Part shown: positions 1 through 64,000 of the stretch, piece by piece
Layout of the letters: every line of letters starts with the position of its first letter
Position numbering within the stretch: position 1 is the stretch's first letter
Assembly (NCBI GenBank): GCA_026874595.1
Contig: CM049316.1
Location: 27,511,339 to 27,575,338 of the forward strand
Length of the DNA: 64,000 nt
Direction of reading: 5' to 3'
Origin: Sipunculus nudus
Lineage: Eukaryota; Annelida; Sipuncula; Golfingiida; Sipunculidae
The notes under the pieces: generated by a model
Databases searched by the model: none
The model's input: the letters and a program-made list of their open reading frames with translations, nothing else
What the model was told of the DNA's origin: nothing
Translations under genes and position numbers: made by a program

Positions 1-2105
1 GTGTCCGACTTTCCAGTGACTTATAATTTAGGACTGACGTGTCCGACTTTCCTGTGACTTAAATGATTGGGACTGACGTGTCCGACTTTCCAGTGACTTA
101 TTATTTAGGACTGACGTGTCCGACATTCCAGTGACTTATTATTTAGGACTGACGTGTCCGACTTTCCAATGACTTATTATTTAGGACTGACGTGTCCGAC
201 TTTCCGGTGACTTATTATTTAGGACTGACCTGTCCGACATTCCAGTGACTTATCATTAAGGACTGACGAGTCCGACTTTCCAGTGACTTAAATGATTGGG
301 ACTGACGTGTCCGACTTTCCAGTGACTTATTATTTATGGCTGACGTGTCCGACTTTCCAGTGATTTATTATTTAGGACTAACGTGTCCGACTTTCCAGTG
401 ACTTATTTTTTAGGACTGACGTGTCCGACATTCCAGTGACTAATTACTAAGGACTGATGAGTCCGACTTTCCAGTGACTTAAATGATTGAGACTGAAGTG
501 TCTGACTTTCCAGTGACTTATTATTTAGGACTGATGTGTCCGACTTATCGGTGACTTATTATTTAGGACTGACCTGTCCGACATTCCAGTGACTTATTAT
601 TTAGGACTGACGAGTCCGACTTTCCAGTAAGTTAAATGATTTGGACTGACGTGTCCGACTTTCTGGTGACTTATTTTTTAGGACTGACGTGTCCGACATT
701 CCAGTGACTTGTTATTTAGGACTGACGAGTCCGACTTTCCAGTAAATTAAATGATTTTGACTGACGTGTCCGAATTTCCAGTGACTTGTTATTTAGGACT
801 GACATGTCCGACTTTCCAGTGACTTAAAATTTAGGACTGACGTGTCCGACTTTCCAGTGACTTATTATTTAGAACTGACGAGTCCGACTTTCCAGTGACT
901 TATTATTTAGGCCTGACGAGTCCGACATTCCAGTAACTTAAATGATTTGGACTGACGTGTCCGACTTTCCAGTGACTTATTATTTAGGACTGACGAGTCC
1001 GACATTCCAGTAACTTAAACGATTTGGACTGACGTGTCCGACTTTCCAGTGACTTATTATTTAGTACTGACATTTCCGACTTTCCGGTGACTTATTATTT
1101 AGGACTGACGTGTCCGACATTCCAGTGACTTGTTATTTAGGACTGACGAGTCCGACTTTCCAGTAAATTGAATGATTTTGACTGACGTGTCCGAATTTCC
1201 AGTGACTTGTTGTTTAGGACCGACATGTCCGACTTTCCAGTGACTTAAAATTTAGGACTGACGTGTCCGACTTTCCGGTGACTAATTATTTAGGACTGAC
1301 CTGTCCGACATTCCAGTGACTTATCATTAAGGACTGACGAGTCCGACTTTCCAGTGACTTAAATGATTGGGACTGACGTGTCCGACTTTCCAGTGACTTA
1401 TTATTTATGGCTGACGTGTCCGACGTTCCAGTGATTTATTATTTAGGACTAACGTGTCCAACTTTCCCGTGACTTATTATTTAGGACTGACGAGTCCGAC
1501 ATTCCAGTACCTTAAATGATTTGAATTGACGTGTCCGACTTTCCAGTGACTTATTATTTAGGACTGACATGTCCGACTTTCCGGTGACTTATAATTTAGG
1601 ACTGACGTGTCCGACTTTCCAGTGACTTATTATTTAGGACTGACGAGTCCGACCTTCCAGTGACTTATTATTTATGACTGACCTGTCCGACATTCCAGTG
1701 ACTTATTATTTAGGACTGACGAGTCCGACTTTCCAGTGACTTAAATGATTGGGACTGACGTGTCCGACTTTCCAGTGACTTAAATGATTGGGACTGACAT
1801 GTCCGATTTTCCAGTGACTGTCGTGTTCGACGTTCCAGTGACTTATTATTTAGGACTGACGTGTCCGACTCTCTATTGACTTATAATTTAGGACTGTCGT
1901 GTCCGACTTTCCAGTGACTTAAATGATTGGGACTGACATTTCCGACTTTCCAGTGACTTATTATTTAGGATTGACGTGTTCGACTTTCCAGTGATTTATA
2001 ATTTAGGACTAACGTGTCCGACTTTCCAGTGACTTATAATTTAGGACAAACGTGTCCGACTTTCCTGTAATTTGTAATTTAGGACGGGCTTGTCTGACTT
2101 TGTGA
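1..2105. repeat. Satellite array, 38-39 bp unit, about 55 copies
   Basis: The array is cut by the left window edge. The usual unit is 38 bp and contains GTGTCCGACTTTCCAGTGAC followed by an AT-rich part and GGACTGAC. A 39-bp variant carries AAATGATTGGG in place of the AT-rich part. Variants recur in blocks: the block near 227 is repeated almost exactly near 1298 (lag 1071 bp, about 28 units), and the block near 686 recurs near 1107 (lag 421 bp, about 11 units). This shows higher-order duplication. The array decays after about 2050 and stops about 150 bp before the start codon of the first carboxypeptidase gene. The junction between units contains TGACGTG, a CRE-like half site flanked by GGAC and GTCC. 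Confidence 0.97.
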
Positions 2106-2198
2106 CTCATAGTTCCGTACAGCCTCCTTATCGTTAAGCTATATTTGAGTCTTGTTTAACCTTATTTTGTTATCTCTTGACGCTCCCTTTTACAGGTC

Positions 2199-2255
2199 AA
2201 TATATGACTTTGTATTTATCCCGGTAGTTCGCAGTTGTTGTTAGATCGTCAAAAC
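2199..2255 (+). promoter_or_regulatory. Putative TATA box and short 5' leader of carboxypeptidase gene 1
   Basis: AATATATG begins at 2199, about 55 bp upstream of the ATG. Gene 2 has a TATATATG at nearly the same distance (22717). Both genes also share ATCGTCAAA just before the start codon. The conserved placement in two otherwise diverged upstream regions supports a common core promoter with a leader of roughly 20-30 nt. The transcription start itself cannot be seen. Confidence 0.45.
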
Positions 2256-5200
2256 ATGCGCTTGTTGCTCCTCTCGTGTTTGTTAGCCCTCGGGGCGGCT
2301 GAACAGGTCAAGTATGACGGGTGAGTATACATACATACAGTTTTTTTAAATACCAGTAGAGCCTAATAAGAAGAGTTAGGTCTTAAGTTTTATAACAATA
2401 ACTAGATGCAACCGTGGAAAATCAACAGTTGTATAAGATAAATAGTATTTTAATGAGTTGATAAGGAGTAGACCGAGGTTGCCTGTTTTAACGCTTTTTT
2501 AGGTAGTTCACTTACATGATACAGAGATTCCGTTTGCTTGAATTCTCTAGGAAATCTCCTCTCCTAAAATGTCGGTGAAAAATAGCAAATTTTCCTAACA
2601 AATAACATGGATACAAAATTGCTAGAATGATGACAAATAATATCCATGTCAAATGTATATAGAACCAATCTAATATGAAAATAATTTGAAAAAAAAATTT
2701 ATACGATAATAACACAGTGAAAGTTTGTGATAGATAATTTGTATATATTGAAGCTCTGAGGATATCACGAGAAACGACGATTTTAGTTTTCAGTTGAGGT
2801 AGTCCTTAGGCATGTTAAAAGACACATGTATGTTGTTGAAGATTCTTGAAACGGCCCAAGCGGTTTGGTCTATTTATTAAAATATCATTAAGAATAAAAT
2901 AAATTGTAGTTTTTTATTCTGCTTTTATTCAACATATTTTTTTTCATTACATATATTTTTTTAAATATTGAACCAAACCGAATATCATTTATGATATGTA
3001 ATATTTTTAATCTATACGCAAATAACAAGAACTGGGTTTGAATTTTTAATGACAGAAGTGGAATATTTTGTGTTACTGTGCGGGGCATGGTGGTTGACAT
3101 TGGCTGAACAGTGATGTAGTGGTTAAAGTGCGATTTAAAAAAAAAGAAAACTTAAAACCTATGTATTGAATGTATTTAATGTATGGAACTGTTCTTATTA
3201 AACATTGAAACAGAGTGTTACAGAGGAAAGGCATCAGCATTGTGTAACTCAGCAGCCGACAAGGAATCAAATACAAAACATGCAATTTAAATTATGAGTT
3301 AATAACAAAAATGACCCTTTACTTTATTCAGAGAACAAAAATATAAAATAATACATGTTTTGTCTTTGTTATGACCTGCATTTGTCTTTTCTATAAATAC
3401 ATTTTACGTTGCTAAAGCGCCTTTCTTCGAGAGGTTAATTGCTCCTTGTTCATTCGAAGACATGTAGATTTTTCAAAAGATAATCCATAATGTCTTTTCG
3501 CCCGACCCTCTTACCATTGTTCCGGACTACTCACGTGTGCAGGTCATAAATAATTGCAACTGGTCATATCACCTGGTGTGACTAGGCCCTAATCACCTAA
3601 TCCCGATAGTGGCAAAGCCATGTATGTCCCTCAGTACTGCATAACAGTGAAAGGGCAACTGGACAAGTCTGCCCAGCGGGTCCCTGAATGAATCAACTAA
3701 TAAAAACATACTGTATATGGTATCATGAATATATGATAGTCAGTCATTATTTAAACGAGGTAAAACAATAAAGCACATATCTTAATTATGAGAATATAAC
3801 ACGGTGTCAGAAATCTGATCAGTGTATACATCATGTTATAAAATGCTTGAGAACCTTTCAAGTAAGAAACATTTGAATTACAAGTGTTAGCTCAATAAAC
3901 TCAAAAGGTATGCTTTATAAATACAGCGAAATAAATCCCTCTATAGCGGACAGTCCTGCATTGCGATTTTTTAATGTCCATATAATATGTTAATTTATTT
4001 ATTACGACTTGATATTTTTATTTATGAGGCTATTGAGTAAATTTAATTTGAATCGTTAACCTCATTTAATGTTGTAGAATATATGAAATTTCCATTAATG
4101 ATTGACAGGAGCAGGATTTACTCGTAGATACGCCGTTTGCTTTTCCTGCCGTATTTCCTATATGTCCTTAAAAATACATAACTACACATTTTTTTCCTGG
4201 TCGTAAAAGAATGATAAGAGAAAGTCAGAAAATAAAGCCACTTTTTGGGGCAACGCTTTGAAATTTAATGAAAAACACTTGTTAAAGTCGCAGATTAAAA
4301 ACTTGATAACCCTCCTAATAATAAGATTATTTAAAGTCGAGAGAAGCGTACCGGAAGCAGAACACGCTAAGGTGTCCGTTAGCGGGGGTTTTTGTATATA
4401 TTGGGGGTACAGAAGTGTCCGTTGTCCTGAACAGCGGAGTGTCCGCTTCAGAGGTTGTTTTAAAGTATTAAACAGTTTTTTGGTCCCGAAGAATGTCCTT
4501 AGCCCGGGGTTTGGGTTTAACTTTTTTCTTTATGTACTGTAGTGCCGAAGCTGACACTAATCATTATAACAATATGTTGTGACACGTAGGTAAATCAATG
4601 CCATAATGTTTATTTTTATTACAGATTCCACCTGTTCAGTACTGGGCCTTTCCAAACCAATGAGGAGGCCAAGAGTCTTGAAAACTTCCTGTTTCCCCAC
4701 AGCAAAACCAGACAGGTAAATCTAAATAAGCAATATCGTTTCATTCTACGAATGTTAATAGCCCATTGTGATGCCAAATGGGATATCTACATAAAGAGAA
4801 AGCCCTGTGTCAGCAGAACTACGTCTTGACTGGTATAGTTCCCTAAATTGTCTCAGGTCTGTAATATCAATGTTAGTGGCACAGAAGAGTGTGTATTATA
4901 TTGCCATTATTTTTATAATTCTCTCAAGTTTTTTTTTAGGTAACCGCCTCCATTTTTTAATGCTGACTAACCGAAGTCTTTACCTTAGTATTTACATCTG
5001 CAGATGTCCATTCCGGTTTTAGGAATACTTGTCAGGGCGGTAGCATTCGTTTCCTGTCTTTTTTATCATGGTGTCACCCGGTGTCTACCGCACCTAAACG
5101 TTCTGGGCGCGTAATCATCCTCATTGCTCCGTCATAACACCGAGGGACCTCCCAAAGACGCACTCGTTTGTTAGTGACACACGGCTGTTGGGCACAACCT

Positions 5201-7563
5201 TCCCATTAACCCTGCAGAGCGCTCTTCCTGTGTCGGGACCAACCGTAATAAGCTGAAATTTGAACTCACGACCTCCAGACTTTGAATCTTGTGGTCTACC
5301 CGTTTATTTCTCGCAAGTTAGGCTTCCGACGCCCTTGAAAAGTCAGTTTTAACATTTTGAAATTCAGTACTTCAAAAGTCATGATTTTTGTATTTATCAA
5401 AGAGACCTGATAAATCATAAAATTTTTTTACAAGCTGTCCAAAAATGTCTATCAGCCCTGCTCTCTTCCCGTCAGTAAATTAGTATTTATTTAAACAAAT
5501 CGTGGTAACCGCGAAATACCCGAACTCATTAGGGGGAAAATCATGAATATGTATTTTTAGGTTACAAATATCTGATCTTATAAGAGAGACCTGGTTAATC
5601 CATTTTCAGCAAAGGCCCCGGCATGATATTATATAAGTAAACTGACAAGACCTTCCGGGGTCAGCAGTTGGACTGTTCAGCTTTGTCTTTTTATGTTTCA
5701 GATTTTCTCAGAAATCATTTTTTCCCTTCCATTTTCATCCCTGGCATAAGACTTCCTGACAGTCTTAAATTTTCTTTTTAGGTAATTTTCTGGAAAGACT
5801 ACCAAGGCACCAGACCATTGGACTTCATTGTTGCTCCAAGTCTTGTTAGTGAGGTGGTCAGCTATCTACAGCAACGCGACATCAGTTATAACATCGCCAC
5901 TTCAAATATACAAAGGTATTACTCACTACTTATCAAAATCATACAGCTGGTCAGACAGTCAAGCTTTAGCAATTATTTCTATTATTGCTAGTGTTTAACC
6001 AATACTACGTTAAAATAAAATGAAAATCGCCCTTGACGTTCGTAAGTTATTCTTTATTGTAGTGATTTGGAATTCAAGTGGAATCGTGGAACTAATTTAC
6101 CAGACAGAGTTGCTATTTCCCCGATTTAAATGACATGACTATCGTCCTTGGATTTAGGTTGGAATAAATGAAAACAAATAAAATTCATTAATAATATTCA
6201 GTCAATAAACGAAAGCAAATAAATCAGATTATGGACCCAAGCTGTGGTGAAATTTGTGAGTTCAGTTTGCCTTTTGCTTTTCCTTTCAAGTTGGATTGAC
6301 AAGGCCAACGTGAAGTCTCAGGCTTATTGGAACGGAGAGGCCGTTATGGGAAATGAGCCCACCGATTATTTGAATTACGAACAGGTAAAGACCAGTTGTC
6401 ACTTTTTTATTCATCTAATAGATTATTCTGCAGGTAACACTCTCCAGTTATTAGTTTTTGATGATGAAAGTTGGATAATGAAAGATATATGACATTAAAT
6501 TGGTGAGATTTACATAGAGTTGTCGGATATATAACTCATCAAAATAAATAAACAAATACCTATAGATTCATTTTTAATGCTCTTATTATTCTTAAGGATC
6601 TGGCAAGATAATATAAAGCAGGAAATATATCTCATTGAGATTAAAAAAAGTTTTGTTGGCCCCAATGTGAGACATCGGCCTGACATCGGAATAACATAAA
6701 TGACAAAATGACGGATAAGATAGAAACGAGAAAAATATATGAAATGATACGAAAAAAAGGACGAAGAAAAAGCACCATTAGGAAAAAGCACAAAGTATAA
6801 CGAAACACAAAGGTGAAAAGACCGTGAGAAATTGACACAAAGACGGACGAGACATGAAATAAGTAGAAAAGCCTTGGGGAAATGAAAAAAAAATTAAAAT
6901 GGAATGAGAAGAAAAGACTGAAAGAAAATGCCAAATAGAGACAAGAGACAAGAAGACAGAAAATGTCACAGTGAGAGACAAGAGACAAAACATTTAAAAC
7001 TAAGAAGAAATGACACATTGAGCGACAAGATATAATGAAGAACTTAAATTGACTTATGATATCGACAAGATGGACAGACAACAGGGTGGGTAAATGACAG
7101 GTAAAAGCTGACAGAGCATAACATACGCAACATTACAAATAGAATTCCGGATAAATATAAGTGAAAAAGGTACAGGGCTAACTATAAAGTTTCTAGTAAA
7201 GTACATGCAAAACAAAATAATATAGGAGGATGGAAACACAGAGCAGTCACAAGACCACGTTTTCTGTATTCTTATGTTTATTTGCAGACAGTCACATGGA
7301 TGAACAACCTGGCCGCTGCTAATAGCCATGTCACTGTATCCACCTTCGGTACGTCAACAGAAGGACGCAACATGTACCTAATGACAGTAAGTAACATTTC
7401 AAATTGATAACGGAGTTGATGTTTCCCGGTAAATACGTTTGATCCAACTTTATCAGCGTGTTCTAATCGCAAGCGTATAATATATTTTCCTTTCTGATGC
7501 ATCTCCGATGCGTTATAATCAGTTTTCCATATTCATCATCGATACGTTATCTTTATTGTATCT

Positions 7564-7628
<65 letters not shown>

Positions 7629-10600
7629 GTCTGTAAGCATATACTTGTTTTTATAGAATGTCGATGTATTAAAACAGCCAGATTTTCTCTATCTCTCTCT
7701 CTTTTTTTTTGGGGGGGGGGGGGGGTTGGGATGGGGGCTTGACTGTATTGACAGGATATGGATGAACAAGAGGTGATATTAACTGTTCCTATAGCGCTCT
7801 GGGGCTCGAAATGCATTGTGTGGCATCTGTCGGGACATTAGTCCATTGGCCAAGAGCTCATTTTCCACATATTGGTACCACCCAGGGTGGCAAAGCTTAA
7901 ATAGGTATTTCTTAAGTTCAGCAGTCTACACATTTGTTCAATAAGATCTATTTCTTTTCAAATAAATTTTTAAATATATACATACTTTATTTAATGAAAA
8001 GTAAAAAGTTGCAATATAACTGATATCCCCCCCCAGTCCACTGGTGTAAGGACTTCGTGGTTTTGGTGGCGGGGGGGGGGGGGGGGGCGATGGGCTTACT
8101 ACCTGACTGTATATACATACAGGATATTCACATAGTTCACAGAGCTGATAACTTTATGTTCTATTCTTCTGAGACAAGAATATATTTCATTTATATGTTT
8201 TCTAATACTTATTTAAAAAATAAAAGTTAAAAAATAAAAATTAAACACATTTGCAACAAAACTAATGTCACCATGCACAGATGTAAGGAATCAATTGCAG
8301 GGAAGGGGTAATGGAGGGAATTACAACACCTCTGCATATACATACAGGACAAACAAAGCCGTATTTCCTATTCTGCTGAGGCAGGAAAACAATGAACAAA
8401 TGTTCATTTGATCCTGATTTTTTATTTCATCAGTTTTTATCCCTTGAATAACAATCTGTCCCCCGCTACAGCGGAGCGGGGGGGGGGGGGGGGGTAATAG
8501 TGATCAGCCCCGTCCTTCTCTCTGTCCACCCGTCCGTAAACAATTGTAATGCGACGCGATATGTCGAAAAGTTTCATCCAGATCTGCTTCTAATTATGGT
8601 AGAAGGTGCATCTTAACGCTCTCTAGCGCTGATAGGGTAATAAGGTTTTGGTCACACCTGAATGATATTTGGATTTTCATGAGTTTATTTATAAAATTTT
8701 TTACATTTCATATGCGACGCCATTTCTCAAAATTATTTTACTGGATCAGGTTCTTATTATAGTAGCAGATAAATTTTATGGCTCTCCACACTACTATTAG
8801 GTTTTGGTCACACAGGAATGATTTTATTTTTATGATTTTTTTTACTCATTTTTTTTTATATTTAATATGTGACACTACATCTCAAAAAGTTTACTCTGAT
8901 CTACTGTTAATTGTAGAAGCGGTGCACAATATTGGTCTACAGAGCTGATTAGGTTTTGTTCACACTTGGTTTTTAAGAATTCTTAATTTTTCTCTTTTTG
9001 CATTTTTAAATGAATTTTGAAATCCTTACCTTTTAAGTGCAATTAAATGCCAGATTAAAATAACCATCACTCAAATGAATGTCTCCTTAAGATGGCGGGC
9101 ATATCTTAAGGGTTTATTTAAATGAAAAGGTTTAGATCCCAGGTTGATGGATTGTCGGATTTATAAATGAATTTTTCTACTTAATGTCAAACATTTATTT
9201 GCAATGCAGTATCTAAGTGTATCAATGTGTTACTAAAAAAAAACACTCGTAATTAACAAGGCATGTATATTATATTGTAATCTCCACTTAATTTTTAGGT
9301 GCATCCTTAGTTTATTTTGATATTTCTTTTCTACATGCGGTATCTTTGTACTGTTTCAGATTCGATTACAAGGCAAAGTACACATTTCTCACATAAGTCA
9401 CTTTTCGTATTGGCAGCAGATTAGGTTCTCTGATTCAGCTTGCGAAGTTGACCTTTATTGTTTTCGGTCAATTATGTGACTGTGTGTATGTACAATTTTC
9501 TCACATTCCTGTTTGACGGGATACGCAGTCCTCTGGACATTTTTTTAGTTCAAGAAAAGTTTTGTATATTGAAGTGGAAACAGCATTAATATTAAGGAAA
9601 CACAGGGCCAACAATACAATTACTACAAAACTCTTGGGCTAGGTGCGGGGGGGGGGGGGAGGAAGTGGGGGTTGATATGAGAAAAACTGTATGCCCCCGG
9701 TGACCCATCACAGATCAGGTACCCTGGCAAAGCTGAACTCCAATAACCAGAAGTGGCCTGCCTGCGACTTGAACATGCAAGTGAATACAAAAGATCCTTA
9801 ACAAATCCGATAACTAGCCCAATTTTATACTTTTATTTTCAAATTCAGATATGAACATATTAAATACTTGCGTTTACATTCTGTGAAAATTAAATCAACA
9901 CTGGGTGTTGATCTTACTGGGGGAAAAACATACCATGGTTAAAGGTGGGCAGAGTTTAAGGTACTGATTTTATTATTATGCTTATAACCTAAATATTTAA
10001 AAAAATCAGATCTAATTTTGGGTAACAAACTGATTCCTGATTAAATGAAGTTATATACCTAAAAAGAGTCTCCAGCTTAATAAATTATCATGTTAAGTGA
10101 GTAAATATCTTTCCTGATATTTTACAAAGTGTGTTATTTTTTAAGGCCAATAACCTAAAGAAATAGCAAAATATGTCTTAATATTATTCTGGCATGTATA
10201 TAGGAAAAAATATAGTAAATAGTTATGGTAAATATTAAGAAAAACAGATAAACTGATAAAGGTAGTCCTGACGTGATAGAAATAAGTTTTTAATGGAAAT
10301 TTTAGGGTTTTTCTTTCTTTATTTCACGAAGGAATGAAACCTCAATGAAATAGTTTTTGGTTTGACAGAAGATTTTGGGTACATGTACCAATATGCCGAA
10401 TTTATGGTTATGGACCAAAATTATAGCTCAGATGACTTATAGCCAGCTGGGCTAAATTCTGTATTGGTCCGCAAAAATGTCATCAGGTATAGAGAGGAAA
10501 AAAAAGATTTGTTTAAAGCCGGGTCTGGAGTTTACTACACCGTTATTTAGCATATTTGAGGTTTTTGTCATATCACATACATGTACTCCATTCATTCCTC

Positions 10601-13600
10601 GCATCACATACCACTGATACATGCACAACAAGTTTCTTTGAATATATTTTGTGTTTTATTACAAGCTTATAATCTTGTTCTCGGGTTCAAAACGTTTTAG
10701 TACTTGCTTTGTACATGTACGTGTCTTACATACTTGCTTTGTACATGTACGCGTCTTACATACATGTATTTGAAAAGTAATCAAGCACTTTTCCAATAAT
10801 GGCCAAGCATGTAATTATGTAAGCATTATGCCTGATGAATATCATATCGCATTAGGCCTGAAAGCCTTGTTCGTGATCGCACACCGATTTGCTGGCGATT
10901 TTATATGTATGGCATTGTATGCCAGTACACTGTATGCTAGTGCCAGAATTGTTTGAATGACTTCTGTTTAAGATTTCCTTTGCAAGTGAAGATCAGGAAC
11001 AAGAAAGATGATGTTAAATGAATTCCTTAATAATAGGCACCGCCTATTAAGTTGGGGGAATAAATAAAATGTTTATATATCGGAAAAAAACATAAAATAT
11101 ATGTAAACAGTACTTATTTGTAAGTTGAAATATATATTGAACATCGGTACCCCGATTATGCTACTCACCTTGTGCAAATACCTTTGACAGCCGGTATCTG
11201 ATATGGAATGGCATCGCCAGTATGAGTCCTTCATTGTGCATGATATTTCATGCAAGAGTTCAGAAAAAACACCAAAAACAATTCAGTACTGCCGGATCAG
11301 TCTGGATCAGTTATCATACCAAAATATCATCCTTACACACAAACCTTTGAAAAAAAACTACTTAAGTTTTGCCACCCTGGGTGGTACCAATATCCGCTCT
11401 GGCCCATGGACTAAATAAAGTAAGGCAAGAAACTCAACAGAGCCATTGGTTCAATCATTTTCAATCAAATGTTACGCCTTTTTTATTTTCCCAGATCAAC
11501 ACTGGTGGTAGCGGCAAACCAGGTGTGTTCATCGACTGCGGAATCCATGCGAGAGAATGGATCTCCCCGGCAACGTGTCTCTGGGTTACTCACAGGGTAC
11601 GTGTGTATCTGGCATAGGCATTTTAACAATGTAAACAATGCAAAGTAAACTAGTGGTGGGCCGATCATCGAGTTCTTTCGAAAGTCAGTCGGTTTGCTGC
11701 CAATTTTAAGCGCTCGATTACCAAAAGCAACAATCGATTAAATCATACTCATAATTGTTTTTACAAGAATGTCTTTATGTTATAGGCAAAAATTATTCTT
11801 CCAATTTTTCCAACATTCCGCGCTTCATATAATGAGTCTGTGTCCCTAAATAACCTCCGTATATAACTAAGTATGACACGGTACATGCGAGAACGGAGGA
11901 CTCGTTAGACCTCTGTGAACTCGCAGGGAACTGCAGAATTAGCGGCGAGTTTTCTAACGAGATGTTCATTGCAAACTATGGACGGTATGCGTAAAATGCT
12001 CCATAATTCTCCAAGTCTATGCCAATTTTGCGAGATTCTCTTAGAAATAATCTCCTAAAATAATGTTAGGTGCCTCTGCCGCTGCCGCATGAGTAATTAT
12101 ATTTTTAGCTTTTAATTACTTTTTTTTTTTAATTTTTACCACAAATTATATGGGTCTGTTATTTTTCTGGCAGGCCTGTGAAACCAGTATATATGGGTGT
12201 CGGCAGTCATCATAATCGTTATAAAATGAAAGTCCTTGCTGGTGGTAAAGTTAAAATGATACGCGGGAATATTCATGAGGGCCAGCAAGAAGGTGTCCTG
12301 GAGAATGGTTAAATTCTTGATTACTATAATTAATTAAAATGAAACTTTGAATAGCATATCTTATTGATAAAAGGAAAATATAAAAAAAGGCAAAAACTTC
12401 TTTTCGTCAAGAAGAATTACTAAGACATGCGGGCTTGGCTAAGGGAGCACAGTTTCACAGATAATTGCACAAATCTTACATTTGTCTGAACCAATTAATA
12501 ATCGATCATCGATCGGTTTGCTCAAACTGATGATTGATTATGAAAAAGGAACCGACTCCCACCACTAAAAGTAACAATGTAATACATATTGTTATCTTCA
12601 TGGTCTGTAGCTAATACAAACCCTGTAACATATAAACACACAAATGTGTGTGTGTGTGACTCGAGGGCGACCCGGCCCGTTTTAGTATCTGGTTTCGTTA
12701 GAAACTAGGACAGCTAAGATTAAACGTTGTTCTTGGCCGGTAGATATTACAATCGCCATCTCTCAAGCTCAGTTTTTAAACTGGACCAGCCCAGGATATA
12801 AGTTTGACCTCAGCCGATCCAAACTGCAATCCTCTCTTCAGGTGTGAAGTCTGGTCAGGAGTTTTAGTGGAATAAGAACATGAAAAGTCAATTGAAAGTC
12901 AAATAAATGTTTTCCTTGGCTTAAGGTTTGGAGTACCGAACCTCAACACGGTGTACCTAACCTGTAAATTCATAACTCACAATAGTAAGAAAATAAAATT
13001 GAGACTCCAAAAAAAATCACGGGAATACTCATTTCACCAATTGACTACTGGTGAGATTGAAAATGACAGTTTCGAAGAAATTCCTCAACCTAACTATCTT
13101 AATCATCTCTGTAAAATGCGACTTGTTTGACAGTGTTAACATATTTTAATTCCATTGTAGATAGTCACTGGTTCGGACGCGGACTCCACGTGGTTAAGGG
13201 ATAACCACGTATGGTACATTGCCCCAATGATCAACCCAGACGGATACGCCTACACTTTCTCCAGCGTAAGTGTCCGACAAACATTTCAGTGTGTTTTTAC
13301 TAATTAAGATAGTTATGACTGCTGTTACACGTTACAGCTGTTTTTAAATATCTTTATAGTACTAGGTTTTGGTCTAGGACAACCACCTCCGCAGACAATC
13401 TCCCCCCCCCCCCCCCCCCGATAATACCCCCCCCCCTAAATCCCTTCAAGACAACTACCCTTCCATATCCTCTGGTGACGGTTCTTGTGCAAAAAAAACC
13501 TCTATTCTATTTTGCTGCCAATAGGAAATATTTTTTTTCTTATTAACAGCTGGTGTTTTTACGCCACTCACATGCATTACAGAATATGTGCAATACATAC

Positions 13601-16600
13601 TTCATGGTACTTTATTCTGTAAACGATTATTTAAAAATATATATTTTACACCACGGGGGTGATTATTCAGGACGTAATTATATTGGGGGTAACGGTCCAT
13701 TTGTTATACGCTTATTTTTAAAGACAGTCAGACCAAAATCTCAAACGAATGCGTCTTTCATGGGTTCCTTTTTGCTATGACCCAGCAGTGGGGTGGATAA
13801 CACATCAGCGGCCTACAGGTGCTGCAGTAACCGGGCCTACTTAATACCAGGATAAAAAGATATGAGGAAGTGTATGCTGTTGGCCTGTAACCTAAATGGT
13901 TATGGTTGTATATACTTTAGAAAACTAGCAACAAAATATTTGTTACTTCCATAAAAAAATTGTAAAAGCAAAAATATTACGGCTGTTATTTTAAATTGAC
14001 CACACTAGGATTATGCTATTAACTTCAACTTCATTGTATAAATGAAAAAGTATAGACAATGCCTACATAGCATAAGTCACTATACATAAAACAGAAGTTG
14101 CCAAGTTAAGTGTCTCCGCTTACTTGCATAGTTCCATATATTACGCCAACTCTAGCTTTAATTTGTTATATCTTTCTGAAGGACCGTATGTGGAGAAAGA
14201 CGCGTACAGACCGCGGTGACATCTTAGGTTGTGTCGGAGTGGACCCGAACAGAAACTATGCCACCGGATGGGAAGCACGTAGGTCATATTAATTTAGATT
14301 TTAAAGCTATTCACTTTTTCGTTTAAATCTAAAAATGAAATCAAATGATTAAACCAAAGTATCACTGTTGACAACTCTGGAAAGTTTCTTTCTTTTGCTT
14401 GTGAGTTAGATCTCAAACATGTTTGATTTACAAAATTGATCTTTTAGCACAATATTTGTCTAAGGTGACGGATTTTCACCTGATATTTACTTTTGAACAT
14501 GGCCTAACTTTAAGGTCGTTCCCTCAGTACCCCTATCTCTGTTATCGCAAAGTTGATTTTTTTCTGTGTGTGTGGGAGGGGGGGGGGGGGTTGAGGGAGC
14601 TTCCAGAAGTTCCAGCTTTCGATCATCAATAACAAACATTTAGTAAACTCACTTCTGTTGTCCTAAAAATATATAATAGTGGTGTGCCGATTAATAGATT
14701 ATCGATGATTGGTCTTATATCTGTTATAACCCATTAAACCGATTACACATTTGCTATAATCAATCAGTGGTGTGCCGATTAATCGATTATCGATGATTGG
14801 TCTTATATCTGTTATAACACATTAAACCGATTCCACATTTGCTATAATCAATCACAAACGATTATGAACTCATATTCAAAGAAGTCGTATTATCCAGAAG
14901 TAAATAGTCTTATTTTACAGAGATATACAAACACGGGACCCTAAACAACAATGAGCAAGTGAAACTATTCTAAGCCGGACACCCAGGGGACTTAGAGGCA
15001 TCGTCCATGTAAGTCATAAGTGAGTTGTCCTGTTTAGAGAAGTTTAACATTTATTGCGTATTTGCGTATGGTTTTGCAGCTGAGGGAGGAAATGACGACG
15101 AGCCATGTTCTGACGTATATAGAGGACCCAGTCCTTTCTCGGAACCCAGTCAAGCGGCCGTTAGGGACAAGGTGTTGGAGCTGGCCCCGAGTCTCCGGGC
15201 GTTCATCTCCGTCCATTCCTACTCCCAGCTGTGGCTGATCCCCTACGGATACACGACCAACCAAGTTTCTGACTACGCCGATCTGGTGAGTAAAGTTAAA
15301 GCTATTATTACCCACATTATACTATAAATGTTCTGAAGTGGATCTAGAGGGGGATTCCAAGAAAACGAGACCCGGCCCCCCCCCCCCCCCCCATAAGGTG
15401 TCGCAAACATTTTTTAAAGGTTTCAAATGAATTTTTGCGGCTTGGACCCCCCCCGTACGGGGGACCTTTTTATAGGTTTTGTCATTAGTTCTCCTTTGTT
15501 GGAACCCTCCTTTTCCTAAATTCTGGATTTAGTAATGTAAGCTTGATGTTAGATGTAAGTTTGGCTTTGTCAGATAATCAAGATGCCAGGGCATCTGCTG
15601 GCAAGTCAGATAAGTCAGTGCTTTGCAAATGGCGTTTTGCAATAGGTGATCTTTCTAACTCCGCATATAGGCCTACCACCTGAGGTAACATGTTTTTTCC
15701 CGTATGTAAACATTGCTGTGTTTACAAACACAATGTTGATATAAAAGTTCATATATCCTTCACGGAGGCGTGATAAGAACTTTTCATAACCAAGTTACCG
15801 TTTATCATTAATATATACACAGAAGAAGTAAGAAATCACATAAATTCCTTTTGAAAAGGTAGATGAACGGGCACCTTTAAAACCATATAATGGTCACTTT
15901 TTTTTAATTATGACATCCTGCCTAGACAGGATTTTTAACCAATTTGGAAGGATTAAGAGGGGGGGGGGGGGGGGTAACATGAGCGGGTAAACCAGTGTAT
16001 GGGAGGGGGGGGGGCTCCCTGAACCCAAAATGAAAAACAAAGTCCTCTCGGAATATTCTGACGTAAAATAATAAATACTAGCAGTCTCTATTACACGGGC
16101 CAGTTTTTTCTCCTGCACAGGCCTATATTTGCAAACTTTTGAAATACAGATACCTCATAGGTATTAAGCTATCACAATCTATAAATATTTTTCGGGCGTA
16201 CTTTCTTAGTTACTCCCTCCAATCCCCGCCAAAAAATCATAAATTTATTTTTTTCTATGGTCTGTCATTGTTTGACCTAGACCCCAATATGGCAGATTTC
16301 ATTTTTGACTTTGACCAAGGTGATACAATCCATAGTCGTTTCCCAATTATCGCCCAGTCGCGGCCGTCGAGGGCGGCTTCCTGTGATCGCTCATCGATTA
16401 CAAATATTTACATTTTTAATATAAAATTTGGTACCACATATTGTAAACTTATAATGGAAAATGGGAATAACTATTCTCATAATTTATCAGTACCGACTTC
16501 TTTTCATATCTGCAGATGAACACGGCCCAGTTAACATGTAATGCCATAGAAAGTGTGAACGGTCGATTCTTCACACCCGGCCCGCCCTCAGAGATTCTGT

Positions 16601-17647
16601 GTAAGTACAGTTTTGCCATCGAAAAATATTGTGTAAGTATATTTGCGCCATGCGGTTACGCTGTAGAGATTTTGTTTGAGTACATCTGTACCATGCTGTT
16701 GTGATGTAGCGTTTCTGTGTAAGTACAGTTGTGTGTCACAGGAATATCTAGATATTTTGTTTTAAATTTTAATGATATTTTAATTTTGTGAGAGTGAACC
16801 TTTTAAGTATTTCTTACAATATATTATAAGTGTGAGACGCGTCAGATAAAGGATTGGGCCGCTTTATTAAGTAAATTTATGTGAGTATACGTGTGTTCCT
16901 TTCACAGAGCTTATCCCCCTGCAATTCTAAAATTTGTTTAATGATTGAATTTAGATGGCAACTGCAGCAAAATGAATGGTAGTTAACAAAAGAGAAATTA
17001 GTGGATATATATACAGTAATATACAATAATCTTTGCGGAAATATTAAATGCATACAACAATATTTTTAACATATGAATATTGTAATTATTCTGGAATATT
17101 CCTGATTTTAAATGGTTTTATTTTTAAAGCGACTAAGGAGGTTTTTGCTTGGACAACAGTTTGATTGCCCTTTCTGTTTGACTGCGTGGTGAACGGTATT
17201 TTTTTAAAAGTTTAAGCATACTATCATGAAACATCCCTGTATTTGTTTAACTGGTTATTTTTTGTCACTGTTAAAGAGATCATAGCAGGTCAGTTAAATT
17301 TTCATGAAGTATAGTGTTTTCTAAGTAATATATGGTATTTTTTCGTTCCGAAACCGTTTGCTTTCTCTCGTGTATATGTTCCGGCCGTGATCAGTTGCAC
17401 ACCCAGCCTGGTGATCGTATAGTGCAACTTCACATACTAAGGTTTTCCAAGATTTGCATCAGTATGTCTCCTTTCATGTTCGTTCTCCTGTTTATGTTGG
17501 TGTTGGGTGTGCGCAAAATCGTTGAACCACACGCGTGGACTGTGATTAACACAGAGATAACTTTTACAACGTATAAAACAGGTTCATTGTGCACATTTAG
17601 TCCATGAGAAAAATTTTGCATTTAGACATATAAAATGAACTATTTGT

Positions 17648-17695
<48 letters not shown>

Positions 17696-17954
17696 ATATA
17701 CATATATTTTTTAAGTGTTTATGTATCTTTGACGCGTTACAGACACTGCGGCAGGTATATCTTTGGACTGGGCTTACGCTCCGGCTAATAACCCGGATGG
17801 CGGTGGTGCCAACATCAAAAATTCATTCTCTCCTGAGCTGAGGCCTTTAACAGCTCTGGAAGGTGGCTTCGTTCTGGACAACACCCACATCCAGCCCAGC
17901 GGCAGAGAAATCTTCGCTGGTATTAATGCCAAAATGCGACATTTGGCAAACTAG
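2256..17954 (+). CDS. Secreted M14A metallocarboxypeptidase (CPA-like), gene 1, 11 exons
   Basis: Exons: 2256-2320, 4625-4715, 5782-5915, 6291-6384, 7288-7386, 11495-11596, 13161-13265, 14182-14278, 15080-15285, 16516-16600, 17743-17954. They join to 429 codons plus TAG, and every intron is GT-AG. The product is a zinc exopeptidase that removes C-terminal residues from peptides, made as a secreted zymogen. Residues 1 to about 15 form a signal peptide, the prodomain runs to about residue 105, and the catalytic domain follows. Zinc ligands are H179 and E182 (in GIHAREW) and H308 (in HSYSQ). Also present are R181, R235 (WRKTR), N253-R254, Y360 and the general base E391 (SPELR). These match bovine CPA H69, E72, H196, R71, R127, N144-R145, Y248 and E270. 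Cysteines C247 and C272 fit the family disulfide. The residue equivalent to CPA 255 is L367, so hydrophobic C-termini are the likely substrates (inference). K105 is a possible trypsin activation site. A Gly-rich insertion of about 9 residues lies between W369 and E391. Confidence 0.94.
2321..4624. other. Intron 1 of gene 1, no feature recognised
   Basis: AT-rich sequence with short A and T runs. I see no motif, repeat partner or credible coding segment here. The open frames on both strands are short and lack splice context or recognisable residues. Confidence 0.5.
5250..5320 (-). repeat. Possible tRNA-derived SINE fragment
   Basis: On the minus strand, AGTTCAAATTT (5256-5266) resembles a pol III B box, and a weak A-box-like stretch lies about 40 bp upstream of it. 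It sits in intron 2 of gene 1. The match is degenerate, so an old SINE remnant is the most that can be claimed. Confidence 0.25.
7567..7624. repeat. (TA)n microsatellite
   Basis: Uninterrupted TA dinucleotide tract of nearly 60 bp in intron 5 of gene 1. Comparable tracts occur at 17650-17700, 26162-26209, 35321-35365 and 42145-42212. A compound CT/TA/GT tract lies at 24425-24508. Confidence 0.95.
8520..8960 (+). repeat. Three diverged tandem copies of a unit of about 165 bp
   Basis: Each copy contains a TGCGACGC-like or TGTGACAC-like segment, an AAAAGTTT or AAATTATTTT segment, a GATCTRCT-like segment, and ends near TTAGGTTTTGGTCACAC. The third copy ends near 8965 with TTTTGTTCACAC. The array lies inside the large inverted-end element of intron 5. 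Confidence 0.6.
10701..10760 (+). repeat. Two tandem copies of a 30 bp unit
   Basis: TACTTGCTTTGTACATGTAC plus ten further bases is repeated immediately with one substitution. It is a local duplication inside the intron 5 element. Confidence 0.85.
11651..12567. mobile_element. hAT-like non-autonomous DNA transposon (about 917 bp)
   Basis: The ends are TAGTGGTGGG and its exact complement CCCACCACTA. Subterminal regions on both sides are rich in ATCGAT-type motifs. The flanks AAGTAAAC and AAAGTAAC look like an imperfect 8-bp target duplication, the size typical of hAT insertions. The interior has no long frame. It lies in intron 6 of gene 1. Removing it leaves about 650 bp, similar to the 736-bp intron 6 of gene 2. 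Confidence 0.6.
13402..13419. repeat. Poly-C tract, one of many long G/C homopolymers
   Basis: An uninterrupted run of 18 C. Similar runs of 13-21 G or C occur at about 7711, 8071, 8478, 9647, 14578, 15376, 15959, 18147, 24134, 32796, 37673, 44504, 48315, 56717, 58166 and 60209. They fall in introns and intergenic DNA, never in the exons I assign. Confidence 0.97.
13779..13860 (+). repeat. Dispersed repeat, copy in gene 1 intron 7
   Basis: About 80 bp containing ATGACCCAGCAGTGGGG and ending near ACCGGGCCT. A diverged copy in the same orientation lies at 29684-29770 in intron 6 of gene 2. Because the introns are not equivalent, this is a mobile or dispersed sequence rather than a leftover of the gene duplication. 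Confidence 0.6.
14689..14846 (+). repeat. Two tandem copies of a 78 bp hAT-end-like unit
   Basis: The unit begins AGTGGTGTGCCGATTAAT and includes ATCGATGATTGG. The period is exactly 78 bp (14691 to 14769). The first bases resemble the end of the hAT-like element at 11651, so this is probably a terminal fragment that was duplicated. It lies in intron 8 of gene 1. Confidence 0.7.
15425..15540 (+). repeat. Dispersed repeat with GGACC-rich segments, three copies in window
   Basis: This copy, about 115 bp in intron 9 of gene 1, contains a long C-rich GGACC segment and ends near CCCTCCTTTTCCTAA. Related copies lie at about 18200-18290 (inverted) and 63640-63760 (same orientation, with GGACCCCTCCTTTTCCTAA). 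The open frame over the last copy is therefore repeat-derived. Confidence 0.55.
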
Positions 17955-17978
17955 AACTCAATGGGGAACATTTCTTTG

Positions 17979-17984
17979 ATTAAA
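17979..17984 (+). terminator. Poly(A) signal ATTAAA of gene 1
   Basis: ATTAAA lies 25 bp after the stop codon, implying a very short 3' untranslated region. Gene 2 has AATAAA at the same relative place. Confidence 0.6.
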
Positions 17985-20900
17985 ACATAAAGTACATTTG
18001 CGAGGTTTGAGATTTTTATATTTGTCTGCCATTTACCTTTAGGTCGACACACCCCCTTACCAGCATGCGTTTCGTCCCTCTGTTAAACTTTTTAGCCTAT
18101 TATCCGTTCTTACGTGTTTGATGTGTTTTCGAAATAATTCGAAATACCCCCCCCCCCCCCCCCTCCCCCAACACACACGCATTTTAGGATATAACTTGCC
18201 CTCGTTCCCGACAAAGAGGCGGGTCGAGGATTTAGGAAGGGGTCCAACCAAGCAGGACTTATGACAAAGCCTAAAAAAAGGTCCCCAGGTCCGGAAAAGG
18301 GTATTTCAAGAATGCAAAAATTGTCCGAACCCATTAAAAAATGTTGCCGCTGCGGTTCCGCTCCTGCGACATATAAAAAAAGGGCATGGTGACAGAGGAG
18401 TTGCTTTAGAAATGTCTAATGGTGCCACTGTGATTCTATAATATCGAAATGAATGACGCGGATAGGACAGCCAACCCGACATCCCACATATCATCCCCAT
18501 CCCAACTGAATAAAACGTAATTCACACATGTGTGGTGCCACTAATCGCATGCTCGGGTGACAATGGACTTATGTGAAAATGAATACCTTTAACTGTTTTT
18601 ATCTGTGTAATATATCTGACACAAATTAAATCTATTTGAGATAGCAACTAGATACCTGCTGTCACTGAGTGTTCGCTAGAGAAGCCTCCCTCTCCGTCAT
18701 TCCCCCGCCTCAACCCTTCTCCAAACGGTTGCAAGCAAGTGAGCAATAGCAGGGAAGAGGATGTGTAAACGTAAAAATAAAATAATGTCATGTGAGATGC
18801 AGATCTGTTAATTCTATTACTCTTACAAAAGATCGAAGTTGTAGTTCAAAGGGTTAATTATGGCCTATTTTCACGAAGGTCTAATCACTGACTGACTGAC
18901 TGAGGATGCATTAAGTCCTCTAGTTTGAAGTGTCTGGCACCTATTCCCTGGGCGCTGCCTAGGCGTAATTTGTAGGAATTTGAAGACGAAGATGCAAACA
19001 AGACAAGCAGAAAGCCAATCCACCAGCAAGCATGCCTTTGTAGTGGTGCAATTAGAGATATTTTGAGAGTCCGGTGAGCAACAGTATCCACAGGTACAAA
19101 CGTGGAAACCCTTACGTCCGTCAAACATCGCGACAGCTCGGACAACGCCCACCAGAATCCTCCCCTAGGACACTCCGAAAAAGTATCGCTACTATCGACA
19201 TATGTCAAGGTCTAATCACATAACGTGATGAAATGCCTGAGTATACCGGGAATGGTCTCGATCGTATTTATGTACCCACCATCGATTACAATTTTTTTCT
19301 GCCCGGGTTTGCACTATACGCCAAATATGGGTGATTTGGCAAGTCCCCCACCATCATTCTGCACTGTCCTTGTTTGCGCTAGCTGTCCGATTGGGCTGCC
19401 TGTCCAAAACTGACTTTTGACCTGAGTAATAATCTATGACGTCAATTTATCTTCAAGGGTGGGGGTCTGACTCCCAAGCGTGGGAGGGTAATCAATGTTG
19501 GGACAGACATTTTATAAACACACACACACATATATAAGGTGTAAGCTTTTAAAAATAAGGTACATGTATTATGTTTCCGGTATAAGTTATTTCAAAACCA
19601 GGTATAGATATAAAAGAGATCATGGTAAAATCATAATTGAATTCAAAGTCTATAATTCTAATTGTAGAATGTTAAGAAGATATACGTAGATATTATTCTC
19701 TGAATATCAGGGGGCATGATTACATTGACCGTCCCCCCTTGCAAAAAAAAAATACCCAGTTTCCCCTGTATCGCCGCCCCTAGTAATAATCACAAGTAAT
19801 ATATTTATTTGCACCTGATATTTATTTTGAGTCTTAATCTGATTTCAAAGTACATTGACCATACAAGCTGTCCCCCTTACTGATCACTTGCGGCGAACCC
19901 CTCCAGGTGAGGGTTAGAAATCTTGGAGAGGGTAAAAAAGTACAAGTATTTCATTTTACTATTTATTGCGAAATCTGCAGCAAAATCAATTATGAGCTTA
20001 GCTGGATGAAATTCCTTTGGGCTATAGCTACCGCCATTTTCCTTTGTCCGCCTATCCCTTCGACACAGAAATAAACCCTCGAAACGTCTAACTTAACATT
20101 TAAAGTGTTTATGAAGAAATCTCCTTGGAAATCCGATATCGTGTAAAGATGGATTAATTTTTGTAAGCACAAAGCAAAATCAGATTTTTTCATTAATTTC
20201 AATGTCAGACTGTCATCAGCTTAACAAATATTTTGTACGGGTTAATATACTGAAATGATGTGCCTCATTTATACCTATCAGCATGATTAGTTTGAAAAGA
20301 ATTAGCCCGTATTCCCGGAGCAAAGCTCAATTTGAACACAAAGGTTATGATTTTATACATATTTAATACAATAAAAATACATCTTAAAAGACAGTAATCT
20401 CAATAACGGCTATAGCTGTCATCACAATCCTTTGTCTACATTTCATGTGACCGATATACAAACATAAATACATTTGATGGAACCATCATGCAATCTAGCG
20501 GCAGCCTTTTCTCCTAGCGTCCATGCTTGATTAACTGAAGAAGCTGAGGTGGCAATACAAGCTATATGGTTGGAAAAAGTCTATTAGATGTGCAAGCCAT
20601 ATCTAATAGTACTTTCTCCTTTTTACATGCTTGTCCAACTTTCATATTTCCGTGGTAAGACCAAAAGGAGATTATTGTGTTAGGAAAAAAAAAAAAATAT
20701 TACATTCATAGTTGTGAATTCATGCAGCAGTTATTAATGACTCGGATTGTCTGTTTCTCCGTCCGTCATGAAGGCCTGACAGTGGAAACTTAAACTGCTC
20801 CAAACTCCGGTTCTAAAGTAACCATCACAATGAAATGAGTGTTCTGTTGTGACAAGTATCAGGGTTCGCAGGCTCCTTTCAGTTTATTTTAAAAAGGCCA

Positions 20901-22335
20901 AAAGTGGCTATAAAATCAAATAACTTTTTTTTTAATTTTTCCTACGCAAGTCAAATATTGACATTACAGCTTTAATATCGTATAGTTAATTTGAATGGGA
21001 ACGCTATTGTAATCAGGTTTCGTTTTTTATCTTTCCAATTCGTCCTTTGGTTCCTCCGTCAGGTTGTCTATCCATCTGTCCCCCTCTCAAGAATTGTTTT
21101 TTTCCATCGCTGTGAAATTTTATCGGAAGAATAGTCTCTACATGAAGATGTGCGTTATTTGATCTCGGAAATCCAATATATCTGCATGACAGAAATTTAA
21201 GAAGCAACTTTATAGGCATTATCTTAAGAACTATGCCAGCTACTGTCGTGAAAGTTTGACAAATAACTTGTCTATGTAGGAGGATATATGAAATGCACTT
21301 TCAGACCCATTACAACAGAAAAAAATCAGTGTTTTCCTTTATGTCCATTTTTTTAAGAACCATTCAAGAGTTTGCCGTCAATATATCAAAAGATTTGTCC
21401 CTATATATATATATATTCAAAACTTGTCCGAAATCAATATGACCAACAGGCAGACATCTTAGATGTTATTTTGCAAACATTATCTCGACGGTGTGCTATC
21501 GGATTATTAATCAAATACGATAGAGAGGCAGTGATCAGGCATTTCTTTTGCACGGATAATCGTAAGAACTCGCCTACGCTCCCGAGGCAGCGGAAATCTT
21601 GCGCTTCTTAAGAAGCAACTGATTTTCACGCTGCCAGCTTTGACCGTTTGTGATATATTTAAACACCAGATGGCGGTTTGTTGTCCACTGAAATAAACGT
21701 GCGTACGATGTGACAAGCAGCCAATCAGATGCCAATAAACAAACACTAGACAGGCATCCTGGCTCCGCCCATTGCCGCGCTTCAAGCGCCGCTTGATGAG
21801 TTTCCGGTCGAATTTAAATTGCTCCCTCTGCATTCTCGCATCATCGACCGATTCGATTATGACATTATGACTGTGTTAGCGTAGCCATGTATCTGTTGTC
21901 TGCAGAACTGAAACCAGCCAGCGAGGTGTGCACGCAGCCTTTGTTGTTACGTTTCGTTTGAATTACAGCTCACCGGCCGAGCATCCTATGTGCAAAAGGC
22001 CCTAAGCAAACCACGTCAGGGGCAATTCTCTCTGAGTCTGTTCAGACTGTTACGCTGGGGGATGAGCTGTCACTCAAAAAGAAATGAATATGATTGGCTC
22101 TGTGCATTCCTCGCTTGGCTTTGTCTTCCAGCAGAAGGTCTCATCTGATTGGACAAAAATACAGTGCTCCCCTCTGGTGTTGCAATTCAGGATACGAGGT
22201 CATAACAAACAGCGCCTTACGATATAGGAAGTAGCCCTATAGGTAAAGCGCTGTGTAAAGAGCGTAGAACTCGCCTGAATCCGGCCTGGTTTCCAGCCTG
22301 GGTTGTATATTAGAGCCGCCATTAAATGAAATCCG
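17985..22335. other. Intergenic DNA between the two carboxypeptidase genes
   Basis: No gene is supported. The stretch holds an inverted copy of the GGACC-rich dispersed repeat (18200-18290), a poly-C run (18147-18163), a perfect CRE (19437-19444) and a short perfect-stem hairpin around 20576-20615 built on CTATTAGAT and its complement. From about 21700 to 22320 the sequence becomes less AT-rich and includes CCAATCAGA and GATTGGCT (CCAAT-type boxes). It could be distal regulatory DNA of gene 2, but nothing here proves that. Confidence 0.5.
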
Positions 22336-22390
22336 CCAAGGTCAGGTCAAGGTCAGGTCATTTGCTCACCTGTTCTTCGCCGTTTCACAG
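22336..22390 (+). promoter_or_regulatory. Cluster of AGGTCA half sites with E-box, upstream of gene 2
   Basis: Four AGGTCA hexamers start at 22339, 22344, 22350 and 22355. They include TCAAGGTCA, the extended half site bound by monomeric nuclear receptors of the FTZ-F1/ERR type. A CACCTG E-box (22367-22372) and TTTCAC (22383-22388) follow, loosely recalling the bipartite PTF1 site of digestive enzyme genes. The cluster lies about 400 bp before the gene 2 ATG. AGGTCA also occurs in dispersed repeats elsewhere (near 51640 and 51907), so function is uncertain. Confidence 0.35.
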
Positions 22391-22716
22391 CAGAACAACT
22401 TAATGTTGCGTGTAGCTAATACTAGTCTTCACAAATTCTACATTGTGAGCGGTAAGACAATATTGTTTCTAGAAATACAGAAACAAACCCAAGATATATA
22501 GATATGTTCTGTACAAGAATAAAGTTTATTGGGCGGTACACGAGGCCCTGTGAACCTGGCCATAGTTGATGTTCAGAAAGCATATTAGCACTATGTAAAG
22601 TTTAAGGTGTAAGTCTTTTTTACAACATTCCCTTATCTGATAAATTATGTGAATTGGAACTTATCTCTCAGCTGTTACTGGACTTTGTTTCCATTTTGCC
22701 ACTCCTAAAACACCTC

Positions 22717-22770
22717 TATATATGTGTTCCCTTTTTCTCCGGCATATTCACTTGGGGTTTATCGTCAAAC
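22717..22770 (+). promoter_or_regulatory. Putative TATA box and 5' leader of carboxypeptidase gene 2
   Basis: TATATATG begins at 22717, 54 bp before the ATG, matching the position of AATATATG in gene 1. The two genes also share the ATCGTCAAA context at the start codon. The leader is probably only 20-30 nt. Confidence 0.5.
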
Positions 22771-24447
22771 ATGCACTTGTTGCTTCTCTCGTGTCTATTG
22801 GCCCTAGGGGCTACCCAGCAGGTCAGCTATGAAGGGTATGTATACATGAAGGTTTCAGATTTATTCTAATTAAAATACATTTGTGTGTTTAGTTTGTTGA
22901 TTTGGAAAAAGAATCAATCAATACCTAGACATTCAACTTACTTCTGTTGAAGTCAGAAAACTAGATGCATGTTAAAATCGTAGATGTTTTTTGTCGGATA
23001 TCACCAACCTTGTCAGTCTCATCCATGTTTTCACTTTGCCTCCCTGCTTTTTCTGGAATGTTCATTCTTGTAGCTTTTCTCAGCTTCCTGTGCAGGAAAC
23101 CCAAAGCAGGTGTAATTGGCTCTAGAACTTCTGTTCTACACTTGCCTGCAGCTCATGACCATTCCTCATTCCCTACAAGGTGGAGAATACGCACGATTGT
23201 AGTGAAGTCCTTGGACATGAGTCTAATTTAGCTCGGAAGAGGTCAGAAAGGAACTCGAACCTCGTCGTCACTTACCGTTACGCCAACTCGCTCCTTACAA
23301 TTTCTTTGTGATATTTTATTAAGGAGATACTGACCTTGTTTTTTGTAACGTTTCTTGTGCGTATTGCGTTATGTGCTTGTTTAAACCGCCATGAACCAGC
23401 CTGGATACACTGCAGGCATTTGGGTTCATCCCTAACACACTTTGCAGAATCGCATATTTTGAGTACGACTCTGCTTTTTAGGGTCTGTGGGCGTCACAAT
23501 AAGAACCCGACAATGCACAGCGTCTCCATAATACACAGATGTGGTAGGTATAAATATGTTGAAGTGGGTAATGTTTTCCGTTCAGTTACGATGAATAAGA
23601 ATTGTTTTATGGTAATCACATTAACAAAGGTGTTTTGGTGGAAATGAGTTCACGGGAAAAGTAATATTTTGCAAGCTTGCGCATGTGAAAAATGTTAAAG
23701 AAAGGTGTTTCCTTGAAATGCGACTTATTGTGATTTTGAAGTTTGACAGTACAGACAAGTAGTCCGGCCGTCTAACACCGCTTAACTGGAGAGGTTAAAG
23801 CAGGAAGGGCCTCTTCAGAAGGCGGTCCTTCTGCAAGGACCACCGCACTTGTCCTACAGTCTTCTTTTGTGACTTTGGTCATACTGCAACCCACGGCCCT
23901 AGATGAACTGAAAACACCCAAATCTAAGTCTTCTTAATGTTATTTAGACTGAGTGAAAGTTCGGCAATAGTTTTTATAGTTAATCAAGGGGGGTTACTTG
24001 AAAGACGGCAGTTGATTTATATTTGAAGAACATTGAAACACTGTGACATTTTTAGTTAAAACAACTGTTTTACGGATTGTTTTGAAGAAAAATGTATATG
24101 ACAAAATGACACTCATTAAATCAGCAAATGTGAGGGGGGGGGGGGGGTTAATAGTGATATGTTCAACCTGCCCCCCCCCCCTTCCAAATTGCGTCTATGG
24201 TATGATGACGTACATAATTCATCTCAAGCAAAATGGTTCGTTAAAGAAATTGTGATTGAAGCGATCGGAATGATATCTAACCATACATCAAATGATTCTT
24301 TCTCAACAGACATCAGCAGAATAACGATATGCCATTAAGTTTGCTGTATTGAAGAAGCACTTATCTTTTAATAATTTTTGTTTCATAATAGTTCTTCCAA
24401 CGAAATACCGTTTTTCAATGTTAACTCTCTCTCTCTCTCTCCAAATC

Positions 24448-24510
<63 letters not shown>

Positions 24511-26159
24511 TACAACAATGGTGTTCCTCCACATTGTTTCTACCAATATCTTAGACGAGTTGAAATTGTTTTTCTTCAAATAAAGCGAAATTGACATTTT
24601 CTGTGAATCCTTTTGTATCGCATAGTTTTCTCTCCAATTTGATATCCAAGTTGTTTTAACTGGTTAACTTGACCCTCATCTTCAAGGTAAAATTAGCAGA
24701 AATAGAAATACTTTGTGAAAGCCATAACATTGAACAACTCAATACTTTTGTGTACAAATAGATACATAAATAGTTTCTACCATAATCTCACTTGATTTTT
24801 TAAAACTGGTAACCTTCATCTTCAAGGTAAGATTTCTAGAAATCTTTTGTGAACCTCTTCAAATTTGAGGAAAAACTTTTTTTTTTATCCCAAAGTTTCG
24901 GGATGGAAGGCCAAATAAGGAGGATGTACACCCAACTGTTTTTGCGTCGCAAAAAGCTCATTCTGGTATTCTAATTGTTCTACAGGTTCCACTTGTTCGG
25001 TGCTGGACCTTTCCAAACCAACGAGGAAGCAAAGGCTTTAGAAAACTTCCTGTTCCCTTACAGCAGAACAAGACAGGTAAATCGAGAAATAATGAAATAA
25101 GTTTCTTTCCAAATGTCCCTTTAGACTAAGATGCAATCTAATATGACATCTGCATATGTGTAGGGGTCCGGGTAGCGGCAGCTTAAGTTATTGAGACGTT
25201 TCAACGTTGACAGATCAACCCATAGGGTTGTGTTCAATTTTAAGTCAAGCAGTTGTACGCACCATTTCTGATTTAACTCTGTCATGTTTATCTGCGTGTC
25301 AGACTGTTATTTTGAGACATTAAAGTCAACAAATTCCGAATCGAGAACTATTGATAGACACATAAAGTAAACTTGCATATCTTGATGCGGTGATATTTGA
25401 AAATATATGCTTTTTTCATCTCAGAAGTCTCTCAATATTCTTCTCTGAGACGGTACAAGAAGAACGGTAATCTTGCTTTTTTTGTGTCGGCTTAGCAGTC
25501 GAATCTTGCATATACTTTTTTTGTCTCCTTTTCAGGTGGTTTTCTGGAAAGAATACCAGGGCACCAGACCTATCGACTTCGTTGCTGCCCCGAGTCTTGT
25601 TCACGATGTGGTCAACTATCTGCAGCAGCACGAAATCCCTTATGAAATACACACAACAAATATACAGAGGTAATACGTACTCCGATTCATTTACTCTTGA
25701 AAAAATTGAAAACAAATGTAAATGTCGCTTCAGTCTATTGATCTTGAGCAAAACAGACTAACCCACACGAAGGGCTTCACGCACACGTCACCAATCGCAC
25801 CTGAAGCGATTTCTTTACGCGTGACCCTCGCGGTTGCCGCGTAGGAATTACCTCAGAGGGTTTTGTTAACAAGAATTTTCTCACAGAACGCGCATTCAAG
25901 ATTGAAGTGCGAGTAAAAGTGTGTAATAATTTGAATGACAATGATTATTTACCTATTTGTGAAAAGAAAACGTGTAACAAAGAAACACAAATGTATGATT
26001 ATCATTAAATGTTGAGAAGAGATTTGTCCTATTTTGAAAATATTTAAATAATCACAAAGGCAGAAAAAAAATAAACAATATACCAATTCTTATCAATATA
26101 TCAATATTTGAACGATAAACCATCTACCGGACAGGCGGCTGGTTAATATTATCCAGTAT

Positions 26160-26210
<51 letters not shown>

Positions 26211-29200
26211 ATTGAGATCAACCGGTATTAGTTAAGCTTTAAATAAGAGGCCTCTATCTTTGATACCCTCCAGTCCCTTGGCCTTAAACTGCTTTATTGG
26301 AGGGCAATAAGAGCATTTTATTCTAACGACGAAAGGTGGATTTGAAGGTGAAGTTAACGCAGTTATAAAATTTAGTTTATATATTTAATATTTCATATAT
26401 ATATATATAATGAAGAAATTATAGAATATACTCATTTGAATAAAAACAAATACTAGTGAAGAGAGTTTAAATGGTTTGCTATTTCTTTTTAAAGTTGGAT
26501 TGACCAGGCAAACGTGAAGTCAGAGGCGTATTGGAACGGCGAGGCCGTAATGGGCAATGAACCCACCGACTACTTAGATTATGATCAGGTAAAGTCTAGT
26601 GTTTGTATCATTTTGGTATTCAGTTACAGTAAGTTTCTTCTAAAAAGAACAACAACCACCAACAATGTGATGTTGAGTGTAACAGCTCGGTAACTAACCA
26701 TGTGAGAAAGAATAAGAGAAGACCTGTTGGGTAAACTCAATTAAAGTACATTAATTGAAAAATAATTTGTTCATTGGTTCAAAAATATGCTGACACAACA
26801 TAACATAAAGGAAACACTTTATCACGCAGATGTTGCAAAGACACTTAACCAAAATCTAAACGCATCAGCGTCAAACTGTGAATTCTGTTTCCTATTTTGA
26901 AAAGTTACAGGGCGACAATAAAGATGGCTCGACAAAACAAAAACAAAGTCGGACGCACCTTGCCCCCGCCAGGAATCACACATCGCTGTAATGTGTTTAC
27001 TGTCGTCACTTTGCAATATTATTCGTATGCTAGGCCACCTTCAGATTTTAAATACAAAATAATGCATGTACCTGTTAATAATCCTGTTATAATAAAAAAG
27101 TCCTATGTCAGACTGGGACATGTTTTTAATTAAAACAAAGATAACCTCCAAAATTTATTAGGATCTTAATCCTCCATAAAATTTCAACAAATAAAGTTCA
27201 CACTGTACACTTTAATCTGCTCATAGACAAATAATTTTTACAGCAGTAGGGCACACAAAAAACCGCAAAACCAATATTTTCTCATACACATTAACTGTAT
27301 TCTTTAAAGGGGCCCAATCACCTATTAAACATGTTAAATTAACACGAAAAATTGCCTTTCCCTTTAAAATAAATATGTACCTGCCAAAACATAGCCTTGA
27401 AATCGTTTGCTAGCTCCTGTAAACGAGTATTAAAAACCATTGAGCGGGCGCAATCTCAGGTGTCAACATAAACACAGTGCATCGGGCCTTGTGCTTCGTA
27501 GAGCCAAAATACGTGTCAATCAGAAGATGCGCTGACTGACTTGATCCAAAATGTAAAACATGTTGCCGCTGGCTGTAAAAAAAGCGAGTTGCAACGCACA
27601 ATCGGACCTCTGGTCATGCGGCCTTGTTTTAGTAAACAGACACACGTGGACTGTGTTTACCAACACAAAGCCATAACAAGGTGTTAAACAGCCGTACTGA
27701 GACTGTGTGCTGGGATGGATCTGCTGGGAATTTTTTCATAAGCATAACTGACCTGACAGTTTGAAAGAATAGATATATTATTGCTCCTGATTAAGTCCCT
27801 TTAACCTCCTGTTGTTTTAGCGCATTTTTTTTACAAAAATTTTAAGTTACGTTTTTACATCGCTAAGGCTTGTGTCAGTAAACCGTGGATGGCGTCTTTC
27901 TGATACAGCGGGATAGTACAGTCCCCTATGAAAGTTCTTCCGTGTCTATGGCTGCGAGAGTTGTTTATATGATAACAGTGACGTCACAAAGAAGTGACGC
28001 GAAGGTCAGTTGCGTGTGAAAATGCATTGACTGACGTCATCACCTCGAATAGAAGGTTTATTTCTCAGAACCCCAGTAATAAACGTGTCGCAAAGTGTCT
28101 CATACAATTCAGTGCAAAGTAAGGCATTGGTAGTTACCAAAGAAGTCGGCAGAATAGCTCCTTCAACCTTTGTGCAAAAATTTTTTATATTCCCCCAGAT
28201 GTGTAAAAAAACATGAGACTACGGATCCTGATACCTCAACTCCGCTCATGTTCATCTATTTTTTTTTCAAGGGAAAATTTTTTTATTCCATTTCGAGGCA
28301 GAAAATTATAATAACGAATTGAAGATTAATGGATCTTATTTTCAACAAGGAAAAAATACATCTGCCTTACACGATGTCTTGACAGAATTATTTTAAACGG
28401 ATCACCCCATGTTAAGGGTGACACGGTCATTGTTCACATGCAAAAATAGCCAAAGTTGACAGCTGCTGATTGGATGATGTCAGGTAAACACTCCAAAACG
28501 TATGTCCAGCCAGATCAAGGTATGCTACAAATGCTTCTTTATCCTTCACTTATCCCATAGGAAAAATCTAAAAACAAATTGTGGAACAGAAACTACAGAT
28601 TTACTTTAAAGGTCTTACTAGTCACCTTAATTGTCACTTCCATAAGCAGCTCTCTATAAAAATCATTGAGAAATATATTAATTTGAGAAAACACTTTCTA
28701 AAAACAGATGGACAGAGGTTGACCGAAGACAGTATATGACGTCATGTTTATTTGCAGACTGTCACTTGGATGAATAACCTAGCCGCCGCTAATAGCCGTG
28801 TCAGCGTTTCCCAAATGGGACGTTCAGGTCAAGGACGCAATATGTACATGATGACAGTAAGTAACATTCTTTATGTTAATGGCCTAGCTGTTGTTTCATC
28901 AATAAGACGTACAAAAGAACCGTTTAACCATCTAAGCCACAAGGTGCCTCTCTTCAACTTCACTTTCACTGAGTGCGACGTTTAAATATCTAATACTGTA
29001 TAGTAGCATACCTGACCAAAATTCTTTCGCTTAAAATCAAAAGAAGTTAATGTTAAACTTAATTTAAGATCCGTGATACATATATTTTGTTTTTATTTTG
29101 TTTTTATTCTACCATGCTTCTTTCTATCACCTAACTATACATGCATGATACACAAGGTATGAAATTTCTATATGATGACATAAGCTGTTCAATTGTTCTC

Positions 29201-32200
29201 ACAGTATTTTATGGTAGCATTAACGTTCATCGCCTGATATTAATAACAGTTAAAAACTGATTTTATAATGACCACGCCCAGTCATAAGCTAATGGATTGA
29301 ACGAAGGAATCGACGAGATTGTATGTGACAATTCGAATTTTTTTTTTTGTATTTTCCTAGATCAGCACTGGAGGTGCCACCAAACCAGGTGTCTGGATTG
29401 ACTGCGGAATCCACGCCAGAGAATGGATCTCCCCTTCAACGTGCCTTTGGGTCTCCCACAAGGTACTTACATATCATTAAACCTGACCATACATGGATAA
29501 TATAACATTTTGTAATCTTGCTAGTTAGTTACAGATTCAAAAGGGGGAGACTAGCGAGTTTAAATATCAGCTGGGGAGTGGTGAGAGTGTTCGCGGTCGT
29601 TCCCCACCCTAAGGAATCCCTCTGCATAATTAAAAAGAAGCTATTTGAAAAGGCTGTGTTCCACAGCTTTACAGTATATGGGTTATGACCCAACAATGGG
29701 GATGCTATACACACCTGGAACCCGCAGGTGCGGTAATCACCGGGCCTGAGTGACACAAAGTTATAACTGAGAGAAAGCGTGTGATACAGCCCCCTCATGT
29801 AGCCCCATGGGCTAACCTATTATGTTGATGTACATAGTTTAGCTAGCGGCTCCCTACACCATAATTAATTTTTAATTAAAACGAGCAATCGCGCTGATTA
29901 TTACGAGCAGTTTTGTTGATTTTTACCGATAATCCTGGTGACTCTGACGGGTTGAGCCTGACACTTCCTCGTGATTATAATTTAATGAAATATATCTGCT
30001 TTAACAAAGTGTACAATTATACAGATTAGTGCACATGTATATTTAAGTATCTCTCATACAAATCTTAATTTGTTACACAAAAAACATATTTAATAGCAAG
30101 GATATAAGAAAGATATACTTGCCATTAATTATAACATCATTTTTACCATGAAAGAATACCTAAGTAAAAGATTAAAAATCTCTTTTAATATGTTGTAGTT
30201 GGCCACTGGTTACGGATCTGACCCCGACTCCACGTGGCTGCTGGATAATTACGACTGGTACATCGCTCCCGTGATTAACCCGGATGGCTACGCCTACACC
30301 TTCACAAACGTAAGTGTCCGACCAACATTGGTTCAAAAGATAGTTATCACTACTGCACACTCCTCACATCTTCATACACCCAAGTCTGCGACATGACCAA
30401 ACATTCACAGACCTTGATTCTGCGACTCTTCTCACACATCTATTTCATTTATAGTGAACAAGGCCTATGGATCAATCAAATTTCTCGCGGACACTCGTTT
30501 TACGCGGACGTCTGGTGCGATGTTTGATCAACCGTTTAGCATTGCCTAATAGGCATCGAGAATCTAACAGACAAATAAGCCTTTCTCGTTTCTCATACAT
30601 GTGTTCTGAAAAGACCTGTTCAGATGTCTCTTATCAGAGACTGTCGCGGAATCAAAGTCTGCAAATGCGTGGCTATGTCACAGGCCTGGTTTTCTGAAGA
30701 TTACTTCTCGCGCAGCGGTTATACACTCATGTTACATCTCTTTCGGGTAAACCGCTGCTTTATTTAGCCATTTTTCGGGTTCCAACACCAGGCCTAGTAC
30801 AGACCTAACAATGGGACCAACTAGCACCGTGTCGCTGATTTAAAACTTGGAGTTGGATGCACAGTGCAACACAACGCCCTCATTTGTCTGATTACAGTTC
30901 TTTGCCTTGTGCTAATGGCCCTGGTGGTGAAACCCGGAAAATCTTGTTATAACAAGAAAGAGTAAAAGCGAAGGAAATCTGGAACAAATGCAATGTATAA
31001 ACACTGAGTAAGGAATTTATCACTCCGGCTAAACACACACTATAAAATATTATAATAAAATATTACCAGGCTTACACCCTTAGTGAAGCATCCACGTGTT
31101 TTCCTGCAGTAGTTCCCAATATTTCGCCCTATAAGATCAGAATGATATTATTGATAATAATGAGAAACAAATCAAGATATCGTTTTCAAGATGTTCAGTA
31201 TAATTATTTAACATCTCTTATCAGTGACGTTGTGTATAAAGTTGTTGGCAGTACGATCGTTAAGGTTTCAAAGACGTGGTATTCCTGAGCGAGAGGATTT
31301 TTTTTTAAGAAAACGAGGTGAACAGATAGTTCGTGTCTCATTTGCTTCTAATGTACGTTATCCTTGCTTTAAATCTGAAGGCAAAATATTGATATTTTCA
31401 ATGAAAAAAATATATATTTTAAATTACTCAAAGGTTACAGATAACACAATATATGGTAAAAAAAAATATCCATCCATTTGGGATTTCCTCAGGTCCAAAT
31501 TGAATTTTTAAAAATAAGAAAAAATATTTTATATAAAAAAAACGGAAATTTGTCTCGTTCATCCTCCTTCATCAACAATATAATTCAAACTCAAATGAAA
31601 TTTGTGTAGATTTCTGTATGGTGAGATCGCGGAAATTGGAACTTTCGTGAAGCACTGAAAAAAAATGAAAAGTTAACATAGTGTATATGAAGAAACAGGA
31701 TATAAGGATGTGGATATATAGCACCAACTCTAGCAGAGTTATATAATTATTATTTTACCTGAAGGACCGCATGTGGAGAAAGACGCGTAGGGACAACGGC
31801 GACTGGCTGTTTGGCTGTAGGGGAGTCGACCCAAACAGGAACTATATCACTGGATGGAATGCACGTACGTTGTATTCATCAGCTAACAAATTTTAAACGG
31901 GATGTGGGTTGTCGTACGACTACCTAAATGCCCCCGCCAAGACTCCCAAGTTTTTCATGTGTTGTACTACATTTTCACTGGCCGTAATACCTTTGAATGG
32001 TGCGGCATCCCATCGCCTTGTGTCAGACTGATAATCGTTTGAATTAAAAATGCATTAGTGATTCAGGTTACCCGGTTGACATACATATTTTTTAAATGGA
32101 AGACCGTCTTAGTCCCACCAGAGTATAAGAACATCGATTACAATTTTTTTCTCCCTTTTTCTGTCCCTGTTTGCGATGGCTTTGCACTCTAGGGGTCTGT

Positions 32201-35200
32201 GTAGGTCCACCCACAAAAATTCGAAACTAAATATGGATATAGAAATAAACTCATCCTTCCACATAAGCCTTCCCTTCCTAAGGGGGGCCTTAAATATAGC
32301 CGACCTAGTCTTCGGAGAATCAAAAACACTTTCCAGGGGTCGTAATAACGCCTCTCCGACTGTCTCCGACAGGCTAACACGTGCACGGCAAGGCGTTTGG
32401 TAAAAGTGCAGTGTAGGGGCCTGCCTAAAATCTCGCCTGGTGACGGTGACTGGCCTTTATTTTTGGCCCCGCGGACGGGAGCCCTGTGTGTCCTTTCGCG
32501 GAATCAGTGACACGAAAGCTACGCCGGGGCAGGCGTTTTAAAAAAAAAATAAGCCTGCCCCTCAGGTCAGCCCGGGAGCGTTGTTGACGGCCGCAATCAA
32601 TCCCCAGCGCCGGCGGCCCCCATTGGCCGGCGGGGGCATTCCGAGGGGACAGGGTGCTAGAATGATTACCGGGGCCTTGAAACGGGCCGCATCACGCTGT
32701 TGTTACGCGCGAAAAAAAACTCGCCTGTCCCCGGGCAAAAAGCCGGAGGGGTCCACCGGCTAATCATAGCAGCCCTTTTACCAGTTCTGTTCACAGGGGG
32801 GGGGGGGGGGGGGTCGGGGGGTTGCCCCGGCAACGTGGCCAGTGACAGTGACCGAGCGGATGGGCCCTCCTGGGTCGGTTGTCGACCAAAATAAAAAAAA
32901 AAACACCGGGCGTCTTAAAGCGAAAGAAACCATCCCGGGCCGGCAGATAACGAACTGACGAACTAGCCGGGGAGGTTATACGCTGGAGGGGTGCCGCCGC
33001 GGCCCAGGGAAGGCTGGCGGACCGCCGAGGGGCAGGTCTCCTATACTGCACTTTTAACAGGCATTTTTCATTTTGTACTAATCCGTTGGAAAGGTGAACA
33101 CCTAGATGTTTACCACATTAGTAGCTGATAAGTGGCGTTCATCAAGGCTCGGTTTTAGGTCCACTGCTATTCACTGTTGAAGTCTGGGTGGCAGATGTTA
33201 AGTCATGGATGCAGAGCAATTTCCTGTGGCTAAATGATGATAGGACTGAACTCATCATCTTTGACACAAAATTAAAGTTGGCACCATTACCAGATATAAA
33301 GGTTAGAGTTTGAAGATACAACAATCACTCCGAGTGCCACTGCAGAGAACCTTTGAGTAACATATGATTGTAACATGTCCAAGGAGACTCCCATTAGCTT
33401 TAATATGCAAGATCACCTACCGGCACAAGCGGAATACATACGACATCAGGAAATACCTAACATCTGACCCCAAGACTTTTTTTATAGAGGCACTATGACT
33501 ATGCCAACTCTCTCCATTATGGACTTCCTAAATGTACTAGTGGTCGCCAACAAAAGGTAAGGAATAAAGCGACTAGGGTCACCACAAGGGCAAGTCTTTG
33601 TGACAGCATCAGCCCTGTGTTAACCGGCTGCCTGTCCAGGGCCACATCAGATACCAAGTGTTCCTGTTAACTTTTAATGGATTTCAGGGAATTGCTCTAG
33701 TAACATTGCTGACATGTCAGATCCGTACGCTCATCCAGTTGTGCTAAATAAAAGGCTAAAGGTTTTGGGTGGCAGGACCCCTAGTATGACTTATCACGTG
33801 AGTGGAATTCCTAACCAGATGCACTCCAAAAAGATGAATGCCTGAGTGTGTTTAAAAGATGGGCATATATATTATGGTACAATATCTTATTTTAGTCGAT
33901 ATTTTATCCACCCTAGTGTTTGAGCCATCAATATATATTTATCTATAAATTCATGCGGTGTCGTTTCAAACTTCTACTTTTCCTATTTTATGTAAAGCGC
34001 AATAGAGCATGATCTCAGCGTGAATTTTGCACTGTATAATATATGTATGATAATAATATATTTAATGTTTAGTGAATACGTTTTAATATTGCAGCTGAGG
34101 GAGGAAATGACAACGAGTATTGCTCTGACTCATACCGAGGACCCAGCCCTTTCTCTGAACCCAGCCAGCAGGCCGTGAGGGACACAGTGATGAGCCTCTC
34201 CAACCTCCAAGTCTTCATCTCCATCCATTCCTACAGCCAGCTGTGGCTCATCCCCTACGGCTACACTAGCATCCGTGCCCCTGACTACGCTGAACTGGTC
34301 AGTGAGCTAAAGCTAATACCAATATGACGTTCCATATTATGCAAGGTATATCGGTAGTTAGCTTAAGGAGAAATTTCATGACGTTCATGATCAATCCGTC
34401 ATGTTATTGTAATTATTTTCATTATTTTATATATAATAACATCTTTATCCATCCAAGTCTGTTACATGGCCACGAATTCACAGACCTTGCTTCCGCTACC
34501 CTCTCTTGCATATATTTCATGAATAATGAATAAGGCATTTGAGCCAATCGAATGGCTCGCCTACATCCATTTTTTTCTGGATTGATCTGGATCTGTTTGG
34601 ATCAGCCGTTTACCATTGCCGGGATGGCATCGAGAATCTGACCAATCAATTCAGTCCGTGACGTATCTGGTACATGTGATCTGTTCAGACGACGTATGAA
34701 GAATGTATTGCTTACATTCGATTGGTTGGGTTTGATTGACAGTTGTGATTTCTGCCTCAACACATGCAGAGAGGGTCGCGGCATCAAGGTCTGTGAAAGC
34801 TTGAGCATGTCACAGATTTGGTTGTATGAAGATGATAAACAGGAACAATATTGGACAGAAACGTTACTTTTCAAGGTGTAACAGCCTGTCAGGCCGGCAG
34901 AGAAGCATTTTCCCTTAATCAGGCTTACTCACGACAAAATCTCCTGCTGTGTGCAACAACATATTGCACGAAACTTCGTAGTCGTAAAAAAATCTGACGA
35001 AACTTAATTTGTCAGAGGTCAAGTTCCCTTTCCCCGTAGATTGTGAATGGAAATTGCTCCCATTATCAGTTATATCAATATGAATGTGTTCGATTCACCC
35101 AAGTGTGGTCTTAAAAGACAACTGGTTTTTCAGAAATGTAACATTTTATCTCAAACGCACAGTTAACATTGATAGACGCATTGTTCTTGCATGTATCGAT

Positions 35201-35317
35201 ATTCCTTACGTTCATCTCCAATACTTTTACTTTAGATATAAAAGTATTCTTATTTGTATTTCATCCACCGGATGGCAATGCCAAATATCATATAAATACT
35301 ATTAACATATCATACAA

Positions 35318-35369
<52 letters not shown>

Positions 35370-36978
35370 TATATGCATTCAAAATCGGTTTCTTCTTTAT
35401 ATATCTGCAGATGTCCGTGTCTCAAGTTACATGTAATGCCATTCAAAGTGTGAATGGTCTGTCCTTTACATACGGTCCTGCCCCAGAGATCCTATGTAAG
35501 TATAGGGGTGTTTCCAATCTTTCATACTGTGGCAAGTTAAGGAGCATCCATTGGGAAAATTTCCTGATTAAAAAAAATTAAAATTAATACAAGATCCATA
35601 AATTAAATAAAATTTTAAACCTGTTGTAGTGCTTGTGCTTATGGTATACATATATTTTCAAATTTACATTCATTTTCAAATAATACACTATTATTTATTT
35701 TTTTAAAATAATACACCAGGATAAGCAGCAAGTAAGAGCAAACTACGATTTAGCTTGCCAAAGCTGTATTTCTCATGTGTGCGATTATGCGCATGTGTCT
35801 GACTTATACAGTGGACCTTGCAGGTATTCCCAAAATAGTTGATGGTGTGACGTCATTTTGACCCGAAATCATGAGTTCAAGCAGACCCTATGCGTGAAAA
35901 TCGCTCCTGTGGCAAAATTCCACGCACATATATATAGGCACATACGCTGACGGACAGATAGAAACACCACAGTTACAAAATCATATGAGCGAATTTTCCC
36001 GCATATATGCGCACATGGAAACACAGCTTTACATTTTACTTAATGATAATATCTCAAAGCCTTAAATATGATTTTTTTTTATCAAAATTAGAATTTCAAT
36101 GTTAAGGTAGATAGAAACAAGACAGAAAAAAAATTTTTGAGATGCTGTCATGTAGTTTAATATTACCCCACTAAACTGTGGTTTACTGTTATTGGGTGCT
36201 TCAAATAAGGTACTATTATTCTTTTTTATTTTAGAAATATAATGCGAAAATGAATGAAAATTTTAAATATATGTTTACCTTCTGAAAGATGACTCTATCA
36301 GGTTTAAAATATCTATACTTTATGGGGTATAATTGAATTTTAAAAACCTTTTGGGCGGATTTTAGATATATTGGTTTTTGCCTAGGATGCTGCCTTAGCT
36401 TCCAGATCTATATCTTCATTAGTGATAGTTGAAAGTCACATAAACAGTTGCAATAATACATGGATTATATAACGTAACGCTATTAGTTCATTTTGGCTGA
36501 ATACAAAATTTCCAAGCAAAACCAAACGACATATGAACATACCATCTCAAGTTCACCTGTTTTACACACTATGGTTCAGATCTATGTGTGAGAAAAAACA
36601 GTCCACGTGTATCTATTTAAATAACCAAACTATTTCCAATGATAGTTTGGCGATTGTATACATCTAGCTTTACATGGATCTTACAAATCGTTAAAATAAC
36701 TAATCCACAGGACAGATGCTAAATTACGGAAACCATGTAACCAGTATGGCCATGTATTTGTTACAGACACTGCCGCCGGTGTATCCTCGGACTGGGCTTA
36801 CGCTCCGTCTAACCACCCGGATGGCGGTGGAGTAAACATCAAATATGCATTCTCTCCTGAGCTGAGACCTGCAACTTCCGGGCAAGGAGGGTTCATCATT
36901 GATCGCAGCAACATCCGCCCCAGCGGCAGAGAAATCTTCGCAGGCTTGAACGCCAAAATGCGCCGTTTGGCCAGCTAG
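22771..36978 (+). CDS. Secreted M14A metallocarboxypeptidase, gene 2, 11 exons
   Basis: Exons: 22771-22835, 24986-25076, 25536-25669, 26495-26588, 28758-28856, 29361-29462, 30199-30309, 31765-31864, 34095-34297, 35411-35495, 36767-36978. They join to 431 codons plus TAG, with the same intron phases as gene 1 and all GT-AG. It is a tandem paralogue of gene 1: 50 of 70 residues in the last exon are identical by my own alignment. The signal peptide starts [15 protein letters not shown] and a prodomain follows. Zinc ligands are H179, E182 and H310. R181, R237, N256-R257, Y362 and the catalytic E393 are all present, as is the Cys pair C250/C275. The residue equivalent to CPA 255, which sets S1' specificity, is S369. 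This is neither the Ile/Leu of CPA nor the Asp of CPB, so substrate preference probably differs from gene 1 (inference). The Gly-rich insertion before E393 is shared. The zymogen is probably activated near K105. Confidence 0.94.
23251..23285 (-). repeat. tRNA-derived SINE remnant with shortened spacer
   Basis: On the minus strand a good pol III A box, TGGCGTAACGG (23285-23275), is followed by a B box, GGTTCGAGTTC (23261-23251). The 24-bp spacing is much shorter than the roughly 43 bp usual for tRNA heads, so the anticodon part appears deleted. It lies in intron 1 of gene 2. Confidence 0.45.
23500..23775 (+). repeat. Dispersed repeat of about 260 bp, copy 1
   Basis: A diverged copy in the same orientation lies at about 56340-56605. 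Shared landmarks in order are GGTATAAATAT, GATAAGAATT-like, TTTTGYRAGC, GCGCATGTG, TTAAMRGGTGTTTC, TTGAAATG and AAGTAGTCC. This copy lies in intron 1 of gene 2. The other follows the first exon of the Cys-rich gene. The family is unassigned. Confidence 0.65.
27979..28039. promoter_or_regulatory. Two perfect CRE palindromes in intron 4 of gene 2
   Basis: TGACGTCA occurs at 27979-27986 and 28032-28039. A third copy sits at 28737-28744, only 13 bp before exon 5, and others are at 35848-35855 (intron 10) and 19437-19444 (intergenic). This 8-mer is the consensus site of CREB/ATF factors. Five copies in 64 kb of AT-rich DNA is more than expected by chance, but function is inferred only from the motif. 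Confidence 0.35.
29684..29770 (+). repeat. Dispersed repeat, copy in gene 2 intron 6
   Basis: Diverged partner of 13779-13860, sharing TTATGACCCAACAATGGGG-type sequence and ACCGGGCCT. See that entry. Confidence 0.6.
30380..30689. mobile_element. MITE with 47 bp terminal inverted repeats, copy 1
   Basis: The left end starts CCAAGTCTGCGACATG and runs for 47 bp to CTTGATTCTGCGAC. The right end is its imperfect complement, from GTCGCGGAATCAAAG to CACAGGCCTGG. The interior is short and non-coding. A second copy at 34453-34821 has the same ends. Both lie in introns of gene 2 (introns 7 and 9). No clear target duplication is visible, so the superfamily is not assigned. Confidence 0.75.
30838..30945 (+). 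repeat. Dispersed repeat of about 105 bp, copy 1
   Basis: Contains GGAGTTGGATGCACAGTGC and ends near AAACCCGG. A diverged copy in the same orientation lies at 60006-60106, with GGAGCTGGATGCACATTGC and AGACCCGG. This copy is in intron 7 of gene 2. The other is in the B-C intron of the Cys-rich gene. Confidence 0.6.
32339..32395 (+). repeat. Dispersed repeat, copy 1 of 2
   Basis: GTCGTAATAACGC followed by a pyrimidine-rich stretch and GACAGGCTAACACGTG. It is matched at 52577-52640 by GTCGTAATAACGC and GACAGGCAGACACGTG. The left flank of the GC-rich element starts directly after it. Confidence 0.55.
32401..33056. mobile_element. GC-rich element with 25 bp inverted ends
   Basis: The left end (32401-32425, starting TAAAAGTGCAGTGTAGG) and the right end (33031-33056, ending TACTGCACTTTTA) are imperfect inverted copies. 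The interior is strikingly GC-rich compared with everything around it and includes a run of 18 G. Small open frames exist on both strands, but none resembles a transposase. It sits in intron 8 of gene 2, which is nearly three times longer than in gene 1. A CpG-island-like regulatory element is an alternative reading, but the matching ends favour a transposon. Confidence 0.6.
33131..33850 (+). pseudogene. LINE (CR1/Rex/Jockey-like) reverse transcriptase remnant
   Basis: From 33131 an open stretch reads [12 protein letters not shown], then [16 protein letters not shown] and RTELIIF, ending at TGA 33311-33313. These are recognisable blocks of non-LTR retrotransposon reverse transcriptase, but the segment between them that should hold the catalytic YADD box is missing. 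Downstream, after frameshifts, [21 protein letters not shown] and [10 protein letters not shown] match the usual C-terminal region (compare the family pattern DYCNSLLYGLP). It is an old, inactive insertion in intron 8 of gene 2. Confidence 0.75.
34453..34821. mobile_element. MITE with 47 bp terminal inverted repeats, copy 2
   Basis: Same family as 30380-30689. The left end is CCAAGTCTGTTACATGGCC and the right end is GCATGTCACAGATTTGG. It lies in intron 9 of gene 2. The interior differs in length from copy 1 (369 versus 310 bp in total), which suggests separate insertion or a large indel. Confidence 0.75.
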
Positions 36979-37000
36979 ACCTGTAGGTCTTACGCGCACT

Positions 37001-37006
37001 AATAAA
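37001..37006 (+). terminator. Poly(A) signal AATAAA of gene 2
   Basis: Canonical AATAAA 22 bp after the stop codon, paralleling the ATTAAA of gene 1. Confidence 0.75.
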
Positions 37007-38243
37007 ACTGCAAGTGTACATGTGTAATCCAAAGCTTGGCTTTCTTGTTGATTCCATGTTTTCAACCAGGTCACAATGACCTTAAAAACCGTTAATTAAC
37101 TCTCCTCTCTGTCGTTGATTTGTATTTTCATCTCAAACTTTGCCACGAAACAAGAACTGTGTGTATGTTTCACATCCTGAATGAATTCGGTCCTAACTGA
37201 AGTATGACAGTCCCCACGGTGGCACTTAACTCCGTGAACTGTACTTGTACGTTTGTTTTTGTGAGCTCTGCAATAAGGCAGGGTTTCCCACCGTTGGTCT
37301 GAGTCCGTGGCGTATTGTTTTCTTTCAGGGTTGGGAATGACTCGCACACACTCACATACACACACACATATATATATATATCTCTCTTTTTTAGTGCTTG
37401 TATGACACATTTCAAATATATTTACTTTATTACATTTCACACATATTACGATTAAGTATTAGGTTTAAAAAATAAGGTATTATATTTCAATTATAATTTC
37501 ATTCCAAACTAGATCTAGTTATAATATTTCATGGTAAACTCATAAACGAAACCAGAGTGTATACTTTGAAAAAAATACTTTAATAATAAATCTCATTTTC
37601 ATAAATATTATTCTCTGAATAGTGGGAACGATTACATTAACCTTCCCCTCTTGCCAAAAGTTTTTTTTTTTTGGGGGGGGGGGGGGGGGGGTATAAAGCT
37701 CCATCACCTGATGTTTACTTTTGGACCTTTACCTGTATTGTTTAGCTACATATCTTACCCGAGCAGGTAAAAAAAAATTAGAACAGCCCTCAAGCACTGA
37801 TTTCCGAAAAAGTGTCTGAGAACCCAACCTTTTTATTTGCCTGATCTGTGTATCTTGAAGCTTCTTGAATGTTGAGATTATACTAAGTGAAAGCACCCAA
37901 TCCTTGCCTGTGAACTATATTTTCAAACATTTAGGCCTAAGTGTCCTATATTTATTACTATATATTCTCCTATATAATCTCATACATATAGAATTTGTGT
38001 ATATTATACACAGAACTGAACGTGACGCCGTAAAACGTTTGTCACGCAAAAGGTTTTTTTTTTTTTTTTTCTTGAACTGTCGAGAACGATGCCAGGTTTG
38101 TTTTATTAAAATGCTGAAAAATTTCGCATTATTAAGGGTTATTACAGCGCCATCTATCAGGAACTACATGAACTACGCAACAGAGGGACAAACAGCATGC
38201 TGACATGGGGACATGTTGACCTCAACGTAAATGGTCTACAAAC
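37007..38243. other. Intergenic DNA, no gene recognised
   Basis: AT-rich sequence with a short (CA)/(TA) tract near 37342-37380, a T run joined to a G run (37661-37691) and a T run near 38046-38070. The open frames over the CA/TA tract on the minus strand are low-complexity artefacts. Confidence 0.5.
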
Positions 38244-38430
38244 ATGTGGGTGTTGTCAAGGATGAAGCCACCTTCCCTGGATGTTAATGGCCTCAGCTCA
38301 GGAGAGAATGAATTTTTTATGTTGGCACCACCGCCATCCGGGTTATTAGCCGGAGCGTAAGCCCAGTCCAAAGATATACCTGCCGCAGAGACTGTAACAC
38401 GTCAAAGGTACATAAACATTTAAATTATAT
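38244..38430 (-). pseudogene. Inverted, truncated copy of carboxypeptidase last exon
   Basis: On the minus strand, 38391 down to 38244 is nearly identical to the first 148 bp of exon 11 of gene 1. The adjoining 30 bp or so match the end of intron 10, including the splice acceptor. It resembles gene 1 far more than the nearer gene 2. The copy stops abruptly after CACCCACAT, so the C-terminal third of the exon and the stop are absent. The first codon would encode Phe instead of the catalytic Tyr (CPA Y248). No other carboxypeptidase exon is visible on this strand to the right, so it is an orphan fragment rather than part of a third gene. Confidence 0.85.
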
Positions 38431-41400
38431 GTGATTTACCTGAATGATGTCTACTTTCTGTCTCCTATTACAGAACCTTTTAACAACAGATCACGTAATC
38501 GTGAGGAGCACAAATTTTGGTACGGAGATAAAAAAAATCAGATTCTGTAACACCAGGCAGTGAAATGTCTAGGGGAATTTATAAAGAAGTCAGTGTTTTT
38601 TTTAAACAATATAACAATGTACAAGTACCAGAGTGTCCGGATCCTAAGCTTTGATTTCTGGATACCACCACTGTCACAGCTCAACAAGGGTCCTTTAACA
38701 CCAATAATCTAAGTAAATAGTAATAATCGAAAGGCAAATTGGAGACAGTCCGTATTAAATCTGTATAAATCCGTGGAATATCTGACACCACTGCAATTAT
38801 CGGAAAAGTCCCAAAACTGACGAGAAAGTTACACTGGTAATGCTCGCTGGTATTTTCCTTTCTGCCGGCTCAAAGCACAGCCCCTATTTATAGCTTCTCA
38901 CCCGAAAATTCTAGAAATATTAAACTCAAAAGAAAAATACACACGCACATGAACAGACCCGAAACATATAGAACAAACAAGGAACGCTGTATCTCTACGC
39001 TTCCCATAGCAACTACCTATGCCTGCGCTAAACGAATCAGAATGTCAACAGACACATGTAACACTCCTGCGCACAATAAAACAGATACCTGTAACACTCA
39101 GTATCCAGCTAAAGAAGGCTCTTCTCTTTTAAAAGAGTTCTAATGCCTCTCACATTTATACTTAATATCATGAATTCTTCAATCACGTTATTGTTTTCTT
39201 ACAGTCTGAAGTATAGCTGAATCTACATGTAACCCTGAGGTTTAACCCTGTATCTGCTATCTGAAACTTCATTTAATAAGAACTGAATTTTAAATAAATA
39301 ATAGCTATGACATTTAATAGAAAGAACATTAAATATAAATGGTTTGACAGCACTAATAACTATTTTCCTGTATAGCAGTAACATAAAAACGTGATTATAT
39401 ATATGTCTCCCCATCACCGTTCTGGTAAACCAGATCAAAGTGCAAATATGACCAACATACAAACTGGCCCTAATTCTATTACTGTCTAAATGTCAAACAA
39501 ATAACTAGAATTCTTTAATGTTACTCAAGCTTTAGATTTACCTTTTTCAGCAAGTAAACACGTAAACACGGCATTAATAAAAAAATTAATCAAATCCTAC
39601 AGCTGAGTCATCCATTTATATTTGCTGAAAATAACAGTTGGCCTAAAAAATGTGAATATAAAATAATCAATTTATTAGTTTTCTTAAATAATCCGCGAAC
39701 CAAGTGGGCTTCACCAATTTTATTGGTTTCATCTTTTTTTTCAAACCTATAAAGCATTTATAGTCTTTATTTTATATTATGTGTGAATCTGAACCTACTG
39801 TATTGTATTATATTATACATCTACCCTGTTTCCCGTAAAAAAAATTAAATTCTTGTAATTTTGCGAAGCGAATCTTTGCTCTGTTATTATTTCTTGCTGT
39901 TGTTGTTGTCAACGTCTTTGTTGTTATTATAACCTCTATGTTTGTACAGTTTGTCACTTTATCCTTGCAAACAATTTTACAAAAGGATAACAGTTTGCCT
40001 CCATTTGAGGTAAATTAATTAATTTACTTGAATAATACCTTTTTAAAGGAACATTGACTACTTAATTAATGACCATTTTAGCCATGTTTTATATTAGCTG
40101 GCAAGTTTAATATTCCTGTTGCCCTGAATCATCCCCTAAATGATTAATATGTGACTTGTGTCTTATGTTTCAGCTGTCTGTTTAACTATTAAACTATCTT
40201 ATCTTTGGGCGCTCCCTTTGAAAGAAAAGGGCGGTATAGGTACACGACGATTTGTATCACGTATATACTTACATTTGACTGATAATAAATATAGCCGCTC
40301 ATACATGTGTGTGTTGGCCCTTGAGACGGCCCGGCAAAGGCGTCAATATAAGAGAGGGTCGGGGTATATATCCCCCCACTTTTTGAGGTAATCAAAATAA
40401 TGTAATCATCCCCCTGCTATAAAAATATTGGAAATATATTTAATGAAGAATTATATATTTGGTTCCATTTTTATGTTTAATATGGAATATATTTAGATTT
40501 AGAATAAATCTATACTTGAAACATTTTAACAAAAAGGTTGTTCCAACTTTGATTACCCTGCCATGCCTGCGAGTCATCCCCATCCTATATACCCTAAGAG
40601 ACGCCACTGGACCCTCCTAACTGAATTGAAGAGTACATACAATTACTGTTGCTGTATGATGTTTTTACTATATAATTTAAATGGCAAATAACCTCTGTTG
40701 CGGGGGAAAAGATGCAAAGTTACTGATATTGGTTGAATCCCTCTATAAACTTTTTCACCAAGACACAGCATCATTATTATTTTGAATTTTGCTTGCAAGA
40801 TGGTATATTGGGCTTCCAAATATGCAGGCTTGAGATTTTGTCAGATCAGGCAGTAAATTGCAATATGACTACAAATATACATTTATTTCATGCAAGGTCT
40901 GTGCCATTCGACAAAAAACACAATAAAAGAGGATAAAGAGAAGGTTGATTGGTTTGAAAGCACAACTTACGGATGCATTGACATGGAAAATGATCCTTGC
41001 AGTATTATCCTACCTAGATTCACACTGATTCATTTGAAGCAGGGGTTGTCACAGCTAGCGGCCCTAGCGTCATATCGACCCTCTGACATTTCGACCAGAT
41101 TACTGGCGCCAGAGTGTCATGACATCTAAGTTTGAGGATCGCATTATAAGGCCTTATGAAGATGCAAATACTTTCGTCATTTTTGACAACGCTTCATGGC
41201 CTACTGGTACACTGTCGATCAACATAAACCAGACTAATCGTTAGCATTTTTTGTGTACTTTCTAATAATACCAAACATGAGCGAGAAAAGTTCCGGTTTA
41301 ACCCAGCACATTGGTAAACCCCTAGGCATATTTGTTGAGTTTATGACCGCATGAACACAAGCATGGCTCGCACAGTTGCAGGACGCAGGCAGCTTGCAGG

Positions 41401-42142
41401 CGATACAGGAAATGACCCGTGTCCATGGAGACGGTGTTTCAGTTTGGGTTGTGAGCTCACATGTATACTGTTGTGTTGGTTTATCATTTTTAGCATTATA
41501 TTGAGATTATGGGCCGTTTACCACAATATGAATGCAACCTTATGCAAGACAATTGCGATACATTCCACGACATTACTTGTATCACGACAGGCTTACCAGC
41601 CCAATTATCCGATTGCCTACTGAGTCGGGTTGTCACGGCTAGCGGCCCGCGCGGCCTGTTTGTGCGGCCATCAAACGTTCTTGCACAGTGATGTCAATAA
41701 GTACGTTATCATTTTAATTTAAGGGCCCCAGCAGCCAAAGGGAACCCTGCAACCTTATTTCCTTTATGGTTCTGGGTGTTGTCACTCCTACCATCGTAAG
41801 ATATAACTTTTAATAAGGTATCACCGTCGCGGCGTGGCTAAATTTACATTCTTACACACGTTTTTCATGAACTATCTAAATAAACATTACAACAATTAAA
41901 CCTAGTGTTAATAATTTGAGGCGCTGTTATCAAAGTATCGTGATCGTTTGGAAAGGTTTCTCTGTATAAAATAGCGAATTGATTTACTGGTTTGGGTAAG
42001 TGCCCAAGACACGTAAATAATCTGTCCAAGACACTCATATAATCTGTTTTGGTGTGCTTTTCTTGGTTCACTTTCATTTGATAACACATGGCGGTTCTCA
42101 GAGGTTATCAAGGATATCAAGCCAACCTGTCAACTGGCACTT

Positions 42143-42217
<75 letters not shown>

Positions 42218-42559
42218 TTTAACGGTCATAACTCCTCGTTGAAGTAAAGGGTACAGTGTTGCTGATATTTGTCCTAAAACGGAAGCACAAGACCCCTACT
42301 ATGTTTCCTAGATAAACAGTTAAATCAACAAGCTAGACGAGCATAGGTCGAACGCTTGCCGGAAATTGAAATAATAGACAGACGAACAGATAGAAGATAC
42401 TGTCGGTTTTCTATCAATGGAATGATTCTCAGGGCCATTGCTGAGAAGTTGTGCCCCGTAGAATGACATATCAGACAAAGGAACAAAGCAGGCAGACAAA
42501 GCTGACAACAAATGACGAACAGACAGACATACTGACAATTTGAGACAAGATTGACACCA
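38431..42559. other. Intergenic DNA, no gene recognised
   Basis: Mostly AT-rich unique-looking sequence. A short shared motif, TTGTCAC(A/G)GCTAGCGGCC, occurs near 41046 and 41631, suggesting a dispersed repeat. A long (TA)n tract lies at 42145-42212. Open frames near 41351-41691 have no signal, splice or motif support. Confidence 0.5.
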
Positions 42560-43240
42560 TGCAGACGACTTTACCTGGTTATGGAGAAGGATCAGAGGGA
42601 AAAAAGTTATAATTTATGAAATTGCGGCTTGTAGTTTAGGAGATATGGCAAAATAATATTTTATCGTAGATGTTCGACTGCAGCGCCCTCTAGCGGATAT
42701 ATCCTGAAGACGACAAATGCGTTTCGTGATGTTAGTGTATGACATAAGATGTCCCAGTTTTAAAAGAATTCCTCCAAATCTCTGGCCTATTGAATGCCAA
42801 ATGAGAGATACAAGAACCAGCAATCAGGTGAATTTGAGGAAAACTGACAAACAAACAGACATTCTGAAAAAGCGACACAAGAATGAAAATAAGCCATAGT
42901 TTCTGTAATTGAGGTTTATTGTTATGGAGATATGGCTAAAAAATGAAATGTAGGTGCGGGTAGAGTGCAGCGCCCCCTATTGGCAAAATCCGTAAAATGA
43001 AAAACACTTTTCGAGATATTAGTGTAAAACACAATATGTACGAGTTCCAAAAGGATTCTTTCAAAACTGTGGAGATATGGCCAAAACATGATATGTTGAG
43101 GAGCTGTGTATCCAGCGCCCCCCAGCGGCCGTTTTAAAAAAATGAAAAAATCATTTTGAGATAATTGTGTAGGACTTAAGATATGTCAGCTTCAAAAAGA
43201 TTCCTGCAACACTGTGGGTTCCGGGGCAAGATGAGTAAAA
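42560..43240 (-). promoter_or_regulatory. Three CTCF-like motifs in the same orientation within a diverged repeat
   Basis: Read on the minus strand, the sites are CCGCTAGAGGGCGC (42696-42683), CCAATAGGGGGCGC (42983-42970) and CCGCTGGGGGGCGC (43128-43115). All resemble the core of the bilaterian CTCF motif. Each sits in a loosely repeated unit that also carries GAGATATGGC(A/C)AA(A) and an AT-rich block, so the sites may have spread with the repeat. They lie between the carboxypeptidase cluster and the downstream gene. Insulator function is a hypothesis. Confidence 0.4.
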
Positions 43241-46200
43241 TCTCGAAATATCTCGTTTGACGAGATATACGAGATATTGCGAGACTTTTAATGCAACCTT
43301 TTAGAACTAATTGAATTCTACCTAATGCAAAAAAACTAGACCTCTGTAGCTTTAAAACTGACAAAGTTAGAAAAATATCAGCACTTTTCCCCGAAAATGC
43401 GTTACCATGGTTACCACACCAGCTACACACCAGTAGACAGGCCTTGGAATGACGATTAAAATGAGCTACGGTTGAAGTAGATACGAAAAATAGTAACACA
43501 GATGTGAAGAAAAAACGTTTTGCATACTTTGGATGACCTTGACCTTTTACCTATATTGACCAAAAACAATAGGCTCCTATCATTTTAAATTTTCCATCAA
43601 ATGTGTAAGTCTGAAAGCGATTGCTGCCAAATTGCGACCTGTAGAGAGGGAACAGGCAAACAGACATCCGCGACTGACCAACCTGCTTGCCGAAATCGGA
43701 GATTTCCGGCAAGCAATAATTTTAAAAAGTTTCATCCAACCCATATCCCCTTTGTGTTAAGGAGCCTTTAGTTTGAAATCTCTTTCCCTCTTTTTCTACG
43801 TGCCTGCCACCAATGCCAATAACTGAGAAAGGTTCTTTGAGAAAAAAACATCGCAAAATAAAGACTTTAATAAAATTTTAACAACCTGGAAATTCTGCAT
43901 CCATTCTGAATAAAGAAAACAGTAAATTTGAATACACATCAATCGCCTCGTGTTTACTGTTATATAAACGACTTTTGACTACCGGCGACATCAAACGGTC
44001 ATGCTATCAATTAATGAACTTTAAAGTCGGGTGTGTGTGTGGGGGGGGGTTTAGGAATGAGGTCAGGAATGTTGTGCGTGTAATGAAATGAGAGGATTTC
44101 ATATACGTTATTTATACGGAGAGAAAATCGTCAATATAAGAGTAAGAGGGATGTAGATGTACATATTTTGGTTGAAAGTTACGTACGGATTGCATGCACA
44201 TTAAAAATCTCTGGATGTAGTTGAAAAAATATATATATAGTGTAGGCATCCTGTGTGCGATATTGTTTACGAAATTTACCCTGAGTAGGCCTACCTCTGG
44301 CAATGATCTAAATTTACCCTGAGTAGGCCTACCTCTGGCAATGATCTATAGGGTACACTATATATATGTTGTTCTTTGTAAGCCCGTGTGTGTAAGAATG
44401 TGGAGATTTACCAACCATTTTGACCAGCTATCATATTTCAGTACATTGATAATTCCTCTGAATTTTTTACCTTTACCTCATGATTTATTATGATAACTAT
44501 GATCCCCCCCCCCCCCCCCCCCCATCTTCGTGAATTATTTTCTTTAGCGGCCGCTACGCGGTGCCAGTGTTCATAACTGACGATACATTAATACACTCGC
44601 TTTATTTGCAAGAATTTATTTATACAGGGTAGCTGTTCAGTAATATAGTCTGTTCTTCCACAGGGCCCTGTGACCTTAAAACATGATATAATAATATCTG
44701 GTACAAAGATTATAAAATGCACAGTATGCATATGTTACACAATATATGAATCATCAAAGATACATGTACATAAATATTATTTACATGACAAGTAAGCCAG
44801 TCATGATATGCAACAATACTTTAAACGCTACAATAGGTCAAATTCACCTTATGCGTGAACAACATAGTCGTATATAAAATTATGTAATACATTCAATGGG
44901 TAATGTATGTAAGAAAACGAGTAAAATGCACTATAATCGTAAAAACTAGTATAGACGCGGTTATAAAAGAATCCAGTTTTGGATTATGGATATTCATTTG
45001 ATTGACATATTTATGCATCAGGATGCATATAGAATGTCTTTACTAATCCTTAAATAAAGGCTTAGAATCGTTCTTGTGTTTTTGTGATAGGATTCAAATG
45101 TAAAATTTCGGCCAACAAGGATAATTTATTTGCGTATTACCACTATTTTCACTACATTGTGGCCATTCGTTGGGAGTAACCATGCATATAGCTGCAATCG
45201 CAACCCATCGGCATTGATCGTTTTTTCCTTCCGTTATATTTCTTTTGAGAGTGACATTAAAATTAGAAATATCAACAAAGACTTAAAGAAATTTCTATTT
45301 TATTTCTTCATTTAACGATCTCGAATCTTGTTTTAACACGCATGACCATAATGCATTTCGATAGGGAATCCCCATTTCATTACTGTCGACGGGGACCTCG
45401 TGTCCCGGGGTTCACAGCGAGATTTTGACAGCCGTAGTCCTATATAATCTGCTTTGTAATGAATGTAAATATTACACATAAAAGATACAAAAAAAAAAAT
45501 CTCACATATTTTAAGGACCCTTTAAAACGTTAAATTCGTCTTATACATAGATTTAAAACGTTTGACAAATTCGTCTTATATATCGTTTATATTCTCATAG
45601 GTTACTCCCTGATTGCCATCTCCTTGCCAGTGGATGAGAAATAATGGAATTTATGCTTATTTCATGGTTAATGAAAAAAGCTGCCCACCCGCATCATTTT
45701 TAGAAAACAAATTTCCCGAGAAACATATAATTTATTTTTCGGGCCTTAAACAAATTGGCATATTTCTTTAATTGTTAACTGTCCTTTATTGATTAAAACT
45801 TAGAAAGTAAAATCTCAAGAATTCTATAAAAAAAAAAGCTTTTCAAAGCTTTTTCCTGTCAAATGGTATTGTTATTTGAAACACGTTTATTTTCACATGT
45901 TGGATATTTAAACATGTTTTCCATCAAACCACCTCTGAACACGTTTTAAATACTACTAAACCTGTTTCGACTTGAAACTTCTTTATACCTTGAAACGCCT
46001 TTTTGTCCCATTTTTTTAACCACGTTTTCAATGGTGAAACATGTTTTACCATTTTATTATTTTTTTGTATTCAGTTTTAACTGAACACAATTAGAAACAT
46101 TACTTGTTGAAATTTGGTTTAAATGTTTCTTGAATATCTCTAGACCTTGTTCTAGGAGTATACTGCTTGTGCGAGGACACACGTAAGGAATAATTCTAGA

Positions 46201-48577
46201 GTTACGAATTTACGATTTATTGAGATCTGAAACTTTGAATTTCAGTATCAAACATTATTAAAACAACATACAATCACAGTCACTTTCAATCTATAAGTCT
46301 GTAGCTTCAACACCACACTCGTTTAGATAAGAAATAAAAATTTTAAGAATGAAAATTCAAAATTTTAGTTTCGAGGTAGATAGAATCATGATAGAGAAAA
46401 AAACACTGAAAGTTTATTATGAAAGGTGCTAATATATATTAATTATAACAGGTAAGAATTTAAATCTTTTCATCTTATAATGTAAACGAATAACATCAAA
46501 CAAAAATATACCCTTATACAGATATGAGCATTTTTATGAGTTGTTTTATTAACTAGAAATTTAAAATAATTCCTTTTATTGGAATTTTGAATAGATGGGT
46601 AATCTCATGTTAAATACAGAGAAGTTTTGTACAATGCCTATGGCATCAAAGGATGCAATTTACCCTAAAGGGGGTTTCATGAGGGTATAAATCAATTAAA
46701 CTATAATGCAAACTCAAAATTATTTACATTATATCAATACAAATCAAAAGTGCAGATCAATACAAATCAAAATTGTACATTAAAATTTTAATAGGCTATT
46801 ATAGGTGGTAACCTCCACGCAATTTTGAAACCACGCAAACATCACTCAAAATTATGTGTTCATTAAAAATGATTTATTCTTATATCCGCGAGGTCCCTGC
46901 AGGAACAATAACCTTCAAAACAAGGCATGACACAGTGTTATGCGCAACGCTTTTCAGAGAACATTGAGGACAAAAGGTGGACCAACTTCCTTTTATAAGT
47001 ATTAGATTATACTGACATGTAACATACATGATATAAATTTTATCATGAATGTAACATACATGATATTAACATTATCACAGGTACATTAATCAGTTACCCA
47101 GCCCTCCTTTGGCTTATTAGTCAACTCATATATAAATCATGTACGTTTTGATAACATTGTAATATACTGACTCCGTGGTTTAAAAAAAGTAACTAACCTA
47201 AAAACCTGATAACCAGATCAATCACGGTGGGAATCTTGTGATTTTCTCAGGGCATTTCGGGATTGGGCCAAGGAAGAATAGATTAGGTTTAGGTGTGTAT
47301 CCGTCTCATGATCTGGGTCCATGAAAGACTTCCAAAGAAAATTCACAAATGTTGAGTCACTTCTACATGAATGAATCTGGGAATATGGGCCGAAAAGGTG
47401 AATGTAAACATGGATTGAAGGAACTTCTGAAAGAATGAACTGAGAGTGTGGATCTAATAGGAGAATGCAAACACGTTTTAGGGAGCATCCCATATTAAGG
47501 ACCGTCCAAATGGCAGAAGCCTGCATTCCTGAGAATGAATATTTCTAGTTATGTGAGTGCTTCCTCGATATGATTAATAACTACCTCTGTTAAGCGTCAC
47601 TCTTCGGGAATCTGCCTATCAGCTGGAATAATGTACGTTGTGGTTATACAATTATACACGCTGACTGTCCTATACAACACTACGTGGGTGTCATCCAGTG
47701 ATGTGTCACATCCGTGAACATCTTAATTGTCAGTTTATTCATTCATGCGCATTAACATACGGAGGTGTCCAAATAGAACTTTGATAGCACGAGAAAATGA
47801 GCATGCAGCAAGAATTATGCACGAAAATCTGCAGTTAGTTTTGCCACCTTTACAACTGCCATATGGCACCTATTCACAAACCTGGTATGCGAAATATACA
47901 TGAAGTAAGTGTTTCCTCCTTAAAATACTATGGTATCTGACAATGTTTCGTTATCAAGCAGTTTGGTTGCCCCTGTGCCGAAGTGGAAATAACCTGCACC
48001 TGAGCACGATCAGCGGCGCAAAACATAAACAAAAGGTAGACGCCACCTGGTAGCCGTACCAGGTACTAGGTAAATAGAAAGTCCGTATGCCGGGAAAGTT
48101 TGGTTGGAAAACTTTTATTTGAGCGTGGAGTGAAACACATATTACTGCAAATGTTTACATACCCTAACACTGACATTGCTCTATATTCGTGAAATAAAAT
48201 TAATCGAATACGGCTTAATCGAATATCCTGTATAGTCCTATATACGGTTTTAAATCCAAGGATAAAAGTAATGAAGTACCGATGGATAGGGCTTCTTGGA
48301 GCCCAGCTTGTTCTCCCCCCCCCCCCCCCAAAAAAAAGCTTTACTTTACCGTAACATATGGGTGAAACAAAATTTTATTTGTCCAGTTCCTACCTTTAAT
48401 TACACTGACGGCCACACATTATACCCGCATCCAGTCATTACAACCTGTAATTATGGTCTTAGACGAGTGCTGTACGCATGTCAGAAACCTGATCAACCCG
48501 CTAACATAACCATATATCGTGGGGGCTGCCACTTTGCGTATTGACCGTATGTCGGAATTGAGGGCTGTCCACTGTTT
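43241..48577. other. Intergenic DNA, no gene recognised
   Basis: AT-rich sequence. It includes a poly-C run (44504-44523), a small inverted-end element (44231-44367) and degenerate short motifs of the AAACRYGTTT type between 45880 and 46060. A two-copy direct repeat containing GTAACATACATGATAT lies near 47018-47065. No coding or RNA gene is supported. Confidence 0.5.
44231..44367. mobile_element. Small inverted-end element with internal 38 bp duplication
   Basis: ATATATATAGTGTA at 44231-44244 is exactly complementary to 44354-44367. Inside, a 38-bp unit starting AAATTTACCCTGAGTAGG occurs twice in tandem (44272-44309 and 44310-44347). It looks like a tiny MITE, but AT-rich ends can also arise by chance. 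Confidence 0.4.
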
Positions 48578-51400
48578 TTTTTAGCTCAGCTGACTGTTAG
48601 TCATCTGAACTATAGCCACTGTACATTAACAGGGCACAAGTCGTAACCACAGGACCTGAAATCTTCTTAATTGACATCCAGAGAGGTACATGAAAGATCT
48701 CCTTGTAAACCTGAAATTAGTTCTCTGTTACCCATTTCCTTCGAGCTATGGTGCTCCAAAGTACCCCCCTCGCCCGGATAATGGATATTAGATACAAAAG
48801 CTCAAGTATCTGATCAACTAATCCATCGGTATTAATCAAGGAGTGTTTCATGAGTTTCTGCAGACTGGTGGCGCCACTTGTATTTTTCATTTTTTCACGA
48901 TATTTAATAATTAACTTGTGAGCGGGATATCTCGAAAAGGATTTACCGTAGAATTTTATGTCGTCGGTTTTGATGTATATTAACGAAATTTCGGTCAAGT
49001 TCGAAGATTGGTGACCTTGACTTATTTTACGACGTTTTAAAGCGAACTATTTAAAAAAACTCAGAAGCTTATTTCTCAGGAACCACTGTGCTATGATTAT
49101 TGGCACTGGTCTGTAACTGCTGCGCGAGTTTGTGGGCGCCACCTCCAATTTCTGATTATTTAAAGAATTTTTATCGGATTTTTCAATTTTGTCCTTGTGA
49201 GCGGTATATCTCCAGAAGTATTCAACACAGGAATTTCATTTCTTTGGTGCTGATATTTAGAGACCTTTAAAGATGTGGTCATCTGTTAACAGGGTACAAA
49301 TCGTAATGACTGGACCTAGAATCTTGTATCTTTAGATGCAGGGAGGCCCGTGTAAAGTTTCTTTGTTAACCTGAAATTACGTCTCTGTCACCCATTTTGT
49401 CCAACTATGGGGCTCAGAAGTACCCCCCGGAATAACTAAAAATTTGATACAAAAGCTCTTATTCCTGAACAGCTAGTGCATTGATCGCCATGAATCTTAC
49501 ATGCATATTCATCATGGAGTCTTTCATTAGTGCATGCAGACTGGTGTCGCCACCTGGATTTTTTCGATTTTTTACGCATTTTCTCTTTATTTTTGAGACC
49601 TTCAAAGATGCGGTCGGCTGTTAACAGGGGACTTATCGTAACCGCTGGTCCTAGAATCTTCTAACTTGATATCCAGGGAGGTCCCTGAAAAATATCCTTG
49701 GAAACCTGAAAAATTGATACCAAAGCAGAAAAGTCTCCTTGGAAACATCAAACTCGGTCTTTGTTTACCCATATTCTCTGAGCTGTGGGGCTCATAAACA
49801 ACCCCTAGAAGTAGGGCACAAATCATAACCATTTGACCCAGAATCTTCTAACTTGATATCCTGAGAGTTCCTCAAAAGTTCTTCTCAGAAACTTGATATT
49901 GGGTCACTGTGACCTATATTCTCAGATTTTTGTGGTATGTTTGAGCACCCCAGAAACAGTGCAAAATACACACAAATTGCCGGGTTCCTCAGAGAAGGCT
50001 GGTTGGATTGTCATCAAATTTGGTGTGCTTATGGGTCACCTACATTATCTAAATTAGTTGCCTGCGCAAGGTTATATTATCTACATGTCAGTCGGCTGAG
50101 CGTCATGACCCATGGGTCTCTTGTTTAATCAATCTGTCGGCCATGGAATAATGCATATTACACACAGATGTCGTGAGTTCTGCCTCAGGCAAAGTCGCGT
50201 TGGTATAAGGAAAAGGATTGGAGTGATCCGTGACATGCTGCTGGCAAAAACCGCGGGAAGACTCCACTGGAGTTTTAACACACAAGATCACAAGATCACG
50301 GGTCATCGGGTTCGCTGTCTCTGTCTCTTTTGACGCTGCGTCACGCCCCGTTAAATGTACAAGTTACGATGTCTCCACCTTGCGTCCAGGCATCTTTCCG
50401 TTTTTATTTTATAACGCTTGTGTTCAGGGATATCTGCAGATTATGTGTCATATCTATGTAGCAACAGGTCTAGAAAGTTCTTGGTTTCTTCCGTGTTCGT
50501 GACATCCCCGGTGTTCTGATGAGAGAGTGTAAGATAAATAGGGATAGAGCGACGAAGACAGACATACAGACAGAGAAACAGAGACACAGAGAGAGACAGA
50601 ATAGAGAGACAGACAAACAGAAAAAAAGACAGGCAGACAGACAAAGAGACACAGAGAGAGGGGGTCACTCACAGAGGGAGAGAGCGACAATCAGACAGAT
50701 AGTCACCAAGACAGAAAAAGAGAGAGAGACATGTATATGTGTTACATAAAGTACACTCAATGCCGGATTTACATGTTGTCTGAGCAGGTTGCAGGCCCAG
50801 GGCCTTATCACCTTACAAGACCTTTAATTATATTCATTGTGTTTAAAAATCATGCCTACCTTAAAGAAATATGTTGGAGAAATTCTCATGTATAATAAAT
50901 ATTGTTGGAACTTTCGAACTCACTCACTCGCCCTTGATCTCACTTGACTTCAGTTGCTTAGTAATATTAAACACCTACAACAAACAACCAACACACAGAC
51001 TACGGGAAATACGGCCACAATGTCAACTGAGGTGAAGCAATTACGCTTTGTCCTTCGTCCGTCCGGCGGTCCTTTAGCAGGGCACAAATCGTAACCGCCG
51101 GACCTAGGAACTTCTAACTGAAGGTCCAGGGAAGTCATTAAAAATTCTCATTGGAAATCTGCTATTAGTTCACTACGACCTATATCCTTTGAACTACTGG
51201 GCTTGTTTGTGCATCCCTGAATAATTAACAATTTTTCGCCAAACCTCCAGTATTTCGATAATTAATGCATGAAATGCCATGATTATTGCTTACCTTATTG
51301 ATGTTGGACAGTTTCACCAGCTGCTTAAGACTGGTGGGGATCCCTGTATTTTTTCTAATTTTTACGATTATTTTGGAGACCCCTTAAATGACAACAACCG
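48578..51400. repeat. Block of diverged copies of a roughly 300 bp repeat
   Basis: A module containing AGGGCACAAATCGTAACC-like sequence, GGACCTAGAATCTTCTAAC and TCCAGGGAGGTC recurs at about 48632, 49291, 49623, 49811 and 51077. The fuller copies (48632, 49291 and 51077) also share a CTGAAATTA segment and then AGACTGGTGGCGCC-like sequence some 230 bp later. The part from 48578 (TTTTTTAGCTCAGCTGA) to about 50128 (CCCATGGGTCTCTTGTTT) may be one element. Ends of this kind recall repeats I associate with bivalve genomes, but that is memory and not a test. Confidence 0.6.
50525..50740 (+). repeat. GACA/GAGA-rich simple sequence
   Basis: Degenerate purine-rich tract dominated by GACAGA, AGAGAGA and ACAGAG. 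It is open in several frames on both strands, which explains the Ser/Leu/Cys-rich and Arg/Glu-rich frames there. Not coding. Confidence 0.9.
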
Positions 51401-52339
51401 TGTCAGTTTCTCTGCTGTGATTTCATCTATTGTCCTGAAACCTTTTATATTCAGGTTCCAACTTAATAAGTGGATGCACTATAGTAATAAGCCTGTCCGT
51501 CCATCCGTCCACAAATTTGTTTCCGGATAACAAATCTAATGATGATGGGCATATGGATTTCAAACCTACATTTGGCCAACTGCTAAAGCAAGAACCCTAT
51601 TGACTTTGGTGTCATTATAATTGACTTTGGTGTCATTAGGTCAAAGGTAAAGGTCACAGGACCCACTTCTTTAAAAAGATTTTTATAAGATTATTAGGCA
51701 AACAAGGAGAATTTCTTCAAATTTGGTACACCTACTGTTTCAGCCAAATTCGTATAGGAGTTTCGAAACTGGTGAAATCAGAGGAAATTTAAGATATTTG
51801 TGAACTAAATATGTTTTGAAGTACTGGCAAAACATTTAAGATCAAACCTTACATCTTTCAGGAACTCCTTAATTTGGAAAAAAAGCGGTAGATTTTGAGT
51901 TCACAAGGTCAAAGGTCAAGGTCACAGAGTCTACTTCTACAGACAGATTTTTTAATGTTATTAATGCTAAACTTTATTTTACACCGAACTTTCCATCTTT
52001 CACGTATCGTTTCTTTTCAATAACGGAAGGGTCCTATTGTGTTGGTCACATTCAGATATACGTTGGTTGAAAATTCATTTATAGATGGGGGTACATACTC
52101 TGCACTGAAAAAAAATTCTTTTCTTTAATTTTTTCCTAATTCTGTCTCACCTCTCTAGCGAGATCACGTTGGATCCGAGGTATTCCCATGAGGCATTCCA
52201 CATCCGGTTCCGGTGAGGTTTTTAAATCCTTGGGTAGCAGTCGTAGTCAGTTCAGAATTTTAGTAGCTCTAAGAGTGTATTGTTCAGAACATAAACCCGT
52301 TTTTGTTGTGTCCGGGATTACGAAAATAGTACGTTACCA

Positions 52340-52440
52340 GACCAGGTGGCCCAGCGGTCTAACTTTCTCAGTCGTTACTTGGAGGTTCGGGTTCGAATTT
52401 GATAACTGCCAGTGTCGGCCCATGTCAGACTCTAAGTAAA
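52340..52440 (+). repeat. tRNA-derived SINE
   Basis: A consensus pol III A box, TGGCCCAGCGG (52347-52357), is followed at the correct spacing (43 bp) by a B box, GGTTCGAATTT (52390-52400). The body does not fold into a good tRNA, and an A-rich stretch follows. The repeat matching 32339 (GTCGTAATAACGC at 52577) begins about 140 bp downstream and may belong to the same insertion. Confidence 0.65.
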
Positions 52441-52984
52441 AGTATTAGAAAAAAGATGGTGAGAATATAGAGTCCCAAGGTTTCTGGTATTGGTTCCGTC
52501 CCAATTTAATTGTTTACGTGGCTGGTTATGTCACTGGAAGACAGCCGAGAAATGAAAGGCTGTGAGACACGCAGGAGTCGTAATAACGCTTTCCCGCCTT
52601 TCTCAGACAGGCAGACACGTGATCCGTGGGAAAGGTGGACTAACAGCTGAGAAGTAGTAACACACACGACACAAAAACGGAATATTTTAGGTGGTGTTCC
52701 ACCGACTCCGTGAATTTCCTATATTTTCCTATAAAATGGTCTAAAATTTCTTGTACTTCCCGGCATTAGGCCCTAATCTCCTATATTTTCCTGAATTTTC
52801 CCCTGAGCAACCGTGTTTCTGATATATAACAGTGTTACTTTTGAAAACATTCAGTTCATTTTGCACGGAAGTGTGCATGTAGGATGGCATGTAAGATGGC
52901 AGAGTGAAGTGTGACTGAAAGTTTGATATGAATGTAGGATACTTTAGCGGGGCAAATTTTTCTGCGGAAAGATTTTATTGACCC

Positions 52985-54115
52985 ACCGATATTATCAAAC
53001 AACATGTTGAAACTGGTTGGCCGAATTTTTTTTTTCAAAATATTGAAACCGGTAAGCCGATTGTATTCAACATCTTGAAACTGGCAGGCCGATAGTTTTC
53101 AACATCTTGAAACCGGTGGTCCGGTGGTATTAAACAACATCTTACTACCGGCGGGCCGATGGTATTAAACAACATTTTGAAACCGGTGGGCCGATAGTAT
53201 TTAACCACATTTTGATACCGGTGGGCCGATAGTATTTAACAACATCTTGATACCGGTGGGCCGATGGTATTTAACAACATCTTGATACCGGTGGGCCGAT
53301 GGTATTAAACATCATATTGAAACCGGTGGGTCGATGGTATTAAACAACATATTGAAACCGGTGGGCCGATAGTATTTAACAACATCTTGATACCGGTGGG
53401 CCGATATTATTAAACAACATATTGAAACCGGTTGGCCGATAGTATTAAACAACATATTGAAACCGGTGGACCGATAGTATTTAACAACATCTTGATACCG
53501 ATGGGCCGATATTATTAAACAATATATTGAAACCGGTTGGCCGATAGTATTAAACAACATATTGAAACCGGTGGGCCGATAGTATTAAACAACTTCTTGA
53601 TACCGGTGGACCGATAGTATTAAACAACATCTTGATACCGGTGGGCCGATAGTATTAAACAACATATTGAAACCGGTGGGCCGATATTATTAAACAACAT
53701 ATTGAAACCGGTGGGCCGATAGTATTAAACAACATCTTGATATCGGTGGACCGATGGTAAATAAACAACATCTTGAAACCAGTGGGCCGATATTATTAAA
53801 CAACATATTGAAACCGGTGGACCGATAGTATTATACAAAATCTTGTCACCGGTGGGCCGATAGTATTAAACAACATCTTGATACCGGTGGGTCGTTGGTA
53901 AATAAACAACATCTTGAAACCAGTGGGCCGATATTATTAAACAAAATCTTGTCACCGGTGGGCCGATAGTATTAAACAAAATCTTGATACCGGTGGGCCG
54001 GTAGTATTAAACAACATCTTAATACCGGTGGACCGATAGTATTAAACACATATTGAAACCGATGGGCGATAGTATAAACAACTTGTTGATGCCGTTGGGC
54101 AGATGGTATTAATTT
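52985..54115. repeat. Satellite array, 35 bp unit, about 30 copies
   Basis: The unit contains ACCGGTGGGCCGATAGTATT and then an AAACAACAT-rich half. The period is 35 bp (for example 53182 to 53217). Two unit types alternate irregularly, one with ATTGAAACC and one with CTTGATACC. A block at 53756 is repeated at 53897 (lag 141 bp, four units), showing higher-order duplication. Edge units are degenerate. The open frame on the minus strand only reflects a unit free of stops. Confidence 0.95.
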
Positions 54116-55536
54116 AGGCCTGCTCTCATGGCCAATTACTTCCCTCAGTCGACTCATGTCCCGGTGCTGATTCTGCTTTTGATAAAATGATGCATGAAAC
54201 GCCTTTTTGCAGAATAGTTGTGTTACTCAAGGATTTACGACCACCCTCGTGATCCAAGCTTTTGTCGTTTTTCCGGGGGCTCACTGTATATTATAAAAGA
54301 TTTTGATATACTATATTGGCAAATTAATTAAGAATTAAAACGCTTCAAATGTTTCCATCACCTTCATATTGCTGGTGATTATTGTCTATCAAAATATATT
54401 TTGCCTTACGACATCCGTAAAGTTTAGACAAATAATATATAATTCTGAGAATTTCAAAATGAATAGTCACAGATTGGTCGCCAGTATGCTGTGATGTACT
54501 GCATATTAAAATGATTTTATGCTTTATGACATTCCATAATAAGGGCAATTTAAAACAGGATTCGTGGAAATCCAAGTTAGTCATTGTTTGACGCATCCCA
54601 CGACACATGAATATACACAAAACTCTCGAAGTATGCAAGTAAAAGATGTACGCCAGGCACGGAAGATTTCATTGCCTGACCATTCTGGTCATGTTGGTGA
54701 CGTGGATGAGTAGAACTGGTGCTGAGTCATCGTGGATCAGTGTACACTGGGAAGTTATTCGAAGTGCATTCCATAAAATACGCATAGTGCCAGGTTAAGC
54801 GTCATAAAAAACCGACGCTATTTGGCTGGACTGATATGAATAGTGCTTTGACAGCTAATATTCTCACGAATTTCATGAGGAAGTCACGGCTCGCTGAACA
54901 TGTTAAATGCCATCAAAAACTCCTATATGAACGCAGAAACGATTGTATACGAGTCAGTGTTGCTGGAGACATTTATACTTAAACAGAAGCGCCCGTGGTC
55001 ACAACCGTGGATTGAAGAGGCCGTGTAAAGTCATTGTAGGTTAGTTTACTGATCATTAAATGCCATTTCCATGTTTTTGTGATCTTTAGAATCTTTTGTG
55101 TTCTTTTAATTAATGCGTGTACTAACTGAAGTAATGACTTTTTATCAATATAATGTGGTGCATGTATATTTGATAAAACTTAAAACTTGAAACATATATT
55201 TAACTCTTTGCGTATGATCTTGATTTTCGGTCGGTTTTTCTGAACGTATAGGTGGTATATAATGGCTATCATGGTCTCTTCTTCAAGCGAGGATGTGGAA
55301 CTAAGATCAGTTAGAAAATGACACATGTTAACAAATGTAGTGAGACATTAACACATTGACGCTTACAAGTCCATACCGCCGTCTCGAAATTTGAAAACTA
55401 TTCCTGGAAATTACACTTATATATAGCATATTAATTACACTTATATAGTAGCATTTTATTATTATTATTATTATCATTATTATTATAATTAACATTTTTT
55501 TTAATAATAAAAGATATTTGGATTATTCATTTTCAG
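54116..55536. other. Upstream region of the Cys-rich gene, no coding exon recognised
   Basis: A splice acceptor (TTCATTTTCAG, ending at 55536) directly precedes the first coding exon. At least one non-coding 5' exon should therefore lie in this stretch or further left. A GTAAAG donor at 55026 is a possible partner, but I cannot identify the promoter. The (TTA)n-like tract near 55455-55500 is simple sequence. Confidence 0.4.
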
Positions 55537-55555
55537 GTTACCAGGACAACGCGCG

Positions 55556-58500
55556 ATGTCTTCCCTTAAGTTGATCCTGCTGGTGTGTCTTGTGGGAGCA
55601 ACTGTCTTGACTGCGAGTGCACATGGTGGTAGAACATCCGGAGGTCGAAGAAGATCTGGATGGGGATTCGATTGGTCGGGTGGTCGTAGAAGGTGGTACA
55701 GACCAGATGCCAAGTAGGTAACAAGTTCGGCTCTCTCCTCTGGTGCCCTGGGTTCGAATCCCGGAGTAACCATTAGTGTGAGTTGTAGTGGCCTGTCCAC
55801 GGTTAGTTGACTGGCCCAGTCGATGAAATGAGTGATTTAATTCCTCCTACTGACAGAGCTATCAAACTTGTTCTTGCTATCACAACGGTTAGAACAGGTA
55901 CTGCCACTGTGACAAACTATAATTATTTTACGACTTTTGACTGATACAGTCCAGTTTTTTTTTTCTAGGATATTTTAACACCACACATCACCTGCTCGTT
56001 TAACTATGGTCTTTTCCAGTGACGTCTGCAGTTATATTTGTGGTCTTTCTCAGAAATCTACACCTAATCACGCCTAATTAATGGGCCATTTCAGCTGGCT
56101 AATGATATCCCGATTAAACCGCTCTTAATATCATCAAGCTCTCTCATATGTTAAGACCGATGGCCGTTCAGTGAGGTTTTCATTAACATAACCTATTAAC
56201 CTAACTACCATTATTTTGGTAGCAGAAGTTTTAATTACCGCTTATCAGGATCAGCCCATCGGTCCACACTGCACATACTGGGATTCACTAGAGTACGGTT
56301 CTGCTGTTTGGTGATTGTTGGAGTCAAAATATGACCCCACAATGCACCGGGGCTTCTAAATACACCAGCGGCGTAGGTATAAATATAGTGGAGAGGAAAA
56401 TGTATTTCTTTTAAAGTTCGTTGGATAAGAATTATTTCAATGCAAATTACATGGCCTAACAATACTGTACGTGTTTGTGGTAAGGGCTTTACGGAATATG
56501 TGATATTTTGTGAGCATGCGCATGTGGAATGTTAACAGGTGTTTCATTGAAATGTAACTAAATTTTATTTTAAAGTATAAACAGGTGAGAAAAGTAGTCC
56601 CGGCTCCCACAATACACAAACAGAAGAGGTTCGTTTCGAATAGAAACGACCTCTAGCGGAAGGGTGCCCATTGGCCTGTTTAAACAAAATGTAACAAATT
56701 GTAACAGTCAGCGTATCCCCCCCCCCCCCCCCCCGTCTGGTGTTTAAGTGTACATGCGGCGATGGCAGATAAAATGTAATACATGTAACCCCTTTGCTGA
56801 AACAATCGGGACGAGTAACCTGTTGGTATTGGATAACACGGAGTCTGGCATATAGGTGCTCGATCTATCGTTACATATTCGTCTACAATGCATTTGTGAC
56901 GCCCTAATATGCAAATATCAGGGATTCACCATACCGAGTTTACAGGGATTTATTGATAAGAGCTGGCACTGGGTTACGTCTATAGGTTCATGGAATCAAG
57001 TTTTATTTTACGCATTTTTGTACCAATTAAACATATAAAATGAGGCTATATCAGGGCTAAAGGTTGGTTGTGTTTTCCCCGGTTTCCTAACCCCTTAAAG
57101 GTGCCCCTTCCCCTACCTTTTGAAAAAGAATTAATGTGACTTCCGGCTTCCTCTATGTACATAATAATGATCAAAGGGTAATTTTGGTTGTGAAAAGTTC
57201 TTATATGGCTACCGTGAATGATGCATGAAATTGTTTATCATCAATATGTTTGTTAACACAGTATTGTTGAAAAGTGGGGAAAAACAACATGTAACTTAAG
57301 GTGTCTAGTTACATTTGTTTTTGATATTTTGGCGGGCCCCTACACATTATAAACATGTTGATATAAACAAAACAAGCAGCCTGTGTGCGGTGATATCAAC
57401 GTTTTCTGGCCTATTTTTTATTTAAGCTCCAAGGGATTACTTTTAGTTTATAAAGGTCAGAAAAGTGATGGCCTCTTTAAGACTACCTGAGTCATGCACA
57501 GTGCCTAGAAATGGTTATTTATATTTTTAGAAACCATGTAAAATAAATGCGTTTAAACTGAAAGTCTAAATAGATCTTTAAACGATTTGCCTCCCTCGAA
57601 TTTAACAAGCAGGAACTTTAGGTGCAGTTGGAGATCGAGGGCAGGCCTAAGCATTAATTGAAATCAGCATTTTTATGCAACCAGTCATTTCACGTTTTGT
57701 ATATTTGAATTGTTGGTGGGTGTAAAAGCTACAGAAGCTGGGAAAGGCAAACAGGCGAGCGAGCCAGCGGAACTAAAGCGTTCACACGATAGTTTAGCAA
57801 AGCGGATAAAACAGTTATCCGAAACGTTTAAAACCATCTCCTAAGCTTGAGCAAAACTGAACGCTATGGATTGCCGTGTGAGGGCTCTAAAACGCTTTCA
57901 AAACGAGTTGAAACCGGTTTGCATTTGCCGTGTGAAAGGGTAGTAATAAATTTGACGCTAACGTTCGTATAGGTGTGCAACAGTTAAATTGAATGCGATT
58001 TAAGATCATGAAAATTTTGATCCCGAAATTTGATTTATTAAAAATCTATTTGTTGTTTTGGTCAGTGTTCTAGATGCTTACATTGAGAAAGGTAAAGACT
58101 ATGGTTAATATTTACAGCTTATTTCCTCCCAGCAAGCCAAAGACTTAGAGAGGCCGTTCCTAATTCCCCCCCCCCCCCCCCCCCCCATTAAAACTTTGTA
58201 AAATAAAACTCATTACTAATCCACTGTGGCATCACACGTATGCATTATGGTAGACTAACCTGTTGGTAGGTTTTAATGTCGACACATGGCAGCACCATGT
58301 TAAGAGTGTTTTAGAATCTGTCACCTAGCGGCAATTATATAACCAACTCTCATTTGTCGTAATATATAAGGTATTGGTATGAGTCAGTGCAGAGGTTCCT
58401 GACTCAGTTATATCTACTGAGGATTACGCCTTATTATATATATATTTTTGTAAATAAATAATTTGTAACTACACGGCAGGTCTGACGGATCTGGTCTACA

Positions 58501-61500
58501 TGGTAAGAATCTCAGTCTTAGGGCCTACTCGAAAATTCAAAACTGATTTCGGTTCTAACATCTGCTAAAATCGGTTCTATGTTGTTTCGCCTTGCATTTA
58601 TAAGTGGACGGTTTTGTAACTGGTCAATTTATATTGGAATTATGAAAAAAATAGACTGTTTCCCTGTTTCCAATAATTTACACACCTACGTGTGAAACGA
58701 CATGGACATACATTATACGTGCGTTTCATATTTAGCTATACAGGATAAAAGTAGGGAATATTGAATCCAAACACTTCCTAAAGAATGTTTATACCTCAAT
58801 TATTGCTTATTTAACTCTAAAAGGCATCAACAGTATCAATTAATAAAATAATTAACAGAATTGTACCACCTTGGCTCTCCGCCGCCATGATGCCAGTATA
58901 ATTATCGAGTGGACGGTTTTGGCGAAACCGAAAGCATCTCCGGAGATGGTTTCGCAGTTTCGCCAATACCAGTTTCGGTTTCACTATTATTACGACAACG
59001 GTTTCCCGGAAGTGGCCGAAACCAGTTTCGAATTTTCGAGTGGGCCCTTAAGCTCCGGGCGATGAATCAAGAAGTATTGCAGCCATCAGACTAATTAAAT
59101 TAGTGAAAAGAATTCATACGTGAAAAAAACGCGAGAAAACGGATGGCTTGACTAAAGATTTAAACATATTTATTTGGAAACAGGTGTATATGCAACATGA
59201 CAACGCCCGCGGGTACCACGTCTCACCCCCAGACGACTCGCATCGACTGCACCATGCCCTCCGCTGATAAACTCACCGCGTGCCGAGAGGCGTGCCAGGC
59301 CTTCCTCAACAAAACGCAGGCTGACAGCAACAGGGGACCAGTCAGATCTTGGTGGGACATTTTCCGACCCAGATGGAAAAGATGGGCCACATGGGGATGG
59401 TGGGACTGTTACGGTAGCAGGAAAATCTGCAGAGATAATAACAACAACTCCACCCTGCGTGTAATTATGAGTATTATTAATAATAGTAGTCGTAGTGGTA
59501 GTTACAGCTAGTTGTAGTTGTAGTGGCAGTAGGAAGAATGGAAGTATGAATATCATTTGTCATGACTGTAATTTATTTTATTAAATCTTATGTTTACATT
59601 AATATAGATATATATTTAGAAGATTTATGATGTCTTATTATTACCGGAACATTATCATAATTACGAAAAGAAATTATTATTTCTCACTATCAAATTGATT
59701 GATCAAATGATGTATGATAATAATAATAAGAAGGAGAAGAAGAAAATAATAAAAACAAAACAATAAAAATAATAATAATGGTAATCACCATAAAGATAGT
59801 GGTAGAAAAAATAACAGTTAATCGTGACATGTATTATTCATTAGAATTATCATTATCTACACTAAGGCCTGTGGTTTTGTTAAAAATATATATTGCGTCC
59901 TGCAGAAAATATAGGATACACGAGAGGTAAAAAGCACGCACTCTACTGATTACAATGGTTCTGGCACAGAGCCAAGAATAAGACAACGACAGTAGGTGTT
60001 GCATATTTAAACTGTGGAGCTGGATGCACATTGCGATACCACGCTCTCATTGGTCTGAAAAAAAATTTGTTCTGCGCTAACCCTGTCGGTAAGACCCGGG
60101 GAATAGTACTATACAATACAGCTTCTATAGCCAGGGAGATCCGGAGCTCGATTGATCTGTTGACTGATCAATGAGATAAAAACTTTGATGGGACCAGTGC
60201 TCGAGTGCGGGGGGGGGGGGGGGTCAGGTTGCCTGGATTGACAATGCAGTGATTTAAGAACGGCCTTGAAATAATGTTTTGGCACAGGCGTTATCATTGG
60301 TCGACTATGGTAACAATCCCACGATGGTGCTCGGAAGCCGCTCGGGCCTGTTCGAGTGTCATGGAAATGAAGACCACTAAAGGGTGTCCGCTGTACCCGA
60401 TCAAACAGCTAATTATACGCGGCTAGGAACCGTAACGCGAGTTAGTTTTGTGTTACACGGGACCATTCGGTTTGATTTTATGTTCATGCAAGAGATAAGT
60501 TAGTGACTCACCGTTGGTAGGTTGGAAATGGATAGTTCATATAGCAGGTCGCTCGGGGTCTTCCGTAAGTCGTTTCATAGCTTTTGTTTTTATATTACCA
60601 TGGGTAGTATGAGGCTATGTGGGGCTATTAAGACCCGGTTTGATACTACTATAGAACGCGGGCTTCAGCCCAACAACCATTGGATACTGCTTCTTGCATC
60701 TTAATTTTGCCACTTATTTTTATCTGCCACTTACACTCTCCTCCATTACATATATCCTAAACATCATAAAGACCGTCCGTATACACTCATAACCTCGTCG
60801 AGACTGTGCGTGAATGATTCTACATTCGGTCTGGAGCCCGCGTTGTGGGATAACTGCATATATTCCTTCACCAAAGATTTAAGATATAATAATATATCAG
60901 GAATATTGCAGTTATCCCACATTACGAAAGAGATGTATCACCTTGAAGGCTAGTATAAATGATGGCAGTTTTCTTATAACAATTAATAATAATATTCTGA
61001 AAATAATGAAATTCTGATAATAATAATAATTATTATTATAATTATAATTATGATAATATTATTGTATTATTATTTTCAGGCAGATATATCTTTCTGGATT
61101 AAATCAGATGTGGAGGGATGTGCTACACCCGCCGCCCCTGTAGGTACTGCAGTGATTAACTGTACCCGATCAACTGGAACTTCAAGACCCGGCACTCCAA
61201 ATCCACCCGCCGCTCCAACTCCACCCAGCGCTACAAATCCACCCGCCCCTCCGCTCCCATCCGTAAACACTGAGTAAGTTCACTATGTTCCAATCTCAAA
61301 TCACTTTGTCTGTGATCAGTCATTATTAAAACAGACCAGAAATGGACAATATGTTTTGAAATGACAATCACTGAACTATACATGTTTGTCATATCTCCGA
61401 CAGGTGGCGCGAGTTATTATGTTTTACCTATGGTTATTTGATTTGATCAGCTGTTTTATGCAATAAAAAAATCTGAATAGATTTTGATGAAATTCTGTGG

Positions 61501-62861
61501 AGTTTAAGGTGACACCAAATGAGGAATGCATTATAGTTTAGAATTAATCTGGATCACCAGCATTTTTTTCATGCAAGGCTTCCTTCCACTTGTGGCACAC
61601 GGCTATTTCTTTCGTCCCTATTGAGACCCAGAGTCAATGTTATAGAGCTAATCAATGAATGGCGATCATGAACCATGAAAAACATTTCCTGTGTTCCAGT
61701 GAAGTCTGACTCAGATCCTGGTGGAGGAGGTTGTGGCCCCTGACCACTCTCATGTCATCAATACTTTCACAGTGCTTCAGTCAATAGTACGAAAGCAATG
61801 TGTCCATGTGGTACACATTCCTGGGATGTTGCCAAATGATACGTTTCTAGCCAATGTTGTTATGAAGTGTTCCCAGCTGATGGTCTTTAACTTTAGTGAA
61901 CATTATGACCCTAAGCTCGATTGTCGTGTTACTGGGATGGTCTTCACAGAGTTCAGGGTGGGACATGTAATAGAGGTCAGGGTGGTCGTGTTACCTTGTC
62001 ATCATAGCCGGGTGGTTGTGGGACTGAAGTGGTCGTAATACTGAAATATCATCTTTTTCGAGCTGTGCTCATGGTATAGTTTAAATGATTGAATTAGGAG
62101 TCGTCCCCAACACTAAACGGATTTAGGTTCTTATTTATTATATCCTTGAAATGAACGATGGAATGAAAAATGGTAGTCAAAAGTCGTCAAAGCGCTATAA
62201 CGATCACCTCGTTAACATGACCACCCGCTCAACGAACACCGCAAATACACGACCATAACTATATGTAACGACCAATTCGGTAACTGACCAGCCATCTCGG
62301 TAGCACGACCTGTTCGCCATGACGGCAACTACTTAATGATTTAACGATATATGTCTAACAAACACGACAACCCCTGTATAAAGCACTCATTGTTTTGGGA
62401 TAATACGAGTCTGGCTTTATATATTTCACATCCTGTCAGTTACACAAGTGAGACGTTATACATAAACGATAAACCCTCGCCAAATGACCACCTCGGTTAA
62501 AACCACCCCCAAATATCGACCAATTTCATGGTCCCAAGTCTTTTTTGCTTTTTTTTTATCAGACCTCGCTTAGCCGACCAACATGAAAATGTGACCACTT
62601 TATGGGGGTTCCATGGTTTGTCGTATTTTTGACGTGTCACTGTATATTTAAAAAAATTTTTTTTTTAGCTGTACATGCATGTTCTCCGCTGGCGGAAACA
62701 CGCACAATGAGACCATGAGTCGAGAAGGGACCCCGTGCTCTCAGATGGATGAGATTTGCGTGCACCACTGCCGTGCTTTCAGGGAGACCCTGGACGACTC
62801 TCCACAGTCTAGCCTGGCCAGAACCATGTGCTGTTTCGAACCAGGGGCAACCTCCGTCACC
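55556..62861 (+). CDS. Unrecognised secreted modular Cys-rich protein, 3' end not seen
   Basis: Proposed coding exons are A 55556-55713, B 59184-59460, C 61080-61273 and D 62669-62861. Phases agree throughout (2, 0, 2, 0) and the join is open for 274 codons. A encodes a signal peptide (about residues 1-22) and a Gly/Arg/Trp-rich segment (SGWGFDWSGGRRRWYR). B and D look homologous: each starts Cys-X-Cys, then has 16-18 residues, a Cys, 6-9 residues, and Cys-X3-Cys-X-Ala-Phe. D ends with a Cys-Cys pair and B with a Trp/Arg-rich run plus WWDC and KIC. C is a Pro/Thr/Ala-rich linker with two Cys (GC and NCT). N-glycosylation sequons occur in B, C and D. A to B and C to D both use a phase 2 junction just before CxC. 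I do not recognise the family. More modules may follow after the donor at 62862. B could instead run on to a TAG at 59509. Confidence 0.5.
55701..55773 (+). repeat. tRNA-like SINE head overlapping the end of exon A
   Basis: A perfect B box, GGTTCGAATCC (55751-55761), lies 43 bp after TGCCAAGTAGG (55708-55718), which is A-box-like. The last codons of exon A and its GTAGGT donor therefore sit inside a tRNA-related sequence. The acceptor stem does not pair, so this is not a tRNA gene. Confidence 0.45.
55859..55922 (+). other. Possible alternative terminal exon with Cys-X-Cys motifs
   Basis: In one frame this short stretch encodes TCSCYHNG, then a TAG (55890-55892), then NRYCHCDKL and a TAA (55920-55922). 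An acceptor ending at 55858 joins exon A in this frame and stops at the TAG. Another acceptor ending at 55897 (AGAACAG) also joins in frame, skips the TAG and gives a peptide of about 60 residues ending YCHCDKL. It could be a short alternative product of the gene, an EGF-like or CxC module being lost, or chance. Confidence 0.3.
56340..56605 (+). repeat. Dispersed repeat of about 260 bp, copy 2
   Basis: Diverged partner of 23500-23775 in the same orientation, lying in the A-B intron of the Cys-rich gene. The open frames on the minus strand over this stretch belong to the repeat. Confidence 0.65.
56606..59183. other. Remainder of the A-B intron, no exon recognised
   Basis: Holds poly-C runs at 56717 and 58166 and otherwise unremarkable AT-rich DNA. 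I looked for further exons of the acceptor plus Cys-X-Cys kind and found none that I would support. The frame near 58871-59094, including repeated GGTTTCG/AACCGAAA-type words, has no splice or motif support. Confidence 0.45.
60006..60106 (+). repeat. Dispersed repeat of about 105 bp, copy 2
   Basis: Diverged partner of 30838-30945 in the same orientation, in the B-C intron. Confidence 0.6.
60845..60920 (+). ncRNA. Pre-miRNA-like hairpin in the B-C intron
   Basis: The left arm (60845-60867, starting GTGGGATAACTGCA) pairs with the right arm (60899-60920, ending TGCAGTTATCCCAC) over 22 base pairs. There is one single-nucleotide bulge and a 31-nt AT-rich loop. Partial pairing may extend a few bases outward. 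Arm length, loop size and position on the sense strand of an intron suit a microRNA precursor. A tiny palindromic MITE is the main alternative, because the stem is almost perfect. Confidence 0.35.
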
Positions 62862-64000
62862 GTAAGTTCATCAAACTATTTTTTTTTATCTTTAAGCAGG
62901 GATACTTATATTAGTTGTAAACGGGGTGTCTTGTGAACCTCACCTATATTTTCTTTAATTTACATTTCAGGGTTATTTGGTTTGTTTTGTTTTGTAGTCC
63001 TACCAGGGCTTTAGTAGTAATGTTTGCTGATAAAATGGGTAAAATAAAACGTGATTCTATGTACCGATAGAGAAACTGATGCCAGCTCTTATGAATGAAT
63101 AATGAAAGAGTTAGCCAGGGATCTTTAAATTAGTTCTATAATTTGCTGCGAGGTGGCATCACCTGTTCTAAGCGTTGCGACACAAAAAGAACTTGTTTAA
63201 GAAGAAGTTTAATGATTCTGTCAGAGCAAGGAATTAAGTTCTATCCATTGTTGCGCTGTGCTCGTGGCAAGAAATTTATACATGGGTATGTTTATCTTGA
63301 AGACCTTTTTACTAAAGATTTTAACATTTGCCAATATTTGCGATCATTTGCGTCCCCCGAATAGAAAACGGGGGCATTCAGATCTTCAAAGATCTTTGAC
63401 TGATTACATATATTAATTATTATTGTTGGAAGTATAAAGGATAGATGGATGTAAGGAAGATATCAAATGTATAATATGAATTAAATGTGTTTTAGGGAAG
63501 GAAGCAGTTCTTAAAGAAAGAAATGGGAATATGCATACCTCGTTAGTTGCAGAAGCGGAACTGGGGTTCCAAGTGGTCGGAACACCACCTCCGCCCTCTT
63601 TTTTTCAGCCGCCGCAACCTATTATAAGGGTTTCAGACCATTATTTGCGGCCTGGACCCCTCCCCCCTTCAACCTTTCGGACCTTAGGACCTTCTTTGAG
63701 TTTTCTTTATTATTCCTCCCAGGTTGGACCCCTCCTTTTCCTAAGTCGAGAGTCATATGTTTCTCACATTTATAGACAATGCCAGTGGGTCAGTCACAGG
63801 GTCAAATGACAGGCCAAACATACTGATACCTGTCACTGAATAGACTTTAATTCTGGCACTAAGCGACCACGGAGACATTTCGGTCTTTGTTCGGTGCAGA
63901 GCGCAGATCTGAGTCTGCTCAAAACGAATCATTCTTATTAATATTCACACATGAGAAAGCCTGTTTAAAAAGCCCTCCACGAGTGCGGTGCAGTCGCGAC
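62862..64000. other. Region after exon D, next exon not identified
   Basis: If the module repeats, a phase 0 Pro/Thr-rich exon is expected next, but I cannot point to one. The frame at 63143-63364 has a few Cys near its start but no initiator and no clear acceptor. The frame at 63531-63809 overlaps the GGACC-rich dispersed repeat also seen at 15425 and 18200. Confidence 0.4.

Follow-up and report, generated by a model that had tools for sequence, protein, structure and literature searches.

A candidate gene for a secreted, modular Cys-rich and Pro-rich protein with two look-alike exons in Sipunculus nudus

The question raised by this locus of Sipunculus nudus is whether several short coding stretches in 64,000 nt of DNA (the window) belong to one gene, and whether two of them, both Cys-rich, derive from one exon. 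From their sequences they look like parts of an ordinary, little-known animal gene in which a Pro-rich exon lies between two similar Cys-rich ones. They are best read as encoding a modular secreted protein, rich in Cys and Pro and outside any named family; one of the exons may be an old duplicate of another (Table 1).

Table 1. Proposed exons and an adjoining repeat, in window coordinates.
Feature	Position	Strand	Description
Exon A	55537..55713	+	Acceptor-like site before 55537; ATG 55556; signal-peptide-like N-terminus, then Gly/Arg/Trp-rich stretch
Repeat with tRNA-like T-arm (ends approximate)	55700..55900	+	T-arm match at 55747-55764 to tmRNA model, weak (7.1 bits, E=1)
Exon B, Cys-rich unit 1	59184..59460	+	CIC-x18-C-x10-CREACQAF, then Trp/Arg-rich stretch and two further Cys; 277 nt
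Exon C, Pro/Thr/Ala-rich linker with two Cys	61080..61273	+	Phase 0 to 2; 194 nt
Exon D, Cys-rich unit 2	62669..62861	+	CTC-x19-C-x6-CVHHCRAF...CC; 193 nt; phase 2 entry
Possible last exon E (SYQGFSSNVC-stop)	62998..63030	+	Putative; phase 0 entry; AATAAA at 63043

The exon limits and phases implied by the first-pass annotation were recovered: A exits in phase 2, B enters in phase 2 with a proposed exit in phase 0, C is as tabulated, and D runs from phase 2 to a phase-0 exit at a GTAAGT, unless it is the terminal exon. The phases match, and A, B, C and D joined on the plus strand give 274 codons without a stop; a multi-exon gene for a secreted Cys-rich protein with two look-alike exons, as proposed at first pass, is still the best reading. 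The coding part of exon A (55556-55713) is 158 nt, with a donor proposed after 55713, an in-frame TAG just past it at 55715, and a second candidate phase-2 donor after 55692. In exon C, 14 of 64 residues are Pro, and its two alternative frames are both closed by stops (read by eye); compared with the window plus 40 kb of flanking sequence, it gives many weak matches, being of low complexity.

Splice sites were scored with consensus frequencies, and the scores are comparable only as ranks inside the window: on this scale the exon A acceptor is in the top 1.5% of AGs and its donor (AA/GTAGGT) in the top 3.2% of GTs, while the exon C acceptor is in the top 0.6% of AGs and its donor core GTAAGT in the top 9%. 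Base composition argues both ways. All four exons, A to D, lie in islands of GC>=0.5, and 200-bp windows of this kind make up 4% of the window, which counts for a single gene; 13 of the 20 islands have no assigned exon, which counts against the gene model. For carboxypeptidase stretches the figure is three of six in such islands. Among signal-type first exons between 50 and 62.6 kb, A alone exits in phase 2, a further point for a single gene. The repeat adjoining exon A is a point against the model, since the A donor lies at, inside or beside its 5' end. This repeat may be SINE-like; its known copies are partial (63153-63194 and L023:8641-8709, both minus strand), none was found of its 5' part, and neither Rfam (gathering scores) nor ARAGORN gave a match over the window.

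Secretion, also claimed at first pass, is likely. The N-terminus of exon A is hydrophobic (best 10-residue mean hydropathy 3.2), which, judged by hydropathy alone, fits a signal peptide, and sequons match at six places in the joined protein, with one overlapping pair. Read from the N-terminus, the predicted protein would have a signal peptide, a basic leader rich in Gly, Arg and Trp, a first Cys-rich domain whose tail is rich in Trp and Arg, a Pro/Thr-rich linker and a second Cys-rich domain, ending at exon D or shortly after. The D frame, read through, reaches a stop at 62934-62936, with the AATAAA 107 nt on. Besides the acceptor of candidate exon E, an alternative one before 62971 would lead into the frame GYLVCFVL-stop (read by eye); as ranks in the window, the 62998 acceptor is in the top 4.8% and the 62971 acceptor in the top 0.3%. 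The preferred reading, a single animal gene with at least four coding exons, encoding a secreted, N-glycosylatable protein and with B and D derived from one anciently duplicated exon, is given a little less than an even chance.

Because B and D each reach close stops and polyA-like signals, shorter genes have to be weighed. The exon B donor (CGT/GTAATT) is weak, in the top 20% of GTs by window rank, and counts against a single gene; read through it, the B frame runs to a stop at 59509-59511, with an ATTAAA at 59580, 69 nt on. Both points favor two transcripts, in which A-B would be a complete two-exon gene for a 161-residue secreted Cys-rich, Trp/Arg-rich protein, with C and D in another transcript or a longer isoform. 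However, the GC island covering B stops at 59480, close to the proposed exon edge, and C would keep a strong acceptor yet be partnerless, as no signal-type first exon with the phase-0 exit that C would need was found at 50-61.05 kb; two transcripts are considered rather unlikely. The stops after B and D, with their polyA-like signals, would also suit alternative last exons, A being spliced either to B or to D (both entered in phase 2); the products would be two small proteins alike in their Cys frame, with C confined to a minor form or unused. A-D-E is likewise an open frame, but this arrangement gives no account of exon C, whose acceptor is good and whose donor is GTAAGT, and it is judged quite improbable.

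The relationship of B and D can be considered apart from their splicing. The pattern CxC..C..CX3C (spacings 16-20 and 5-11) has two matches in the window, B and D, and none in 60 dinucleotide shuffles, a test that is partly circular because the pattern was drawn from B and D themselves. CX3C-x-A-F is exact in both. Each exon begins one base before its CxC, right after a phase-2 acceptor (TGTATATGC, TGTACATGC), so the exon border has the same position in both units. The shared pattern described at first pass holds as CxC..C..CX3C-x-A-F, but its spacings do not: CxC to the third Cys is 18 residues in B and 19 in D rather than 16-18, and third to fourth Cys 10 and 6 rather than 6-9. Beyond the cysteines, similarity is weak, and borderline or absent. 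Comparison with Cys-matched shuffles, suggested at first pass as a possible refutation, was borderline and varied with the set-up, the observed score being reached by 64 of 5000 (local, Cys fixed), 277 of 5000 (core) or 815 of 5000 (Cys-anchored, non-Cys residues only). The best local alignment pairs the second Cys of B with the first of D, out of register at CxC; the third Cys of B is not aligned with that of D, there or in MAFFT; and in tblastn with B or D in the window (E up to 10) neither exon finds the other.

These alignments, the mutual tblastn failure and the Cys-anchored result, together with the unequal third-to-fourth Cys spacing, a Trp/Arg-rich stretch in B with no counterpart in D, and a genome search in which D returned only itself and not B, speak for a coincidence between unrelated Cys-rich exons of one gene or two. 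Set against this are the border relative to CxC, the phases and the exact CX3C-x-A-F common to B and D, and the empty shuffles, and coincidence is judged unlikely. Most likely B and D go back to an ancient duplication of a single exon, after which exon border, phases and Cys frame would have been kept while other residues diverged.

The first-pass annotation went further and saw a repeatable, frame-neutral cassette. Its arithmetic is true (B+C is 471 nt and C+D 387 nt), although neutrality is nearly automatic because B and D share one entry phase; "repeatable" finds no support, as no third Cys-rich unit was found in the window or ~290 kb of flank. A looser pattern gave two minus-strand matches in that flank, neither with x-A-F after it, and a long cassette array was rejected because the flanks searched hold no third unit. 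Since the whole-genome search with D missed exon B, it excludes close copies only. Two weak matches were seen besides, one to the B/D profile on the minus strand at 27858..27983 (E 0.034 when the window alone was searched, 0.16 over 304 kb) and one upstream by tblastn with B (E 0.11).

That no family could be recognised at first pass was borne out by searches of Pfam and, by sequence, of PDB, neither of which gave a convincing match. Pfam-A had no family for B or the joined protein and three for D, each under its curated cut-off. PDB gave four matches to the joined protein (best E 0.91), three to D (best E 0.27), one to a 24-residue segment of D (E 0.75) and none to B or the B/D profile. Endothelin-like and GFR-alpha/GAS1-like proteins, considered as leads, had no Pfam or PDB sequence match and were dropped; very short or distant relatives can escape such searches, and a shared fold is conceivable. 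Pattern stretches in IMG/VR contigs (two for B, one for D) and in GTDB genomes searched with B (19) included no relative. With D, GTDB genomes gave 32 stretches, among them one locus (L001, a Moraxellaceae MAG, 17 residues at 65%) read as chance, as were seven plasmid rows with E between 1 and 9. A protein of this kind was not found described among the open-licence PMC papers listed, searched mostly at title and abstract level.

In a low-confidence structure model of B (mean pLDDT 49), a strand covers residues 2-6, next to or within which CxC falls (residues 1-3), and CX3C lies in a helix spanning residues 27-49. In each unit, the exon-start CxC and the CX3C helix would probably give a disulfide-locked strand-helix core. 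Pairing of CxC with CX3C is that of cysteine-stabilised folds, in opposite chain order. The linker would keep the two cores apart, and the protein may bind a surface, matrix or microbe outside the cell; the mucus, defence or matrix role raised at first pass is a conjecture. A bolder reading makes B and D a new disulfide domain on phase 2-0 exons, joined to a Trp/Arg-rich segment with a possible action on microbes. Its cysteine-stabilised strand-helix core would run opposite to that of defensins, with the CxC strand ahead of the CX3C helix, and a tRNA-derived repeat would have captured the splice site of the first exon; this reading is quite improbable. If the single-gene model holds, the locus adds to the secreted Cys-rich proteins that belong to no named family, and it offers a test of exon duplication in which Cys frame and splice phase may outlive sequence identity.

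Three known systems invite comparison. RET cadherin-like domain 4 (PF17813) aligns weakly to residues 11-38 of D (E=0.034, 14.6 bits), over 28 of 105 profile positions, short of the curated cut-off of 25 bits, and a RET chain in PDB aligned to D at E=1.2; a RET domain, sub-threshold and seen for D and not B, was rejected and the match read as chance. In lustrin A, Cys-rich and Pro-rich domains alternate. This abalone nacre matrix protein has ten Cys-rich and eight Pro-rich domains and a basic domain, according to part of PMC4498902. Any likeness would be one of plan (Cys-rich, Pro-rich and basic domains) and not of family: here only two Cys-rich exons and one Pro-rich linker were found, and the lustrin Cys-rich family (PF14625), which has two matches over cut-off elsewhere in the S. 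nudus genome, matched neither B nor D nor the joined protein with E as high as 10 allowed, HMMER filters dropping most matches above 0.1. In CS-alpha/beta defensins, the cysteines of CX3C and CxC form a helix-strand core. Their order is C..CX3C..C..CxC, as given in part of PMC5234102. Both motifs are also present in the B and D units, but in both the order is reversed, CxC..C..CX3C, and no convincing Pfam or PDB match joins them to defensins. If a structure showed the reversed CxC/CX3C core, a well-studied disulfide scaffold would gain a new arrangement.

The four plus-strand exons proposed in the first-pass annotation (A, signal-peptide-like; B and D, Cys-rich; C, a Pro/Thr-rich linker) are present where they were claimed, with introns of 3470 (A-B), 1619 (B-C) and 1395 (C-D) bases, and joined they read through 274 codons without a stop. 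After the signal peptide the protein has 16 Cys residues (seven in B, two in C, seven in D). Exon GC is 0.52–0.58 versus 0.27–0.35 in the flanks, and just 4% of 200-bp windows in this stretch reach 0.5. Islands with GC of at least 0.5 cover all four exons and three of six carboxypeptidase stretches, but 13 of 20 have no assigned exon, so this sign of coding is supportive rather than specific. The length of the ORFs says little by itself: the A and B stretches are also open on the opposite strand.

Coordinates of features discussed in the text (window positions unless a genome place is given)
Feature	Position	Strand	Remarks
Exon A	55556-55713	+	joined open frame
Exon B	59184-59460	+	joined open frame
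Exon C	61080-61273	+	joined open frame
Exon D	62669-62861	+	joined open frame
Split M14 carboxypeptidase stretches	7288-15312 and 28761-36978	+	Pfam PF00246
Minisatellite	52986-54112		self-alignments 73-86% identity
Lustrin Cys-rich repeat matches	G000:C3:70113865-70114005; G000:C13:65329999-65330139 (two places in this genome)		over cut-off

Splice sites were scored with a generic matrix of consensus frequencies, so that only their ranks among the AGs and GTs of the window are meaningful. The C acceptor is in the top 0.6%, with B in the top 8.4% and D in the top 16.5%; donors rank in the top 3.2% (A), 6.2% (D), 9% (C) and 20% (B). The C and D donors share GTAAGT, and the B donor (CGT/GTAATT) is the weak link of the gene model. 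Exon A is the sole signal-type first exon with a phase-2 exit at 50–62.6 kb, and none with a phase-0 exit was found at 50–61.05 kb; the first 63 kb hold ten such phase-2 starts and two phase-0 starts, so this uniqueness is supportive, not decisive.

Just beyond exon A, at 55747-55764, is a T-arm of tRNA type (weak tmRNA-model match, 7.1 bits, E=1), part of a putatively SINE-like plus-strand repeat at ~55700-55900. There are two minus-strand partial copies, one in the window at 63153-63194 (34 of 43 bases) and one in another locus (L023:8641-8709; 79% over 72 columns, E 1.8e-9). No copy of the 5′ part was found. If the repeat has a tRNA-derived head, its start would be expected near 55700, and the donor proposed after 55713 would then sit inside the repeat; a second candidate after 55692, likewise phase 2, would avoid it. 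The repeat may supply the splice donor, the 55692 site lying before it and the 55713 site inside or beside it. With neither donor, exon A would be a 53-residue precursor ending at the TAG at 55715-55717. Downstream, the B frame stays open until it meets a stop at 59509-59511, and ATTAAA follows at 59580; the D frame closes at 62934-62936, and AATAAA follows at 63043. Either may therefore be the last exon. A candidate short exon E at 62998 would add a terminal Cys, then a stop.

The claimed Cys pattern, CxC..C..CX3C-x-A-F, is found in both B and D, but with spacings of 1-18-10-3 and 1-19-6-3, so that the 19 of D exceeds the 16–18 proposed and the 10 of B the 6–9. With spacings of 16–20 and 5–11 the only matches in the window are B and D, and there were none in 60 dinucleotide shuffles; a looser pattern has two further matches, both on the minus strand, in ~290 kb of flanking sequence, and a long ORF lies opposite one of them. 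The B-D local score (BLOSUM62, 42) is reached by 97 of 5000 free and 64 of 5000 Cys-fixed shuffles, in a register off by one Cys that matches B's second to D's first. For the cores alone 277 of 5000 shuffles reach the observed score, and for non-Cys residues scored with Cys anchored 815 of 5000; the likeness beyond Cys-matched shuffles is borderline. MAFFT leaves the third Cys unpaired, and neither tblastn of the window with B or D (E up to 10) nor the whole-genome search with D recovered the other exon. The genuine coincidences are that B and D have equal entry and exit phases, for which we estimate a chance of about 1 in 9, and that both begin one base before CxC. A common origin is favoured by the Cys frame and exon border, with residue similarity hardly contributing.

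The suggestion that a Cys-rich and a Pro/Thr-rich exon form a repeatable cassette stands as to frame (B+C 471 nt, C+D 387 nt), but neutrality adds no separate evidence, because an open A-B-C-D chain with equal B and D entry phases makes B+C divisible by three. Searches by B/D profile, pattern, and tblastn with A, B and D, covering the window together with 60 kb of upstream and 230 kb of downstream sequence, found no third Cys-rich unit; the best other profile match has E 0.16 in 304 kb (0.034 for the window alone) and 0.5 upstream. In the whole assembly (1.43 Gb, 153 contigs) D matches only itself, by protein and by DNA; as this search missed B, it argues against close copies only.

Upstream, the carboxypeptidase stretches (PF00246 matches in six of nine given to a Pfam search, four over cut-off) appear to be two tandem genes, a count we infer, the nearer ending ~19 kb before exon A. 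The window as a whole is probably animal DNA. The minisatellite, with units of ~70 and ~105 bases judging from offsets, has YYRPTGFNMLFNTIGQPVSI-like peptide repeats partly readable on its minus strand, and is probably non-coding. Downstream, locus L004 (~78890-80294, minus strand) has open frames that by eye resemble a non-LTR reverse transcriptase. At locus L005 (87433-90448, plus strand), an open frame of 796 codons and the frame after it resemble by eye an NYN-ribonuclease gene (N4BP1/Regnase-type), which would be the next likely gene in that direction.

The AlphaFold2 model of B alone (mean pLDDT 49) has a strand at residues 2–6 starting within CxC (1–3), a strand at 19–23 carrying the third Cys and a helix at 27–49 carrying CX3C. 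The model agrees with a core made of a CxC strand and a CX3C helix, but its confidence is too low for it to be trusted. For the product, probably secreted, our preferred mechanism is a scaffold in which a Pro/Thr-rich spacer would carry two small heads locked by disulfides, along with basic aromatic stretches, and which might bind matrix, mucus or microbes.

We class the product among unnamed secreted Cys-rich proteins. Relatives were sought among viral contigs, bacterial and archaeal genomes, plasmids, PDB and Pfam; restriction to one lineage is a guess. Defensins also have CX3C and CxC, but in the order opposite to that of B and D (PMC5234102). The lustrin Cys-rich profile has two over-cut-off matches elsewhere in this genome (none in 14 control genomes) but none in B, D or the joined protein. 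The A-B-C-D protein resembles lustrin A (PMC4498902) in combining Cys-rich and Pro-rich regions with basic ones.
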